Source: Kamptonema formosum PCC 10802
GTDB taxonomy: Bacteria; Cyanobacteriota; Cyanobacteriia; Cyanobacteriales; Oscillatoriaceae
Direction of reading: 5' to 3'
Assembly (NCBI RefSeq): GCF_000332335.1
Contig: NZ_KB235948.1
Coordinates: 4,884,281-4,944,608 of the forward strand
Length of the DNA: 60,328 bases
Shown one piece after another: positions 1-60,328 of this stretch (position 1 is the stretch's first letter; each line of letters starts with the position of its first letter). Position numbers and translations under genes: made by a program. The notes under the pieces were generated by a model. It was not told the origin of the DNA. It saw only the letters and a list, made by a program, of their open reading frames with translations, and made no database searches.

Positions 1-142
<142 letters not shown>

Positions 143-160
143 TATTTAATCCGCTTCCCA

Positions 161-214
161 GGGTGCCCACAAGGGGCACCCTCACACCCTCACCCCGCGT
201 GGGGGTTATTTTTT
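161..214 (+). terminator. rho-independent terminator of psbD
   Basis: An 8-bp stem (GGGTGCCC/GGGCACCC, 161-181) is followed by a second small GC hairpin (CCCC GCGT GGGG) that runs into a T-rich stretch ending near 214. It lies 20 bp after the psbD stop. Confidence 0.7.
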
Positions 215-380
215 GGAATAGTGATTATATCACAAGTGCGCCGGAATGGCAAGGGGTGATTGATAAGAATAGCTTATATAAGGTTTTAGATTTTAAATCT
301 AAAATCGGTTGCATAGCGGTTGCATTTTTGTTAGAGTGTGTTCTGTGAACGCAAGCCATTCAAAAAACCGCTTAGGGAGT

Positions 381-634
381 AAGGAGGTGATGCTTATGCA
401 AGATAGCAGTAAACGCATGGGTCATCAGATTGAAGTCAACCGGCTGTGCGCCGGGGCTGTTCTCTAACAGCCAGCTTGATTCCCTTCGGGGAAGTCGAAA
501 GGCTTCAAAAGTCGGGCTGGCAGGGAGTTCCTCCCGGCAGTCTGGTTTCAATTCTGAAGACCCGCTAGACCGCTCTCACCTATAGTGTGAAGGTGTATAC
601 TTTCTCACTACCCGTGAGAGCGGATAGTTTTTTT
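381..634 (+). ncRNA. structured RNA, possible 5' remnant of a group II intron
   Basis: The segment is dense in hairpins: GGCTGTT/AACAGCC around 456-473, TTCCC-TTCG-GGGAA near 481-494, a CCAGC/GCTGG closing pair, and a 10-bp stem CCGCTCTCAC (570-579) with GTGAGAGCGG (614-623) followed by seven T. At 446-450 it reads GTGCG, the group II intron 5' consensus, and the next ~120 nt resemble the domain I start of cyanobacterial introns as I remember them. No domain V, domain VI or reverse transcriptase follows, so it would be a truncated relic ending in a terminator-like hairpin. An unrelated structured small RNA remains possible. Confidence 0.4.
396..467 (+). CDS. possible 23-residue small ORF inside the structured RNA
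   Basis: An ATG at 396 is preceded by the strong Shine-Dalgarno AAGGAGGTG at 381-389 with 6-8 nt spacing. It opens a 23-codon frame that includes KRMGHQIEVNRLCAGAVL; the TAA lies in the loop of the first hairpin. It could be a leader peptide coupled to the RNA folding, or the 5' exon plus intron start of a group II insertion read as a protein. The unusually good ribosome site makes translation plausible. No function is assigned. Confidence 0.35.
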   Translation: MQDSSKRMGHQIEVNRLCAGAVL

Positions 635-855
635 CGGGGGTGGCAAAGGCGTCGCTCGCCAGAAAACAGGGTAGAATGGGAAGAGTTTGCCCCAGGCGAG
701 GGCAGCTTTCCTGGGCAAATGCGCCGGTGGTGCTGCCCGGAGGGGTATGCTAGTCCCAGCAGTGGGGGCGGCGCTGTGGGGGATCGGGCTTGAGCGCCTG
801 AGTTCTGGCGCAGCCATCGGAAAAAAATTTATAGGGTATTGTTAGAACAGCAGGG

Positions 856-1146
856 GTGGCGGTCGTGGTAGAGTTACTCAGTGAGAGCGCGATTCGAGAG
901 CGTGCCGGTACGCTGTCAGAGTGGACAGTTGAGGGAAAGGAACTGCAGCGCACTTGGAAATTTAAGGATTTTGTCGAAGCTATCGCCTTTGTGAACAAAC
1001 TGGTTGAGCCGGCAGAAGCCGCTGGACACCATCCAGATATCGCGATTTCCTACAATAAGGTCAGCGTAAGCTTGACCACCCACGACGCCGGCGGTTTAAC
1101 TGAGAAAGACTTTGAGCTAGCCAAGGTGATTTCACAGTTGAGATAA
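856..1146 (+). CDS. pterin-4a-carbinolamine dehydratase
   Basis: A 96-residue protein of the PCD/DCoH family, the usual family length. It shows the family's signature AAGHHPDI followed by SYNKVSVSLTTHDAGGLTEKD; the paired His and the later His are the dehydratase active-site residues. PCDs dehydrate 4a-hydroxytetrahydropterin to recycle pterin cofactors; in cyanobacteria lacking aromatic hydroxylases the role may be pterin salvage or assistance to another pterin enzyme. The frame starts at a GTG (856). It stands alone between the RNA element and the HD-GYP gene. Confidence 0.85.
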   Translation: MAVVVELLSESAIRERAGTLSEWTVEGKELQRTWKFKDFVEAIAFVNKLVEPAEAAGHHPDIAISYNKVSVSLTTHDAGGLTEKDFELAKVISQLR

Positions 1147-1432
1147 AATTGCCGCTGGAGAGAGAAAATTTAATCACGGATTTTCTAGGCAAAGCCGGAT
1201 AGCGTGATAGAATACACACAGAGATTTGAGGACAGCCCTATTGACCAGATAGTGGCTCTTTGAATTTTCAACTGTTCCAATTGCGGGTTTATGCTATCGC
1301 GGGACTGGAACGGCGCTTTTGGGATTTTCCTGAAAGCTTTGCGGGATACCGCCTCTATCGCCTTTGCCGGGGATAGTGCTATCGTTGCATTGTCCGGGAA
1401 TGCCCGAACAAATGTCGCGTAAATGTGTCAGC

Positions 1433-3079
1433 ATGGTCTTAGACAACCAAGCACTCCAGCAGGAGGCTGCCGGTAGAACTGAATTAATTGAGCAGCTGCT
1501 GGACATCGGTGCGGCGCTCTCCAGCAGTTCCGATCTGGGTGAATTGCTGAACCTGATTTTATCCAAGAGCCGGGAGATCACCTGCAGCGATGCCGGCAGC
1601 GTTTACTTGGTGGACTCCAGCGACGGCTATCCCAAGTTGCTGTTTAAGGTGGCGCAGAACGCTTCTCGCCCCAATGTTTCCTTCCGGGAGTTTGCCATTC
1701 CCCTGACGCGCCAGAGCTTGGCGGGGTATGTGGCGCTCACAGGGGAAAGCTTAAACCTTTCAGACGCCTACGCTTTGCCCTCTGGAGTGCCTTACCAGCT
1801 GGACCGGAGTTTTGACCGAGACATAGATTACCACACCCGCTCGGTTCTGGTTTTGCCCATGCAAAACCGGCAGGGGGAAATCGTGGGCGTGGTGCAGCTG
1901 ATCAACCGCAAGGTGGCGGCGGACGCCATTGTGACAGCTGAGAGCGTGCGGGATCTGACCCAGCCTTACTCGGAGTGGGAGGAGCGGATCGTGCGCTCCC
2001 TCGCTTCGCAGGCGGCGATCTCCATAGAGCGCAACCAGCTGCAGGAGAATATCAAGCAGCTGTTCGAGGGCTTTGTGAAAGCTTCCGTGCAGGTGATTGA
2101 AGCGCGAGACCCCTGCACGTCTGGCCATTCCGAACGGGTGGCGGCGCTGACGGTGCGCCTGTGCGAAGAAATTAACGCGGCAACCGCTGGGCCACTTGCC
2201 CAGGTACACTTCAGCGAGCGCCAAATTCAAGAAATTCGCTACGCGGCTATGCTGCACGATTTTGGCAAAGTTGGGGTGCCGGAAGCGATTTTGGTGAAAG
2301 AGAAAAAACTTTACCCCTCACAGCTGGAAGTTATCCGTCACCGCTTTGCTCTGGTGCGCCGGACTGTGGAACTGGAGTGCGCCCAAACGAAGTTGAGATA
2401 TTGGTTGGAGCATCCGGCCCACCGGCTAGATTCCTCGGACTCGGGCTGTCCCTGTCAAGCGCAGATGGAACAGCTCGATGCCGGCCTGCAAAAAACAGTT
2501 GAGGAACTTGACCGCTACTGGAATCTGCTGGTAGAGGCGAACGAGCCGAGGATTTTGGCTGAGGAGCCCTTGGCCAAGATAAAAGAGCTGTGCCGCTACA
2601 CCTATCGAGATGTGGATGGGCAAATCAAGCCACTGATTTCTCCAAGCGAGATGGCGCAGCTGATGGTGCTCAAGGGAAACCTGACGGATGAAGAGCGCTC
2701 TGAAATTGAGTCTCACGTCACCCACACCTACGAATTTCTCAAGCGCATTCCCTGGACGAAGGACTTGCAAGACATCCCTGAGATTGCTTACGGCCATCAT
2801 GAAAAGCTCGATGGCACCGGCTACCCCCGCCAGTTGCACCAGTCCGAAATTCCCCTGCAAACTCAGGTGATTACCATTGCCGACATTTATGACGCCCTGA
2901 CGGCGGGCGACCGGCCCTACAAGCGCGGCCTGCCGGTGAGCGCCGCTCTCAATATTTTGCGACAGGAAGCGACCAGCCACAAAATTAACGCTGACTTTCT
3001 CGATCTGTTTGAGCGCCGCCAAGTCTTTTCTGTGCTGGGACACACTTTGGAAGTTGAGCTGTCCGGTGGGGTGGGCTGA
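1433..3079 (+). CDS. GAF domain plus HD-GYP cyclic-di-GMP phosphodiesterase
   Basis: A cytoplasmic signalling protein of about 548 residues with a GAF sensor (about residues 10-200) and a C-terminal HD-GYP domain. The metal-site motif HDFGK lies near residue 275; HHEKLDGTGYP and ADIYDALTAGDRPYK follow after about 455, so the catalytic residues for hydrolysing cyclic-di-GMP look intact. A stretch of roughly 130 residues with a CPC motif and predicted helices is inserted between HDFGK and the part that normally follows it. I chose ATG 1433 (MVLDNQALQQ); in-frame upstream starts at 1364 and 1400 would add residues unlike the family. No partner gene adjoins it. Confidence 0.85.
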   Translation: MVLDNQALQQEAAGRTELIEQLLDIGAALSSSSDLGELLNLILSKSREITCSDAGSVYLVDSSDGYPKLLFKVAQNASRPNVSFREFAIPLTRQSLAGYVALTGESLNLSDAYALPSGVPYQLDRSFDRDIDYHTRSVLVLPMQNRQGEIVGVVQLINRKVAADAIVTAESVRDLTQPYSEWEERIVRSLASQAAISIERNQLQENIKQLFEGFVKASVQVIEARDPCTSGHSERVAALTVRLCEEINAATAGPLAQVHFSERQIQEIRYAAMLHDFGKVGVPEAILVKEKKLYPSQLEVIRHRFALVRRTVELECAQTKLRYWLEHPAHRLDSSDSGCPCQAQMEQLDAGLQKTVEELDRYWNLLVEANEPRILAEEPLAKIKELCRYTYRDVDGQIKPLISPSEMAQLMVLKGNLTDEERSEIESHVTHTYEFLKRIPWTKDLQDIPEIAYGHHEKLDGTGYPRQLHQSEIPLQTQVITIADIYDALTAGDRPYKRGLPVSAALNILRQEATSHKINADFLDLFERRQVFSVLGHTLEVELSGGVG

Positions 3080-3917
3080 CCGAAAGCCCACAGGAGGCGC
3101 AAGCGCTGCCAGAACTGACTCCGCGCCGCCGGTGGACGCCCTGGGCGATAGCGACCCAGCGGTTTCTGGCATTGGAGGGGCCAAAACGCCAGGGCAGAGC
3201 AAGAGCGAGTCGGTTGAGTGGGGGCCGGCTCGCCCACAAGACAGGCCACACCTCCAAAAAGTTTACCCCCATATTTTGCATTTAATATTCAGTGCTTCTG
3301 AAGATTTCCGCTAACAGAAGCTTCGTTTGGAATGCTTTTGGAGACTGCACACCTTCTGTTAGTAAGCAAATTAAAAGCTTAAATGCTCCCGCTAGCAGGG
3401 AATTGCAACATAGCAAAGTCTGTGCTAAAATAGGGAATTTAGCAGGGGAGGTGCCGGCAAAAAGGCAGGCCAGACAGCAAAAAAGGCCAAGAAACCCGCA
3501 ACCAGCTTAATTAATGGTCAGGGCAAAGGCAAATGGGACCCTCCGCTTTTGGGAAACCCTCCGGGAGGAGGATTGAAGAAAAGCAGAGGATAGGGTAAGA
3601 TTAACGGGATAAAGCCATTCGATATCAAGAGAAAAGGGGAAATTTCGCACAATCGAGCGATGCTCCCCTTGTGCCAAGTGTGGGGCTAAAACCTGGCAGT
3701 CCAGCAATTTGCAGCGGTGCGTGGGGGAACAAGACTGGTGCGAGCATGCCGGGACAATAGAGACTAACATCTGCTTTTCGCAGGCTAGAAATGGCTTGCT
3801 TTTGCAAGGCGCAAAGATTTCTAGAGAGCGTAGCTTGGAAAAATCGCAGGCTATGTGTTAAACATAGAGAGATGGCCCGTTAGTCTCTCAAAAATAGGTG
3901 TGAGGACAAGAGGGAAA
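3080..3917. other. intergenic region without a convincing gene
   Basis: This 838-bp spacer has no frame with family resemblance. Around 3434-3580 a lysine-rich frame that includes GKWDPPLLGNPPGG looks protein-like but has no start codon, so it may be a decayed small gene. The last 250 bp should hold the porin promoter and a long leader; no confident -35/-10 pair could be named. Confidence 0.4.
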
Positions 3918-6170
3918 ATGTCTAAGATACTTTGGAATTCATTACTGGTGAGCCCAGCAGTGCTGGGGGCAGCCTTAGTGGTTTCAGCATCGGCAATGGC
4001 TGCCGAATCAGGAGCGACGCCGGACGTGGCCAAACCGGAAACGGCAGCGGAAACCAAGCTTTCAGCACCGGCTGCAAGCGCTGTGGGAGATGTGGCAGTC
4101 GCGCCGGTGGCTGTGGCTGAAATCGCTGGAACAGGCAGTCAGGAACAGTCAGCGCTCTCGACAGAAGGGCTTGGCGCAGCGGCAGAAGTGCCGGTGCTGA
4201 CGGCATCCGGGGCTCTGGAAAAGCCAGAAGCGGCCTCGGGAACGCCGGCAGCGGCAGAAGTGCCAGTGCTGGCGGCGGCAAGGGCTCTGGAAAACCCCCA
4301 AGCGGCGGCGGCTGAAACCCCCGCAGTGGCAGCAGAAATGCCGGCGGCGGTGACGGAAGTGCCGGTGCTGGCGGCGGCTAAGGCTCTGGAAAACTCGCAA
4401 GTCGCTCCAGTAAAGGCTGAGGAGCAAATCAATTTAACGCCGGGCGACGCGCCGGTGGCAGAAAAGGCGCAAGTGCCGCAGCAGGTAGCGCAAATGCAGC
4501 CGGCGCAAGCGAATCCGTCAGCGGCTGAGGTTTTGCAGCAACTGAACCGGTACACGAACGAAGGCGTAGCCAGCCGCAACCGAGCAGGTCAGGGGATGTC
4601 GGTGGCTCAGACTCCGGTGACCTCGGTGTCTCAGCTGTCAGACGTGCAGCCCACGGACTGGGCGTTCCAAGCGCTGCAGAACCTGGTGGAGCGCTACGGC
4701 TGTATTGCGGGCTATCCGGATGGCACGTACCGGGGCAACCGGGCGCTGACCCGATATGAGTTTGCTGCCGGTTTGAACGCCTGTTTGGAAAGAATCGTTC
4801 AGCTGATCCAGCAACCCATTGACACGTCGAACTTTGTCACCAAAGCGGATTTAGCCACTCTCAACCGGCTGCTGGAAGAGTTCCAGGCGGAACTGGCCAC
4901 CCTGCGCGGTCGTGTGGACGCCCTGGAAGCCCGCACCGCCGAACTGGAAGCCAATCAGTTCTCCACTACAACCAAACTGGTGGGTGAGGCGATTTTTGCC
5001 GGCACCGACTCGATTGGGGAGACAGCTGACGTACCGGCGTTCCAACAGCGGGTGCGTCTCAACCTGAACACCAGCTTCACCGGTCGGGACTTGCTGATCA
5101 CCCGCCTGCAAGTGGGCAACGCCATCCCTCTGAGCGTGATCAGCGAATCTCGCGAGGGCACACAGACGTTTAACGTCAATGGGGACACAAGCAATCAATT
5201 TAAGCTAGATACGCTGGAGTATTTCTTCCCGTTTGGCGACCGGCTGGATTTGGTTGTGGCAGCCAATGCGGGGGTTTGGGAGGACTTCACCCCCACCCTG
5301 AACCCTTACATGGAAGACTTTGATGGCGGTAATGGGTCAATCTCCGCCTTCGGTCAGCGCAACCCGATTTATCGCCTCGGCGGCGGACAGGGTGTGGGGG
5401 CGAACATCCGCTTCGGTGGGACTAACCTGTTCAATGTCCTCAAACCGAGTTCGCTCACCCTGGGCTACCTGGCGTCTCACGGCAACAACCCCAGCGGGGG
5501 GAGTGCCTATAACGATGGTGGCTTTTTCCGTGGCGACTATTCCGCCTTGGCGCAGCTGAACTTCACGCTTGGCGGCATATCGATGGCGGCTACCTATGTC
5601 CACTCCTATTTCAAAACCGGCAACTTTGGCTTTGATAATGGGCTGGCCAATGGTATTGGTAGCACCAGCGGTTTTGTGGGCACCAATGTGGCCAATTCTC
5701 TGGGGGGTGTGGCTGACACCAATCCGATCGTCGCCAACTCCTATGGCTTGCAGGGATCGCTGCAACTGAGCCCGCGATTCGGCATTAGCGGTTGGGCCGG
5801 CTTAACGGATTTCCGGCTGATGAGTAATGGCACTGGCCGGCGCGGGGAGGGTGAAATCTGGAACTACGCACTCACCCTCGCCTTCCCAGATCTGCTCAAA
5901 GAGGGGAACTTGGGGGGTATCGTTGTGGGTGCCCAACCTTACCTGGGATATCTGGAAACAACTGGCCCTGCCCCCATCAGCTACAACAATGGTCGCGGTA
6001 ACGGTGCTATTCCCTGGCACATTGAAGGGTTCTACAAGTGGCAGGTGACGGATAATATTTCGCTGACGCCGGGTGTGATCTGGCTTTTGAATCCGAACCA
6101 GCAGAACGGGGATGGCGGCGGCACCGATGACACCGTTATCGGTACGCTCCGGGGGACCTTCACCTTCTAG
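3918..6170 (+). CDS. SLH-domain OprB-family outer-membrane porin (SomA/SomB-like, iron-uptake porin type)
   Basis: A 750-residue precursor. A signal peptide ends at AMA-AES. It is followed by an unusual Ala/Pro/Glu-rich stretch of about 170 residues with three imperfect copies of EVPVLxAxxALE. Then come one SLH domain (DVQPTDWAFQALQNLVERYG, TRYEFAAGLNACLERI) that anchors to peptidoglycan-linked polymers, a short coiled coil (FQAELATLRGRVDALEARTA), and a carbohydrate-selective porin beta-barrel of the OprB family. Such proteins are the major outer-membrane porins of cyanobacteria and admit small inorganic solutes. ATG 3918 was chosen because it directly opens the signal peptide and follows a purine-rich ribosome site; upstream in-frame starts lack this. 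Confidence 0.9.
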   Translation: MSKILWNSLLVSPAVLGAALVVSASAMAAESGATPDVAKPETAAETKLSAPAASAVGDVAVAPVAVAEIAGTGSQEQSALSTEGLGAAAEVPVLTASGALEKPEAASGTPAAAEVPVLAAARALENPQAAAAETPAVAAEMPAAVTEVPVLAAAKALENSQVAPVKAEEQINLTPGDAPVAEKAQVPQQVAQMQPAQANPSAAEVLQQLNRYTNEGVASRNRAGQGMSVAQTPVTSVSQLSDVQPTDWAFQALQNLVERYGCIAGYPDGTYRGNRALTRYEFAAGLNACLERIVQLIQQPIDTSNFVTKADLATLNRLLEEFQAELATLRGRVDALEARTAELEANQFSTTTKLVGEAIFAGTDSIGETADVPAFQQRVRLNLNTSFTGRDLLITRLQVGNAIPLSVISESREGTQTFNVNGDTSNQFKLDTLEYFFPFGDRLDLVVAANAGVWEDFTPTLNPYMEDFDGGNGSISAFGQRNPIYRLGGGQGVGANIRFGGTNLFNVLKPSSLTLGYLASHGNNPSGGSAYNDGGFFRGDYSALAQLNFTLGGISMAATYVHSYFKTGNFGFDNGLANGIGSTSGFVGTNVANSLGGVADTNPIVANSYGLQGSLQLSPRFGISGWAGLTDFRLMSNGTGRRGEGEIWNYALTLAFPDLLKEGNLGGIVVGAQPYLGYLETTGPAPISYNNGRGNGAIPWHIEGFYKWQVTDNISLTPGVIWLLNPNQQNGDGGGTDDTVIGTLRGTFTF

Positions 6171-6230
6171 GTGCCCGGAGATACAGGATTGCTTGAGGGG
6201 GGCGGGTCTGTCAAACCCCCCCCTGCAAAA

Positions 6231-6260
6231 AGCTCCGCACTGAGCGGAGCTTTTTTATTT
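6231..6260 (+). terminator. rho-independent terminator of the porin gene
   Basis: AGCTCCGC and GCGGAGCT form an 8-bp stem with an ACTGA loop, immediately followed by TTTTTTATTTT, 60 bp after the porin stop. Confidence 0.9.
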
Positions 6261-6325
6261 TGGTTTTGATTCAGGAAAAACCCCGGTGGAAAACCGGGGT
6301 ATAATACCCTTAATGCAGGATTTTT

Positions 6326-6432
6326 GGCGCTGGGCGCTGTGCGCTGTGCGCTGTGCACTGGGCACTGTGCACTGGGCACTGGGCACTGGGCACTGGGCAC
6401 TGGGCGCTGGGCGCTGGGCGCTGGGGGGCGGG
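6326..6432 (+). repeat. heptanucleotide tandem repeat (STRR), GGGCACT/GGGCGCT type
   Basis: About 14 consecutive 7-bp units of the form (T/G)G(G/T)C(A/G)CT, for example CTGGGCACTGGGCACT. The degenerate unit is what one sees in STRR sequences of filamentous cyanobacteria. A short copy of the same class recurs at 34194-34220. The surrounding 6261-6670 has no gene. Confidence 0.9.
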
Positions 6433-6670
6433 TCGATCAGTATTGTGGGCTGTGCGGCTTTTCTTTCTGGCCACCTTCCCCTAGAGAGTCCGCCGGCCTT
6501 GTCCTGCAACTCGACTCGCAAACGAGTCAAATAAAATTAGCATATAAATGCTATTCTGTCAACCCCTTCTAGAATAAATTTCCTGGCAGCAGGAGCGCGG
6601 TGACTGCGCCCTTGGTAAATTTCCAGATGGCGGGGAAAAATCGAGAACCTCTTGAGGTTGAATGTAGGCT

Positions 6671-7108
6671 GTGCAACTCAGACCCAAAAGCGAATACGCC
6701 CTCTTGGCCATGTTAGAGCTCGCCACTCGCTATAAAGATGGCGAGCCGATGCAAATTCGGCAAATTGCGGGGCTGCAAAATATCCCTGACCGCTATCTGG
6801 AACAGCTGCTGGCCAGCTTGAGACGCTGCGGGCTGGTTCGCAGCCTGCGGGGGGCCAAGGGCGGTTACGTCCTGGGTCGGGAGCCCTGGAAAATCACACT
6901 CCTGGAAGTTGTGGGCTGTTTGGAGGGACTGGACTCGCAGCCGTCTGAGAGCGACTCGGGAGCAAAAACTGTCGAGATTGCCGCAGTTTGGGATATCTGG
7001 CAAGAAGCGCACCGGGCGGCTAACGGTGTGTTGCAAAAATATACTTTGCAGGATCTGTGCGACCGGCGAGATGCCAAGCGCCAGCTCGATATTATGTATT
7101 ACATATAA
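6671..7108 (+). CDS. Rrf2-family transcriptional regulator (CymR-like)
   Basis: A 145-residue winged-helix regulator starting at GTG. The Rrf2 signature is clear: SEYALLAMLELA near the N-terminus, then IPDRYLEQLLASLRRCGLV and RGAKGGYVLGR for the recognition helix and wing. It lacks the three-Cys cluster that binds Fe-S in IscR and RsrR, which points to the CymR type that represses sulfur-assimilation genes by sensing cysteine synthase. The next gene, 140 bp downstream on the same strand, is cysteine synthase, which supports that reading; the CymR-CysK interaction itself is inference. Confidence 0.85.
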   Translation: MQLRPKSEYALLAMLELATRYKDGEPMQIRQIAGLQNIPDRYLEQLLASLRRCGLVRSLRGAKGGYVLGREPWKITLLEVVGCLEGLDSQPSESDSGAKTVEIAAVWDIWQEAHRAANGVLQKYTLQDLCDRRDAKRQLDIMYYI

Positions 7109-7248
7109 AGGCGCTATGAGTCACGAGTCACCGGTCATGGGTGACAGCTTACAGCTGACAGGTAATTCCCGATTGCTTGCTGCCTGCGCTCGCCGACCCT
7201 AAAGCCCTCACCCATCACCTATGACCAATCACCCATTATCGGTAAATT

Positions 7249-8211
7249 ATGCGAATTGCCCGTGACATCACCGAATTAGTCGGTCGCACCCCCCTGGTGC
7301 AGCTGAATCGCATCCCTCAAGCTGAGGGCTGTGTGGCGCGAATTGTGGTGAAATTGGAAGCAATGAACCCAGCCGCTTCCGTCAAAGACCGCATTGGCGT
7401 CAGTATGATTGAAGCCGCTGAGAGGGAAGGGCTGATTGCCCCCGGCAAAACTATCCTGGTGGAGCCCACTTCTGGAAACACCGGCATCGCCCTGGCAATG
7501 GTGGCGGCGGCCAAAGGCTACAAGTTAATCCTGACGATGCCAGAAACCATGAGCTCAGAGCGGCGGGCCATGCTGCGGGCTTACGGCGCTCTGCTGGAAC
7601 TGACGCCAGGAATTGAAGGCATGACCGGCGCGATTCAGCGAGCCGGCGAAATTGTCGATAAGACGCCCAACGCCTACATGCTGCAGCAGTTCCGCAACCC
7701 CGCCAACCCCGCGATTCACAGGCAAACCACCGCAGAAGAAATCTGGGAGGATACGGAAGGACAGGTGGATGTGCTGGTGGCCGGTGTGGGCACCGGCGGC
7801 ACTCTCACCGGTGTGGCGGAAGTCCTCAAACAGCGCAAGCCCGAGTTTAAAGCCATCGCAGTCGAACCGGCCAGCAGTCAGGTGCTGGCCGCCGGCCAAC
7901 CTGGCCCGCACAAAATTCAGGGCATCGGTGCCGGCTTCATTCCCCAAGTTCTTAGGGTTGAGCTCATTGATGAAGTGATTGCCGTCACCGATGAGGAGGC
8001 AATCCTTTACGGACGCCGGCTGGCCAGAGAAGAGGGGCTGCTGTCCGGCATTTCCAGCGGTGCCGCCCTGTGCGCCGCCATTCGCGCCGGCCAGCGGCCA
8101 GAGAATCAGGGCAAATTGATCGTGATGATTCAGCCCAGCTTCGGCGAGCGCTATTTGAGCACTCCCCTGTTCCAAGATCCGGAACTGGACTTGCCAACTT
8201 CCCTGAATTAG
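7249..8211 (+). CDS. cysK: cysteine synthase A (O-acetylserine sulfhydrylase)
   Basis: A 320-residue fold-type II PLP enzyme. Visible motifs: [11 protein letters not shown] with the PLP lysine at residue 46, PTSGNTG at about 73-79 for the substrate loop, and GVGTGGT near 182 for the PLP phosphate cup. It makes cysteine from O-acetylserine and sulfide in the cytosol. The region before ATG 7249 has no Shine-Dalgarno; it consists of degenerate heptamers (CACCCATCACCTATGACCA). The preceding Rrf2 gene probably regulates it. Confidence 0.95.
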
Positions 8212-8326
8212 GGCCGGTCCGCAGCGGGAGAGCGGGGCGGGGGGAGAGGCGGCAAATCTTGCGATTTTACAGTAGGGTGCGTTAATAGCGCACCCTATTC
8301 ATTTATAGTTTCAGCGAATTGGTGTT

Positions 8327-9040
8327 ATGGCCAATCCAAATCACTACGAGACGCTGCAAATCAGCCAAACAGCTACACAAGCCGAGATAAAACAAGCCTA
8401 CCGCCGCTTGGTAAAGCTATTTCATCCGGACAGCAATTCGGATAAAGCCGGTCACGAGCAGATTGTCCGCCTCAATGCCGCCTACGAAATCCTCTCCGAT
8501 CCCCACCGCCGCCAATCTTACGACAGAGAGCTGCACAAGCGCCTGCAGGTGGCTCCTGCGCACCGGGGGCACGAGCGCACCGCCGCCGCCGCCCAACAGC
8601 AGCACCGCGCTGCTTGGCAAGCTGGACACGACGCCGACGAGCACCTGGAGCAGTGGATGCAGCAGGTTTACAGGCCGGTCAATCAAATCCTCTGCCAGAT
8701 TCTCTCTTCCCTGGAGGAACAGCTCGAAGAACTCTCCGCCGATCCCTTTGATGACGATCTGATCGCCACCTTTCAGGTGTATTTAAAAGAGTGCCGCAAC
8801 TCCCTGCGGCTGGCTCAAATGCGCTTTCGCTCCATGCCCAATCCCCGCAATGTCGCGGGGTGTGCGGTTCACCTCTACCACTGCATCAATCAAGTGGGGG
8901 ATGGCCTCGATGAGTTAGAGTTTTTCCCTCTCAACTACGACGATCGCTACCTGCACACCGGCCAAGAACTGTTTAGAATTGCTACAGGATTGCGCTGTGA
9001 GGCCCAAGCCGCTATTAAAGATATCAAGGGCAAGCGCTAG
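8327..9040 (+). CDS. J-domain (DnaJ-like) protein with cyanobacterial C-terminal region
   Basis: A 237-residue protein. Residues 1-70 form a J domain, including HYETLQISQTATQAEIKQAYRR and the Hsp70-stimulating HPD tripeptide (LFHPDSNSD). The Gly/Phe linker and zinc fingers of true DnaJ are absent; a Gln/His/Ala-rich linker leads to a helical domain of about 140 residues with no family I can name. It would recruit and stimulate a DnaK for a specific client. It is not in an evident operon. Confidence 0.85.
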   Translation: MANPNHYETLQISQTATQAEIKQAYRRLVKLFHPDSNSDKAGHEQIVRLNAAYEILSDPHRRQSYDRELHKRLQVAPAHRGHERTAAAAQQQHRAAWQAGHDADEHLEQWMQQVYRPVNQILCQILSSLEEQLEELSADPFDDDLIATFQVYLKECRNSLRLAQMRFRSMPNPRNVAGCAVHLYHCINQVGDGLDELEFFPLNYDDRYLHTGQELFRIATGLRCEAQAAIKDIKGKR

Positions 9041-10020
9041 GAAAAGGGAAAAGAGCCGGCAGCGGATGGCAGAACAGAAAGGTATATCATTATATCATAC
9101 AACCTCTATTCTGTCAAGAGTTTGCCGGTTAAAATATTTTTATGGCTGGGGCATAGGGCATGGGGCATGGGGCATGGGGCATGGGGTGGAGTCAGATTTT
9201 AGGCTTTTAATCTGCTTGTTATCCCAAGGGGAAGAGCCTCAATAAGTCCTTTTACAGGAAGATACTGGGAACGATAGATAGAGATAAAGAGCGGAAATTA
9301 AATGCGCTAAATGTCTTTGGGACAGGCGAGACGCCTGTCCTACGTCCTAACCTAAGCGCGGTACTGAACCGATCTGACGCCAGACACGTCATAAAACAGG
9401 AAGTCACCAGCCAGCTAAACTTTTCCTCTTTCAATGATGTGTGGCCCAAATTTCAACCGGCACCGCCCACCATAAAACACCTGGCGCGTGGGATTTAGCA
9501 CCGGCAGGCCAATCGCCACCCCCTTGTCCGCATTCAGCTGTTTGGGCACCCTAAACTCTGCGCTGGCTATTTAAGAAATCTCTGTTATTGAAGTGCGGCG
9601 TTCCGCCGGCCAGACGGCGCTGTGCCGTCAGCCAGACGCAGCCCGAAATGGCGTTGCAGCTATTGGCACTTCATTCAATTCAAAACCGCTGTATTTCCTG
9701 CAGGGCACAGGGGGTTCCAAAGCTAGAACTATTGCCGCTCACATCGCCAACCCACTGAAACTGCCAGTCGGCGAGCCGGTGCCCAACCGAACCCAATCAA
9801 ACTGATTGAAAGTCCGAAAAATTCCTGTGAGAGCTTCGCTGCTGACTCAGAGCATAGGGCTGCTGAATTTCAAGCGATCTGGGAGAGCCGGTGGGGAGAA
9901 ATTGAAGGTGCGGGTGCGTTCTGTCATTGGGAAACGCACCCCGCTGCCTAAATTTTTGTTTCCCTGCGCGGAACAGATGCCGAGATTTTTCAATCCTGTA
10001 AAATAAGCTGTTTAAGCTGC
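9041..10020. other. gene-poor region with repeats and possible gene relics
   Basis: A heptamer array of GGGGCAT lies at about 9150-9187. The palindromic word GGCGAGACGCC with TGTCCTACGTCC follows at 9322-9348; it recurs through the window. On the minus strand about 9395-9570 reads a protein-like frame (for example GLPVLNPTRQVFYGGR) interrupted by stops, and 9600-9800 minus reads QWVGDVSGNSSSFG, also broken. These look like remnants of lost genes. No intact gene is supported. Confidence 0.45.
9150..9187 (+). repeat. heptanucleotide STRR array, GGGGCAT type
   Basis: Five 7-bp units of GGGCATG with one A-for-G change (GGGGCATAGGGCATGG), just downstream of the J-domain gene. Confidence 0.85.
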
Positions 10021-10180
10021 TATAGCAGTATGCACTTAGGTTAAAACATTAAACCTTCAGGGCAGCCAGACGCTGGCCTACGTCTATATCCCAGTAGTAA
10101 TATGGGTTAGGACAATAGGAGCCGGAGTGCGAGGGTGCAAAAGAGGCCGAAATGTACGAACCTAAGTGGCTACTGCTATA
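10021..10180 (+). mobile_element. MITE, TATAGCAGT family, long-form copy A1
   Basis: A 160-bp non-coding element bounded by terminal inverted repeats of about 22 bp (TATAGCAGTATGCACTTAGG at the left; the right end reads CCTAAGTGGCTACTGCTATA). Copies at 12231-12390 and 29458-29617 are the same length and nearly identical inside. It encodes nothing and needs a transposase in trans. Confidence 0.85.
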
Positions 10181-10309
10181 TTTTGCGCAGCTTATCGGCT
10201 ATAATTCCTCTTGGGATTTGTTTAGCGCGATCGCGAGTAAAAGGCCCCAGGGGCATTTACCTCCGCACTAATTTAGCTTGTGGATAAATATAGTTGGTGG
10301 GCGAATAAC

Positions 10310-10582
10310 ATGTCAGTACCTGACCAGAAAATTTATAGAGGAAGAGGAGCCCCTAAAGGCCATGTGGGGAACCCCACTGGGGCGAATCAGTGGGTGTCTC
10401 GCAAGGGGGAGGGAGCTTTTCCCAGGATGTTTGCTGTTCGGATTTCTGAAGAAACTTGGGAGCAATTGCAGCGCCTGCCCGCTCATGTGCGGGCGAGAGC
10501 AGTGCGGGAATGGATAGACAGGGGTTTGGCGGAGTTTGATGGTGACTCTGGCTGCACGTGCGAGGTTTCCGCCAGCGAGTGA
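10310..10582 (+). CDS. small hypothetical protein with a ribbon-helix-like C-terminus
   Basis: A 90-residue protein from ATG 10310 (MSVPDQ). It has a basic Gly-rich N-terminal arm (GRGAPKGHVGNPTGANQW) and a segment FAVRISEETWEQLQRLP followed by ARAVREWIDRGL, the pattern of a beta strand plus two helices as in ribbon-helix-helix DNA-binding proteins or antitoxins. No toxin partner adjoins it. It is the only convincing frame in a 3.4-kb repeat-rich stretch. The family is not recognised. Confidence 0.55.
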   Translation: MSVPDQKIYRGRGAPKGHVGNPTGANQWVSRKGEGAFPRMFAVRISEETWEQLQRLPAHVRARAVREWIDRGLAEFDGDSGCTCEVSASE

Positions 10583-10728
10583 AAAGCTTCCTGGCTGCCG
10601 CAGCCGGTGAGAAGGGCTGCCCAGATGATAGACTCTCGTTGGAGAGGAATCTGTTTTGCAATATTCTGTGCCTCTGGGAAAACTGAGCGGTTGAACCAGA
10701 GGCATTCCCATCTCAAGGAATTTCGAGT

Positions 10729-10810
10729 CAGGACTTAGGCAGCGACACTCAATGTGGTGTGTGGTGCCGTACTCTCGGCTAACGCTACAGATACAGGCTT
10801 TATAAACCCG
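10729..10810 (+). repeat. element related to the CAGGACTT inverted-repeat sequence
   Basis: CAGGACTTAGGCAGCGACAC followed by TCAATGTGG parallels the left half of the element at 22083-22169 (CAGGACTTGCGCAGCGACAC, then TTAATGTGG). The right inverted repeat is missing here. Confidence 0.55.
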
Positions 10811-10829
10811 AGATCGTGGCACGGATCTG

Positions 10830-11155
10830 TATAGCAGTATGCACTTAGGTTAGAACATTAGACCTTCTGGGGGGGCGGGACGCCTGCCCTACGTCTATAT
10901 AGCAGTAAGCATTTAGGAAACCTACATTCCGGCCTCCCTTGCTTCCCCACTCCCGAAGCGGGAGCATCCCGTTTTTGCAAAGACTGTTACCCTCACCCTC
11001 CTAACCCCCCTCTCCCAGGGCGGGAGAGGGGCGAAAGAATCAAAAATTCTCCCCTCTCCCCTTGTGGGAGAGGGGTTGGGGGTGAGGGGGATTACAAAAA
11101 TGGGATGTTCCCTTCCGAAGCTTCTATTGTTCTAACTAATATGACTGCTGCTATA
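10830..11155 (+). mobile_element. MITE, TATAGCAGT family, form B1, interrupted by a second MITE
   Basis: The left part (TATAGCAGTATGCACTTAGG onward) and right part (TTCTATTGTTCTAACTAATA, ending TGCTGCTATA) match the uninterrupted ~163-bp copies at 11287, 21387 and 30977. Between them, at 10960-11114, sits a different element. Confidence 0.85.
10960..11114 (+). mobile_element. nested MITE with GGGAGCATCCC terminal repeats and a 7-bp target duplication
   Basis: About 155 bp with inverted ends GGGAGCATCCCGTTTTTG and CAAAAATGGGATGTTCCC. It is flanked by CCGAAGC at 10953-10959 and 11115-11121, and that word occurs once in uninterrupted copies of the host MITE. Long C-rich and G-rich arms would fold into one hairpin. 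A second copy lies at 27785-27936. Confidence 0.85.
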
Positions 11156-11286
11156 ACAGCCAGCTGGCACTACCAGCTGTTGACCGGCACAGCCGGCATA
11201 TTGCCACCCCACTCCTTGAAAGCCGGCGTTTTGAGAAAGAGGGCTTGCGGCAAAACCCGCTGTTTGCAGGCGAGGAATTTAAATGC

Positions 11287-11450
11287 TATAGCAGTAGCCA
11301 CTTAGATTAGAACATTAGACCTTCAGGGGGGGCGGGACGCCTGCCCTACGTCTATATAGCAGTAAGCATTTAGGAAACCTACATTCCGGCCTCCCTTGCT
11401 CCAGAGCTCCCGAAGTTTCTATTGTTCTAACTAATATGACTGCTGCTATA
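11287..11450 (+). mobile_element. MITE, TATAGCAGT family, form B2
   Basis: A 164-bp copy, uninterrupted, with an internal TATATAGCAGTAAGCATTTA and the right end ATATGACTGCTGCTATA. It lies only 130 bp from B1 in the same orientation. Confidence 0.85.
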
Positions 11451-11654
11451 GCCGCCGGTTAGTTACCTCACGGCGTGTGGAGACTGCCCTCGTAGCGTCA
11501 CAGACGCTGGCACCGCAGATTGTGCCGGTTGCCGGTTTTCCCGACTGGTTCCGCCGGCACTATTTTTGACCCGGATGCCACGTTACCGCCAGCGGTTGCA
11601 GTCACCGCCACAATAGCCACCGCGCCTGCGAATAGCTGACAATCTGACTTTAGT

Positions 11655-12150
11655 GAAAACTTAGTGAAAACTCAGCCACACGCCACCGGCAATTTGAATT
11701 TACAAGCAGGAGATCCCGTGCGGGTGCGCGACGGTCCCGCCGCTGCTGGGGCGATTTCGGGTGGCAATCTCACCATTCAAGGAGATCGCAGTACCGGCAC
11801 TTTAGCCCTCAACCACCCATTCCCCGATCTCACATCAGCCGGCCACATTATTTTGGCGAGTGATGGCAATATTTCTGGCGGCGCTCACCCTCGCGTGCCG
11901 GTGGCAAGTTCTCGGCGATCAATTTTGCCGGTTGTGCGGGGAAGTTTGCCAGTTCGCACGCTCCGATTTTACCGCAAATCAGGATAGAATTGATTTCACC
12001 GGCGCTCTCCTTTTTAGCAGGATCTCTATCTCTCAAGGCGCGGGCGCTCGCGCCACCGGCACCATCATTCAGGATGCCCTAACAGGCGAGTATCGAGCTG
12101 TGTTGCTGGGGGCGCTCGCCGGCAGTTTAAACCAGAGTTCTTTTGTCTAA
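11655..12150 (+). pseudogene. fragment of a filamentous-haemagglutinin-type (two-partner secretion) adhesin
   Basis: The frame at 11664-11987 reads GNLNLQAGDPVRVRDG, ISGGNLTIQGDRS, LALNHPFPDLTSAGHIILAS, the beta-helix language of the large FHA/CHAT-associated secreted proteins of filamentous cyanobacteria. The expected continuation (GGKFSAINFAGCAGKFASS) appears in another frame from about 11890, so at least one frameshift is present. There is no N-terminal secretion domain and no start. It is a relic of a much larger gene. Confidence 0.6.
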
Positions 12151-12164
12151 AGGTTACAAACATT

Positions 12165-12182
12165 AGCCCGCGCCGGCGGGCT
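12165..12182. repeat. REP-like palindrome AGCCCGC-n4-GCGGGCT
   Basis: A perfect 7-bp stem with a CCGG-type loop, followed by TCTGTCTGGATAGCGGC. Arms and flank match the REP-like hairpins at 48251 and 51115-51890. Confidence 0.6.
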
Positions 12183-12230
12183 CTGTCTGGATAGCGGCAG
12201 AATAAATTTTGCCGCTATACAAACACCAGA

Positions 12231-12390
12231 TATAGCACTATGCACTTAGGTTAGAACATTAGACCTTCAGGGCAGCCAGACGCTGGCCTACGTCTATATC
12301 CCAGGAGTAATATGAGTTAGGACAATAGGAGCAGGAGTGGGGGGGTGCAAAAGAAGCCGAAATGTACGAACCTAAGTGCCTACTGCTATA
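12231..12390 (+). mobile_element. MITE, TATAGCAGT family, long-form copy A2
   Basis: A 160-bp copy with the same inverted ends and interior as the copy at 10021, with a few substitutions. It ends 117 bp before the fetB-like gene. Confidence 0.85.
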
Positions 12391-12506
12391 TAATAAGCTG
12401 TTAGGCTTTTAACCTACTTTTCTGTTGAAAGGAGGCAGAGCCTCCAGATTGCGTTCCCAGCCTGAGGCTGGGAACGAGAGAGCGAGAAGAATTTACTGGA
12501 GATGAT

Positions 12507-13277
12507 ATGATACAATTAGACCTTACAGATATTGCCTTGGCATTAGGGATGATGGCGCTCGCCACCGGCTTGTCCGCATGGCAGCGGCTGGGATTGGAAG
12601 GGCAGCTGATTCTGGCTGCCGGTCGAACTGTGGTGCAGTTGGTTGTGGTGGGGTACTTCTTGGATGCCGTATTCGCTTTGAGGAATCCCTGGGTTGTGCT
12701 GGCTGTTTTTGCAGTAATGCTGACGGTTGCTGCTATTGTCGCCCGCAACCGGATTAGCAAGAAGATTCCCCGGGTGCTGCCGGTGGTGTGGGGGTCAATT
12801 TTTGCCGGTGCGGCGCTGACTCTACTCTACACCAATCTCCTGATTGTTCAGCCGGCACCTTGGTACGACCCGCAATATCTTATCCCGCTAGCCGGCATTG
12901 TCACAGGAAATGCAATGAACGGTGCGGCAATTGCCGGCGAACGTCTCGCCAGCACAATTAATGCTAGCCAGCAGGAAATTGAAACCCACTTGTGTCTGGG
13001 TGCCACCCCCGAACAAGCCGTGGCGCAGTACCGAAAAGATGCTATTAAAGCCGGAATGATTCCCACCCTCAACCAAATGATGGTGGTGGGTGTGGTAACG
13101 CTTCCCGGGACAATAACGGGTCAGATGTTGAGTGGTGTGAGCCCTATTGACGCTGCCGCCTACCAGATGTTAATTATGTTTATGCTCGCCTTTACCTGCT
13201 TGATTGCTACTGCGCTCCTCACTGGCGGACTGTGCCGGCAGTTTTTCAATCAAGCCGCTCAGCTGCAAAGGTTTTGA
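12507..13277 (+). CDS. fetB: FetB-like ABC transporter permease (UPF0014 family)
   Basis: A 256-residue membrane protein with about six to seven hydrophobic helices and the family's conserved middle: PLAGIVTGNAMNGAAIAGERL, then CLGATPEQAV and a KAGMIPTLNQMMVVGVVTLPG loop that contacts the ATPase. FetB with its ATPase FetA exports iron in E. coli. No fetA adjoins it, so the ATPase is elsewhere or the gene works with a shared one. ATG 12507 follows a GGAGATGAT ribosome site. Confidence 0.85.
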   Translation: MIQLDLTDIALALGMMALATGLSAWQRLGLEGQLILAAGRTVVQLVVVGYFLDAVFALRNPWVVLAVFAVMLTVAAIVARNRISKKIPRVLPVVWGSIFAGAALTLLYTNLLIVQPAPWYDPQYLIPLAGIVTGNAMNGAAIAGERLASTINASQQEIETHLCLGATPEQAVAQYRKDAIKAGMIPTLNQMMVVGVVTLPGTITGQMLSGVSPIDAAAYQMLIMFMLAFTCLIATALLTGGLCRQFFNQAAQLQRF

Positions 13278-13299
13278 TGTGAGAGGTGAGCCGGTGCAT

Positions 13300-13333
13300 G
13301 GATTTTGGATTTTGGATTTTGGATTTTGGATTT
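13300..13333 (+). repeat. heptanucleotide STRR array, GGATTTT type
   Basis: Nearly five tandem copies of GGATTTT, 23 bp after the fetB-like stop. The complementary version (AAAATCC) stands at 52109-52144 and a variant at 40918-40957. The rest of 13334-13811 holds no recognisable gene. Confidence 0.9.
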
Positions 13334-13811
13334 AAAAAATGGCAGGAAAGTCTTTTAAGCTAGAAAAAAATCCTATCTATAGCGCCCCTCACATGAGGGA
13401 TTTGGCGGCATTAGCTCCTTCAAATGATAAGCGCGATGTCTCATTTTTATGTGATCCGTAAAATCAGCTGAAAAAAGAGCCGAAAACTGAGCCGTTAAGT
13501 GAGCCAAAAAGCAAGAATAGCTGCCCTATGATAGAGGCACAGCACGAGCCGGCATTGCGGAGGAGCGCTTCACCCCAACTACGCCAGCCGGCAGTGCCGG
13601 ATGAGGGGAGACTGGCAGGTGCCGGTGAGGGATGCGGCGGTGCCGGCACTGTCGTGAATGAATCAACCGCAATCAAAGCTCAGTTTTGCAAAGTTTACGA
13701 CCTATTTAGGGCTGCCAGAGAACTGGCAGCTTTTTTCTCAGGGGTGGGGTGGGGAGAGGGGGAGAGAGAGAACATTTGTTCTGCCAAGCTTCTCCCTTCA
13801 CTCTTCTCGCC

Positions 13812-15650
13812 TCACACGCGCGGGTTGTAGGACCCAATCAGGGAGCCGGAGGGATCGTAAACTGAGATGGGAATGCCGGTTTTCTTGCTAATCAATTCCA
13901 GAGCGGTTTGCAACCGCTGGACGTGATCGTCCACCTTGAGCCGGCTCTTGTAGTCGCGCTGTTTGTCTGCAGTCAGGGCAGTGTCTCGCACAGCTTGCCG
14001 GTATTCTGGAGTAATGTAAACGGTAAGCATGTCGCTGCTGACGGTGTAGTCGCAAATTTTCAGCGCATTGCTACAGGTCTTTTTCAGATCGGTGCGGGCT
14101 TTTTGCAAAGCGAGAGCCACTTGCAGTTTGCTTTGGGCTCGCTGCAGGGAGTTGCTGTAAGACTCCCGCAACGGCAGGGACTGCGCGTAGAAATCCGTTT
14201 CGCTTGGCACCTGTTCGGCGTAGTTGAGCGCCTTGCGCCAGAGAATCACCGCTTGGAACCACTGGTTGAGTCGCTCGGCTCGCTGTGCGTCTTCCGCCAG
14301 ACGCAAGGACTGATTGTAAGCATTCGCCCCCATCTGTTCAGTCGTCCTGCGCTCGCGGGAAGCCGCGAGTTTGAGCCGGTAGTCCTGCAAAAGCCGCTGA
14401 GCTTCCTCAGACGCTACGGTTCGCGGGGGAATCTGCGCCAGCGCCTGAACCGCCGTCTGCCAAGTGGCGTAGACCACCTGCCAGCTTTCCAGAGACTGGG
14501 CCACACTTTGACGGGCTTCGGCCATTTTGGCCGCGTCTTTCGCTGTTTTCAGTTTCTTTTCACCGAGTTGCTCGGCATTGACTCGCCCGTTAATCTCCTT
14601 TAAATTCGCGCGATACTCTTTCAATTTTCGCTCTCGCCACGGAGCCACCTCACTGTCCGCAGGCAGTTGTTCTAGCTGAGCGATCGCCTCTCGCCATTCC
14701 GATTGAATTTCTAGCCAAGTCGGCACCGAATAGGGAGGATTTTGGCTTCTCCCGGCAGCTGCAGTGGCTTTCTTTTGGATCTCTAAAATCGCACTGACGC
14801 GCTTTTCCCGCACTTCATAACTCCGCAGTAAACTCTGAGCTTGCGGGTAATAAAAAGACCAGAAAGGAATGGGTTTTAAAATTTCGGCTGCCCGAGCGAG
14901 TTGCTCCTGGGCCCGCACCGGCCCAAAAGCAGTTTTTTCCTGCTGGAGGGTTTTTTCGGAGTCTTGGCCCAGCTGCTGGGCGGTTGCAATCTCCCCGCAC
15001 TTGCCCAGCACGCAGGGACGGCTCAGGGGGTAAACACCGGCCACCAGCACCAAAAGGGTGAAGCCGGCGCTAGTGAGCAGCGCCGGCAGCAGGGAGTGAG
15101 GCCCTCTCAGCGCTAGTGAGGTTTCCGACGCCACCGTCAAAGTCGGCAGCGGATCGAACTCCTCAGCGGGTGCCGGTGGCTCGCTCACCTCAGGGTGGGG
15201 CGCATCCTCACCGCTGGCAGCATCCCGGACGAGATCTGCTCGATCCAAGCTCTCTAAGTCCGCTGAATTGCCCACACTTGCTCCCACCGGCTCTGCGCTC
15301 TCGGGCGCAACGGGTGCGGGAGGGGGGGGCGGCGGCTGTTTCGCCACTGGTGCCAGGGTGAAGGCGTGGGAGGCATAGGGCTGATTTTTGCTGGCAACTC
15401 GCAGGTACAGCTGCACCTTTTGGCTGTTCTGAGGGCGCAACAGGCTTTTGATGGCTTGCTCCAAAACGCTGAAAACTTGTTGCGGGTCGGGCACCACCAC
15501 CTCTGGGTGCTGGCCCAAAACCATTAAAGTGTCTTGCCGGCGGACACATTTCACGTGAAGCGGGCCATTTAGAAAAAATTTCAACTGCAAGCGCTCTTCT
15601 AGCAGCTGCCCTAGAATTTGCATATCACCTTGGCGCACTGCTGTTGTCAT
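13812..15650 (-). CDS. unknown membrane-anchored coiled-coil protein
   Basis: A 612-residue protein. The N-terminal ~110 residues form a compact domain (MQILGQLLEERLQLKFFLNG, VLGQHPEVVVPDPQQVFSVL). A Pro/Ala/Glu-rich linker follows, then one transmembrane helix at about residues 190-215 (LLTSAGFTLLVLVAGVYPL). After it come some 330 residues of Ala/Gln/Glu/Arg-rich helices, likely coiled coil or helical repeats, and a short C-terminal domain ending ISVYDPSGSLIGSYNPRV. The layout suggests a cytosolic domain joined to an extracytoplasmic helical stalk. I do not recognise the family. It is transcribed alone. Confidence 0.7.
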   Translation of the reverse strand: MTTAVRQGDMQILGQLLEERLQLKFFLNGPLHVKCVRRQDTLMVLGQHPEVVVPDPQQVFSVLEQAIKSLLRPQNSQKVQLYLRVASKNQPYASHAFTLAPVAKQPPPPPPAPVAPESAEPVGASVGNSADLESLDRADLVRDAASGEDAPHPEVSEPPAPAEEFDPLPTLTVASETSLALRGPHSLLPALLTSAGFTLLVLVAGVYPLSRPCVLGKCGEIATAQQLGQDSEKTLQQEKTAFGPVRAQEQLARAAEILKPIPFWSFYYPQAQSLLRSYEVREKRVSAILEIQKKATAAAGRSQNPPYSVPTWLEIQSEWREAIAQLEQLPADSEVAPWRERKLKEYRANLKEINGRVNAEQLGEKKLKTAKDAAKMAEARQSVAQSLESWQVVYATWQTAVQALAQIPPRTVASEEAQRLLQDYRLKLAASRERRTTEQMGANAYNQSLRLAEDAQRAERLNQWFQAVILWRKALNYAEQVPSETDFYAQSLPLRESYSNSLQRAQSKLQVALALQKARTDLKKTCSNALKICDYTVSSDMLTVYITPEYRQAVRDTALTADKQRDYKSRLKVDDHVQRLQTALELISKKTGIPISVYDPSGSLIGSYNPRV

Positions 15651-15944
15651 AGGGCCATCCTACCGATTTAGTAATTTACTCTCAAGCAGGTTTTCACATT
15701 GCTTGGCGGTTTCCGGGACTGGATACCAAATACATTATGTGATAGCACAAAACCCGCCCTAAAGGTGCGGCTGCCCCTGCCGCAGCGCCCCCATCCCAGC
15801 CGTCGCGGGCTGCGGCTTGCCAACGGTGCGGGTGCCCGCACCCTCGCGGTGCCCGACCCCTCAGGGAAGTCAGCCGGCCTGTTGTAGCCGGAAAACCTGT
15901 ATGGTAATATAAATTCCCCTAATTTAGGTGCTATCGCCCTCACA

Positions 15945-16862
15945 ATGTCTGACAGCGTTCCACTGGAACAACAAGTGGTCCTGATTACCGGTGCCTCCTC
16001 TGGAATTGGTGCCGCGCTCGCTAGAGCGCTCGCCGAGAAATTCCCGGGCATCCGCTTAGTGCTCGCCGCTCGCAGTATCGAACAGCTAGAACAGGTGGCC
16101 ACGGACTGCCGCAAAGCCGGTGCTGAGGTGTTCGCCGCCCCCACCGATATGTCCAGCACTGAACAGGTAGAATCTCTCGCCAGCAGCGCCCTGGAGCGTT
16201 TTGGCAGGGTTGACACCCTGATCAATAATGCCGGGTATGGCCAGATGGGGCCGGTGGAGTTCATCTCCCCCGGCGATGTCCGCCGGCAGTTCGAGGTCAA
16301 TGTCGTCGGTCCGGTGACGCTGATCCGGGCTCTGGTGCCGGTGATGCGCGACTGTGGCGGCGGGCGCATTGTCAATATCAGCTCGATCGCCGGTCGTATC
16401 GCCTTTCCCTTTGGCGGAGTGTACAGCGCCTCCAAATTTGCAATAGAAGCCCTCAGCGACTCGCTGCGCATGGAGCTCGCGCCGTTTAACATTCATGTGA
16501 TCTTGATTGAGCCCGGACCGGTGAGCACTAACTTTTTTACCGTGGCGACTCAAACCTCGGAGCGGGCTGTGCCGGCACCCCAAACGACCCCCTACAGCGC
16601 GGCCTTCAAAAAGCTCCTGGAAACGGACAGACCCACTGACCTACAGGCGTGGAGCCCCGAAAGAGTCGCCAAAGTGATTTTGCAGGCTTTAACAGACCGG
16701 CACCCCCGCCCCCGCTATATGGCAGCGACGGGCGGCAATTTCCTGCTGTTTTTGATGACCAAATTGCTGCCGGTGCGCACTGCAGACGCCTACTGGCAGC
16801 GCTTCTACGGCATCGACCGGATTGTCTTTAACTGGCGGAAGCGCAAAAAATCGCTGGATTAA
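15945..16862 (+). CDS. short-chain dehydrogenase/reductase (SDR)
   Basis: A 305-residue classical SDR. The Rossmann motif TGASSGIG is at 15-22, NNAG near 90, the catalytic Ser in NISSIAG near 147, and YSASK with Tyr160/Lys164. It uses NAD(P)H to reduce or oxidise a carbonyl; the substrate cannot be read. The C-terminal extension with a hydrophobic stretch (GGNFLLFLMTKLLPV) resembles membrane-associated SDRs acting on lipids or retinoid-like substrates. ATG 15945 begins 24 residues before the end of the dinucleotide motif, as usual. Confidence 0.88.
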   Translation: MSDSVPLEQQVVLITGASSGIGAALARALAEKFPGIRLVLAARSIEQLEQVATDCRKAGAEVFAAPTDMSSTEQVESLASSALERFGRVDTLINNAGYGQMGPVEFISPGDVRRQFEVNVVGPVTLIRALVPVMRDCGGGRIVNISSIAGRIAFPFGGVYSASKFAIEALSDSLRMELAPFNIHVILIEPGPVSTNFFTVATQTSERAVPAPQTTPYSAAFKKLLETDRPTDLQAWSPERVAKVILQALTDRHPRPRYMAATGGNFLLFLMTKLLPVRTADAYWQRFYGIDRIVFNWRKRKKSLD

Positions 16863-17130
16863 AGCATCTAATTTTCTAGCCGGCAGGGAGGTTTAGTAAG
16901 GCCAAGATTTAATATTAGCGGTTTCAGGAAATAGCCAAAGATTACAGATGCAAATTTAATGAAGGATAGCGGGAGGGCGGCGGGGGGGAAATATCTTGCG
17001 GGGGCGTGCTTGCCTGCGCCCAACTCCGCCCTGCCTCCCAGATCCGTTACATTCGTTCTAGAATGCGCTGCCAGGAGCTGCCTGGAAGAGCGCCACAGGC
17101 CGGCGGGGAGGATTTTCCACTCGGCTGTCG

Positions 17131-17160
17131 AATCTGAACTCTAAACTCTAAACTCTAAAA
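17131..17160 (+). repeat. heptamer STRR (CTAAACT) abutting the sucC start codon
   Basis: Four tandem 7-bp units, CTGAACT then CTAAACT, end directly at ATG 17161. No Shine-Dalgarno can be seen; the repeat occupies its place. Confidence 0.8.
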
Positions 17161-18339
17161 ATGGAATTATTAGAGTACCAAGCAAAAGAATTATTCCGCG
17201 AGATGGGGATTCCCGTTTTGCCCTCTCAACGCATCGACCATCCCAGCGATCTCAAGAGACTGCAGATTCCCTATCCGATTGTCCTCAAATCTCAGGTGAA
17301 GGCGGGTGGGCGAGGCAAAGCCGGCGGGGTGAGGTTTGTGGAAAACACCATAGATGCCGTCGCCGCCGCCCACACGATCTTTCACCTGCCGATCTTGGGC
17401 GAATATCCGCAAGTGCTGCTGGCAGAGTCCAAGTACGACTCCGACCAAGAATTCTATCTGGCGGTGGTGCTCGACCGCCACGCTCGCCGGCCTGTGCTTT
17501 TGGGCTCGCAGTGCGGCGGCATCAATGCGGAAGCCGCCCTGGACAAAATTCAAAAAGTTGTGCTGGATGGGGAATTCTCTCCGTTCTGCGCTCGCCAGCT
17601 GGCCCTGAAAATGGGATTGCGCGGAGATCTGATCCTCAGCGTCAGCGCCATTGTCCAGTCCATGTTCCAGCTGTTTGTCCAGAAGGATTTGGACATGGTG
17701 GTGATTAATCCCCTCGGCATTAGCGCCAGCGGTGAGGTGATGGCACTCGACGGGAAAGTCACCGTCAATGATGAAGCCCTCGCACGCCATCCGGAGCTGG
17801 CAACCCTGACCTCGAAAATGGCCAAACCCCATAAGGAAAAACAAGCACCGGCACTGCCGGCGAACCTGAATTTTGTCGATTTGCAAGGCAATATCTCCAT
17901 TGTCTGCAATGGGGCCGGCCTGACAATGGCCACCCTCGATTTGGTCTGCGCTGCCGGCGGGCAGCCCGCCAATTTCGTTAATTTGGGCGGAGAGAGCAGC
18001 AGCGCCGCACCCCCAGCTGACTTGTGCGAGCGCTTGGAAAAAGCCCTCGAAGCGATCGCAGAAGATAAAAGGGTTAAAGTGGTTTTGGTGAATATTCTCG
18101 GCAGCGCTACCGCCTGCGAGGCCACCGCTGCTGTCATTGAAACCCATCTCAAACGGCGAGAGGGCGCAGCGCGACCTCTTCGCCCCCGTCACTTTGTCGT
18201 CCGCCTCGCCGGCAGCGATCTGGCTAAGGCAAAAGAATGTTTAGCCGCTCTGAAAGTGCCTTTCTTCGAGGCTCTCGACGCGGCTGCCGAGCGAGCGATA
18301 GAGCTCGCAGAAGAATTAAATGTTAAGGCAGACAAATGA
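17161..18339 (+). CDS. sucC: succinyl-CoA synthetase beta subunit (ADP-forming type)
   Basis: A 392-residue ATP-grasp protein starting MELLEYQAKELFREMGIPV, the hallmark of SucC. KSQVKAGGRGKAGGV is the nucleotide-binding loop and NPLGISASGEVMALDGKVTV supplies the Mg ligands. CNGAGLTMATLDLV is the helix that meets the phosphohistidine. The C-terminal loop reads VNILGSATACEA where E. coli has VNIFGGIVRCD, so the succinate-facing loop is diverged; this may be typical of cyanobacteria. With SucD it converts succinyl-CoA, ADP and phosphate to succinate, CoA and ATP, a branch that in cyanobacteria feeds an otherwise modified TCA cycle. Confidence 0.9.
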   Translation: MELLEYQAKELFREMGIPVLPSQRIDHPSDLKRLQIPYPIVLKSQVKAGGRGKAGGVRFVENTIDAVAAAHTIFHLPILGEYPQVLLAESKYDSDQEFYLAVVLDRHARRPVLLGSQCGGINAEAALDKIQKVVLDGEFSPFCARQLALKMGLRGDLILSVSAIVQSMFQLFVQKDLDMVVINPLGISASGEVMALDGKVTVNDEALARHPELATLTSKMAKPHKEKQAPALPANLNFVDLQGNISIVCNGAGLTMATLDLVCAAGGQPANFVNLGGESSSAAPPADLCERLEKALEAIAEDKRVKVVLVNILGSATACEATAAVIETHLKRREGAARPLRPRHFVVRLAGSDLAKAKECLAALKVPFFEALDAAAERAIELAEELNVKADK

Positions 18340-18367
18340 AACATTATAGCGCCTAAAATATTACTGG

Positions 18368-18391
18368 CAGGACTTACGCCGGTAAGTCCTG
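18368..18391. repeat. perfect inverted repeat between sucC and sucD
   Basis: CAGGACTTAC-GCCG-GTAAGTCCTG, a 10-bp perfect stem with a 4-nt loop, 29 bp after the sucC stop. It has no T-run. The arm CAGGACTT also opens the element at 22083, so it is probably a mobile-element relic that may stabilise the transcript end. Confidence 0.7.
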
Positions 18392-18632
18392 AGTGAGTTT
18401 CTGAGAAACCTGGTGAGCGTAGGGGCGGGTCCTTCCGCCCCCTTCCGGGTTTCAAAGGGCGCAATCTAATGGAAATCGGTAGAATTTATCATTTTAAAGT
18501 TTTAATGTTAAGACTCACACCGCAGTTTGAGGCAAACGGCCTGGCGCTACGGGCTCTGATTCACCCCCTCACCCCCTCAACCCGCCTTTAAAATGCGTAA
18601 GTCTGGAAGTGTTAATTTTTGCGAGGTGCGAG

Positions 18633-19544
18633 ATGAACTTGAGGGCAGACAGCAAGGTTTTGATACAGGGCATCACGCAGCCGGCGGGAGCAACCGGCGC
18701 AGTTTTGATGAAGACTTACGGAACCCATGTGGTGGCCGGTGTCAGTCCGGGGTTCGGCGGGGAAACCCCAGGCGAGATTCCCGTTTTCGACATGGTGGAG
18801 CAGGCGCTGGAGGCGGTTGGCAAGGTGGACGCCAGTGCCATCTTCGTGCCGCCTTACTCGGTGCTGGATGCGGCGCTGGAAGCGATCTCCTCGGGCATCC
18901 GCCTGCTTGCCATCGTCACCGAAGGAGTGCCGCCTCTGGATATGGTTTCTCTGGTCAAAAAAGCCGGGGAAACCGGCACCTCAGTGATTGGCCCTAGCTC
19001 AACCGGCATCATTGTGCCGGGAAAAATTTTGCTGGGAATCCATCCCCCTGAGTTCTACACCCCCGGAAAAGTGGGGCTGATCGGTCGCAGCGGCTCCCTG
19101 ATCTGTGAAATTGCTCGCGAACTCACTCAGGCGGGTTTGGGCCAGTCCCTGTGCGTGTGCGTTGGCGGCGATGCGATTGTCGGCTCCTCCTTTGTGGAAT
19201 GGCTGCAAATTCTCAACAAAGATGAGAGTACCGAGGCGATTGTCCTGATTGGGGAAATTGGCGGCACCAGTGAGGAAGCCGCAGCGCGATACATTGCAGA
19301 AACGATTGACAAACCGGCAATCGCTTATGTCGCCGGCCAGTACGCCCCCAAGGGCAAACGTCTGGGTCACGCCGGTGCGGTGATTACCGCCCAGCTGGCA
19401 GATTTGGGGGCGGATGTGGGCACCGCTGAAAGCAAAATTGCCGCTTTTAAGGACGCGAAGGTGCCGGTGGCTTCGCGCCCTTCCCAGATTCCCGATCTGG
19501 TGAAAAAAGTGCTCAAAAAGTCCGGTCACAAGGGAAGGAAATAA
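18633..19544 (+). CDS. sucD: succinyl-CoA synthetase alpha subunit
   Basis: A 303-residue protein. MNLRADSKVLIQGITQPAGA opens the CoA-binding Rossmann domain and GVSPGFGGET follows. The phosphorylated histidine is in RLGHAGAVI at residue 246, the same number as in E. coli. IGEIGGTSEEAAARYI is the ligase-CoA signature. It lies 294 bp after sucC on the same strand. ATG 18633 was chosen over an upstream in-frame start because it gives the family N-terminus and follows a GCGAGGTGCGAG purine tract. Confidence 0.92.
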   Translation: MNLRADSKVLIQGITQPAGATGAVLMKTYGTHVVAGVSPGFGGETPGEIPVFDMVEQALEAVGKVDASAIFVPPYSVLDAALEAISSGIRLLAIVTEGVPPLDMVSLVKKAGETGTSVIGPSSTGIIVPGKILLGIHPPEFYTPGKVGLIGRSGSLICEIARELTQAGLGQSLCVCVGGDAIVGSSFVEWLQILNKDESTEAIVLIGEIGGTSEEAAARYIAETIDKPAIAYVAGQYAPKGKRLGHAGAVITAQLADLGADVGTAESKIAAFKDAKVPVASRPSQIPDLVKKVLKKSGHKGRK

Positions 19545-19546
19545 CG

Positions 19547-19656
19547 AGAAACCGGGTTTGTGAGACAGAAACCGGGTTTCTGCGACAGAGTTTGTCTCCC
19601 ACCCGAAAGCTTGATTCAGAAACCCGGTTTCTTAGCTTCACGAGAAACCGGGTTTC
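19547..19656. repeat. clustered GAAACCCGGTTTC palindromes
   Basis: Four copies of the palindrome (A)GAAACC(C/G)GGTTTC(T) occur in 110 bp between convergent sucD and the ABC permease; two are in AGAAACCGGGTTTCTTAGC form. Further copies stand at 38838 and 38880. They can form hairpins on either strand and may act as a bidirectional terminator. Confidence 0.75.
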
Positions 19657-21210
19657 TTAGCTTCTTGTCGCGCCGGCGAGCAGCGCTTTGGAAGCGGACT
19701 CACCGGCACGCTGCAACTTTCGCGCCAAAACGGCGCTCAACAATCCCAGAATGCTCCACTGAGCGATAAATGCCAGGAAAACGGTTGTTGCCGAAGCGTG
19801 TTCCAGCGCCAGCCAGGGGAAAATGGAAAACAGCCACAGAACTGGCACTTTTTCAGCGGTAGCCGACAGCACGAGGAAAACAGCGAGTGGCAAGAAAATC
19901 GCCGCGCCCACAGCGCCGGCTGCCCAAATTGCCGGTTTGCGAGCTTTTATCAATTGCATCAGTTGGGCGAGCGCGGCGTAGATGAGCAGCAAATTCACGC
20001 CCGCAATCACACCTAAAATTGCTTGCAGTTTGCCCTCATTTTGTGGCCACAGCAAAATCCAAAGCACCCAAAGCGCAGCGGCAATTGCCAGCTGAATGGC
20101 GATTGCCACCGGCATCGGACTCTTCTCACCCCAAATCAAATCCGACACAACTGAGCGATTCTGGAAGGATTGCGTGCCGGTGCTGCGGTAACGCGCCCAG
20201 TCTAGCAGTGCCTGCCGGTCAGGAGACATCGCCGCAATCATCGCCAGAAACCAGCACAGGTTCAAAATAGCCACCACGTACAGCTGTTCAAAAAGGCTAT
20301 TCTTTGAGGGGGAAGAAGTGAGGGACGGCAGAGCAATAACTAGCAGAGAAAGTTGAAATAAAGCCACCGCAAAATAGCTCTGTTTCTTGCTGAGAACTGT
20401 GGCGCTAGGATTGCAGAAACGGCGATTTAGGGCTTGCCAAATTCCGTAAGTCCACAGACCGACATTGATAAGGACAAAGCCACATAACAGGGCTAAACCG
20501 CTTTCCTTGTTCCAGTCAAAGTCTTTCTCCGTCGTTTCAGCCACAATAGCGCCAGCCATCATTATAAATGGCCATCCGCAAGACCAGGCGACAAGGGCTG
20601 CTATCCACGCTTGCGCCCCCCCGAGAAACACATAGAGGAGTGCGGCGCTGTAGAAGAAAAAGCAAACGGCACCCGAGAAAGTGTACCCGCCTAAAATAGC
20701 CGGGAAAGGCGCACCGGCAGCCAAACCGGCCCACCATTGCAGGGGGACCGACAGGGCGAACGCCAAGTAGATCAAAGCCGGCACTCCCAGGATTTTGCCG
20801 GTTAAAATGCTCTGGCTCGATTGCGGACTCAAGCGAATAAAATTGAGCGTGCCCCGTCGCTGTTCTTCCGCTAAGTCAGCGGCGAGGGTGTAGACGCCGC
20901 CAATGAGCAGAATTAGGAATGAACCTAAGCCCAAAACCCTGAATATATCCAGCCACCACGCCGCCCAGTTAATCGCAAAATTCCCCAGAGCGTCCTGAAT
21001 GCAGTCGGAATTGCTGTTTTTTAAGCAATAGTAGCTGTAGGTGCTTCCCTCAACCGGCAGCTGGCTCCAGAAATAGAATAGCACGAGCAGCTGTCCCAGC
21101 AAGGAACCCGTTACGGCGAGCGCCAGATTCCGGGGTTTCAGGCGTCCTTTCAGCTCCCGGAACAGCTGGGGATTCCAGTCAGTCAGCCGGTTTCGTAACA
21201 GTAGAGTCAT
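19657..21210 (-). CDS. ABC-2-type transporter permease, paralogue 1
   Basis: A 517-residue protein with about twelve hydrophobic segments. It begins MTLLLRNRLTDWNPQLFREL and shares with the protein at 22215-23891 the phrases DWNPQL-RELKGRLK, NFAINWA-WWLD, RRGTLNFIRLSP and ALLDWARYR. These two permeases and the ATPase at 24131 form a minus-strand set, so a heteromeric exporter is likely. Substrate unknown. ATG 21210 is used because GAGGA lies 10 nt upstream. Both paralogues end in R(A)GESASKALLAG. Confidence 0.8.
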   Translation of the reverse strand: MTLLLRNRLTDWNPQLFRELKGRLKPRNLALAVTGSLLGQLLVLFYFWSQLPVEGSTYSYYCLKNSNSDCIQDALGNFAINWAAWWLDIFRVLGLGSFLILLIGGVYTLAADLAEEQRRGTLNFIRLSPQSSQSILTGKILGVPALIYLAFALSVPLQWWAGLAAGAPFPAILGGYTFSGAVCFFFYSAALLYVFLGGAQAWIAALVAWSCGWPFIMMAGAIVAETTEKDFDWNKESGLALLCGFVLINVGLWTYGIWQALNRRFCNPSATVLSKKQSYFAVALFQLSLLVIALPSLTSSPSKNSLFEQLYVVAILNLCWFLAMIAAMSPDRQALLDWARYRSTGTQSFQNRSVVSDLIWGEKSPMPVAIAIQLAIAAALWVLWILLWPQNEGKLQAILGVIAGVNLLLIYAALAQLMQLIKARKPAIWAAGAVGAAIFLPLAVFLVLSATAEKVPVLWLFSIFPWLALEHASATTVFLAFIAQWSILGLLSAVLARKLQRAGESASKALLAGATRS

Positions 21211-21386
21211 CGCAGTTTTCCTCAATTATAAACAAATTCTATTTTTTGCGCAATCCTGGGAACCGCACCCCCACCCCCCCCACGCACTTCGGAAAGGGGG
21301 CTAGAAGAGGGGAGCATCCCGATTTGGTCAGTCTATTCATTTTCACAGACGCGCCAGCGGCCCAAAAAATAGCTCGCAAGGGCAGG

Positions 21387-21549
21387 TATAGCAGTATGCA
21401 CTTAGGTTAGAACATTAGACCTTCAGGCTCGGCGGACGCCCCCCCTACGTCTATATAGCAGTAAGCATTTAGGAAACCTACATTCCGCCCTCCCTTGCTC
21501 CAGAGCTCCCGAAGCTTCTATTGTTCTAACCAATATGACTGCTCCTGTA
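21387..21549 (+). mobile_element. MITE, TATAGCAGT family, form B3
   Basis: A 163-bp copy with the full left end (TATAGCAGTATGCACTTAGG). The right end is mutated to ACTGCTCCTGTA. Confidence 0.8.
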
Positions 21550-21608
21550 AAAGGCTTGTCCTACAAGAAATGCGCTTGCAAAAATGGCATAGTCCTAAGG
21601 GCATGGGG

Positions 21609-21976
21609 CAGTCAGCCGGCAGTCTTTCCGGCGGAGCCGGCAGTCTTTCCGGCGGAGCCGGCAGTCTTTCCGGCGGCGGAGCCGGCAGTCTTTCCGGCGG
21701 AGCCGGCAGTCTTTCCGGCTGAGCCGGCAGTCTTTCCGGCTGAGCCGGCAGTCTTTCCGACGGAGCCGGCAGTCTTTCCTACGGAGCCGGCAGTCTCCGA
21801 CGGAGCCGGCAGTCTTTCCGACGACGGAGCCGGCAGTCTTTCCGACGGAGCCGGCAGTCTTTCCGACGGAGCCGGCAGTCTTTCCGACGGAGCCGGCAGT
21901 CTTTCCGACGGAGCCGGCAGTCTTTCCGACGGAGCCGGCAGTCTTTCCGACGGAGCCGGCAGTCTTTCCGACGGAA
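21609..21976. repeat. 21-bp minisatellite, about 17 copies
   Basis: The unit is GCCGGCAGTCTTTCCGACGG plus A. The first third of the array has CCGGCGGA or CCGGCTGA in place of CCGACGGA, so two sub-families are arranged in blocks. One unit carries an extra triplet and one lacks TTT. Each unit holds the GCCGGC palindrome. Confidence 0.95.
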
Positions 21977-22082
21977 GCATGCCGATTTTGTAAGTCTATT
22001 CATTTTCTACAGGACGAGCTGCCTGAAAAATAGCTCGCAAAGGCAGACAAAACGCCTCTCCTGCAAGAGATAGATTTACAAA

Positions 22083-22169
22083 CAGGACTTGCGCAGCGAC
22101 ACTTAATGTGGTTGCCGGTTACGCTATCGCGTTCCCCACCCTATATATAGAGGCTTTGCGCAAGTCCTG
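22083..22169. mobile_element. small element with perfect 13-bp inverted ends
   Basis: CAGGACTTGCGCA at the left and its exact complement TGCGCAAGTCCTG at the right enclose 61 bp. The interior starts GCGACACTTAATGTGG, as does the partial copy at 10729. It is probably a non-autonomous relic of an insertion sequence. Confidence 0.65.
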
Positions 22170-22214
22170 ACAAAAGTGGGATGCTCCTTAGAAAAGTGCA
22201 TCGCGGAACACACC

Positions 22215-23891
22215 CTACTGTTTGCCGGCGAGCAGCGCCTTGGAAGCAGACTCACCGGCACGCCGCAGCTTTCGCGCCAATTGCACGCTCAACACCAGCA
22301 AGACTAACCACTGAGCGACAAACACCGCAAACACTGTCGCTGCCGGTGCTGCGTTGAGAGCCTCCCAAGACCAAAATGCCGGAAAGGCTGAAAACAGCCA
22401 TACCGCTGGGTATTTCTCAGGTGTTGCAGACAGCAAGCCTAAAAGGATTGGCGGCAAAAGTGCGGCAGCTGCCACGGAACCTACAGCCCAGACTGCCGGT
22501 TTCTGGGTTTTCACAAATAGCATGAGTTGGGCGAGTGCGGCATAGATTAAAATGAAATTCATCCCCAGGATAATACTGGGAAAGGCGTACTTCCAGCGCA
22601 GCGCCCAAGGCAGCAAGACGGCAGTAGCGCTGGCGAGATTAATCCCAACCGCGACTAGGGCGGGACTTTTTTCACCCCACACCAAATCCCGCATTAAGGA
22701 ATTGTGCCAGAAGCCTTTAGGCGCGGGAAGGTTTGCGTGCCGGTATCGCGCCCAGTCGTGCAATGCTTGCCGGTTAGGCGTCAGGGCGGCTGTCACCCCT
22801 AAAAACAGCAGCAAGTTTAACAGCGAGAGGCTCGCGAAACCTGCGGGTTCCCCAGGGTTTTTCAGGGCGAATCCCAGAAGCAAAATTTCCGCTCCCGCTA
22901 CTAGCAAATAGCTCTGGCGCTTGCTGATTGGGGTGGCACCCGGGTTGGGAAACCGCCGCAAGAGCGCCTGCCAAATCCAGTAGGTCAAAAAGCCGTAAAT
23001 GAGTAAGGATAGGGCGACTGTACCCGCAACGCCCTGACCGGCGGGCAGGTCAAACCAGCGCAACTTCTCGAAATCGTCGATTGGGTTCCTGAAGAATTCC
23101 TGTGAGCCTATAGCCCAAATCACAGAAGTGAGGGTTGCAGACGGAGACAGAAGATTCAGCAAGTCTGAGGCATTCTCCTGTATCGGTTTTAAAGCGAGAC
23201 ACAGGAGAAAGAAAAGCGTGCCACTGCCCAACCAGGGTTGAAATCCGCCCAGCCAACTGCTGACTGTTCCGAATAGCAGGGCGGCGCTGTAGAAGCAGAA
23301 ACCGCTGGCAAGCAGCACTCCGTAATAGCTTGCAATCAAAATCGGGGGGATTTGCGCGGCGATTCCCGCCCCCCAGTGCAGGGGAATGGCGAGCATTCCT
23401 GCTAGGTAGAGCAACACCGGCACACCTAGCAGTTTGCCCAGCAAAATTGTAGCAGCAGACCGGGGGCTGAGGCGAATAAAGTTGAGCGTTCCGCGACGAT
23501 CTTCCGTATCTTGGTCAGCAAGCACCATGTAGGTGCCGGCGACTAAGAGGGCGAACATGCCGGCTATACTCAGCCAGACGAATACATCTAGCCACCAGTG
23601 CGCCCAGTTAATGGCAAAATTGCCGAAGTTATCTCGCAGACAGAGATAGTCGTGAGGGTAATAATTCTGTGGTGGAGTGCCGGTGCAGTACCTGCTGTAG
23701 TCTGAGTAAATGTATTTACCCACGATCGGCGCAACCGGCAGCTGGCGGACAAAAGACATAACCAGCAGCAGTTGCCCCAGTAGGGACAGGGAAGCAGCCA
23801 GGGCCACATTCCGGAATTTCAGCCGGCCTTTCAGCTCTCTCAATAGCTGGGGATTCCAGTCGCCCAGCCGGTTTATCAGTGCGATTGACAT
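22215..23891 (-). CDS. ABC-2-type transporter permease, paralogue 2
   Basis: A 558-residue polytopic membrane protein that starts MSIALINRLGDWNPQLLREL. It is about forty residues longer than paralogue 1, partly in an early extracytoplasmic loop containing YCTGTPPQNYYPHDYL (paralogue 1 has a shorter Cys-containing loop here). RRGTLNFIRLSPRSAATILLGKLLGVPVLL is the cytoplasmic coupling region seen in ABC-2 permeases. It sits directly downstream of the ATPase gene on the minus strand. Confidence 0.8.
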   Translation of the reverse strand: MSIALINRLGDWNPQLLRELKGRLKFRNVALAASLSLLGQLLLVMSFVRQLPVAPIVGKYIYSDYSRYCTGTPPQNYYPHDYLCLRDNFGNFAINWAHWWLDVFVWLSIAGMFALLVAGTYMVLADQDTEDRRGTLNFIRLSPRSAATILLGKLLGVPVLLYLAGMLAIPLHWGAGIAAQIPPILIASYYGVLLASGFCFYSAALLFGTVSSWLGGFQPWLGSGTLFFLLCLALKPIQENASDLLNLLSPSATLTSVIWAIGSQEFFRNPIDDFEKLRWFDLPAGQGVAGTVALSLLIYGFLTYWIWQALLRRFPNPGATPISKRQSYLLVAGAEILLLGFALKNPGEPAGFASLSLLNLLLFLGVTAALTPNRQALHDWARYRHANLPAPKGFWHNSLMRDLVWGEKSPALVAVGINLASATAVLLPWALRWKYAFPSIILGMNFILIYAALAQLMLFVKTQKPAVWAVGSVAAAALLPPILLGLLSATPEKYPAVWLFSAFPAFWSWEALNAAPAATVFAVFVAQWLVLLVLSVQLARKLRRAGESASKALLAGKQ

Positions 23892-24130
23892 TTGAAATAC
23901 TTCCTGATATAATAGCTTGCCTATTGCGGTGAGAAGTGAGTAAAATTTGAGAGGGGAGATCCGGTGTTCGCTGGGTGCTTTTGCTGCAGCATCTCTCCCC
24001 AGGAAAATCGACCACAGCCTCTTTTCTTTCTCCCCCTCTCCCCTTGTGGGAGAGGGGGCTGGGGGGTGAGGGGGATGACAGGCAAAAAACGGATGCTGCC
24101 GGTGCGTTCCTGGGAGGATCGCACCCTACT

Positions 24131-25081
24131 TTACGAGGCTTGCTGGTGTCCCATCTTCAGGAAGATGGTTTCCAGATCCTGTCGGGTGCCGTGGAATTCA
24201 GTGAGGGGAACACCGGCTTCAACAAGCGCCCGCAGCAGCGCCGCGCTCTCTTCTGGAGTTCCCGAAAACTGAACCCGCACATTTTGGGTTCCGGGCACCA
24301 CTTCCCACCCAGCAACTGTGGTGTGGTTTTTCAGTTCAGCCTCCAATACTTCTAGCTTACCCAAAACCGACATAAAAATTTCCTGCCGGCTGAGCCGTTT
24401 GTAAAGTTCTTCCAAAGAGGCGCTTTCCACCAGATAGCCGAGTTCCATAATTCCCACCGAGGTGCACAGTTCCGCCAAGTCGCTGAGGACGTGGGAGGAG
24501 ATCAAAATCGTCATCCCCACTTCGCGCAAGGTTTTGATGATTTCGCGGAACTGCATGCGGGCAATGGGATCTAAGCCAGATACCGGCTCGTCTAGCAACA
24601 GCAAAACCGGCTCGTGAATAATAGTTCTCGCCAGGGAGAGGCGCTGTTTCATCCCCCGCGAGAGGGTGGAAATCAGGCTGTTGCGTTTATTTGTCAGCTG
24701 CACCAGTTCCAGCACTTCTCGCAGCCGGTGGCTGCGGTGCGGTTCCCGCAAATAATAGAGTCTGGCGAAATAGTCCAAATAGTCCCAGACGATCAGGTCG
24801 TCATACAGTGGGAAATCATCCGGCAAATATCCCAACCGGCGCTTGAGTTCTGGGTTGCTGCGATCTCTGAGCAACCGTTCGCCATTAATATAAATTTCGC
24901 CGGTGGTGGGTTCCTCTGCAGTTGCCAGCATGCGGATCAGGGTTGTTTTGCCGGCACCGTTTGGCCCTATCAGTCCGTAGACTTCGCCCATTTCCACCTG
25001 TAAATACACATCGCTGACTGCGACGTGCCGGTCGAATTGCTTGGTGACGCCGCGAGTGTCAATTGCCAGTTCTTTTGCCAT
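24131..25081 (-). CDS. ABC transporter ATP-binding protein (ABC-2/CcmA-type)
   Basis: A 316-residue ATPase. Walker A is GPNGAGKTT, the signature loop is STLSRGMKQRLSLART, Walker B is LLLLDEPVSGLDP, and ISSHVLSDL carries the switch His. The C-terminal ~80 residues are the extension common in multi-component ABC-2 exporters. It is the first gene of the minus-strand set and energises one or both downstream permeases in the cytoplasmic membrane. Substrate unknown. Confidence 0.92.
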   Translation of the reverse strand: MAKELAIDTRGVTKQFDRHVAVSDVYLQVEMGEVYGLIGPNGAGKTTLIRMLATAEEPTTGEIYINGERLLRDRSNPELKRRLGYLPDDFPLYDDLIVWDYLDYFARLYYLREPHRSHRLREVLELVQLTNKRNSLISTLSRGMKQRLSLARTIIHEPVLLLLDEPVSGLDPIARMQFREIIKTLREVGMTILISSHVLSDLAELCTSVGIMELGYLVESASLEELYKRLSRQEIFMSVLGKLEVLEAELKNHTTVAGWEVVPGTQNVRVQFSGTPEESAALLRALVEAGVPLTEFHGTRQDLETIFLKMGHQQAS

Positions 25082-25358
25082 AGCTGTTGGGGGCGTTTCA
25101 GGGGTTAGGGGGCGCGGGATTAGGGGTGGGGTTTCAGGTTGCAGGTTTCAGGACAGTGTGGCACACGCCACTCCTACAAGCTGCCACCCACCCCCGTCCC
25201 ACTTATTTGCAGGGGGAGAAAAATTAGTTAAGAGCAATTCTCCGGAAACGAGATGACAGTAAAATCGCAGGATTGTTCCTAGCCTAGCCTTTCCCCACAG
25301 CATTCGCCATCACCTTTACTGAAATTGCAATAATCTTTAAAGATTCGGTGAAGTGCGC

Positions 25359-25441
25359 GTGGGGCTAAAGCCCAACTACAAACGGGGTGGGGCTAAAGCC
25401 CAACTACAAACGGGGTGGGGCTAAAGCCCAACTACAAACGG
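25359..25441. repeat. 28-bp tandem repeat, three copies
   Basis: The unit contains GTGGGGCTAAAGCCCAACTA followed by CAAACGGG; copies start at 25359, 25387 and 25415. Each holds the small palindrome GGGCTAAAGCCC. It lies in the 25082-25678 spacer, which otherwise shows only C-rich MITE-like sequence (near 25580-25625) and no gene. Confidence 0.9.
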
Positions 25442-25678
25442 CATGGCTTGCGGGCGCAGACGGAGAGCCCCTGGAAGCTGGACATGCCGGTGCGGGCGAC
25501 GCTAAATAAATTTTAATAACTCCACCGGCACACTTGCCAGCTATGATAGAAATTCTGGCATTTCACAGCGCCTGAGTCGGCTCTTCCCTCCCCCCTCCCC
25601 GCGTGCGGGCAGGGGGTTAGGGGGTGGGGTTATTGATTTTCTTGCAGCCCTCAAACACTTACCCAGTCCAAACGAACT

Positions 25679-26767
25679 ATGACCCAGCACTACCGCATTA
25701 CCCTACTCCCCGGTGATGGCATTGGCCCTGAAATCATGGCTGTTGCGGTAGATATTCTCAAACTGGTTGCCCAACAGCTAGACTTATCCTTTGAATTTCA
25801 AGACGCGCCGGTGGGCGGTGTCGCGATTGACGCCACCGGCAACCCCCTGCCCGATGAAACCCTGCAAATCTGCCGCAACAGCGACGCAGTGCTGCTCGCA
25901 GCCATTGGCGGCTACAAGTGGGACAGCCTCCCCCGCCACCAGCGCCCAGAAACCGGACTGTTGGGGCTGAGGGCGGGGCTGGGGCTATTTGCCAACCTGC
26001 GACCGGCAAAAATTTTGCCCCAACTGGTGGACGCCTCCAGCCTGAAGCGGGAAGTCGTCGAAGGCGTCGATATTATGGTGGTGCGAGAGCTCACCGGCGG
26101 CATTTACTTTGGCCAGCCCAAAGGCATTTTTGAAACCGAAACCGGCGAGAAGCGCGGCGTCAACACAATGGCGTACACCGAATCAGAAATCGACCGCATC
26201 GGGCGAGTGGCGTTTGAAACCGCTCGCAAGCGGGGCAGCAAGCTGTGTTCGGTGGACAAAGCGAACGTGCTGGAAGTCTCCCAGCTGTGGCGAGATCGCA
26301 TCACAGTTCTGGCAAAAGACTACCCCGATGTGGAACTGTCGCACCTCTATGTAGACAACGCCGCCATGCAGCTAGTGCGGTGGCCAAAACAGTTCGACAC
26401 CATTGTCACCGGCAACCTGTTCGGCGATATCCTCTCCGACGCCGCTGCAATGCTCACCGGCAGTATCGGCATGTTGCCCTCCGCCAGTTTAGGCGCATCC
26501 GGTCCCGGGGTGTTCGAGCCGGTTCACGGTTCCGCCCCAGATATTGCCGGTCAGGACAAGGCCAATCCAATCGCGCAAGTCCTCAGCGCCGCCATGATGC
26601 TGCGCTACGGTTTGAACCAGCCGGCTGCAGCGGACAAAATTGAACTCGCCGCGCAGCAAGTCCTCGATGCCGGGTACCGCACCGGCGACATTATGTCAGA
26701 AGGGATGAAACTGGTCGGCTGCCGCCAAATGGGCGATGCTTTGCTCGAAGCGCTCAACAGGGCGTAG
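25679..26767 (+). CDS. leuB: 3-isopropylmalate dehydrogenase
   Basis: A 362-residue enzyme of the isocitrate/isopropylmalate dehydrogenase family. [11 protein letters not shown] is the N-terminal signature. The substrate-binding Arg and Tyr are in [15 protein letters not shown] and [31 protein letters not shown] is the family pattern with Mg-binding Asp, and [14 protein letters not shown] fixes NAD. It oxidatively decarboxylates 3-isopropylmalate in leucine synthesis. It is monocistronic here. Confidence 0.96.
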
Positions 26768-26890
26768 GACCTGCGTCCCGCCTGTCCCACTACGTCCTCC
26801 GTTTGGTGCGCAGGCGAGACGCCTGCCCTACGTCCTGAGGGGCAACGGCGTAGGACCAGCGTCCCGCCTGTCCCTCGAAATCAGATAATA
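26768..26890. repeat. GTAGGAC/GGCGAGACGCC palindromic repeats
   Basis: Three half-palindromes of GGCGAGACGCCTGCCCTACG and its partner GCGTCCCGCCTGTCCC fill the gap between leuB and the kinase gene. The same words occur at 9322 and inside the B-form MITEs, so this is probably a decayed copy. Confidence 0.65.
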
Positions 26891-26896
26891 ACAGCC

Positions 26897-27781
26897 ATGT
26901 GGGATAAAATTGCTGAACACATTACCCGGATAACAGGAGAGAAATTTCAAATTGACTCCCGCCGGTCAGTCGGTGGCGGCTGCATCAATCAGGGATACGA
27001 AATTGCCTGCCGCAATCGCACCTACTTTATTAAACTCAACCGCGCCGCCGATATTGCCATGTTTGAAGCCGAGGCGGTGGGATTGCGACAGATGTGGCAG
27101 ACCGGCACCATCCGCGTTCCCAAGCCGGTTTGCTCGGGCACGGAAGGAAATTCCGCCTATTTAGTTCTGGAGTGGCTGGATTTGGGAGGGAGCGCCGGCA
27201 CTCAAGGGTGGGAAAAAATGGGACAGCAGCTGGCGGCAATGCACCGCTGCACCTCTCCTGCCGGCAAAGGGTTCGGTTGGGAAATCAACAACACTATCGG
27301 TTCGACGCCCCAGATTAACACTCCGACAGCTAACTGGGCGGAATTTTGGGCGGAACACCGCATTGGCTACCAGTTAAAGCTGGCAAAAAGACGGGGGGGC
27401 CAGTTCAGCAAGGGAGAGCGCTTGCTGGAAGGTATCCCAAAACTGCTGAGCGGCTATCAGCCGCAACCTTCCCTAGTTCACGGCGATTTGTGGGGGGGAA
27501 ATGCGTCTTTTACTGCTCAGGGAGAGCCGGTAATTTTTGACCCAGCCACTTACTTTGGAGATCGGGAAGTCGATCTCGCCATGACAGAACTGTTTGGCGG
27601 ATTCCCCGCAGTATTTTATCGCGGCTATAGCGAAGTTTGGCCCCTAGATGAAGGCTATCCGCGCAGGAAAACCCTATATAATTTATATCACATTCTCAAT
27701 CACTTCAATCTTTTCGGTGGCGGTTATGTCTCGCAAGCCGAGCGAATGATTGAGCAACTTTTGGGGAATATTGGCGGGTAG
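26897..27781 (+). CDS. fructosamine/ketosamine-3-kinase family protein
   Basis: A 294-residue protein of the FN3K family. It shows the ATP-side lysine in TYFIKLN, VHGDLWGGN as the catalytic loop near residue 195, and FDPATYFGDREVDLAMTELFGGF for the metal-binding loop. These kinases phosphorylate sugar-derived Amadori adducts on proteins so that they fall off, a glycation-repair function. The stop codon lies inside the target duplication of the following MITE. Confidence 0.92.
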   Translation: MWDKIAEHITRITGEKFQIDSRRSVGGGCINQGYEIACRNRTYFIKLNRAADIAMFEAEAVGLRQMWQTGTIRVPKPVCSGTEGNSAYLVLEWLDLGGSAGTQGWEKMGQQLAAMHRCTSPAGKGFGWEINNTIGSTPQINTPTANWAEFWAEHRIGYQLKLAKRRGGQFSKGERLLEGIPKLLSGYQPQPSLVHGDLWGGNASFTAQGEPVIFDPATYFGDREVDLAMTELFGGFPAVFYRGYSEVWPLDEGYPRRKTLYNLYHILNHFNLFGGGYVSQAERMIEQLLGNIGG

Positions 27782-27784
27782 GGT

Positions 27785-27936
27785 GGGAGCATCCCCATGC
27801 ATGCAAAGATTTTCACCCTCACCCCCCCAACCCCCCTCTCCGGGGGCGGGAGAGGGGGGAAAAAATCAATAATTCTCCCCTCACCCCAAAGTGCGGGCGG
27901 TGGGGGTGAGGGGGAGTACAAAAATGGGATGCTCCC
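27785..27936 (+). mobile_element. MITE with GGGAGCATCCC ends and an 8-bp target duplication
   Basis: A 152-bp element ending GGGATGCTCCC, flanked by GGTAGGGT at 27777-27784 and 27937-27944. The interior has the same C-rich then G-rich arms as the copy nested at 10960. It inserted at the stop codon of the kinase gene without changing the protein. Confidence 0.85.
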
Positions 27937-27960
27937 GGTAGGGTGCGCTCCTCCGGAACG

Positions 27961-28888
27961 CTACTGTGGGAGCGCGACTAACATTTGCACCGGCACACAG
28001 TCCTGAATAAACTTTGTAGCGTCTTCCGCACAGAGAGGCTGATTGAACAAATAGCCCTGCATTTCCTCACTGGAGACTGCGCCACAAGTCCAGTTGCTCG
28101 CTTGTCTCCACACCCTCTGCCACCAACCGCTATATAGACGTAGGGGGGGCGTCCGCCGAACCTGAAAGTCTAATGTTCTAACCTAAGTGCATACTGCTAT
28201 ACTGCTATAATCGCCGCATCCTGCGGGTTATTCTTGAAATCGCGAACAAAACACGGGTCAATTTTGAGTGTGTGCAAAGGAAATCGCTTCAGAGCGCTGA
28301 GCGAAGGGTAGCCGGTGCCAAAATCATCCATAGAAATGTGAGCGCCCATTCCTTCCCAGTCGCGCAGCATGTCACTAGCAAACTCCACATTCTGCATGAG
28401 AGTGCTTTCCATAATTTCCAACTCCAGAAAATTGGCAAGTCCCTGAATTTCTTGCCTCGTGTAACCGAGCAAGTTACAGAGGGCGTTCTTCTGTGCTGTA
28501 GCCGGTCAGCCTGGTGCACAATTGAGACATGGGAGCCGGTTCGCTGGCCTGGGGCGTATCCGAACATGGCCTCGAATGCCGGATTGGCAAAGCGGATGAA
28601 ACCGTTCTCGTCGGAAATGCTGACGCCACAGGGCATGTTTTCCAGGACTCGCTCCCGGAGTTGCAGCATTTCGGAAGCCTGCTGGCGGGAGGTTGCTTCG
28701 CGAACCAGCCAGCGCAAAGCAGCGAGGTTGCTTTGGCAGTCGCGCAGGGTGCCAGCACTGAGCTGAGCGTCAAAAGTGGAGATCTTCGAGGGCTTGTTAT
28801 TCCACAAGCCCTCGCTCCGGGATCTCTGAGCTGGATACTGACTGCCCTGACTGACTGGGGGCTCGCCGAGAAACCAGGGGTGCGCCAT
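27961..28888 (-). pseudogene. decayed PAS-EAL signalling gene carrying a MITE fragment
   Basis: Reading the minus strand, a PAS domain is visible (VLENMPCGVSISDENGFIRF, ANPAFEAMFGYAPGQ). The frame then shifts and jumps into the middle of an EAL domain (LELEIMESTLMQN, MDDFGTGYPSLSALKRFPLH, LKIDPCFVRD). After DAAIIAV a 70-bp TATAGCAGT fragment interrupts it. EAL resumes at RLVAEGVETSEQLDLW, hits a stop, and continues in another frame (EEMQGYLFNQPLCAE) to a TAG at 27961. GGDEF and the first half of EAL are missing. No cyclic-di-GMP enzyme could be made. Confidence 0.8.
28131..28201 (-). mobile_element. truncated TATAGCAGT MITE inside the EAL pseudogene
   Basis: The complement of the first ~70 bp of form B (ending CTATATAG in the element sense), with a short duplicated CTGCTATA beyond the left end. 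About ten EAL codons are missing at the junction, so insertion was accompanied or followed by deletion. Confidence 0.8.
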
Positions 28889-30540
28889 TCCTGTCTCACT
28901 CCGCTTTCTCGCTACCCGTGCAGCCGGCGATTGCTTCTGGCTGTGGGGGTTCTGGCTCGGGGCTCCTGCTGTGATGGGACATCAAACGTTAAGGTAGCGC
29001 TCTCCGGCTGCCGCGCCCGCTTTCCCCCCGCACACTCGGCATGCCAGAGCGATTCCCCGCAATCGGGAGTTTTGAAGTCTAGCCTTGAGAAAAGCTCAGC
29101 CACTCTCTTCAAACTAGGCGCTTGCTGGCTATAGATTGAAATTTAGCCCCCCTCCGTGAAAAACTTGTGAGGGCGAGCCCGATTGTTTTGATTTTGTAAC
29201 AAAACTGTCGGCCCAGACGAGCCGGTGCTGGCGGTGCTGCGGATGCGCTACCCCACCGCCACTGTGGGACTGACAGCAGCTCTGACAGCCAGACTGATAA
29301 ATTTGTCTGTGTTTGAGCTCGAAAACTCTGAATTTGTTAGATAATAAAGTTTTGCCTCATTTAATTCATTCAGTTCCCCTGGGATGGGCCGGTCAGGCAG
29401 CGGTTTGCCACTTCTCTATTCCGCTTATAAGCTTCTTCTTTTCGAGTGGCCCCCAGGTATAGCAGTATTCACTTGGGTTAAAACATTAGACCTTCAGGGC
29501 AGCCAGACGCTGGCCTACGTCTATATCCCAGTAGTAATATGGGTTAGGACGATAGGAGCCGGAGTGCGGGGGTGCAAAAGAGGCCGAAATGTACGAACCT
29601 AAGTGCCTACTGCTATAATGCTTTGCAAGATTAACAGGGTTCTTGGCGCGGGGCGTTTAAAAATTAATTAAACGGATTAATTCTCGGGCGGTCGGGGGGC
29701 GTCCCCTCAGGGGCCCGGTGGGGGGTGCTGTGAAACAATAGGGTGAGGGTGTGGGGTGTTGGCACGGTGGAGCGCCCTTTGGGCGCGTTTTGCCATCTCA
29801 ACCCTAAACCCTGAAACCTGAAACCTCTCCCTCTTTCTGGCTGACCGGGTGATAAGATTTTTGCATGCATTGGAATGCTCCCACGGAGACCTCCGTGTGG
29901 GGCCGGCGCTTATGTGAGTGGCCCGGAGGAGGCGGGCGGAGGGCAGCGTGAGCGCAGAGGAAAGGCCGCCGGTGCCTTGAGGGGTTAATTGCAGCTTAAC
30001 TGCATTTAATCCGCTATTAACCAGACTGGGAAAGAACCGTAAATTACTAAAATCTACAATCTTCTAACCCTGTGCGCATCAACCTAAATAGAAAAATTAA
30101 ATGCGTGAATGGTCAAAGTCCGGCAGATCGAGCAGGTATCCGTGAGGCGAGAGATTCGCTCGAATTCTGGTAGTTGCTCTGCCGGCAGGGTACAATGAAT
30201 AGTATAAGATACAATTCAAGTGCGTGCAGTGGAATCCCCTGATTCAAAATGAGAGCCGGCCTGTTGCGCTGGCACCCTTGCCGGTGGAAATAAGCCGCTT
30301 TTCGAGTGGGGCCGGCTGGCTTGACCGCCTCTGCGGTAAGAGCGAATCAGAAAAATTAATACGGTTTGCAGGCAATGAGAAAAGAAGGAAGAAGTAGCTG
30401 AAAACTGAATCCCTGTTAGCTCTGTAGGCGAGATTCGAGAAGTCACCTTTGGCTTGAATCTGTTTCTCTCGCTAAAAGGTTAAGTCTGAGAATAGAATAC
30501 TGACATTCGTTGAAAAAGTTACCTCCTCAGGAGAATCACT
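28889..30540. other. 1.65-kb spacer without an intact gene
   Basis: It contains one complete MITE (29458-29617). At 29210-29300 a short coding-like stretch (DEPVLAVLRMRYPTATVG) has no start. At 30119-30189 the arms CCGGCAGA..GAGCA and TGCTCTGCCGG could make a long hairpin followed by the promoter-like AATGAATAGTATAAGAT. The last 300 bp probably hold the promoter and leader of the gene at 30541. Confidence 0.45.
29458..29617 (+). mobile_element. MITE, TATAGCAGT family, long-form copy A3
   Basis: A 160-bp copy, nearly identical to those at 10021 and 12231, with complete inverted ends. Confidence 0.88.
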
Positions 30541-30852
30541 ATGCTAAACCGCAAGATATATCAACTCTGTTGCGACGGTCGTGAAGTCTCTATTTTCTTG
30601 CGGGACCAGCAGCGTTGGATTGAACGCGCTCGCATCACTGACATTGAGGGAGACTTGGTGACGCTGCGCTACGAAACCGACGAAGAAGACGAACTTTGCT
30701 CTTGGGAAGAGATGGTTCGCCTAGAAAGCATTGGTGCGATTACCCAGAAGCTAGCTTCCGTGCCGCGAGGCAACGCTGAGCCCCTGGTTTCTGAAGATTG
30801 CCCAGAAGCTGAACAAATTCGCAACTCGTTCCCAGATTTCCCTCAGGACTAG
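30541..30852 (+). CDS. conserved cyanobacterial protein of unknown function
   Basis: A 103-residue acidic protein that begins MLNRKIYQLCCDGREVSIFL and continues with RDQQRWIERARITDIEGDLV and ETDEEDELCSWEEMVRLESI. I recall very similar short proteins throughout cyanobacteria (possibly DUF6679). The alternating beta pattern suggests a small SH3/Sm-like fold. The ribosome site CTCAGGAGAATCACT is strong. A terminator follows, so it is monocistronic. Function unknown. Confidence 0.8.
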   Translation: MLNRKIYQLCCDGREVSIFLRDQQRWIERARITDIEGDLVTLRYETDEEDELCSWEEMVRLESIGAITQKLASVPRGNAEPLVSEDCPEAEQIRNSFPDFPQD

Positions 30853-30913
30853 GGACACCGGACTTCACAGCAGGGGAGAGCGGGAGAATTCCGCGCCTCA
30901 CCCCTCACCGTTT

Positions 30914-30950
30914 GTGGGTGTCGCGCTTGGCGACACCCACTGCCTTTTTA
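30914..30950 (+). terminator. rho-independent terminator
   Basis: GTGGGTGTCGC and GCGACACCCAC form an 11-bp stem with a short GCTTG-type loop, then TGCCTTTTTAG. Confidence 0.85.
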
Positions 30951-30976
30951 GGGGAGTTCTTCCGATACATTTGTGC

Positions 30977-31139
30977 TATAGCAGTATGCACTTAGGTTAG
31001 AACATTAGACCTTCAGGTTCGGCGGACGTCCCCCCTACGTCTATAGAGCAGTAAGCATTTAGGAAACCTACATTCCGGCCTCCCTTGCTCCCGCGCTCCC
31101 GAAGCTTCTATTGTTCTCACCAATATGACTGCTGCTATA
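30977..31139 (+). mobile_element. MITE, TATAGCAGT family, form B4
   Basis: A complete 163-bp copy with both ends intact (right end ACTGCTGCTATA). Confidence 0.85.
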
Positions 31140-31276
31140 ACAACCTTTAACAGTTATCAACAAATACATAAGCTGAGAGAAATTCTCAAAGGCCAAGGCG
31201 TATTAACCCATGCCCGGAGGAAATCCTGCGATCGCAATAGCCAAGTTCAAGATAAAGCCAACTTCTTTTAAAAGGA

Positions 31277-31384
31277 AGTGTCTTAAACTTTTCAGAGCAG
31301 CCAGCCGGCTTTGGCTCTCAGGTCATGGTGAGTGTCTTGGGCTTTTCAGAGCAGCCAGCCGGCTTTGGCTCTCAGGTCATGGTG
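31277..31384 (+). repeat. 54-bp direct repeat, two copies plus a partial third
   Basis: The unit runs from AGTGTCTT through CTTTTCAGAGCAGCCAGCCG and GCTTTGGCTCTCAGGTCATG; copies begin at 31277 and 31331, and GACTGTCCTGAGCAG at 31384 starts a third. Non-coding. Confidence 0.85.
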
Positions 31385-31439
31385 ACTGTCCTGAGCAGAG
31401 TATAGCATAGATGAGAGGATATTAACAAATCAGCTGCTG

Positions 31440-33110
31440 TTACCAACCCTCCTTTCGATCGGCTTCCTCCTGCTCCTCATCCGAGGCTGCCGGTGATGGG
31501 GGGGGCGCGTGAGCCGACTCAAAAACCGGACAGTAGCCATCGGCTGTTACCTTGAACTCAAACAGCGGCGAAGCGGGGTTCCAGCATCGCTGTCCCCGAT
31601 AGTACCGGCAGTTGCCGCAGCACTCGGCCTCGGGGGGCACCTCAGTACGGTCGGACTGGCTGAGGAGTTCCCGCTGGGACAGCCCGCGCAATACCAGTTC
31701 CTCACCCTGCCACCGGGCCAAAAGCAAGCCGGTATCAGCAAAATGCTGCCAGCGCGGATCTGCCTTCATGGCATTGGGCAGGGTAATGGTCACCACTGTC
31801 CCCTGTTCCATCAGCTCGCCTTCGTAGTGCGTCTCGGCAACCTCTGGCTGGAGAAATTTCTCGCCGATGGGGAGCTCGACTAGGGTGCCGGCGGCGGGAC
31901 AGTGCAAGTGGTAGCGATTGCGCAGCTCATCCAAATTTGTCAGGTCGGCCAGGTAGGTGGGGGAGCCGTGGACAAAGATGGCGTGCTGGGGGCGCAGATT
32001 GTGGATCAGCTGCGTCGTGCCCGGACCGTCGCAATGATCGGCGAGCAAATAGGTTTCAATGGTAGCGGGGGTTTGAGCCGGCAGCTGTAGGTTGGGAGAG
32101 TCCAGGTGCAGCGGGTGCCCGGGGTGTTCCGGCAGCAAGACGAGCCAAGGACCGGTGTCGGGATGGCAGTAATCGCTCAAATCGGCGGTTTCACCGGCAA
32201 GGGCGATGCAGGGCGTTTGGCCAATCGCCCCCCGCTGCTCCGGGCTCAACCGGCGCACGCGCGGGCGGACTCGCTCGTCCCAAAACAGGGGCTGGTGCCG
32301 GGCGAAATTCTGCACCGATGCCGGCAGGTGGGGGAGGATTTCCAGGTAGGCGTCGCAGGCGGTGGCGACGGAACTGTCCACCCAGATATCGATGTCGCGA
32401 CCGGTGAAGTGGTGGTGAGAGCGCAGCAGCATCAGCAGTTCTTGGCCCAAACCCAGGGCCGGTGCCAGGAGAAGCACGCTGCGCCGCTCCCGGATCGCGG
32501 CCTCAATCCGCTCTGCCAGCTGGTTTTCCTGATTGCGCCGGTGGGGGTAGCGAGCCGTGCCGTAACTGCCTTCCAGAATCAGCACGTCTGGCCCCAGCCC
32601 CCGCAGCTCTTCCAGGGCCAGCCCATCGGCGAGGCGGGAGTTGGAGAGGAAAAAGTCGCCGGTGTACAGCAGCGTGTGGCTCTGTCCGCCAGCGGTGCGG
32701 GTGAGCAAGATAGCCGCTGCGCCCGGCAGGTGGCCGGCCCTGATCAGTTTTGCCGTCAGCCCGTCAAAGAATTCCACCGGCGATTGCATCGGCAGCGCCT
32801 GACAAAATAGCGGCAGCGCTGCCGGTTCTATTTCGGGCCAATTCAGGGGCAACAGTTGGGCTGTCACCTCACTGGCGTACACCGGCAGCTGCGGGAACGC
32901 CCGGTGGAGTGCTAGCAACCCTCTGGCATGATCCGGGTGGGCGTGAGTGCACAGCACCAAATCTGCCGGTGGCTGATTTGGATTTGCCGTCAGGGGCGAA
33001 ATATCTCTCAGACCGCAGTCCAGCAGGATGCGGTATGGCCCAGTCCGCACCAGGAGGCAAACCCCTTCATCTGCATGGCCTGCGCCATAGGGCAAACATT
33101 GCAACTCCAT
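31440..33110 (-). CDS. metallo-beta-lactamase-fold (beta-CASP-like) hydrolase with a C-terminal Cys cluster
   Basis: A 556-residue cytosolic protein. The N-terminal metal motif is THAHPDH (His56, His58, Asp60, His61), followed by GHLPGAAAILL and TGDFFLSNSRLA with further ligands. ILEGSYGTARYPHR and DHCDGPGTTQLIHNLRPQHA, FVHGSPTYL match the beta-CASP organisation used by RNA-processing nucleases. Near the C-terminus four or five Cys (CCGNCRYYRGQRCWNP, GYCPVF) suggest a small zinc or Fe-S site. It probably acts on nucleic acid, but that is family inference. It stands alone. Confidence 0.82.
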   Translation of the reverse strand: MELQCLPYGAGHADEGVCLLVRTGPYRILLDCGLRDISPLTANPNQPPADLVLCTHAHPDHARGLLALHRAFPQLPVYASEVTAQLLPLNWPEIEPAALPLFCQALPMQSPVEFFDGLTAKLIRAGHLPGAAAILLTRTAGGQSHTLLYTGDFFLSNSRLADGLALEELRGLGPDVLILEGSYGTARYPHRRNQENQLAERIEAAIRERRSVLLLAPALGLGQELLMLLRSHHHFTGRDIDIWVDSSVATACDAYLEILPHLPASVQNFARHQPLFWDERVRPRVRRLSPEQRGAIGQTPCIALAGETADLSDYCHPDTGPWLVLLPEHPGHPLHLDSPNLQLPAQTPATIETYLLADHCDGPGTTQLIHNLRPQHAIFVHGSPTYLADLTNLDELRNRYHLHCPAAGTLVELPIGEKFLQPEVAETHYEGELMEQGTVVTITLPNAMKADPRWQHFADTGLLLARWQGEELVLRGLSQRELLSQSDRTEVPPEAECCGNCRYYRGQRCWNPASPLFEFKVTADGYCPVFESAHAPPPSPAASDEEQEEADRKEGW

Positions 33111-33487
33111 CTCGTTCGCGTCAAGTCTCCCCTGGAGAATAGTCAGTTTCCGTGTTCAGGTTCTAGCGCCGCCAGCAGTGCCCCAAACCCGGGATCTGGC
33201 TATCAGACTGGGCTGCCGGTAACATTGGCGACAAAGCATGCTCTTATCTTACTGGCAGTTGGGCGGGTGTCTGGATGCCGGTCTCGCCTGCAGTGGCCGA
33301 ATTTTTTGGGGCACCGAAGGTCGGGGCCGGCCTTGGGGAGTGGCCCGTGCCCCCATCGTGGCGGAGCCGAATTTGGGCTGCTGCACTGCTCCGGGGCTCG
33401 TCAGGCCGTGCGCGATTCAGACTCTCGTACCGCGAGATACTGGGAGTGCGAATCAAAAGCAATTACATCCCTGACAGCTGAAAAAGA
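33111..33487. other. spacer without a recognised gene
   Basis: Divergent promoters for the hydrolase and the ankyrin gene should lie here. Short open frames exist, but none resembles a protein family. Confidence 0.5.
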
Positions 33488-34178
33488 ATGGCAACAATTG
33501 GCGATGAGTTGATTTTGGCGGCGCTCCGGGGGGATGCCGCCACGGTGGACGCCTTGCTCGATCGGGGGGCTGATGTCAATCACCTCGGCAATGGGGGCAC
33601 TGCGGCGCTGATGTGGGCCGCTGCAGAGGGCTATCTGAATATCGTCAGCACCCTGCTGGCTCATGGGGCAGATGTGAATCTGAAAAATGAGGCCGGCTAC
33701 ACGGCGTTAATGTACGCAGCAGAGTCTAACTACAGAGATGTCGTGGCGGTTTTGATTGAGGCGGGGGCGGACATCCATGTCAGAAACAGCTATGGGGAGA
33801 CGGTTTTGATGTCTGTCGCCCGACATGGCCGGACTGATTTGGTGCGCCTGCTGCTGGCTTTGGGTGCCGATGCCAGCGCAACCAATAATATTGGGGATAC
33901 GGCCCTGTATCTGGCGGCTGAGAATGGCCACACCTCAACCGTCCAAGCCCTAATTGACAGTGGGGCTCGGGTGAATACCCACAACATCGGTGGCTGGACT
34001 CCTGTGATGATGGCAGCGGCGCTTTCGTCATATCGATACGATGGCTCTTTTGCTGGAAAATGGCGCGGATGTCCATGTCAAGAACCGCTGGGGTGGGACT
34101 CCTTTGAGCGAGGCGAAAAAGTCTTTTCGCCCCCAGCACGCCGTAGAATTGCTGTTGCGGGCCGGTGCTGTGGAATAG
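33488..34178 (+). CDS. ankyrin-repeat protein with a frameshift in the sixth repeat
   Basis: Five ankyrin repeats of 33 residues read cleanly (for example DALLDRGADVNHL, STLLAHGADVNLKNEAGYTA, LLLALGADASATNNIGDTAL). After GWTPVMMAAAL the frame leaves the repeat pattern. In the +1 frame it continues exactly where it should, RHIDTMALLLENGADVHVKN then AVELLLRAGAVE with a TAG at 34176-34178. Removing one T from TTT at 34023-34025 restores a normal protein. As sequenced, the frame instead runs to 34249 with a nonsense tail. It would bind protein partners; no signal peptide. Confidence 0.85.
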
Positions 34179-34193
34179 CCAGTCCCTACTGGG

Positions 34194-34228
34194 CGCTGCG
34201 CACTGGGCACTGGGCATTAGTCATTAGA
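34194..34228 (+). repeat. short heptamer STRR (GGGCACT type)
   Basis: GGGCGCTGCGCACTGGGCAC then TGGGCATTAGTCATTAG, the same degenerate heptamer as at 6326. Confidence 0.75.
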
Positions 34229-34290
34229 CTAATGACTTTGGAGGATTGAGAGTTTCGCACAACTGATACTTGACGGCAGAGGCAAGAGAA

Positions 34291-34845
34291 ATGTTTCTAG
34301 ATCAGTTTAAATTTTTTTTTGACTGTTGCGCCGGCACTTGGAAGACAGAGCGCACCTACCATTACCTGACTCACAATCAAGTGGAGCGCTCGCGCACCGA
34401 GTTTACAGTCGAAGCTCTGACTGCCGATCTCAAGGTCAAGGTTTTGCAGGACAACGAGCGCACGCCGCCTCCTGAGCTGGACAGCCTGCCAGGATATCAT
34501 CTGGCCTTTCACACGGTTTCGGAAAAGGGGGAAGAAGTCTCTCAACAGCTGAATCTGCTGTTTGTGCCGGTCAGTTCTGACTCGCCGATTTTAGAGGGGG
34601 ACTACTTGCGGGACAGAGCCTACGAGGAGGCCAGACCCATGATCTCTCATTTTCGCTTTGACACGGCAACCCGAGAATTGCTGATGACCACCCACTACAC
34701 CCGTGTGGTTGCGGTCGATTCGATCTCTCTGATCAATCCCAATTTGCGCATCCGCAAGATTGTCAGCTACCAGCGCCCCCCTGAGGGTCAGCCCCTGGAG
34801 AACCCTGTCCTGGTTGGCTTTGGCGTGGAGCAGAAAGCTGTCTGA
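34291..34845 (+). CDS. CpcS/CpeS-family bilin lyase (CpcU/CpeU-like)
   Basis: A 184-residue lipocalin-fold lyase: MFLDQFKFFFDCCAGTWKTE, then the family's GYHLAFHTVSEKGEEVSQQL, LEGDYLRDRAYEEA and HYTRVVAVDSISLINPNLRI, ending VGFGVEQKAV. S/U-type lyases attach phycocyanobilin or phycoerythrobilin to Cys82-equivalents. It belongs to a different branch from the CpeS at 38219. It lies 337 bp upstream of cpeC and probably serves the same rods. ATG 34291 follows a purine-rich site; the upstream in-frame TTG adds residues not found in relatives. Confidence 0.82.
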   Translation: MFLDQFKFFFDCCAGTWKTERTYHYLTHNQVERSRTEFTVEALTADLKVKVLQDNERTPPPELDSLPGYHLAFHTVSEKGEEVSQQLNLLFVPVSSDSPILEGDYLRDRAYEEARPMISHFRFDTATRELLMTTHYTRVVAVDSISLINPNLRIRKIVSYQRPPEGQPLENPVLVGFGVEQKAV

Positions 34846-35182
34846 GAGCGTGGGCCCGGCAGGATGGGGTGGGGGGGGACGCATTCTTGTTCCTCTCCCC
34901 CTCTTGCGTCTCTCCCACTCCCCCCTCTCTCCCCCTGCCATTGTGAGAAATTTTCAGGCCGCCACCCACGAGTATGAAGAAAATTTACATTTCTTTATGA
35001 TTTGGGCCGGTCGGGCATTGTATAAAAGAAGGGGCAAAGGTGTGAAAAACTACAAAAATGTCCTCTGGGAAGCCAGAGTCTTCTGAAGGCCCTGGGCCAG
35101 CTCCCTGAGACAAGCTTGTTAAGTTTTGTAACACCGGCAGCCATCCTTCTCAGCAAAGTTTGTGGCTCAGGAGAAAATTTGA
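34846..35182. promoter_or_regulatory. upstream region of the cpeC operon
   Basis: A 337-bp gap. TATAAA at 35021-35026 could be a -10 element, but no well-spaced -35 is visible, as expected for a promoter that needs an activator such as CpeR or a two-component regulator. AGGAGA lies 8-9 nt before ATG 35183. Confidence 0.4.
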
Positions 35183-36052
35183 ATGGCTTTTGGACCCGCA
35201 TCCCAGTTAGGGGTGGCCCTGTTTGAAGATACGGAGCCGGTCGAGTTGTGGCCCGCACGCTCCGCAGAGGAAGTGGAAACGGTGATTCGGGCTGTCTACC
35301 GGCAAGTGCTGGGCAATGCCTATGTGATGGAGAGCGAGCGGCTCCCCGTCCCGGAATCCCAGCTGAAGCGGGGCGAAATTAGCGTGCGCGAGTTTGTGCG
35401 CCAAGTCGCTAAATCGGAGCTTTACCGCTCTCGGTTTTTCGACAATTGCCCCCGCTACCGGGCGATTGAGCTGAATTTCAAACACCTGCTCGGTCGCGCT
35501 CCCGATGGCTACGAGGAGATGAAGTCTCACAGCAGCATCCTCGATGAAGGCGGTTTCGATGACGAAATTGATTCCTACATCGACAGCGAAGAGTACCAGC
35601 AGGCGTATGGGGAAAATACGGTTCCGTTCTACCGGGGCTACAAAACCCAACCGGGGAAGAAAATGGTTGGATTTACCCACATATTCCAGCTTCTGCGCGG
35701 TGCTTCGAGCAGCGACCTGAAAGGCAATTTGGCAGGGAATAGCCCCCGGCTGAATAAATATGTGATTCAGGAAACTCCCCTCGCTGTGGTTCCGCCATCG
35801 GGAGGCTCCCAGGGTTGGGCGTTCCAAGACACGCCGCTGGGCGCTCGCGCCCGTCACGGGGTTGGCGCTGATGCTGAAGGCAAGGTCTTCCGCATCGAAG
35901 TCACCGGCTACCGCTCGAATGTGGTGAATCGCGTCTCCAAATTCCGGCGCAGCAACCAGGTTTATCTTGTGCCGCAAGACCAGCTCTCCAAAGAGTACCA
36001 GCGGATTCACAAGATGGGCGGCGTAATCGCCAGCATCACGCCGGTTGAATAG
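35183..36052 (+). CDS. cpeC: phycoerythrin-associated rod linker CpeC
   Basis: A 289-residue phycobilisome linker. The PBS-linker domain covers about residues 30-170: [73 protein letters not shown]-terminal CpcD domain follows (FRIEVTGYRS, GGVIASITPVE). It holds PE hexamers in the rod. It is first of the cpeCDESTR-order operon, and its length matches Fremyella CpeC (about 286). A phycocyanin linker would look similar; the operon context with cpeS, cpeT and cpeR decides for CpeC. Confidence 0.9.
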   Translation: MAFGPASQLGVALFEDTEPVELWPARSAEEVETVIRAVYRQVLGNAYVMESERLPVPESQLKRGEISVREFVRQVAKSELYRSRFFDNCPRYRAIELNFKHLLGRAPDGYEEMKSHSSILDEGGFDDEIDSYIDSEEYQQAYGENTVPFYRGYKTQPGKKMVGFTHIFQLLRGASSSDLKGNLAGNSPRLNKYVIQETPLAVVPPSGGSQGWAFQDTPLGARARHGVGADAEGKVFRIEVTGYRSNVVNRVSKFRRSNQVYLVPQDQLSKEYQRIHKMGGVIASITPVE

Positions 36053-36397
36053 AAATATAGAGGTTGCGAAAAAATCTGAGGGTTGAGTTTTGAGTTTTGA
36101 ATTGAAACAGATTAAAAACTGAAACTCAAACCTCAGAACAGGAAAAAGCTCTAGACCCTAGGCTGGGGCGACAGGTTCATAAAGGTTGGGTTTTTAAAAG
36201 CCGATATCAAATCAGGAAAAAACGGGAATAATCTAGGGCAGTACCGCCACGGGCAATCCGATTGATAGATGGGCGGAAGAACCAACTATTAGAGCGCCTA
36301 TTTGGAGAGCGGCGATTCGGATGGGCGGCGCTCAATCTAGAATCAAAACTCTAAAAGGCGCATTCGTCGATGAAAGTGAAAATCAGGAGAAATGACT
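36053..36397 (+). promoter_or_regulatory. cpeC-cpeD intercistronic region with heptamer-derived hairpin
   Basis: At 36083-36140, GAGTTTTGAGTTTTGAATT and the facing AAAAACTGAAACTCAAACC form a long imperfect hairpin made of a 7-bp repeat and its complement. It has no T-run. It could be a transcript-processing or stabilising element that sets the linker ratio. The rest of the 345 bp shows no gene. Confidence 0.55.
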
Positions 36398-37162
36398 ATG
36401 GCTTTGTGGGCAGTTGAAACAACTCCAGTAGAGCGGCGTCCTTACGCAACGGAAGAAGATTTGCAGGTGGTGATTCGGGCCGTTTACAAACAGGTGCTGG
36501 GCAACGATCATTTGATGGAATGCGACCGGCTGACCAGCGCGGAATCCTTGCTGCGCAATGGGGACATTACCGTCCGCCAATTCGTTGAGAGTGTGGCCAA
36601 ATCGGAGCTGTATCGCTCTCGGTTTTTTGAATCCGCTTCCCAGTACCGGTTCATCGAGCTCAACTTCAAGCACTTGCTGGGACGCGCTCCGGCAGACCAG
36701 TCGGAAATTTCTGAACACGTCAGCATCTACAGCGAGCAAGGCTACGAGGCGGAAATCAATTCCTACATCGATAGCGAAGAGTATCTCCAAAATTTTGGGG
36801 AAAACATTGTACCATACCCGCGCTCTGTACGCACGCAAGTCGGCATTAAAAATGTCGGGTTCAACCGGATGTTCTCCCTGATGCGGGGACCGGCAAGCAG
36901 TGACAGCGATAACCAGGCAAAGCTGATCCGGGAGGTGGCGGCAAATCTGCCCACCAAAATCACCCCTCCTGTTTCTGGGAGCGGAGCCTACTACGGCAAC
37001 ACCGGCAAGCGCTTCCGCATCGCGGTTTCTAAGCCAGGTGCCGGCCCTCGCGTGAAGCGCAGCAACGTGACATACGAGGTGGGCTACGACCAGCTGTCTC
37101 AGAAAATTCAGAGCATTCACAAGACGGGCGGCCAGATTGTCAGCATTACTGAGGTAGCCTAG
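36398..37162 (+). CDS. cpeD: phycoerythrin-associated rod linker CpeD
   Basis: A 254-residue linker with the same architecture as Cpe[81 protein letters not shown], and a C-terminal CpcD domain ([20 protein letters not shown]). The length fits Fremyella CpeD (about 249). ATG 36398 has AGGAGA at 36385-36390 with ideal spacing; an ATG at 36392 is too close. Confidence 0.9.
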
Positions 37163-37167
37163 AAAAA

Positions 37168-37241
37168 GGACGAGTTATGAGTTATGAATTATCAGTTATG
37201 AGTTATCAAAACTCGTAACTCATAACTCAAAACTCATAACT
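37168..37241 (+). repeat. heptamer inverted repeat (GAGTTAT/ATAACTC) between cpeD and the CpcD-domain gene
   Basis: Left arm of GAGTTATGAGTTATGAATTA type and right arm TAACTCATAACTCAAAACTC can fold into a stem of more than 25 bp. It ends 23 bp before ATG 37265, just ahead of the GAGGAG ribosome site. Confidence 0.8.
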
Positions 37242-37264
37242 CTGTAAATTCGAGGAGCTTTTCT

Positions 37265-38203
37265 ATGTTGGGTCTGAGAACCACCGGCGTTACAGGCGTG
37301 AGCGACTACGAGAACCGGACTGTGGCGATTGAAGTGACGGGGCTGTGCGGTCAAAATCTAATGCGCCACAGCCACTATACGGTCAAAGTTCCTTGCAGCC
37401 GCCTGTCTGACGCCATGCAGCGCATCAGCCGCATGGGTGGCAAGGTGGCAAGTGTGACCCTGCTGTCGCACTCTGCCGCTCTGGAGGCTCTTGAACACGC
37501 GCCGGTTCTGGAAGAGGCACCGGCAATGCCCCACAGCATTGATGCCGGCACCCCTTCCGCCCCTCTCCAAGAGCAAGTGGAAGCCCCAACGCCAGAAAAC
37601 GGCACCGCTGCGGTTCATCTGGCTGAACGCTCACCGGCGACTGTTGCGCCCATTGAGCCGGTGGAAGCCTTGGTGTCGGATGCAGAGCCATTGATGGAAG
37701 GGGCGGCGCAACAGGAAGCCGCACCGGCAGAGGTGGCGGAAGCTGGCGCACCGGCAACTGAGCCGGTAGCAGCGCCGGCGGTGTCGGAGCTTAAGCCATT
37801 GATGGAAGGGGCGGCGCAACAGGAAGCCGCAGCGGCAGAGGTGGCGGAAGCTGGCGCACCGGCAATTGAGCCGGTGGCAGCGCCGGTGTCGGAGCAAGAG
37901 CCATTGATAGAAGGGGCGGCGCAACAGGAAGCCGCAGCGGCAATTGAGCCCGAAGCGAGCGCACCGGCAATTGAGCCGGTGGCAGCGCCGGTGGCAGCGC
38001 CGGTGTCACCGACGGTGTCCGATCCTGACTCAGGCGCTGCCAAGATTGCTGAACTCGCTCCAGAAGAGTCCGCCGCACCAGAGCCGAAAACGACTGCCAA
38101 GAAAACAGCCAAAGGCAAAAGCAGCACGCTCTCAACCAAGACCAAAAAAACTTCCAAAAACACTGGGAGCAAAAAAGGGCGCAAATCTAAGTCCAGTGAC
38201 TGA
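37265..38203 (+). CDS. CpcD-domain protein with Ala/Pro/Glu repeats and Lys-rich tail (cpeE position)
   Basis: A 312-residue protein. Residues 1-72 are a CpcD capping-linker domain (SDYENRTVAIEVTGLCGQNL, VPCSRLSDAMQRIS, GGKVASVTLLS). Residues ~75-270 are low complexity with three copies of a ~36-residue unit (LMEGAAQQEA, VAEAGAPATEPVAAP). The last ~40 residues are Lys/Ser/Thr-rich (KKTAKGKSST, SKKGRKSKSSD). It occupies the place of cpeE in cpeCDESTR operons, but CpeE is a ~250-residue PBS-linker protein and that domain is absent. It may cap PE rods with an extended basic arm. GAGGAG lies 7 nt before the ATG. Confidence 0.85.
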   Translation: MLGLRTTGVTGVSDYENRTVAIEVTGLCGQNLMRHSHYTVKVPCSRLSDAMQRISRMGGKVASVTLLSHSAALEALEHAPVLEEAPAMPHSIDAGTPSAPLQEQVEAPTPENGTAAVHLAERSPATVAPIEPVEALVSDAEPLMEGAAQQEAAPAEVAEAGAPATEPVAAPAVSELKPLMEGAAQQEAAAAEVAEAGAPAIEPVAAPVSEQEPLIEGAAQQEAAAAIEPEASAPAIEPVAAPVAAPVSPTVSDPDSGAAKIAELAPEESAAPEPKTTAKKTAKGKSSTLSTKTKKTSKNTGSKKGRKSKSSD

Positions 38204-38218
38204 CAGGCGATACTTGCT

Positions 38219-38803
38219 GTGACAATAAACATTTCTCAATTCGTGGAGCTTTCGATAGGCCGGTGGCGCTCGCAGCGCAGCGGCCACAATCTGGCTTTCA
38301 GCCACTTTGAAGAAGTGCGGTCAACGATTGATATTGAACCGCTAACCCCTGACGACCCACGTGTGCTTGACTTGTGCCGGTCTTGTGAGGTTGACCCGCA
38401 AACCATCACAAGTCCTTTTCGCATGAGCTGGGAGGGTGAGTCAGACTGGAACGAGGACGAAAAGCTTTCCGGAAGCTGCGTGCTAGTTCCGGTTCCCGAT
38501 CCGGAAACTCCGGGGAAAGGCAAATTGCTGCGAGAGCAGGGATACGCTGAAACGATGCCGGCGATTGGCGACTACCAGCTGACGGAGGATGGCACTTTTA
38601 TTTTGCTGACTGCTTATCAGCGGGCGACAGCTGAGGAGCGGATTTGGTTTGCGACGCCGAATTTGCGGTTGCGGGTGTCCCTGATCAAAACCAGTGACGG
38701 GACCGGCGTGGTAACGTCTTCGTTTTCCTCAGAAATTCGCTCCCTGTCGCGGACTGCAAGTGAGGGATATAATGAAAAAGTGACGTCTGAAGTCGGTCCG
38801 TAA
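38219..38803 (+). CDS. cpeS: phycoerythrin bilin lyase CpeS
   Basis: A 194-residue CpcS/CpeS-I lyase with a GTG start 15 bp after the previous stop. It contains MTINISQFVELSIGRWRSQR, SGSCVLVPVPDPETPGKGKL, LREQGYAETMPAIGDYQL, IWFATPNLRLRVSL and FSSEIRSLSR. CpeS attaches phycoerythrobilin to Cys82 of beta-PE. Its place after the linkers matches the cpeCDESTR operon. Confidence 0.9.
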   Translation: MTINISQFVELSIGRWRSQRSGHNLAFSHFEEVRSTIDIEPLTPDDPRVLDLCRSCEVDPQTITSPFRMSWEGESDWNEDEKLSGSCVLVPVPDPETPGKGKLLREQGYAETMPAIGDYQLTEDGTFILLTAYQRATAEERIWFATPNLRLRVSLIKTSDGTGVVTSSFSSEIRSLSRTASEGYNEKVTSEVGP

Positions 38804-39020
38804 TCGCTGATTTCTCAAGAACAAGCGCTCGCCACAAGAAACCGGGTTTCTTGTGCGGGTGGTTCTGGACAAATGAGCGAAGAAACCGGGGGTCTTTAAG
38901 AAAGCCGGTTGCTAATCAAGTTTCTGGCCACCGGCTTAACGGTGACTTGAGAAATCAGTGAGAATCTGCAGCTAGCGGGTAAAGAAGCCAATCAAAAGGT
39001 TTTGACCGGAGAGTTAAAGT

Positions 39021-39056
39021 ATGGCGAACGCACAGCACACCTATGAAATCGAATGA
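39021..39056 (+). other. 11-codon upstream ORF overlapping the cpeT start
   Basis: ATG 39021, preceded by GGAGAG, encodes MANAQHTYEIE and stops at 39054-39056, overlapping ATG 39043 of cpeT in another frame. cpeT itself has no Shine-Dalgarno in the right place, so its translation could be coupled to this mini-ORF. Alternatively a frameshift has separated the true start. Confidence 0.45.
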
Positions 39057-39645
39057 CTTAATCGACCTGGCCCGCTGGATGGCGGGGGATTTTAGCAACC
39101 AAAAGCAGGCGTTTGCCAACTCGCAACTCTACGCCCACATTCGGATTTTTTTTCGCCCGCTCCCGTTTGAGTTCTTTTCTGGCATCGGTTTTTATTCCGA
39201 GCAAGCCTACGACTACGATCTCTGGAGTCCCTACCGGCAGGGCGTCCACCGGCTGGTGGATATGGGCGACTGCATTTATGTGGAGAATTACGGTTTGAAA
39301 GACCCCGTACTGTATGCCGGTGCGGGGCGAGAACCGGACATCCTCAAGACAATTACCCCCGACTGCACGCAGCGCCGGCTTCACTGCTCAATGGTTTTCC
39401 GGCGAGAGGGCGACCTGTTTCGAGGGTCTGTTGAGCCGGGGTGCCGGTGTTTGATTCCTCGCAACGGTCGGCAGACTTATCTCGTGAGTGAGGTGGAGCT
39501 GACGGAGGACACTTGGGTGAGCTTAGACCGGGGCTTTGATGTGAGCACTCACGAGCATGTTTGGGGGTCAAAAGAAGGCCCTTTGCGGTTTGAGAAACGG
39601 GAAAGTTTTGCCGGAGAACTGCCGGCTGTAAGTTTATCGCTCTGA
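39043..39645 (+). CDS. cpeT: phycoerythrin bilin lyase CpeT
   Basis: A 200-residue protein of the CpcT/CpeT family: LIDLARWMAGDFSNQKQAF, AHIRIFFRPLPFEFFSG, GFYSEQAYDYDLWSPYRQGV, and TYLVSEVELTEDTWVSLDRG. T-type lyases ligate a bilin to the Cys165/Cys153 position of beta subunits; here the target would be Cys158 of CpeB. Its length and the order S-T-R fit the Fremyella operon. Confidence 0.9.
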   Translation: MKSNDLIDLARWMAGDFSNQKQAFANSQLYAHIRIFFRPLPFEFFSGIGFYSEQAYDYDLWSPYRQGVHRLVDMGDCIYVENYGLKDPVLYAGAGREPDILKTITPDCTQRRLHCSMVFRREGDLFRGSVEPGCRCLIPRNGRQTYLVSEVELTEDTWVSLDRGFDVSTHEHVWGSKEGPLRFEKRESFAGELPAVSLSL

Positions 39646-39700
39646 GCGAGTGTCAAGTGGGACGAAATGGAAATGTCTGTGCTAACTGCAGCCAAAAAAA

Positions 39701-40030
39701 ATGTTGCCACCAGAAGCTCGCAAAAAACTGCAATGCTGGATACGGAGCCGGCATTTGATCTGTTCCGGAAATTTCTTTATCTTCGAGACGGTAGAGTATT
39801 CAGCCGTTGAGAGATTTACTGAGTGCGTCACCTGTTTAGGAGGCGCTTTAATCTGCGTCAATCCGCTAAAAAAAATTTGGATAGGGAATCACCGGCAGGT
39901 GATTCTCTATCAGGCAAAAGCCAGTTTACATACGCCGGGGCACGATTTGAAACAATACTGGATAAAATACGGCGGTTTTTACACCAAATTTGATGACCGC
40001 TGCTCTCGGGAAAACTTCCGCAACCACTGA
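39701..40030 (+). CDS. cpeR: phycoerythrin operon activator CpeR
   Basis: A 109-residue protein: MLPPEARKKLQCWIRSRHLI, FIFETVEYSAVERFTECVTC, NPLKKIWIGNHRQVILYQAK, SLHTPGHDLKQYWIKYG. As I recall, it closely matches CpeR, the last gene of the Fremyella operon, needed for expression of cpeBA in green light. Its mechanism is not a classical HTH. Its stop is 42 bp from the stop of convergent cpeZ. Placed here it would link linker-operon expression to the facing cpeBAYZ operon. Confidence 0.88.
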   Translation: MLPPEARKKLQCWIRSRHLICSGNFFIFETVEYSAVERFTECVTCLGGALICVNPLKKIWIGNHRQVILYQAKASLHTPGHDLKQYWIKYGGFYTKFDDRCSRENFRNH

Positions 40031-40071
40031 TGGGTGTGGGGTGCGCTCCTTGAGGGAACTCACCCAACTTC

Positions 40072-40917
40072 TCAGCCCCGCCCGCGCTTCGCAGCGGCGG
40101 CAGCATTCATCTGAGTCACTTGTTCGAGACGTGACAGGGCGCTTTGGGCGGATTCGCGGATGTAGGGATCGGCGTCTTGATTTTGGGCCAAACTGGAAAG
40201 CGCCTCAGCAGCTTTCGGGTCGCTAATTGACCCTAATGCGCTAACCGCCGCGACTTGCAAGGCAATATCGTCGATGTGCAGCGCTTCCAGCAGGATATCT
40301 GCTGCCGGCGCTCCCACCGTGCTGAGTGCGCCTACTGTCGCCAGTTTAACCACCGGGTCCGGATCGCGCAGGGCTTTTTGCAGAGCCTGCAAACCGGCTT
40401 CTGGGAAGCTCTCTTCCGAGAAGTTGAGCGCAATCGCCGCCAGCGCTTTGGCACAGCTGGCTCGCACTGTGGCACTCTCATTCCCAACCAGTTGCTGCGC
40501 CAGCACCGGCACGGCATCTAGCCCAATGACGCCCAGCGTCTGAACCGCCGCTCGCCGGTAAACCACATCTTCATTTGACAAAATAGCCATCAGCTGGGGA
40601 ATCGTCTGTGCTGTGCGCTCCTCGGCAATCTGGCGCATCGCTCTCTCCCGCAGTTTGGGATTCTGGTGTTTCAGCTGCGGATAGGCATCCGCTGTTGCTT
40701 GCGAGGGTTTAGTTACAGCTATTGAGATTACATTAATACTAACTATTTTGCCGCCTGTCCGGTGAATGTGCTGAATCGCTTGGGAGAGGCGGCTGTAAGG
40801 CACTCTCACCGCATACTTGCTTTTGCGCATTACATTTTGACGCCGCACGCCGGTGACTTCAATCACCACCGTGCGGCTGCTGTAATCGCTGAGATTTTTA
40901 TCCGCAGTCAGAGTCAT
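40072..40917 (-). CDS. cpeZ: CpeZ bilin lyase/chaperone with an N-terminal CpcD linker domain
   Basis: A 281-residue protein. Residues ~8-65 are a CpcD domain (SDYSSRTVVIEVTGVRRQNV, VPYSRLSQAIQHIHRTGGKI). From ~75 it is CpeZ of the E/F clan: YPQLKHQNPKLRERAMRQIA, VVYRRAAVQTLGVIGLDAVP, RASCAKALAAIALNF, SDPKAAEALSSLA, DPYIRESAQSALSRLEQV, with five or so HEAT repeats. CpeZ as known from Fremyella is about 205 residues and lacks the linker domain. CpeZ works with CpeY on alpha-PE Cys82. ATG 40917 was chosen; upstream codons only translate a ~15-bp repeat. Confidence 0.9.
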   Translation of the reverse strand: MTLTADKNLSDYSSRTVVIEVTGVRRQNVMRKSKYAVRVPYSRLSQAIQHIHRTGGKIVSINVISIAVTKPSQATADAYPQLKHQNPKLRERAMRQIAEERTAQTIPQLMAILSNEDVVYRRAAVQTLGVIGLDAVPVLAQQLVGNESATVRASCAKALAAIALNFSEESFPEAGLQALQKALRDPDPVVKLATVGALSTVGAPAADILLEALHIDDIALQVAAVSALGSISDPKAAEALSSLAQNQDADPYIRESAQSALSRLEQVTQMNAAAAAKRGRG

Positions 40918-40957
40918 TTTGGATTTTGGATGCAAGGATTTTGGATGCAAGGATTTT
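40918..40957 (-). repeat. GGATTTT-derived repeat at the cpeZ start
   Basis: On the plus strand, GGATTTTGGATGCAAGGATT followed by TTGGATGCAAGGATTTTA: two copies of a 15-bp unit built on GGATTTT. It lies exactly in front of the cpeZ start codon. Confidence 0.7.
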
Positions 40958-41107
40958 ATAGCAATAGACAGCTCAGGAATGGACAAGGCATCTCACGTCG
41001 CAGTAGGTAGAGGGACAGGCGAGACGCAATTCCTACATCTTAACCTAAAGTACATGGTCTGAGGGAACGCAATTCCTACGTTCGCGCCCTAAGAGGCTAC
41101 TGCTATA
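40957..41107 (-). mobile_element. diverged TATAGCA-ended element between cpeY and cpeZ
   Basis: A 151-bp stretch bounded by TATAGCAATAGACAGCTCAG and, inverted, CCCTAAGAGGCTACTGCTATA-type sequence. The ends resemble the TATAGCAGT MITE family, but the interior holds two copies of ACGCAATTCCTAC instead. Probably an old or third form of the family. Confidence 0.55.
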
Positions 41108-41223
41108 AAGCCGGCTCTCTAGGGGTTTTTGAGATTCAACTTAACATTGCCAGATTTGAGGGCGAGTCGGAGCCTCCCGGAAGGCATTCCGGGAGGCTCC
41201 GGAACGAGTTTTAAACTGCTGGC

Positions 41224-42507
41224 TCACCCTGCAGCTACAGGAAAGCGAGTGGCTCTCGCCCGCACCAGCCAATCTGAGTCGCCGGCGCACTGCTGGTTTC
41301 CGCTGCTGTCCCCCAACTGCTCTAGCGCCATCAAACAAGCGTATTTCAATTCCCAGATGCTGGTTTCCAGACCGGCTTTTAACTCCGGAATTGCCCGCTT
41401 GTCGCCTAAATTTCCCAGGGCGATTGCCGCACCGGCTCGCGATTTTTGAAATTGCGGTCGCCGGTTGTGCAGGGCTTCTGCCAGCAGGTCGTAGGCCGGC
41501 GCGTATTTCAGCCAGCCGAGCAGTTTCACGACATGGTAGTGAGCGCCGTAATCGTTGTGCGCCCTGTCCGCAAAAGTGGCCAGCAGTGCTGCCGGTGCGG
41601 TGTCCCGATACAGATCCAGCAGGGTCTGAGTTGCCAAATAGCAGCGCCCAAAATCAGTTTGGTACAGCTCGTTAATGGCAAATTCCAGGGTGGGCGGCTG
41701 GTCGTATTCATGCACGAGCTGCAGGTCTTCCGGGTGGTCGCGAATCACCCGGTCGAGAACCGGCTCAACTTGAGCAAATGTTAGATGCCCCGCCGGCACG
41801 CCGGTATCGGCTAAGTGGCGAATTCCCCGCAGCCGAAACACCACGGAAACGGGACAGGTGGCAATCTTCCCAATGGCGGCATAATATTTAGCGTCCATCA
41901 GGTCTTGGATGGCAGACCGGCGGGCGTTAACATTCGGGTGGTGGAGAAATTCTACCACGCGCTCCATGCCGGTGGGGTCGCCTGTCAGCTGGCACACAGC
42001 GGCGATCGCCGCACCGGCGATTGCCGGATCGTCATCTGAGGTAAATCTAGCAATCTGCCCCACAGCCTGCTGGGCGTTTAGTTTTGCCAGCACCTGAATA
42101 ATCAGCCGGTAGGTTTGCCCCGGTTTTTCCAGCTGCTGGGCAATTTCCTCCAGTATTTCTGGGTCGGAGCTGCCAATTTCTCCTATCGCCCACACGGCAT
42201 TTTCTACTGTGTAACCGTCCGCATCGGCTAAACATGACCGAATTGCTTGAAGCGCCTGAGATGCCTTGAGCCGGCCCAGCGTTTCCAGGGCTTTGCGCCG
42301 AGCGATCCGGTGTTCCAAAACCGGATTTTGGTCTTTGACTGTGGCGATCAGGGCGCTGATCGATCGCTCTGTAGGAAAATTCACCAAATGGGAAGCGGCA
42401 ATGTAGCGCTCTGATTTATCTTCCAGTTCTTCTAAAGGTACTGTTAGGATTTCGATTGCCCGCTCTTCTGTCAGTCCAGGAAATATATTTGAAAACCGAT
42501 TGTCCAT
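41224..42507 (-). CDS. cpeY: phycoerythrobilin lyase CpeY
   Basis: A 427-residue HEAT-repeat protein of the CpcE/CpeY family. It shows LTEERAIEILTVPLEELEDK at the N-terminus and repeats such as RRKALETLGRLKASQALQAI, VENAVWAIGEIGSSDPEILE, MDAKYYAAIGKIATCPVSVV and KYACLMALEQLGDSSG. CpeY attaches phycoerythrobilin to Cys82 of alpha-PE; CpeZ helps. Order cpeB-cpeA-cpeY-cpeZ on one strand is conserved in PE-containing cyanobacteria. Confidence 0.92.
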   Translation of the reverse strand: MDNRFSNIFPGLTEERAIEILTVPLEELEDKSERYIAASHLVNFPTERSISALIATVKDQNPVLEHRIARRKALETLGRLKASQALQAIRSCLADADGYTVENAVWAIGEIGSSDPEILEEIAQQLEKPGQTYRLIIQVLAKLNAQQAVGQIARFTSDDDPAIAGAAIAAVCQLTGDPTGMERVVEFLHHPNVNARRSAIQDLMDAKYYAAIGKIATCPVSVVFRLRGIRHLADTGVPAGHLTFAQVEPVLDRVIRDHPEDLQLVHEYDQPPTLEFAINELYQTDFGRCYLATQTLLDLYRDTAPAALLATFADRAHNDYGAHYHVVKLLGWLKYAPAYDLLAEALHNRRPQFQKSRAGAAIALGNLGDKRAIPELKAGLETSIWELKYACLMALEQLGDSSGNQQCAGDSDWLVRARATRFPVAAG

Positions 42508-42543
42508 AAATACGGCTGAGCGCTAACCAAACAAAATGCTGAG

Positions 42544-42598
42544 AGGACTCTTGGCATATAACTTTACCTTTGCAGGCATTGCTATGTGCTAAGAGTCC
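42544..42598 (-). terminator. intercistronic hairpin between cpeA and cpeY
   Basis: On the minus strand GGACTCTTAGCA and TGCCAAGAGTCC pair over 12 bp with one mismatch around a ~31-nt loop; no T-run follows. It is placed to protect or partly terminate the abundant cpeBA message while letting some transcription reach cpeYZ. Confidence 0.65.
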
Positions 42599-42653
42599 CC
42601 CGAGACTAGGAGTTTAGTGCCGAATTAATTGCCAGCGATGCCGGCAAAATTAA

Positions 42654-43190
<537 letters not shown>

Positions 43191-43303
43191 TTATTGAACA
43201 CTTTTCGGTTTCAAGGTTTGAAAGCTTTGCCCTGTTGGGGGTTGGCGCTTTTCAGGGCTGCCAGCTCGCTCTCGGGCGCTTTTCAACCCGCCCACCTGTC
43301 TGA

Positions 43304-43837
<534 letters not shown>

Positions 43838-44285
43838 TCAGTTTTCCTTCCCAATTTACAGTTGTTCTGCTTTGGCAGGCCAGTTTCACCTGCCACTATC
43901 GAACATAAGCGATGGCGAACGGCACCGTCTCATTTCTGAGAAACAAAGTAACAATCTTTAACATTTGCCCGGTTCCGGGGGTGGGGGGTGGGGGGGGTTG
44001 AGGGCCTCAAAAGGGCGCTGCCGGTGGAATTTATCCGCCTTCCCGCAGCCCTCAACCCCTTCAGGAAGCCCCAAGAGCCCCTCTGTCGCCCTCGCCTCTC
44101 GCCTTGCAGGGGCAGGTTTTTCGTTGGCTTGGGGGGTGAATCAAGCCGGACTGCATGTCTGTAAGCTCTCTCCCGCTCCCGGAACGCCCCCGCTCCCCTG
44201 CCTGAAAACAGGCCAGATCTAAAAAACCCACCCCCTCTTGCCGCCTCTCACCCCCCAACCCCTACCCGAAAGCGGGCCTTGTTTG
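43838..44285. promoter_or_regulatory. divergent region between cpeB and the GbsR-type regulator
   Basis: A 448-bp region that must hold the cpeBA promoter. The part near cpeB is AT-rich for its surroundings (TTTACAGTTGTTCTGCTTTG on the plus strand); no defined operator was recognised. C-rich, MITE-like sequence occupies 43975-44275. Confidence 0.4.
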
Positions 44286-44864
44286 ATGAGTTCATTAAAG
44301 ACTGAACGTTCAAAAGGTGCTAATCTAGATATAGATGTACATAAATGGCCATTTGAAGTGAGTCTGGACTCTGAGCGCCGGCAAATTGAGGTCAAGGGCT
44401 TTATCGAGGAGGTCGGTCTGCTGTTCGAGTTCACGGGCTTGCCGCGAATGGCAGGGCGCATCATGGGCTGGCTGCTGATTTGTGACCCGCCGCACCAGTC
44501 CACCGGCTCCCTGGCGGAGGTGCTGCAGGCGAGCAAAGGCTCTATCAGCACGATGACTCGGCTCCTGATTCAAGCCGGCATGGTGGAGCGTACCGGCATT
44601 CCCGGGGAGCGCCGCGACTATTTCCGCATCACGCTAGGCACCTGGTCGGTGCTGATCGGGCAGCGACAGGCACAGATTGCAGCGGTTCGCCAGCTGGCGG
44701 AACACGGGCTGGAGCTTCTGGCTGGGGAAGACTGCCACCGGCAGGCTCGCTTGCGAGAGATGCGGGACTTTCACGCTTTTTTTGAGCGGGAGCTGCCGGT
44801 GCTGATCGAGCGCTGGGAGCTGGAGCGCCCGGACAAAGAGGGGCGTCGTGTTGAGGGAGGCTAG
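44286..44864 (+). CDS. GbsR/MarR-family transcriptional regulator
   Basis: A 192-residue winged-helix protein. GLPRMAGRIMGWLLICDP and SLAEVLQASKGSISTMTRLL form the helix-turn-helix, then QAGMVERTGIPGERRDYF is the wing; a helical dimerisation region follows. GbsR-like regulators respond to small ligands and often sit beside efflux or osmolyte genes. It precedes the HlyD-MacB-LolD operon on the same strand by 353 bp and probably controls it. ATG 44286 gives MSSLKTERSKG; an upstream in-frame start lies in C-rich repeat. Confidence 0.85.
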   Translation: MSSLKTERSKGANLDIDVHKWPFEVSLDSERRQIEVKGFIEEVGLLFEFTGLPRMAGRIMGWLLICDPPHQSTGSLAEVLQASKGSISTMTRLLIQAGMVERTGIPGERRDYFRITLGTWSVLIGQRQAQIAAVRQLAEHGLELLAGEDCHRQARLREMRDFHAFFERELPVLIERWELERPDKEGRRVEGG

Positions 44865-45217
44865 CCAGCATTCAAGGTGTGGGGGCGCGGCAGGTGCCGG
44901 TCCCCACACCGGCTCGCTCGGGTTTGGGCGGGAGGGGTTAGCGGTAAAACCTGGCTTGTGGGGATAGCCGCCTCGTAAATTCTACCCCAGAGCGCTGAAA
45001 AATAAAATAGGGCAGCGTTTTCCAGCTCGCCGCACGCACAAGCTTTGGGCCAGACCGGCGCTCCGCGCGGGCGGCTTGAATTATACAAATCGTTACAATA
45101 AAAGTGAAGCCCAGCCAGTGCAAGGTCGCGGATTTCCGGAAAATAGCCCCGCAGTCTGATTGTGCAGTCTCAGTGCTGCAGCGTTTTAATCACCCCTAAG
45201 ACACACTCTTATATTTA
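44865..45217. other. spacer upstream of the efflux operon
   Basis: No gene is visible. A TTATACAAATCGTTACAATA stretch at about 45079-45099 is the best AT-rich promoter candidate before hlyD. Confidence 0.4.
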
Positions 45218-46894
45218 ATGACTGATTTCAGGAACACGCCCATGCAACTGCACCGGCTACCAGAGGAAGAATCAGTAGAGAAGGACGGGCACCAGCCTGC
45301 TGAACTCGCCGCTGCGCCCCTCGAAGCGCCCCCGGCAGACACGCCGGCAGACACGCCGGCAGACACGCCGGCAGACACGCCCGCAGACACGCCCGCAGAC
45401 AGCTGGCCCGGGCGGAAGCGCAAGTGGCCAGTGAAGCCTGTGGTGCTCGGAGCGATCGCTGCTGCGGTGCTCGGCACCGGCGTCACGGCTTACCAAATTC
45501 AGCGCTCCGCTCAGCCGAAGAAAGATATTATAGCAGAACTGACGGTGCCGGTGGCAGCGCAGGACCTGACAGTCAGGATACAGGCGAGCGGCAATGTCAG
45601 GCCGGTGCAGAGCGTCAACCTGTCGCCGAAAACCCAGGGGCGGATAGCGGAGCTGCTGGTGGAGCAAGGCGACACGGTACAGGCGGGGCAAATTGTGGCT
45701 CGCATGGAGAGTGACGAGCTTCAAGCCCAAGTGCAGCAAGCGAAAGCGGGTGTGGCCCAAGCGGAAGCCCGCCTGCAAAAGCTGGAGTCGGGGAGCCGAG
45801 CGGAGGAGGTGGCTCAAGGGCAAGCGCGCCTGGAAAAAGCCAAGGCGAATTTGGCCCAGTTGCAGGCCGGCAGCCGCCTCGAAGAGATTGGGGAAGCCTC
45901 TGCCGGTGTGGCGAGAGCGGAGGCGCAAGTCGCCGAGGCGCAGTCGCGGCTGGCGCTGGCGGAAAAGAATGTCAAGCGCAACCGGCAGCTGGCGGCGCAG
46001 GGGGCAATCGCGACTCAAGAGCTCGACCGAACCATAGATGAGGCTCGCAGGGCGAAAGCTGCCCTGGAACAAGCGCAAGCCGGTGTGGCAGAAGCGAAGC
46101 AGCGCCTGGAAAGGCTGCAAAATGGCAGCCGCCCTGAGGAAATTGCCGGGGCTCAAGCCGCTGTGGCAGAAGCGCAGAGCCAGCTCGACCAGACGCTCAA
46201 TGGCAGCCGCCCTGAGGAAATTGCGGAGGCTCAAGCGGCTGTGGCGGAAGCCCGAGCGCGGCTGAAGCTGTCGGAAGTGCAGATGGAAGACACTGTGGTT
46301 CGCGCTCCTTTTCCCGGCACGATCGCCCAGCGATACGCTACGGTTGGGGCGTTTGTGACGCCCACGACTTCTGCTTCCAGTGCCGGTTCGGCTACCTCTA
46401 CTTCAATCGTGGCGCTGGCTAGGGGTCTGGAAGTCCTGGCGAAGGTGCCGGAAGCTGACATCAGTCAGATTAAACCGGGGCAAAAGGTTGAGATTGTGGC
46501 GGACGCCTATCCGGATGAAGTTTTTAAAGGTCGCGTCCATTTGATTGCCCCTGAGGCGATAAAAGAGCGGGATGTGACGCTGTTTGAAGTGCGGGTGGAT
46601 ATCGAGAGCGGCTTGAACAAGCTACAGTCGGGGATGAATGTGGATTTGACGTTTTTGGGGAACGAGCTAAAGGATGCTTTGGTGGTTCCTACGGTGGCGA
46701 TTGTGACTCAAAAGGGGCAAACCGGCATTTTGGTTCCGGGTGAGAAGAATAAGCCGGTTTTCCGCCCGGTGACGATTGGGCCGAGCATTGAAAATCAAAC
46801 TCAGATTCTTCAGGGGGTTCAGGCCGGTGAGCGGGTGTTTGTGGGCCTTCCGGAGGGTCAAAAGTTGGAGGATATTGTGAAGGAGAAGAAGTAG
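45218..46894 (+). CDS. HlyD/MacA-family periplasmic adaptor of an efflux pump
   Basis: A 558-residue membrane-fusion protein. A cytosolic N-terminus carries five DTPA tetrapeptides in a row, encoded by a 12-bp repeat at 45332-45400. One transmembrane helix follows at ~72-92 (VVLGAIAAAVLGTGVTAYQI). The lipoyl half-motif is RIAELLVEQGDTVQAGQIVA. A long coiled coil has repeated (N)GSRPEEIAxAQAAVAEA units. The second lipoyl half (VRAPFPGTIAQRYATVGAFV) and beta-barrel domains come last. It bridges the MacB-type permeases to an outer-membrane channel. First of a four-gene operon. Confidence 0.9.
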   Translation: MTDFRNTPMQLHRLPEEESVEKDGHQPAELAAAPLEAPPADTPADTPADTPADTPADTPADSWPGRKRKWPVKPVVLGAIAAAVLGTGVTAYQIQRSAQPKKDIIAELTVPVAAQDLTVRIQASGNVRPVQSVNLSPKTQGRIAELLVEQGDTVQAGQIVARMESDELQAQVQQAKAGVAQAEARLQKLESGSRAEEVAQGQARLEKAKANLAQLQAGSRLEEIGEASAGVARAEAQVAEAQSRLALAEKNVKRNRQLAAQGAIATQELDRTIDEARRAKAALEQAQAGVAEAKQRLERLQNGSRPEEIAGAQAAVAEAQSQLDQTLNGSRPEEIAEAQAAVAEARARLKLSEVQMEDTVVRAPFPGTIAQRYATVGAFVTPTTSASSAGSATSTSIVALARGLEVLAKVPEADISQIKPGQKVEIVADAYPDEVFKGRVHLIAPEAIKERDVTLFEVRVDIESGLNKLQSGMNVDLTFLGNELKDALVVPTVAIVTQKGQTGILVPGEKNKPVFRPVTIGPSIENQTQILQGVQAGERVFVGLPEGQKLEDIVKEKK

Positions 46895-46961
46895 GGGGCG
46901 TTATTGAACCGGCAAGACGCAGAGAGCGCCAAGAGAGGAGAAAAAAAGGGGTTTCTGAGCG

Positions 46962-48179
46962 ATGGATTTTGCTGAAAGTGTGAGAATGTCGGTGCAGACG
47001 CTGGTGGCTAATAAGATGCGCAGCGGTTTGACGATGCTGGGGATTGTTATTGGCAATGCGTCTGTGATTGCGATGCTGGGGTTGGGTGAGGGGGCGCAGC
47101 GGTTTGTGGAGGCGCAGGTGAATTCTCTGGGGACTAATGTGCTGTTTGTCGCGCCGGGAAGTCCGAAGGCTCAAACTCGACCGGTTTTTAGGCAGGAAAC
47201 GCTGGTGCTGGCAGATGCGGAGGCGATCTCGTCTCAGGTGCCTTCGGTGAGGGAGGTGGCTCCCCAGCTCACCGGTCAAGAACGGATCGCTTACCGCAAC
47301 AAAAATTCCTCTCCTCTTTTGTTTGGGGTGACACCGGCATTTCTCTCGGTGCGGAAATTTGATGTGGGTCAGGGCCGGTTTATTTCGGATTTAGACCTGA
47401 AGCGCAATGAGCAGGTTATCGCTCTGGGAAAAGATTTGGCGAAGAAGCTTTTTGGGGAGGAAAATCCGATTGGAAAGTCGGTGCGGGTGAAAAATGTTTC
47501 ACTGCAGGTGATTGGGGTGATGCAGCCTAAGGGCACGACTTTTGGGATGAATCTGGATGATACAGCTTTTGTGCCGCTGACGACGATGGCGAACCGGATT
47601 CTGGGGCGGACTTCTCCCTACGGAATGAAGGTCAGCTTTATTTCTGTTTCTGTGCGGGATGAAGCGAGCATGAAGGCGGCTGAGTTTCAGATTGCCAATC
47701 TGCTGCGGCTGCGCCACAAAATTACGGATGAGGATGATTTTACGGTTCGCAACCAGAAGGATTTGCAGAAGACGATGGGCGCTATCACCGGCGCTCTCAC
47801 GGCGATGCTGGCTGCGATTGCGGCAATTTCTCTGCTGGTCGGGGGAATTGGTATTATGAATATTATGCTGGTGTCGGTGACTGAGCGCACGAAGGAAATC
47901 GGTCTGCGCAAGGCGATTGGGGCGTCGGAGCAAGATATTTTGATGCAGTTTATGATTGAGGCGGTGATTCTTTCGGTTGCCGGCGGGCTGATTGGCACCG
48001 GCATCGGTGTGGGGGGGGTGCTGCTGGCGGGGAAGCTGACAAATTTGGAGGCGGGCATATCGCCGGTGGCGATTGTGCTGGCGACGGGAGTTTCTGGGGG
48101 CATCGGTCTGTTTTTTGGGGTGGTGCCGGCGCGCCGGGCGGCTCAGCTCGATCCGATTGTGGCGCTGCGGAGTGCTTGA
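46962..48179 (+). CDS. MacB-type ABC permease, first copy
   Basis: A 405-residue permease with one N-terminal helix, a periplasmic MacB_PCD domain and three C-terminal FtsX helices. It begins MDFAESVRMSVQTLVANKMR, then SGLTMLGIVIGNASVIAMLG and, near the end, SVTERTKEIGLRKAIGASEQ, the coupling motif. Tripartite pumps of this class export macrolides, siderophores, lipids or peptides. Spaced 67 bp from hlyD. Confidence 0.9.
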   Translation: MDFAESVRMSVQTLVANKMRSGLTMLGIVIGNASVIAMLGLGEGAQRFVEAQVNSLGTNVLFVAPGSPKAQTRPVFRQETLVLADAEAISSQVPSVREVAPQLTGQERIAYRNKNSSPLLFGVTPAFLSVRKFDVGQGRFISDLDLKRNEQVIALGKDLAKKLFGEENPIGKSVRVKNVSLQVIGVMQPKGTTFGMNLDDTAFVPLTTMANRILGRTSPYGMKVSFISVSVRDEASMKAAEFQIANLLRLRHKITDEDDFTVRNQKDLQKTMGAITGALTAMLAAIAAISLLVGGIGIMNIMLVSVTERTKEIGLRKAIGASEQDILMQFMIEAVILSVAGGLIGTGIGVGGVLLAGKLTNLEAGISPVAIVLATGVSGGIGLFFGVVPARRAAQLDPIVALRSA

Positions 48180-48224
48180 TTGGGCATGGGGCGTGGGGGG
48201 CAACACTATTGCTAATATCCAGTC

Positions 48225-48280
48225 TCTTGAAATTGCGGCTATACAAACGAAGCCCGCCTGCGCGGGCTATAGAAGTAAGT
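48225..48280. repeat. REP-like palindrome with conserved flank, between the two permeases
   Basis: TTGAAATTGCGGCTATACAA, ACGA, then AGCCCGC-CTGC-GCGGGCT at 48251-48268. The flank and hairpin match those at 51076-51132. It lies in the 205-bp gap separating the permease genes. Confidence 0.75.
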
Positions 48281-48384
48281 AAGGTGGGTATGCGTAACCC
48301 ACCTCACAAAAATAATCCTGCTCACCGAATAACGCACCCCACGGAAATAACGCCATCGAAGATGATGAGAAAAGGTGGAAACGT

Positions 48385-49602
48385 ATGGATGTTTTAGAAA
48401 GTGTGAGAATGGCGGTGCAGACGCTGGTGGCAAATCGGATGCGCAGCGCTCTGACGATGCTGGGAATTATTATTGGGAATGCTTCTGTTATTGCTATGAT
48501 TGGAGTGGGTGAGGGCGCGCAGCGGTTTGTCGCCGGCGAGTTGGAGGCTTTGGGACCAAATGTGCTGTTTGTGACGCCGGGGAGTGAGATGGCTGAGCGG
48601 TTGCCAGGTCCCCCACCGCAAACTCTGGTGCTGGCGGATGCGGAGGCGATCGCAGCTCAGGTCCCTTCGGTGACGGCTGTTGCGCCGGAACTCAACAGCA
48701 GTGAGATTGTGAGCTACCGCAATAAGAATTTTTCAGCGACGCTCACCGGCACGACGCCGGATTATTTGCCGGTGCGCAGTTTTGAGGTGGCTGAGGGGCG
48801 GTTTTTTACGGATTTGGATGTGCGGCGGAACAAGCTGGTTGTGGTTCTGGGTTCGGATACGGCAAAGGAACTTTTTGGGGGTGCGAATCCGATTGGAGAG
48901 CTGGTGCGCATTAAGGATGCTAGCTTTGAGGTGATTGGGGTGATGAAAGCCAAAGGGTCGTCTTTTGGCATGAATATGGATGAGACGGTTTTTCTGCCGG
49001 TGACGGCGATGGCTAACCGCATTGTGGGGCGGACTTCTCCCTATGGGATTTCTCTGACGATTATCTATGTGAATGCTCGGAATCAGGAAAGTATGGATGC
49101 GGCTCAGTTTCAGATTGAGAATTTGCTGCGGCTGCGCCACAAGATTGCGGACGAGAATGATTTTACGGTTCAGAATCAGAAGGATTTGCTGAAAACTACG
49201 GGGGCGGTGACGGGCGCTCTGACTGTGATGCTGGCAGCGGTGGCTAGCATCTCGCTTTTTGTTGGGGGAATTGGTATAATGAATATTATGCTGGTGTCGG
49301 TGACTGAGCGCACTCGCGAGATTGGCTTGCGGAAGGCTATCGGAGCGTCGGAGCGCGATATCCTATTTCAGTTTATCATTGAGTCGGTGATCCTGTCTGT
49401 CACCGGCGGTTTAGTTGGGGTTTTGACCGGCGGCGGCGGGGTGTTTCTGGTGGGGGCGCTGACGCCTTTGAAGGCGGGGGTGTCACCGGCTGCGGTGGCT
49501 CTGGCGACTGGGGTTTCTGGGGCGATCGGCCTGTTTTTTGGGGTGGTGCCGGCTCGCCGGGCTGCTAAACTTGACCCTATTGTTGCGTTGCGGAGTGAAT
49601 AA
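48385..49602 (+). CDS. MacB-type ABC permease, second copy
   Basis: A 405-residue paralogue of the preceding permease with the same length and layout: MDVLESVRMAVQTLVANRMR, ALTMLGIIIGNASVIAMIGV, TERTREIGLRKAIGASERDI, and ending in ARRAAKLDPIVALRSE. Divergence is spread over the periplasmic domain. The duplication suggests the pump uses a permease heterodimer rather than the MacB homodimer. Confidence 0.9.
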   Translation: MDVLESVRMAVQTLVANRMRSALTMLGIIIGNASVIAMIGVGEGAQRFVAGELEALGPNVLFVTPGSEMAERLPGPPPQTLVLADAEAIAAQVPSVTAVAPELNSSEIVSYRNKNFSATLTGTTPDYLPVRSFEVAEGRFFTDLDVRRNKLVVVLGSDTAKELFGGANPIGELVRIKDASFEVIGVMKAKGSSFGMNMDETVFLPVTAMANRIVGRTSPYGISLTIIYVNARNQESMDAAQFQIENLLRLRHKIADENDFTVQNQKDLLKTTGAVTGALTVMLAAVASISLFVGGIGIMNIMLVSVTERTREIGLRKAIGASERDILFQFIIESVILSVTGGLVGVLTGGGGVFLVGALTPLKAGVSPAAVALATGVSGAIGLFFGVVPARRAAKLDPIVALRSE

Positions 49603-49603
49603 G

Positions 49604-50362
49604 ATGCAAAATAAAGTTAGCCCTGTATCTCCTGCTGTGATTTCGGGGCGGAAGCGGGCGATTGTTCAGCTGGAAAATGTTTTTAAGGTTTACGGGATGG
49701 GGGATATTGAGGTTCGCGCTCTCAATGGGGTGAGCCTGACGGTTGAGCAGGGGGAGTATTGCTCTATTATGGGGGCTTCAGGTTCGGGGAAGTCTACGGC
49801 GATGAATATTATTGGCTGTCTGGACCGGCCCACTTCTGGAAGGTATTTTCTGGATGGGGTGGATGTGGCGCGGATGCCTGAGGGGGAGCTGGCGAAGATT
49901 CGCAATGTTAAGCTGGGGTTTGTGTTCCAGCAATTTCACCTTTTGCCGCAGCTGACGGCTCTGGAAAATGTTATGCTTCCTATGGTATATGCGGGGGTTG
50001 CCAGTGGGGACCGCCGGCAGCGTGCGGCTGAGGCGCTGCGCCGAGTTGGGCTGCAAAATCGGATGAATAATAAGCCGAACCAGCTGTCGGGAGGGCAGCA
50101 GCAGCGGGTGGCTATTGCGCGGGCAATTGTGAATAAGCCGGTGCTGTTGCTGGCGGATGAGCCTACGGGGGCTTTGGATTCCCGAACGACTCAGGAGGTG
50201 ATTGATATTTTCTCGGAGTTGAATGCCGGTGGGATTACGATTGTTATGGTGACGCACGAGCCGGATGTGGCTCGCTGCACTCGCCGGATTGTTTGGTTCC
50301 GGGATGGGCAGGTGATCCACTCTCATTTGACGCCTGATGAGTTGGGGCATGCTGTTTTTTGA
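49604..50362 (+). CDS. ABC ATPase of the MacB/LolD type
   Basis: A 252-residue ATPase with Walker [10 protein letters not shown], signature [16 protein letters not shown], Walker [13 protein letters not shown] and a VTHEP switch His. The ATG lies one base after the stop of the second permease, so translation is coupled. An upstream in-frame start within the permease was rejected. With the HlyD protein and two permeases it forms a DevBCA/MacAB-like exporter. Confidence 0.93.
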
Positions 50363-50536
50363 GGGTTGATGTGGGGTGCGTTTCGGAGGGGGAACGCACC
50401 TCTATTGTAGCATTTTTTTGGGGTGATTGTTGAGAGCCTCCGGTTAGTGTTGATGTCCCCTGGCGAGTGTTGACACACCCGGGGTTGACACACTCCGGCG
50501 ATTGCAAAGCCTGCGCGGGGTTAAGAGGAATGAGAA

Positions 50537-50950
50537 ATGAGCGGAAATTTCACGCAGTTGTATGTCCATTTTGTTTGGGCGACCTGGGACAGATTGCCTC
50601 TGATTACGCCAGATATCCAGAAGCCGGTTTATCAGGCAATTGTTGGGCAGTGCAACCAGCTGAGATGCACGACAATCGCCATTGGCGGCATTGAGGAGCA
50701 TGTACATCTATTAATCGGCTTCCCGCCCACTCTGGCAATATCTGATATAATAAAACAAATTAAGGGCAGTACGTCCCATTTGATTGCTCGCGAAATTAAA
50801 CCCCGTGAGTTCTTTAAATGGCAGGGCAGCTATGGGGCTTTTACTGTGATCGAGGGTGCCATCGACTCAGTGGCTAACTACATCAGACACCAGGCAACCC
50901 ATCACCGCGAAAAATCAATTATTCCTCTTTGGGAGCTAGCTCCTACCTAA
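50537..50950 (+). CDS. tnpA: IS200/IS605-type Y1 transposase (TnpA, RAYT-like)
   Basis: A complete 137-residue HUH enzyme. The metal-binding His-x-His is EEHVHLL (His55, His57) and the nucleophilic tyrosine is Tyr115 in VANYIRHQATHH. Internal motifs are LYVHFVWATWDRLPLITPD and WQGSYGAFTV. No TnpB gene adjoins it. The proximity of palindromic REP-like repeats in both orientations suggests a REP-associated transposase (RAYT) rather than a plain IS200; that is inference. It nicks single-stranded DNA at hairpins. Confidence 0.9.
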   Translation: MSGNFTQLYVHFVWATWDRLPLITPDIQKPVYQAIVGQCNQLRCTTIAIGGIEEHVHLLIGFPPTLAISDIIKQIKGSTSHLIAREIKPREFFKWQGSYGAFTVIEGAIDSVANYIRHQATHHREKSIIPLWELAPT

Positions 50951-51075
50951 CCAGAGTAATTTCCATTTAGATCCCACCGGCAGACTTCGGGATTAGCCAG
51001 GTTCCTGGCGATTGAAAGAGACTGTTGGCGAATGCGTGAGGGGTTAGACCTACAGCTAGTTCCTAGGCGATTAGC

Positions 51076-51622
51076 CAGGTTCCTAGCGATTGGAAATCGC
51101 GGCTATACAAACGAAGCCCGCCTTCGCGGGCTAAGAGTAGAGCGAGGCTCTCAAAATTTGCCCGGGTTTTCCTCGGTTGATTCTCACCGGCATGTCTTGT
51201 AGCAACCCGCGCCGCCGGGTTTGGCTAGCCGTGATTTCTAAGATAATGTTGGCGTCGTCTTTCCTGGGAAAAGAACCGCGCAGACTGTGAGAGTCTCCTT
51301 CTACTCTTTAGCCCGCGAAGGCGGGCTTTGTCTGTATAGCCGCGATTTCCAATCGCCTGGGAATTAGCAAAAAGCCTAGCCCCTTACGCAGAGCGCCAAC
51401 AGTATCTTTCCAATCGCCGGCATATCCCGCAATAAGCGATTTCATTCTCACCGGCATGTCTTGTAGCAACCCGCGCCGGCGGGTTTGGCTAGCCGTGATT
51501 TCTAAGATAATGTTGGCGTCGTCTTTCCTGGGAAAAGAACCGCGCAGACTGTGAGAGTCTCCTTCTACTCTTTAGCCCGCGAAGGCGGGCTTTGTCTGTA
51601 TAGCCGCGATTTCCAATCGCCT
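51076..51622. repeat. inverted pairs of REP-like palindromes (BIME-like)
   Basis: The unit is GCGATTGGAAATCGCGGCTA then TACAAACGA and the hairpin AGCCCGC-CTTC-GCGGGCT, followed by AAGAGTAGA. Direct copies have hairpins at 51115-51132 and 51873-51890; inverted copies at 51310-51327 and 51574-51591. All four are nearly identical over about 70-80 bp. This head-to-head arrangement is the layout of BIMEs. Confidence 0.85.
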
Positions 51623-51707
51623 GGGAATTAGCAAAAAGCCTAGCCCCTTACGCAGAGCGCCAACAGTATTTTTCCAATCGCCGGCATATCCCGCAATAAG
51701 CGATTTC
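51180..51707. repeat. 264-bp tandem duplication
   Basis: Two adjacent copies begin at 51180 and 51444 (ATTCTCACCGGCATGTCTTG) and differ at only a few positions (CGCCGCCGGG versus CGCCGGCGGG). A partial third start is at 51708. Each contains one inverted REP-like hairpin. Confidence 0.92.
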
Positions 51708-51843
51708 ATTCTCACCGGCATGTCTTGGATCACCCCGCGCCGGCGGGTGAAACTCTGATGAGCCGGTATTGATAAGATGGTGTTGGTGAATGCGTGAGGG
51801 GTTACAGGTTTTGCTAATTCCCCGGCGATTAGCCAGGTTCCTA

Positions 51844-51920
51844 GCGATTGGAAATCGCGGCTATACAAACGAAGCCCGCCTTCGCGGGCTAAGAGTAGAG
51901 CGAGACTCTCAAAATCTGCC
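51844..51920. repeat. fourth REP-like unit, direct orientation
   Basis: GCGATTGGAAATCGCGGCTA, the hairpin at 51873-51890, and AAGAGTAGAGCGAGACTCTC. It matches the unit at 51086-51165 almost base for base. Confidence 0.85.
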
Positions 51921-52108
51921 TGGTTTTTCCTCGGTTGATTGCTTCCCACCGGCACTCTGCCGGCTGAATGAATTCCGCGCCGGTGTGCGCGGTGCGGGGG
52001 GGTTTTGTCGGGAGGGTGTCTCTTTTGAATTTGGGCTGTGGGGCGCAACCGGCGTGTATTGTTGGGGGGGGTGGGTTACGCTTCGCTAACCCACCCTACT
52101 GGGGCTTT

Positions 52109-52144
52109 TAAAAATCCAAAATCCAAAATCCAAAATCCAAAATC
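52109..52144 (+). repeat. heptamer STRR array, AAAATCC type
   Basis: Five tandem AAAATCC units end 50 bp before the methyltransferase start; reverse complement of the GGATTTT array at 13300. Confidence 0.9.
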
Positions 52145-52195
52145 GGTACGATTTGTGGTAAGTTGAAGGGTGTATTCTATGTGTGGGGGTTTGTT

Positions 52196-52996
52196 TTGGA
52201 TCGGGGTTCTTTAACTGTTGTTGGCACCGGCATTCAACTGGTGGGCCATCTGACTTTGGCGGCGCGGTCTTGGATTGAGGGCGCGGATAAGGTGCTGTTT
52301 GCTGTGGCTGACCCGCTGACGGCTAAGTGGCTGCAGTCTCTCAATCCTGCCGCTGAATCTTTGCCCTACGATACCGGCAATTTGCGGCGCAGGAAAACTT
52401 ATGATGAAATGGTGGGGCGGATTTTGGTTGAGGTTCGCTCTGGGTTGAATGTCTGCGCGGTTTTTTACGGCCATCCGGGGGTGTTTGCTGACCCGGCTCA
52501 CGAGGCGATTCGGCAGGCTCGTCGGGAGGGGTTTCGGGCGGAAATGCTGCCTGGAATTTCGGCGGAAGACTGTCTGTTTGCTGATTTGGGGGTTGACCCG
52601 GGACGCAATGGCTGTCAGAGTTTTGAAGCGACGGATTTCCTGATCCGCCGGCGCAAATTTGACCCGACTAGCGTTCTGATTTTGTGGCAGATTGGTTTCA
52701 CCGGCAATTTGGGGTTTTTCAAGGAAAACGCCCACTTGCGGGGTTTGAAGGTGTTGGCGGAGGTTTTGCAAACCGATTACGGTCCTGAGCATGAGGTGAC
52801 GGTTTACGAGGCGGCGGTTTACTATCCGGTGTGCTCGCCTACTATTGAGCGGATGCGCCTGTGCGAGTTGCCAAATGCTTCCGTGACGCCGGTTTCGACG
52901 CTTTATGTGCCGCCCAAAGCCCCTGCGCCGGTGGATGCGGAAATGATGGCCCGGTTGGGGATTTCTGTTGGGCCGGGGCGGGGCGGGAAAGATTAA
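52196..52996 (+). CDS. split borosin peptide-backbone alpha-N-methyltransferase
   Basis: A 266-residue SAM enzyme of the tetrapyrrole-methylase fold. It has GSLTVVGTGIQLVGHLTLAA, then RRRKTYDEMVGRILVEV, YGHPGVFADPAHEAIRQAR, PGISAEDCLFADLGVDPG, QSFEATDFLI, and ERMRLCELPNASVTPVSTLY. As I recall, it aligns through its whole length with SonM of Shewanella and lacks the features of cobalamin methylases. Such enzymes N-methylate backbone amides of a separate precursor. No in-frame ATG exists; TTG 52196 gives MDRGSLTVVG with GGGGG upstream. GTG 52181 is the alternative. First gene of the cluster. Confidence 0.9.
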   Translation: MDRGSLTVVGTGIQLVGHLTLAARSWIEGADKVLFAVADPLTAKWLQSLNPAAESLPYDTGNLRRRKTYDEMVGRILVEVRSGLNVCAVFYGHPGVFADPAHEAIRQARREGFRAEMLPGISAEDCLFADLGVDPGRNGCQSFEATDFLIRRRKFDPTSVLILWQIGFTGNLGFFKENAHLRGLKVLAEVLQTDYGPEHEVTVYEAAVYYPVCSPTIERMRLCELPNASVTPVSTLYVPPKAPAPVDAEMMARLGISVGPGRGGKD

Positions 52997-53093
52997 GAAA
53001 TGTGTAAAAATCTGTATGAACCTTGTGGGGGGTGAACAGGGTATGCTTTGATCGTAGTCATCAACAAGTTGTGCAAGTGGTGTGGGGTTCAGG

Positions 53094-53990
53094 ATGTGCG
53101 GGACTCAAGCGCAAGAGGACACTCTAGCTGCCCTCAACCGGGCCATCGAACAGAATCCTCAGGACATTCGGGCCATTGCCCGCCGGGGGGAGATGTGCCG
53201 GCTGGCGGGGCGCTATGAGGACGCTCTGGCGGATTTCAGCCGGGCGATTGCGCTGCAGCCTGACTACGCCTGGGCCATCGCCCACCGGGGCGAGACTTAC
53301 TACCTGCTGAAACGCTATCGGGAAGCGCTGGCTGATTTTAACCGAGCGGTGGAACTCCAGCCCACTTACGTTTGGGCGCTGGCCCACCGGGGCGCAAGCT
53401 ACCATCGCCTGAATCGCTACGATGAGGCTCTGGCTGACTTTAATAAGGTTCTTGAGCTGAAGCGGGACTATGCTTGGGCTTTCTTCTATCGTGGCCAGCT
53501 TCACTGTCTGGTGAACCGCTATGAGGAAGCTTTGGCGGATTGCGACCGGGCGATTGCTCTTGACAAAACTATCATTCCCTCTTGGCCAGGTGAGCGCGGG
53601 CTGCTGCTGAGCTATCTGGGACGGTATGCTGAGGTGATTGAATGTTGCGAGCGAGGGTTGCAGGATAGCCCGGATGACTTTATTACCCTGTACACGCTTG
53701 CTGTGGTCAAGGCTCGCTGGAAAGGGTTGGGTGAGGCGCAAGCTGAAATCCAACAGACGCGAACTGCCTTACAAGCTGGAGTGAATGGGCCACAGCGTGC
53801 CGGTGCCCTTTATCGGCTTGGCGGTCTGGCGGCGCTTGAGGGACACTCTGAGGAGGCGCTGAACTATCTGAGTGAAGCAATCTCGCTAGAGAATGAGCCG
53901 CTTGAGTTAGCTCGGCGGGACTTGGCATGGCTTGACCTGCGTGCCGATAGGCGCTTTCAATCGTTAATCGCGACGGCCAGAGAGGAGTGA
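53094..53990 (+). CDS. TPR-repeat protein within the borosin cluster
   Basis: A 298-residue protein made of about seven 34-residue TPRs, the central ones unusually alike: YAWAIAHRGETYYLLKRYRE, ALADFNRAVELQPTYVWALA, HRGASYHRLNRYDEALADFN, YAWAFFYRGQLHCLVNRYEE. There is no signal peptide. ATG 53094 (MCGTQAQED) was preferred to the upstream GTG. It lies 97 bp after the methyltransferase. TPRs scaffold protein or peptide partners; a role in presenting or carrying the precursor is possible but unproven. Confidence 0.85.
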   Translation: MCGTQAQEDTLAALNRAIEQNPQDIRAIARRGEMCRLAGRYEDALADFSRAIALQPDYAWAIAHRGETYYLLKRYREALADFNRAVELQPTYVWALAHRGASYHRLNRYDEALADFNKVLELKRDYAWAFFYRGQLHCLVNRYEEALADCDRAIALDKTIIPSWPGERGLLLSYLGRYAEVIECCERGLQDSPDDFITLYTLAVVKARWKGLGEAQAEIQQTRTALQAGVNGPQRAGALYRLGGLAALEGHSEEALNYLSEAISLENEPLELARRDLAWLDLRADRRFQSLIATAREE

Positions 53991-54091
53991 AGGCAGTCCA
54001 TCTGCTTACAATTTAAAAAATTATGTGCGGGACGCTTATCCGCTCTGGAGTCCAGAAATTATTGGAATAGATAGGAGGGTACATTTACCAG

Positions 54092-54745
54092 ATGACGTGC
54101 AAATCTGATGACAGTATTAAGACGCTTACTCACGAAGGCGAAACCTTCCTCCAAGTGGGGAACTACGACAAGGCTATAGATTGCTTTACCGCAGTCATCG
54201 AGAAAAAGCCTTCCGCTTGGGTCTACGCCCACCGGGGTGAAGCCTACCGCTTACAAGCGTCCTTTAACAATGCGCTCGATGACTTTGAGAAAGCTATAGA
54301 ATTATCAGGAGGAGCCAATAGCAAGTACGCCTGGGCCTACGCTCACAAGGGTGAGACGCTCCGCGTGATGGGAGGGCCTAGCAAGAAGAAAGCTCTCACG
54401 GATTTCACTCGCGCTGTGGAAATAAACCCCAAGTACGCCTGGGCTTACGCCCACCGTGGTGGGAGCCATGACTTGTACAACCAAAGCGAACTGGAGCCAG
54501 CTCTGGAAGATTTTGACAAAGCCATCTTGCTGTATCCCAAATACGCCTGGGCCTTTGCCTTCCGGAGTGCCGTCTACTTGTTTTTGGGCGAGGGTGACAG
54601 AGCGTACTACGATCTGCTGCATGCTATATCGCTCGACAATACTATAGTTCGCGATCCGATAATCCGGCAACTTAAGGGATCTCTAAGGAATCGCATTGCA
54701 GAGAACAAGAACAATAGTAAAATTAAGACTCCCTTGCCAGATTGA
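54092..54745 (+). CDS. second TPR-repeat protein within the borosin cluster
   Basis: A 217-residue protein with about five TPRs sharing the KYAWAYAHRGxxx signature (KYAWAYAHKGETLRV, KYAWAYAHRGGSHDLYN, KYAWAFAFRSAVYLFLGEGD). The common YAWA-AHRG motif shows that it and the previous protein are paralogues. A good ribosome site (TAGGAGGG) precedes ATG 54092. It is followed after 106 bp by the putative precursor gene. Confidence 0.85.
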   Translation: MTCKSDDSIKTLTHEGETFLQVGNYDKAIDCFTAVIEKKPSAWVYAHRGEAYRLQASFNNALDDFEKAIELSGGANSKYAWAYAHKGETLRVMGGPSKKKALTDFTRAVEINPKYAWAYAHRGGSHDLYNQSELEPALEDFDKAILLYPKYAWAFAFRSAVYLFLGEGDRAYYDLLHAISLDNTIVRDPIIRQLKGSLRNRIAENKNNSKIKTPLPD

Positions 54746-54851
54746 GTTACAATTCTGCTGAGAGCCAACTGTGTGCTGGACGCAGAGTAAATGGCCCATT
54801 TTTCAGACTGTGCGCTCAAATTCTAAGAACTAGACCCATGAGGTGCATACC

Positions 54852-55163
54852 TTGAGCAAGTTATTCGATTTTTTGACCGATTTGACCACAAATCCCAGAC
54901 AGCAAGAAGCATTCGCGAAGGCTCCTGACACCGTTATGGCTGCGGTAGGGCTATCGGAACTGGAGCGAGCTGCGCTAAAGAGCGGGAATTCCGCCCGCAT
55001 TGCTGCCACCTTCACCAATCATATTATTCCTTCTGCTTTTTCACTTGTAGATCCTGCTCCTGATCCTTTCCCCGACCCAGACCCCCCGGACTCAGATGAG
55101 CCTGATTCAGATTCTCCAGATGGAGAAAACCGAGCGCTAGGACAGCAGTACGCATCAAAATAG
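54852..55163 (+). CDS. putative split borosin precursor peptide
   Basis: A 103-residue protein. Residues 1-52 (MSKLFDFLTDLTTNPRQQEA, then FAKAPDTVMAAVGLSELERA and ALKSGN) resemble the helical borosin-binding domain of SonA-type precursors, a LigA-like leader with the pattern PxxVMxxxGLxxxExxAL. A short hydrophobic segment IIPSAFSLV (58-66) is followed by a run of DP/PD pairs, SD repeats and the C-terminal GQQYASK. No enzyme motif. TTG 54852 has GAGGTG 6 nt upstream and matches the family N-terminus; the in-frame GTG at 54843 is less good. Which residues are methylated cannot be read. Confidence 0.75.
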   Translation: MSKLFDFLTDLTTNPRQQEAFAKAPDTVMAAVGLSELERAALKSGNSARIAATFTNHIIPSAFSLVDPAPDPFPDPDPPDSDEPDSDSPDGENRALGQQYASK

Positions 55164-55312
55164 GAACGGCTCGCAGGTAGAAAGTGACATTCCCCACAGA
55201 TGAGCATTTATATACTTGCGCCGCTCTCATATTTTCAGAAAAAATAATTAGCTTGTATGCTGTCGCTTTTTAGCCACTGAAGCGCTTAAAAGCGAGATAG
55301 GTTAATAGCGGG

Positions 55313-55338
55313 AAAACCCTGCTGTAGCGGGGTTTTTT
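55313..55338 (+). terminator. rho-independent terminator after the precursor gene
   Basis: AAAACCCTGC-TGTA-GCGGGGTTTT with two mismatches, then TTTTTTC. A weaker hairpin (CGCTTTT/AAAAGCG) lies just upstream at about 55264-55293. Confidence 0.75.
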
Positions 55339-55442
55339 CGTAAGGAGCGATGGGACAAAAGGGTGCTGGATATCCCTGAAAGTTTGGCAGGGAAATTGCT
55401 AAAATATAATAGGCGGGTCACAAAAAAGGATAGCAAGTAAAA

Positions 55443-58400
55443 ATGATAACGATTTCTGGCTGCCAGATAACCCAACAGCTGCACGAAAGCGCTTCCTCAC
55501 TGGTGTTTCGGGCAATGAGGCCAACAGATGGCCAGCCGCTTGTCCTCAAAATGTTGAAACAAGCCTATCCCCCGCCCGAAATAGTGGCCCAGTTCAGACG
55601 GGAGTATGAAGTCACCCGCAGCTTGAACTTGGCGGGAGTGGTGGATGCCTACAGCTGGGAAAGCGACAGCAACCGTCCGGTGATGGTGCTGGAAGACTTC
55701 GGCGGAGAGTCCCTCGCTAAGCTCAATCTAGCTGGGAGCTTGACTTTAACCGGCTTTCTCCCCCTAGCGATTGAAATTGCCAGCATTTTAGGCCAAATTC
55801 ATCAAAGATATATTATCCACAAAGATATCAACTCGTCCAACATCCTCTTCAACCCAGCAACCCAACAAGTCAAAGTCATTGACTTTGGCATTTCCACAGT
55901 GCTTTCGCGAGAAAACCCAACGTTTGGCAATCCCAATTTGCTGGAGGGAACACTGGCATATATCTCCCCAGAACAGACGGGACGGATGAACCGGGCGATC
56001 GATTACCGCACAGATTTTTACTCCCTGGGGGTAACATTCTACGAGTTGCTGACCGGCCAGTTGCCTTTTGCCACGGATGATGCCCTGGAATTAGTGCACT
56101 GCCACATTGCCAAAGTGCCGGCACCCCCGCACGACCTCAAACCCGACATTCCCCAGACGGTTTCAGAAATCGTGCTGAAACTGATGGCCAAAAATGCCGA
56201 AGACCGCTACCAGTCCGCGCGGGGGCTGGTTGCGGACTTAGAGGAATGCCTGCGACAGTGGCAGGCAAAAAATCAGATTGACCCCTTCCGACTCGGACGG
56301 CATGATATTTCCGACCGGTTCCAAATTCCGCAAAAGCTTTACGGACGGGAAAAGGAAGTCGCAACCCTGATGGCTGCGATTGAGCGAGTCAGTTCTGGGG
56401 CGAGCGAAATGATACTGGTTTCCGGCTATTCCGGCATCGGCAAGTCAGCCCTGGTGCAGGAAGTCTACAAACCCCTGACCAAGCAGCGCGGCTACTTCAT
56501 CTCCGGAAAATTTGACCAATTTCAGCGCAATATTCCCTACGCATCGCTGATACAAGCATTTCGGTCGCTGGCGCAGCAACTGCTCACCGAAACAGAAGCC
56601 CAAATCGCCCGCTGGCGGGAGAAACTCCAGGCGGCTTTGGGAGCGAATGGACAGGTGATTGTAGAGGTCATCCCAGAAGTGGAGCTGATTATTGGCCCCC
56701 AACCTTCCGTCCCCGAACTGGGTGCCGCCGAAGCGCAAAATCGCTTTAACCTGGTGTTTCAAAACTTCATTAAAGTCTTTACCCAGCCGCAACATCCCCT
56801 GGTTGTTTTCTTGGACGATTTGCAGTGGGCGGATGGGGCTTCTCTGAAATTAATTCAGCTGCTGATGGCGGCGGCGGAACCCGGACTGTCCTTAATCGGG
56901 GCGTATCGCGACAACGAAGTCAGCGATGCGCACCCGCTGATGCTGGCAATTGAAGAGATAAAAAAAGCCGGCGCAACCGTCAATCAGATTTCACTTTTCC
57001 CCTTAGCCACACGGCACATCACCGAGTTGATTGCTGACCTGCTGCACTGCCAGCCAGCGCCGGCCCAACCGCTGGCAGAATTGGTGCGGGCCAAAACCGG
57101 CGGCAATCCCTTTTTCGTCACAGAGTTTCTCAAGTCCCTGTATGCCGAACAGCTGATTGCCTTTGACTATCAGCGGAACTCCTGGCAGTGGGATTTGCGG
57201 CAAATCCAAAGCCGGCAGATCACAGATAACGTCGTGGAACTGATGGCGGCCAAAGTGCAGAAGTTACCGCCAGAAACCCAAGCCGTGTTGAAGCTTGCCG
57301 CTTGTGCCGGCAACCAGTTCGACTTGGACCGGCTGGCGGTTGTGTCTGAAAAAGCGCCGCGAGAAACAGCCGCCGATTTGTGGCCGGCGATAGCAGAGGG
57401 TTTTGTTTTGCCCCTCTCCGACACCTACAAGTTGATGGAACTGGATGTGGAAGGTCTTTCCGATCAGGTGTCGGCGGAGTACAAGTTTGCCCACGACCGC
57501 ATCCAGCAAGCGGTCTATTCCCTAATTCCGGAAGCGGACAAACAGGCGGTGCATCTGCGGGTGGGGCAGCTGCTGCTGCAGAATACGCCGGCAGAGGAGC
57601 TGGAGCTGAAAATATTTGATATCGTCAACCAGCTCAACCAAGGTCGGGCGTTAATCGGGGAGCAAACCGAGCGCGATGAGCTGGGCCGGTTAAATCTGCA
57701 GGCGGGGAAAAAAGCAAAAGCCTCGGCAGCCTATCAGTCGGCGTTGAGCTATTTGCAGCTCGGCATTGGACTGCTGGGCGAGAATAGCTGGCAGACCCAG
57801 TATGACCTGACCCTAGCACTCTATGAGGAAGCGGCAGAGGCTGCGTATCTCTGCGGCGACTTTGAGGAGATGGAGCGATTGGGAGCCCTCGTCTTGGAAC
57901 GCGCTTTAACGCCGCTGGACAAAGTGGCAGTCTATGAAGCGAAGATCCTAGCCTATTCAGCACAAAGCAAACTGCTGCTATCACTGCAGACTGGCCTCGA
58001 ATTTCTAAAGTTGTTGGATCTGATCTTTCCCGAAAAGCCAACTTTGGCAGATATTATGCAAGCCCTACAGGAAACACAGTCAGTTCTGGCAGGGAAAGAG
58101 CCACGAGACTTAATCGAGCTGCCGGCAATGACAGAGCGGGCAAAACTGGCAGCCATGCGGATTCTGACCAAGTTATGTCTGCCAGCCTTTGTTGCCATGA
58201 ACGAACTGATACCATTGCTAATCGGCAAACAAGTAAATTTATCGGTCGAATATGGCAATGCCGCTGATTCTGCCTATGCGTATGCGATGTACGGTCTCAT
58301 CCTCTGCGGTGGGGGAGACATTGATACTGGCTATCTATTCGGCCAACTTGCTTTACAGGTGTTAGAACGGTTGAATGCTAAAAAGCTCAAAGCCAGAACC

Positions 58401-60328
58401 TATTTTATGGTGAGCGCATTTGTAACACATTGGAAAGAACGCCTTAGGGATATAGTTCCCCTTTTTTTAGAGAGCTATCAAAGCGGATTGGCTGCCGGAG
58501 ATTTAGAATTTGCCGCTAATGGATCGGCCACTTACTCTATTACTTCCTATTTAGCGGGTAAGGAGTTGAACGAACTGGAACGAGAAATGGCAAAATATGG
58601 AAAAGCCCTTGCCAAGCTCGGACAAGAAACTATTTTGCATTACCATTTAATCTACTGGCAGGCAGTCTTGAACTTGCTGGGTAGATCGGAAAATAGGTGC
58701 CGTTTAATGGGTGAAGTCTACCGAGATTACAAAATGCTGCCACTCCACATTGCAGCCAGGGATAGAGGCTCCCTTTTTAATCTTTATTTTAACAGTAAGA
58801 TCCTCTTTTATCTGTTTCAAGAAGTAAGACAGGCTAGTGAATATCTAGAAATAGCAGAAGAGTATTTTATCCAGTTGGAGACATCTCTCTATGCTCCTCC
58901 ATACAATTTGTATAATTCGCTGATTCGGCTGGCCGTATTTCCTGACGCCCCCGAATCCGAGCGAGAGCGCATCCTGGAGAAAGTCGCCGCCAACCAGGCG
59001 AAAATGGAAACCTGGGCCAAGCACGCCCCCATGAATTGCGCCCACAAATTCCACCTCGTGGAAGCGGAACGCGCCCGCGTGCTGGGCAACTATGCCGAAG
59101 CCCGAGAGCACTACGACTCGGCAATCGCCCTCGCGCAAGAAAACGAATACCTCAACGAAGAAGCCCTCGCCTGCGAACTGGCGGGCCGGTTTTATCTCGC
59201 CCGTGGCCAAAACCGCATCGCCCGCCACTATTTGCAAGACGCCCACTATGCCTACCAGCAGTGGGGTGCGGTGGCAAAAGTCAAGGACTTGGAGGAACGA
59301 TATCCCCAGTTTCTCGCACCGGCATCCTCCGCAACCAAAAGCGCCACCATCTCCACCACCGGCAGCGGTTCCGGCGAAACCCTGGACTTAGCCACCGTCG
59401 TCAAAGCCTCGCAAGCGATAGCCGGTGAAATCGTCCTCGACAAATTGCTCGCCAAACTCATCAACCTCGTCCTGGAAAATGCCGGTGCTCAAAAAGGTTT
59501 CCTCATCCTTTCCGATAGCGGCAAACTCACCATTGAAGCTGCCCTTCACGCCGACAATCCCGCCGAAGTTCTGCAATCAATTCCCGCCCTTGACAGCGGA
59601 CTTCTCCCCGCAGCCATCATCAATTATGTCGCCCGCACGCAGGAAAATGTCGTCTTAAACGACGCCAGCAGCGAGGGAATCTTCACCACAGACTCTTATA
59701 TTACCGCAAACCAGCCCAAATCCGTCTTGTGCGCCCCTATCCTCAACCAAGGCAAACTCACCGGCATCCTCTACCTGGAGAATAACATCGCCAACGCCGC
59801 ATTTACCGCCGACCGGCTGGAAGTGGTGAGAATCCTTTCCGCCCAAGCAGCCATCTCCATTGAAAACGCGCTCCTGTACCGAACCCTAGAGCAAAAAGTC
59901 ATCGAGCGCACCGCCCAACTCGCCGCCGCCAACCAAGAAATCACCCTGCTCAACGAGCGCCTGAAAGCCGAGAACATGCGGATGGCGGCGGAACTGGAAA
60001 TCACGCGCCGGTTGCAGCGGATGATTTTGCCCAAAGAGGAAGAACTGCATCAAATCCCGGAACTGGATATTGCCGGTTTCATGGAGCCCGCCGACGAAGT
60101 GGGCGGCGACTACTACGACGTGCTGCAAAGCCACGGGCGCGTTAAAATCGGCATCGGCGACGTAACCGGACACGGCTTAGAAAGCGGCGTGCTGATGATC
60201 ATGGTGCAAACCGCAATCCGCACCCTGCTGGAAAATAGCGAAACCGACCCCAAAAAATTCCTTGACACCGTTAACCGGACGATTTATAATAATGTTACGC
60301 GGATGAATTCCGACAAAAACCTCAGCCT
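55443..60328 (+). CDS. multidomain Ser/Thr kinase, AAA ATPase, GAF and SpoIIE-phosphatase protein (partial)
   Basis: Open from ATG 55443 to the window end (1,628 codons, C-terminus missing). The kinase domain spans ~1-275 with IIHKDINSSNIL (HKD in place of HRD, ~125) and VIDFGIS (~147). The P-loop NTPase has GYSGIGKSALVQ at ~327 and VVFLDDLQWADG. A long helical region follows, then GAF at ~1330-1475, a coiled coil, and a PP2C/SpoIIE domain (QRMILPKEEE, EVGGDYYDVLQ, IGIGDVTGHGLESGVLM) that usually ends such proteins. These giant proteins are common in filamentous cyanobacteria and integrate stress signals. A terminator separates it from the borosin genes, so a shared function is not implied. 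Confidence 0.92.
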   Translation, partial: MITISGCQITQQLHESASSLVFRAMRPTDGQPLVLKMLKQAYPPPEIVAQFRREYEVTRSLNLAGVVDAYSWESDSNRPVMVLEDFGGESLAKLNLAGSLTLTGFLPLAIEIASILGQIHQRYIIHKDINSSNILFNPATQQVKVIDFGISTVLSRENPTFGNPNLLEGTLAYISPEQTGRMNRAIDYRTDFYSLGVTFYELLTGQLPFATDDALELVHCHIAKVPAPPHDLKPDIPQTVSEIVLKLMAKNAEDRYQSARGLVADLEECLRQWQAKNQIDPFRLGRHDISDRFQIPQKLYGREKEVATLMAAIERVSSGASEMILVSGYSGIGKSALVQEVYKPLTKQRGYFISGKFDQFQRNIPYASLIQAFRSLAQQLLTETEAQIARWREKLQAALGANGQVIVEVIPEVELIIGPQPSVPELGAAEAQNRFNLVFQNFIKVFTQPQHPLVVFLDDLQWADGASLKLIQLLMAAAEPGLSLIGAYRDNEVSDAHPLMLAIEEIKKAGATVNQISLFPLATRHITELIADLLHCQPAPAQPLAELVRAKTGGNPFFVTEFLKSLYAEQLIAFDYQRNSWQWDLRQIQSRQITDNVVELMAAKVQKLPPETQAVLKLAACAGNQFDLDRLAVVSEKAPRETAADLWPAIAEGFVLPLSDTYKLMELDVEGLSDQVSAEYKFAHDRIQQAVYSLIPEADKQAVHLRVGQLLLQNTPAEELELKIFDIVNQLNQGRALIGEQTERDELGRLNLQAGKKAKASAAYQSALSYLQLGIGLLGENSWQTQYDLTLALYEEAAEAAYLCGDFEEMERLGALVLERALTPLDKVAVYEAKILAYSAQSKLLLSLQTGLEFLKLLDLIFPEKPTLADIMQALQETQSVLAGKEPRDLIELPAMTERAKLAAMRILTKLCLPAFVAMNELIPLLIGKQVNLSVEYGNAADSAYAYAMYGLILCGGGDIDTGYLFGQLALQVLERLNAKKLKARTYFMVSAFVTHWKERLRDIVPLFLESYQSGLAAGDLEFAANGSATYSITSYLAGKELNELEREMAKYGKALAKLGQETILHYHLIYWQAVLNLLGRSENRCRLMGEVYRDYKMLPLHIAARDRGSLFNLYFNSKILFYLFQEVRQASEYLEIAEEYFIQLETSLYAPPYNLYNSLIRLAVFPDAPESERERILEKVAANQAKMETWAKHAPMNCAHKFHLVEAERARVLGNYAEAREHYDSAIALAQENEYLNEEALACELAGRFYLARGQNRIARHYLQDAHYAYQQWGAVAKVKDLEERYPQFLAPASSATKSATISTTGSGSGETLDLATVVKASQAIAGEIVLDKLLAKLINLVLENAGAQKGFLILSDSGKLTIEAALHADNPAEVLQSIPALDSGLLPAAIINYVARTQENVVLNDASSEGIFTTDSYITANQPKSVLCAPILNQGKLTGILYLENNIANAAFTADRLEVVRILSAQAAISIENALLYRTLEQKVIERTAQLAAANQEITLLNERLKAENMRMAAELEITRRLQRMILPKEEELHQIPELDIAGFMEPADEVGGDYYDVLQSHGRVKIGIGDVTGHGLESGVLMIMVQTAIRTLLENSETDPKKFLDTVNRTIYNNVTRMNSDKNLS

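Follow-up and report, generated by a model that had tools for sequence, protein, structure and literature searches.

A probable cyanobacterial split-borosin gene set with dedicated TPR proteins and a linked multi-sensor kinase

Results and discussion

The window analysed here, a whole stretch of 60,328 nucleotides from Kamptonema formosum PCC 10802, carries a gene set that we read, with a probability of roughly 0.7, as a cyanobacterial split-borosin set consisting of a separate SonM-type enzyme, a precursor, dedicated tetratricopeptide repeat (TPR) proteins and a linked multi-sensor kinase. Provisionally, we regard it as a novel cyanobacterial variant of split borosins. It is very likely that the gene set serves to methylate a small peptide along its backbone. 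The features are as follows.

52196-52996, + strand: methyltransferase, 266 aa, PF00590; TTG start, open reading frame opening at 52163
53094-53990 (or from GTG 53082), + strand: TPR1, TPR_1 match at 2.4e-41
54092-54745, + strand: TPR2, 217 aa, TPR_1 match at 1.6e-21
54852-55163, + strand: precursor, 103 aa, TTG start; borosin-binding domain, hydrophobic stretch, Pro/Asp motif, acidic tail
55308-55341, + strand: terminator hairpin between precursor and kinase, from RNA folding
55443-60328 and off the end of the window, + strand: giant Ser/Thr kinase of several domains (Pkinase, AAA_16 and GAF, with a partial SpoIIE match)

A previous sequence-only reading had described four same-strand genes spaced at about 100 bp and closed by a terminator. 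All four lie on the + strand where it had placed them, with gaps of 85 or 97, 101 and 106 bp between methyltransferase, TPR1, TPR2 and precursor. Folding of 55290-55345 yielded a 15-bp hairpin with a T run at its end, at -22.5 kcal/mol (z -4.11), and we accept the terminator because none of 200 shuffles was as stable; a shared transcript of precursor and kinase is therefore not required. A consensus terminator scan reported no hairpin 3' of the precursor, and with 5 sites in the region against 4.5 expected by chance, promoter and terminator calls from such scans were rejected as chance level. The downstream kinase, like the conservation of the Pro/Asp motif above that of the leader, had been omitted from the earlier reading.

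The methyltransferase

By family and catalytic residues, the product of 52196-52996 is a borosin-type alpha-N-methyltransferase of the SonM family. A profile search of this interval, proposed together with the original SonM-type assignment, matched Pfam PF00590 (E 1.4e-21); in the PDB, the enzyme matched SonM at 4e-63 and the SonM/OphMA family at 2.6e-57 to 4e-63, whereas corrin and siroheme structures reached only about 1e-3. In the alignment, the catalytic residues Y58/R67/Y71 of SonM correspond to Y58/R65/Y69 of the window enzyme, and this Tyr/Arg/Tyr triad is intact in 20 out of 20 aligned close relatives. Among 19 distant enzymes, the Arg is present in 17, the second Tyr in all 19 and the first Tyr in one, the last count coming from a gappy alignment region that reflects either misalignment or a real difference.

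Phylogenetic analysis agreed with this assignment. A FastTree phylogeny comprised the window enzyme, 20 close relatives, 19 enzymes drawn from the 57 more distant loci and a second copy from the same genome, with seven other PF00590 proteins of genome G000 as outgroup. A long branch (support 0.77) set the 41 borosin-like enzymes apart as a group, and the window enzyme lies inside a clade of 21 close enzymes. It does not cluster with cobalamin or siroheme methylases, the grouping that had been named in advance as speaking against the claim; such an identity was rejected on the PDB matches (about 1e-3 versus 4e-63), the tree and the NCBIfam equivalogs, which scored far below cut-off.

Conservation of the gene set and the adjacent kinase

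The order methyltransferase - TPR(s) - precursor was found in 19 cyanobacterial loci, the window included, and this conserved order supports their belonging to a single unit, previously offered as inference. Enzyme and precursor are separated by two TPR genes in 16 of these loci and by at least one in all 19; in 6 of the 16 with two, the enzyme and TPR1 abut or overlap. Since the loci are not independent (L028 and L033 share one genome, and several others come from near relatives), common descent may account for some of this conservation. The set is also seen apart from the enzyme: in genome G406, whose enzyme lies on another contig, the TPR genes are accompanied by a precursor bearing the same motif and have a divergent kinase next to them. 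The closest relative found, L056, kept the kinase; its enzyme frame is broken and no TPR or precursor match was found there.

In 18 of the 19 precursor-bearing loci, a kinase homologue is encoded downstream of the precursor and in the same orientation; adjacency is absent in Moorena bouillonii, and short TPR open reading frames lie between precursor and kinase in L030 and L039. The kinase of the window, which starts at 55443 and measures 1681 aa in the genome, may be related to the cyanobacterial HstK-type multi-sensor kinases, a type with Pkinase, AAA and GAF domains and a histidine-kinase output. Pkinase, AAA_16 and GAF domains are present in all three kinases examined; they are followed by HisKA/HATPase in L106, by SpoIIE in L105 and, as a match limited to positions 2-56 of the 192-position profile, by SpoIIE in the window genome. 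What sets it apart from the HstK type is a clade tied to the borosin locus. The kinase tree contained 19 adjacent kinases, 17 from precursor-bearing loci plus those of L044 and L056; 18 fell into one clade with 100/100 support, which also takes in the relocated Moorena bouillonii copy and one paralogue from a genome with such a locus. The adjacent kinase of L044, a locus with no precursor, falls outside.

Six of seven genomes searched hold 2 to 26 window-type kinases at E<=1e-100, and in the Moorena genome G397 the locus-adjacent kinase is the sole one at this threshold. Accidental adjacency is unlikely in the window genome because it encodes only eight such kinases (E<=1e-20) in 8.6 Mb. Taken together, we lean towards a functional coupling of the kinase to the gene set.

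The alternative that survives best, with an appreciable though minority share of our credence, is an ordinary split-borosin natural-product cluster in which the TPR proteins would be biosynthetic chaperones or scaffolds and the kinase a cluster regulator or an accidental neighbour. Split borosins are widespread in bacteria according to a review, and partner-dependent RiPP enzymes are known (PMC13097080). P450 genes between enzyme and TPR in two loci (L029, L039) and a MacB-type exporter upstream of the gene set in the window would also fit a metabolite cluster. However, the fetched flanks of 23 loci revealed no recurring protease or exporter family, the only families common to more than 8 of them being enzyme, TPRs, precursor and kinase, and the scarcity of window-type kinases in the genome speaks against an accidental neighbour. 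Only the ABC ATPase among the exporter genes of the window has a relative in another locus, and that in one (L038).

The precursor and its Pro/Asp motif

The small protein is composed of a borosin-binding domain (residues 1-55), a variable hydrophobic stretch (about 56-66), the Pro/Asp motif (67-78) and a variable acidic tail. A profile built from 19 precursor relatives matched SonA at E 8.5e-8, with no other solved protein below 0.1. Its predicted structure has five helices within residues 3-55, and Foldseek returned SonA as the best match (TMt 0.90, rmsd 1.2, E 0.012); the best 50 of 64 structural matches were all SonA or OphMA/dbOphMA structures. The borosin-binding-like leader seen earlier on this 103-residue protein is thus SonA-like by profile and by predicted fold, and we consider it highly likely that the locus encodes a borosin enzyme and its precursor.

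The alignment with SonA is ungapped through residue 66. SonA has two methylated residues, 63 and 65 (PMC8429565); these, L63 and I65, align with F63 and L65 of the window precursor, within the short hydrophobic stretch that varies among precursors. Of the Pro/Asp-rich core proposed by the sequence-only reading, the Pro/Asp-rich stretch is present; the label of core is not established, the aligned methylated positions lying just before it.

The motif P-x-x-D-P-x-P-D-P-D-P is present in all 19 precursors. Mean pairwise column identity, calculated over 14 of the 19 rows after dropping near-copies, was 0.84 in the motif, 0.52 in the leader and 0.34 in the stretch between, and the motif codons vary synonymously. 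RiPP cores seldom exceed their leaders in conservation. The true core may lie in the variable hydrophobic stretch, with the Pro/Asp motif serving to dock the TPR proteins.

Alternatively, the motif itself could be the methylated core, the enzyme continuing after F63 and L65 at every second residue (D67, A69, D71, F73, D75, D77). With Pro at every even position from 68 to 78 of the window precursor, this would create a rod without any backbone NH from 67 to 78. The methylated positions 63 and 65 of SonA share the odd register with the non-Pro residues 67-77, and split-borosin methylation is described as running from N to C (PMC8429565). Still, we find this reading unlikely: conservation above the leader would be atypical of a core, and P-V-D-D-P replaces the regular sequence in 3 of the 19 precursors and breaks the alternation. 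According to the review, some borosin enzymes tolerate varied cores, although methylated cores were mainly hydrophobic in one study of 11 pairs.

That the small protein is instead a LigA/IniB-like structural domain protein, with the enzyme methylating something else, is very improbable: its matches to NCBIfam IniB_NTERM (3.3e-6) and Pfam LigA (0.083) are both below curated cut-offs and, even with folds like the binding domain also described in dioxygenases (PMC8429565), are outweighed by the profile match to SonA, by the exclusively borosin best structural matches and by an iterated profile: of the 64 loci that lie outside the window's group, 53 were found to have this domain.

TPR proteins

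TPR1 is predicted to be all helical (AF2 mean pLDDT 94.3), and 16 relatives share 46-64% identity with it. In three consecutive repeats of the predicted structure, the first helix carries a Trp at its second position. W59, W93, W127, R64, R98 and R132 (numbered from codon 53097) are conserved in every row having them, 16 or 17 out of 17. The place of TPR2 is taken in relatives by TPR proteins of about 200-480 aa. The signature Y-x-W-A-x-A-H-R-G occurs three times in the 8.6-Mb genome, always within TPR1 or TPR2, while the same genome holds at least 150 TPR_1 matches. Together with the conserved gene order, these observations make it likely that the TPRs are dedicated partners of the window precursor; that they bind the Pro/Asp motif is plausible, if slightly short of even odds.

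The strong claim that only borosin loci carry the signature was rejected. It was present in 10 of 388 genomes of the class, the four with the close enzyme and six without a listed enzyme match; in these six it occurred in long TPR-bearing open reading frames elsewhere (four) or outside any TPR match (two). The best 50 of 1622 matches in a fold search with TPR1 were ordinary TPR proteins or others with similar helical repeats, and they gave no functional pointer. RRNPP receptors are TPR regulators of peptide signalling, for which DNA binding is a criterion; no helix-turn-helix family was among the Pfam matches listed for TPR2 or among the best 25 for TPR1. Rap-type members without such a domain exist, and a Rap-type likeness is compatible with the missing matches.

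Relation to known systems

The closest known system is SonM-SonA of Shewanella oneidensis (type IV), which likewise has a separate enzyme and precursor, an enzyme of the same family (4e-63) with the same catalytic residues, and a five-helix binding domain that aligns ungapped through residue 66. In contrast to it, the window locus has the precursor downstream with TPR genes between enzyme and precursor, a conserved Pro/Asp motif that is absent from the SonA chains aligned, and a linked multi-domain kinase. Fungal fused borosins have a hydrophobic C-terminal core. The fungal OphMA/dbOphMA resemble the window proteins in the clasp/binding-domain fold and in the methyltransferase, which is homologous at about 1e-57 to 4e-60, whereas the window enzyme and precursor are not fused.

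Further split-borosin types, V-X and 0/XI, were reportedly described by Imani 2022, Cho 2022 and Lee 2024. As presented in PMC11395268 and PMC11285071, they include a class, split borosin class 3, in which one protein holds both binding domain and core while the enzyme is separate, an arrangement that the window locus appears to share. One figure legend from the same sources names a GGDEF domain, so signalling-type fusions are not unheard of. The first description of type IV split borosins ties none of them to a final natural product (PMC8429565). Text searches for literature joining borosin with tetratricopeptide, or tetratricopeptide with backbone N-methylation and precursor peptide, returned nothing within a scope that left most subscription papers outside.

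A possible mechanism

Based on these likenesses, the enzyme would grip the binding domain of the precursor and start backbone N methylation at F63 and L65, the residues aligned with L63 and I65 of SonA. The motif D-P-x-P-D-P-x-P-D-P-D-P, which follows directly, is unlikely to adopt an alpha-helix, and the helix-driven positioning proposed for SonA could therefore hardly cross it; instead, it would form a stiff and extended rod. Trp, His and Arg residues at regular spacing in the TPR grooves might hold this rod, so as to present the peptide to the enzyme or to read the finished product. Collagen prolyl 4-hydroxylase offers a precedent: its TPR domain is described as binding proline-rich polyproline-II peptides via Tyr (PMC12433258), an aromatic reading of a Pro-rich stretch. 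The likeness is one of analogy, with Trp in place of Tyr and the binding here only proposed.

Through the kinase, a cellular response could then depend on the product or on its state of methylation, and peptides of the window type may act in signalling. The full version of this idea, a methylated Pro/Asp rod that is read by the TPRs and passed to the kinase as an internal or exchanged signal and not as an antibiotic-like product, we consider improbable, slightly more so than a methylated motif. If true, it would mean kinase signalling built on backbone N-methylation. Whichever the product, the conserved set with its near-invariant motif, TPR partners and orthologous kinase provides a concrete functional hypothesis for split borosins and indicates residues worth inspecting for methylation.

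Kinases also accompany more distant borosin enzymes. In the 57 more distant loci, kinases made up 10 of 108 first neighbours versus 4 of 298 genes from rank 2 onwards (Fisher p 0.0005). This count took in 14 of the 19 kinases known in those loci, an overlap filter having removed the other five. Ser/Thr kinases directly beside borosin enzymes recur in other phyla, several of them as Pkinase-TPR fusions, and under a signalling role this recurrence would represent a wider theme.

The locus and its enzyme

The sequence-only reading had placed an enzyme, two TPR genes and a 103-residue protein on one strand, closed by a terminator, and all four genes are present on the + strand, followed by a 15-bp hairpin with a T run at 55308-55341, downstream of the precursor gene.

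52196-52996, +, PF00590 enzyme (ORF call and Pfam)
between the enzyme and the 103-residue protein, +, two TPR genes, TPR1 and TPR2 (ORF call and Pfam)
54852-55163, +, precursor of 103 residues, TTG start
from 55443 and leaving the window at its end, +, giant kinase ORF (1681 aa in the genome)

The TTG start of the precursor is backed by a GAGG eight bases 5' of it and by relatives that start with MSKLF or MSNLL at the equivalent position. Upstream (45218-50362) lie an HlyD-type fusion protein, two MacB-like permeases and an ABC ATPase, exporter-type genes that are not common to the other loci described below, except for the ATPase family in one of them (L038), and an IS200-like transposase follows at 50537-50950. 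Short ORFs of almost identical sequence precede the enzyme (51032-51202, 51308-51469 and 51572-52048), in what looks like repeated intergenic DNA.

In a PDB search, the best match of the enzyme was SonM, the split-borosin methyltransferase of Shewanella oneidensis (4e-63), followed by dbOphMA and the OphMA family of fused fungal borosins (4e-60 to 2.6e-57). Residues Y58, R67 and Y71 of SonM, named in the paper on its mechanism (PMC8429565), align with Y58, R65 and Y69 of the window enzyme, and all three equivalents are kept in 20/20 aligned close relatives. The Arg and the second Tyr are absent at those columns from the seven other tetrapyrrole methylases of the window genome. Distant relatives (19 aligned of 57) retain the Arg in 17/19, the second Tyr in 19/19 and the first Tyr in 1/19. 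In a phylogenetic tree, a long branch sets off the 41 borosin-like enzymes as one group (support 0.77), with the window enzyme inside a clade of 21 close enzymes (support 0.85). The PDB match, the aligned catalytic residues and the tree bear out the proposed borosin methyltransferase pattern. A cobalamin or siroheme methylase was rejected, as corrin and siroheme methylases matched at about 1e-3 in the same search versus 4e-63 for SonM, and the tree keeps the borosin-like enzymes apart.

The precursor and its conserved motif

Taken as a single sequence, the precursor matches SonA, the S. oneidensis precursor, at E 0.09 only. A profile built from an alignment of 19 precursor sequences matches SonA at 8.5e-8, gap-free through residue 66, with no other solved protein below 0.1. 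AlphaFold2 predicts five helices within residues 3-55 (pLDDT around 90; the rest at low confidence), which agrees with the five-helix bundle reported for SonA. Foldseek gave no match of this model with an E-value under 0.001; the best had E 0.012 (TMt 0.90, rmsd 1.2), and the best 50 of 64 matches were all SonA or OphMA-family structures. The profile and the predicted fold thus uphold the suggestion of a borosin-binding-like leader.

Behind this domain, the precursor consists of a hydrophobic stretch (residues 56-66), a Pro/Asp motif (67-78) and an acidic tail. Once near-copies were removed from the 19 rows, the remaining 14 gave a mean pairwise column identity of 0.52 for the binding domain, 0.34 for the stretch, 0.84 for the motif and 0.30 for the tail. 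All precursors carry P..DP.PDPDP (19/19), and P.PDP.PDPDP occurs in 16/19. Synonymous variation among the motif codons shows that conservation acts on the protein sequence. In SonA the methylated residues are L63 and I65 (PMC8429565), which align with F63 and L65 of the window precursor. We prefer a layout in which the variable stretch would be the core and the conserved motif a recognition element after it, because such a layout would give the observed conservation pattern. Alternatively, methylation may proceed from 63/65 into the motif, where the non-Pro residues 67, 69, 71, 73, 75 and 77 continue the odd register of 63 and 65; this would yield a stretch without any backbone NH.

A partner for the motif as recognition element could be the TPR proteins. 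The TPR1 model is confident and all helical (mean pLDDT 94.3). Numbered from codon 53097, W59, W93 and W127 recur every 34 residues, each as residue two of the first helix in consecutive repeats, a position that in TPR domains presumably faces the groove. These residues, together with R64, R98 and R132, are kept in every row having them. The signature Y-x-W-A-x-A-H-R-G has three copies in the window genome, all in these TPR genes, and was found in 10/388 genomes, among them all four with a close enzyme. By analogy with the TPR domain of collagen prolyl 4-hydroxylase, which holds proline-rich peptides via aromatic residues (PMC12433258), we infer that the TPR groove may bind the Pro/Asp motif through its conserved residues.

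Conservation of the gene set and the linked kinase

A contig search, from which the best 80 of 156 enzyme relatives were taken, gave 79 distinct loci, 22 of which (L024-L044 and L056) form a close group with cyanobacterial record titles, save L038, labelled Thioploca. Together with the window these are 23 loci, and the precursor lies downstream in 19/23, representing 18 genomes because L028 and L033 belong to the same one. The remainder are L029, where the contig ends, L038, with the precursor on another contig, L044 and L056. At least one TPR gene separates enzyme and precursor in 19/19 loci and two do so in 16/19; enzyme and TPR1 abut or overlap in 6/16 two-TPR loci. TPR2 ranges from about 200 to 480 aa, and its over-cut-off Pfam matches in six relatives examined are TPR families. 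The enzyme is rare, occurring in 9/388 genomes of the class and at >=74% identity in 4/388, the window genome counted in both. Another genome, G406, keeps TPR genes, a precursor bearing the same motif and, adjoining the TPR genes, a divergent kinase of the window type, with its enzyme on a different contig.

Outside the close group, the precursor is mostly immediately upstream of the enzyme. An iterated profile found the binding domain in 53/64 such loci, two of these matches at E 0.01 or weaker; 57 of the 64 came from genome contigs and the other 7, which include one place counted twice, from genome searches.

The closest relative found, L056 of Oscillatoria princeps RMCB-10 (6004-8838), has a broken enzyme frame and retains the kinase, with no TPR or precursor match at the enzyme locus. 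In L029 (1647-2852) and L039 (6959-8014), enzyme and TPR gene have a cytochrome P450 gene between them.

A homologue of the window kinase is located downstream of the precursor, on the same strand, in 18/19 precursor-bearing loci, with short TPR ORFs between the two in L030 and L039. The exception is Moorena bouillonii, whose kinase orthologue is elsewhere in the genome. As an internal control, the family found most often upstream occurs in only 8/23 loci; it is an AAA_35 ATPase in L026 (4625-6004), recurs in seven other loci and is represented by short ORFs in L024 and L025. Kinase length is 1780 aa in one relative and 1807 aa in another, and most loci hold only part of the gene. These two and the 1681-aa kinase of the window genome show Pkinase, AAA_16 and GAF, then SpoIIE or HisKA/HATPase; the window kinase matches the first part of SpoIIE only.

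Kinases of this type number 8 at E<=1e-20 in the window genome and 1 to 26 at E<=1e-100 in seven relatives' genomes; in G397, a Moorena, the single one is sited at the borosin locus. In a tree of 50 kinases, excluding that of L034, 18/19 locus-adjacent ones fall into one 100/100 clade, which also holds the relocated Moorena copy and one window-genome paralogue; the adjacent kinase of L044 is outside. A second same-type kinase lies about 2.2 kb downstream of the window kinase (7468-12756 and 224-5269 of the surrounding region, L103), with a Cys/His-rich repeat ORF between them.

Among the 57 other enzyme loci, 15 have a Ser/Thr kinase within the flanks analysed. Kinases make up 10/108 first-neighbour genes vs 4/298 genes further out (p 0.0005), a count from which 5/19 kinases known in those loci dropped out. 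Eight examined comprised five Pkinase-TPR fusions (one weak), one Pkinase-WD40 and two without such repeats. The association beyond cyanobacteria is suggestive only, because the 14 genomes behind the kinase-bearing loci are kinase-rich (19 to at least 95 each).

Relation to known borosins and other loci

Earlier work has described split borosins, with their binding domain and their spread among bacteria (PMC8429565, PMC11285071, PMC11395268). A literature search, beyond whose reach the split-borosin surveys lay, returned no paper with both borosin and tetratricopeptide, and in PMC8429565 the word "kinase" occurs once, as a cloning reagent. We take the window-type locus as a variation on known borosins that is new only provisionally, since the surveys likeliest to hold counter-examples fell outside that search. 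Shikimate kinase reportedly figures in a borosin pathway that one of these surveys covers.

Elsewhere in the window genome, a binding-domain ORF accompanies another SonM-like enzyme (L104, G000:C3:6000000-6014000, 3155-12070, - strand), near which (6963-7274) is a piece resembling the short-ORF DNA of the window. Close to this enzyme are a subtilase carrying PatG_D and PatG_C domains and two Methyltransf_11+PatG_D+PatG_C proteins. L127 of Oscillatoria princeps, which also has such an enzyme, contains an ORF sharing its start with this subtilase, plus a second similar ORF, and the binding-domain ORFs of both loci end in TPLLG/VPILG. These are possibly borosin/cyanobactin-like hybrid loci. In L078, L086, L092 and L094, labelled Deltaproteobacteria, Myxococcales, Solirubrobacter and Phenylobacterium, other binding-domain proteins end in long, repetitive tails (VVYAAGA, MVYGA and PQIHPQIF, for example).
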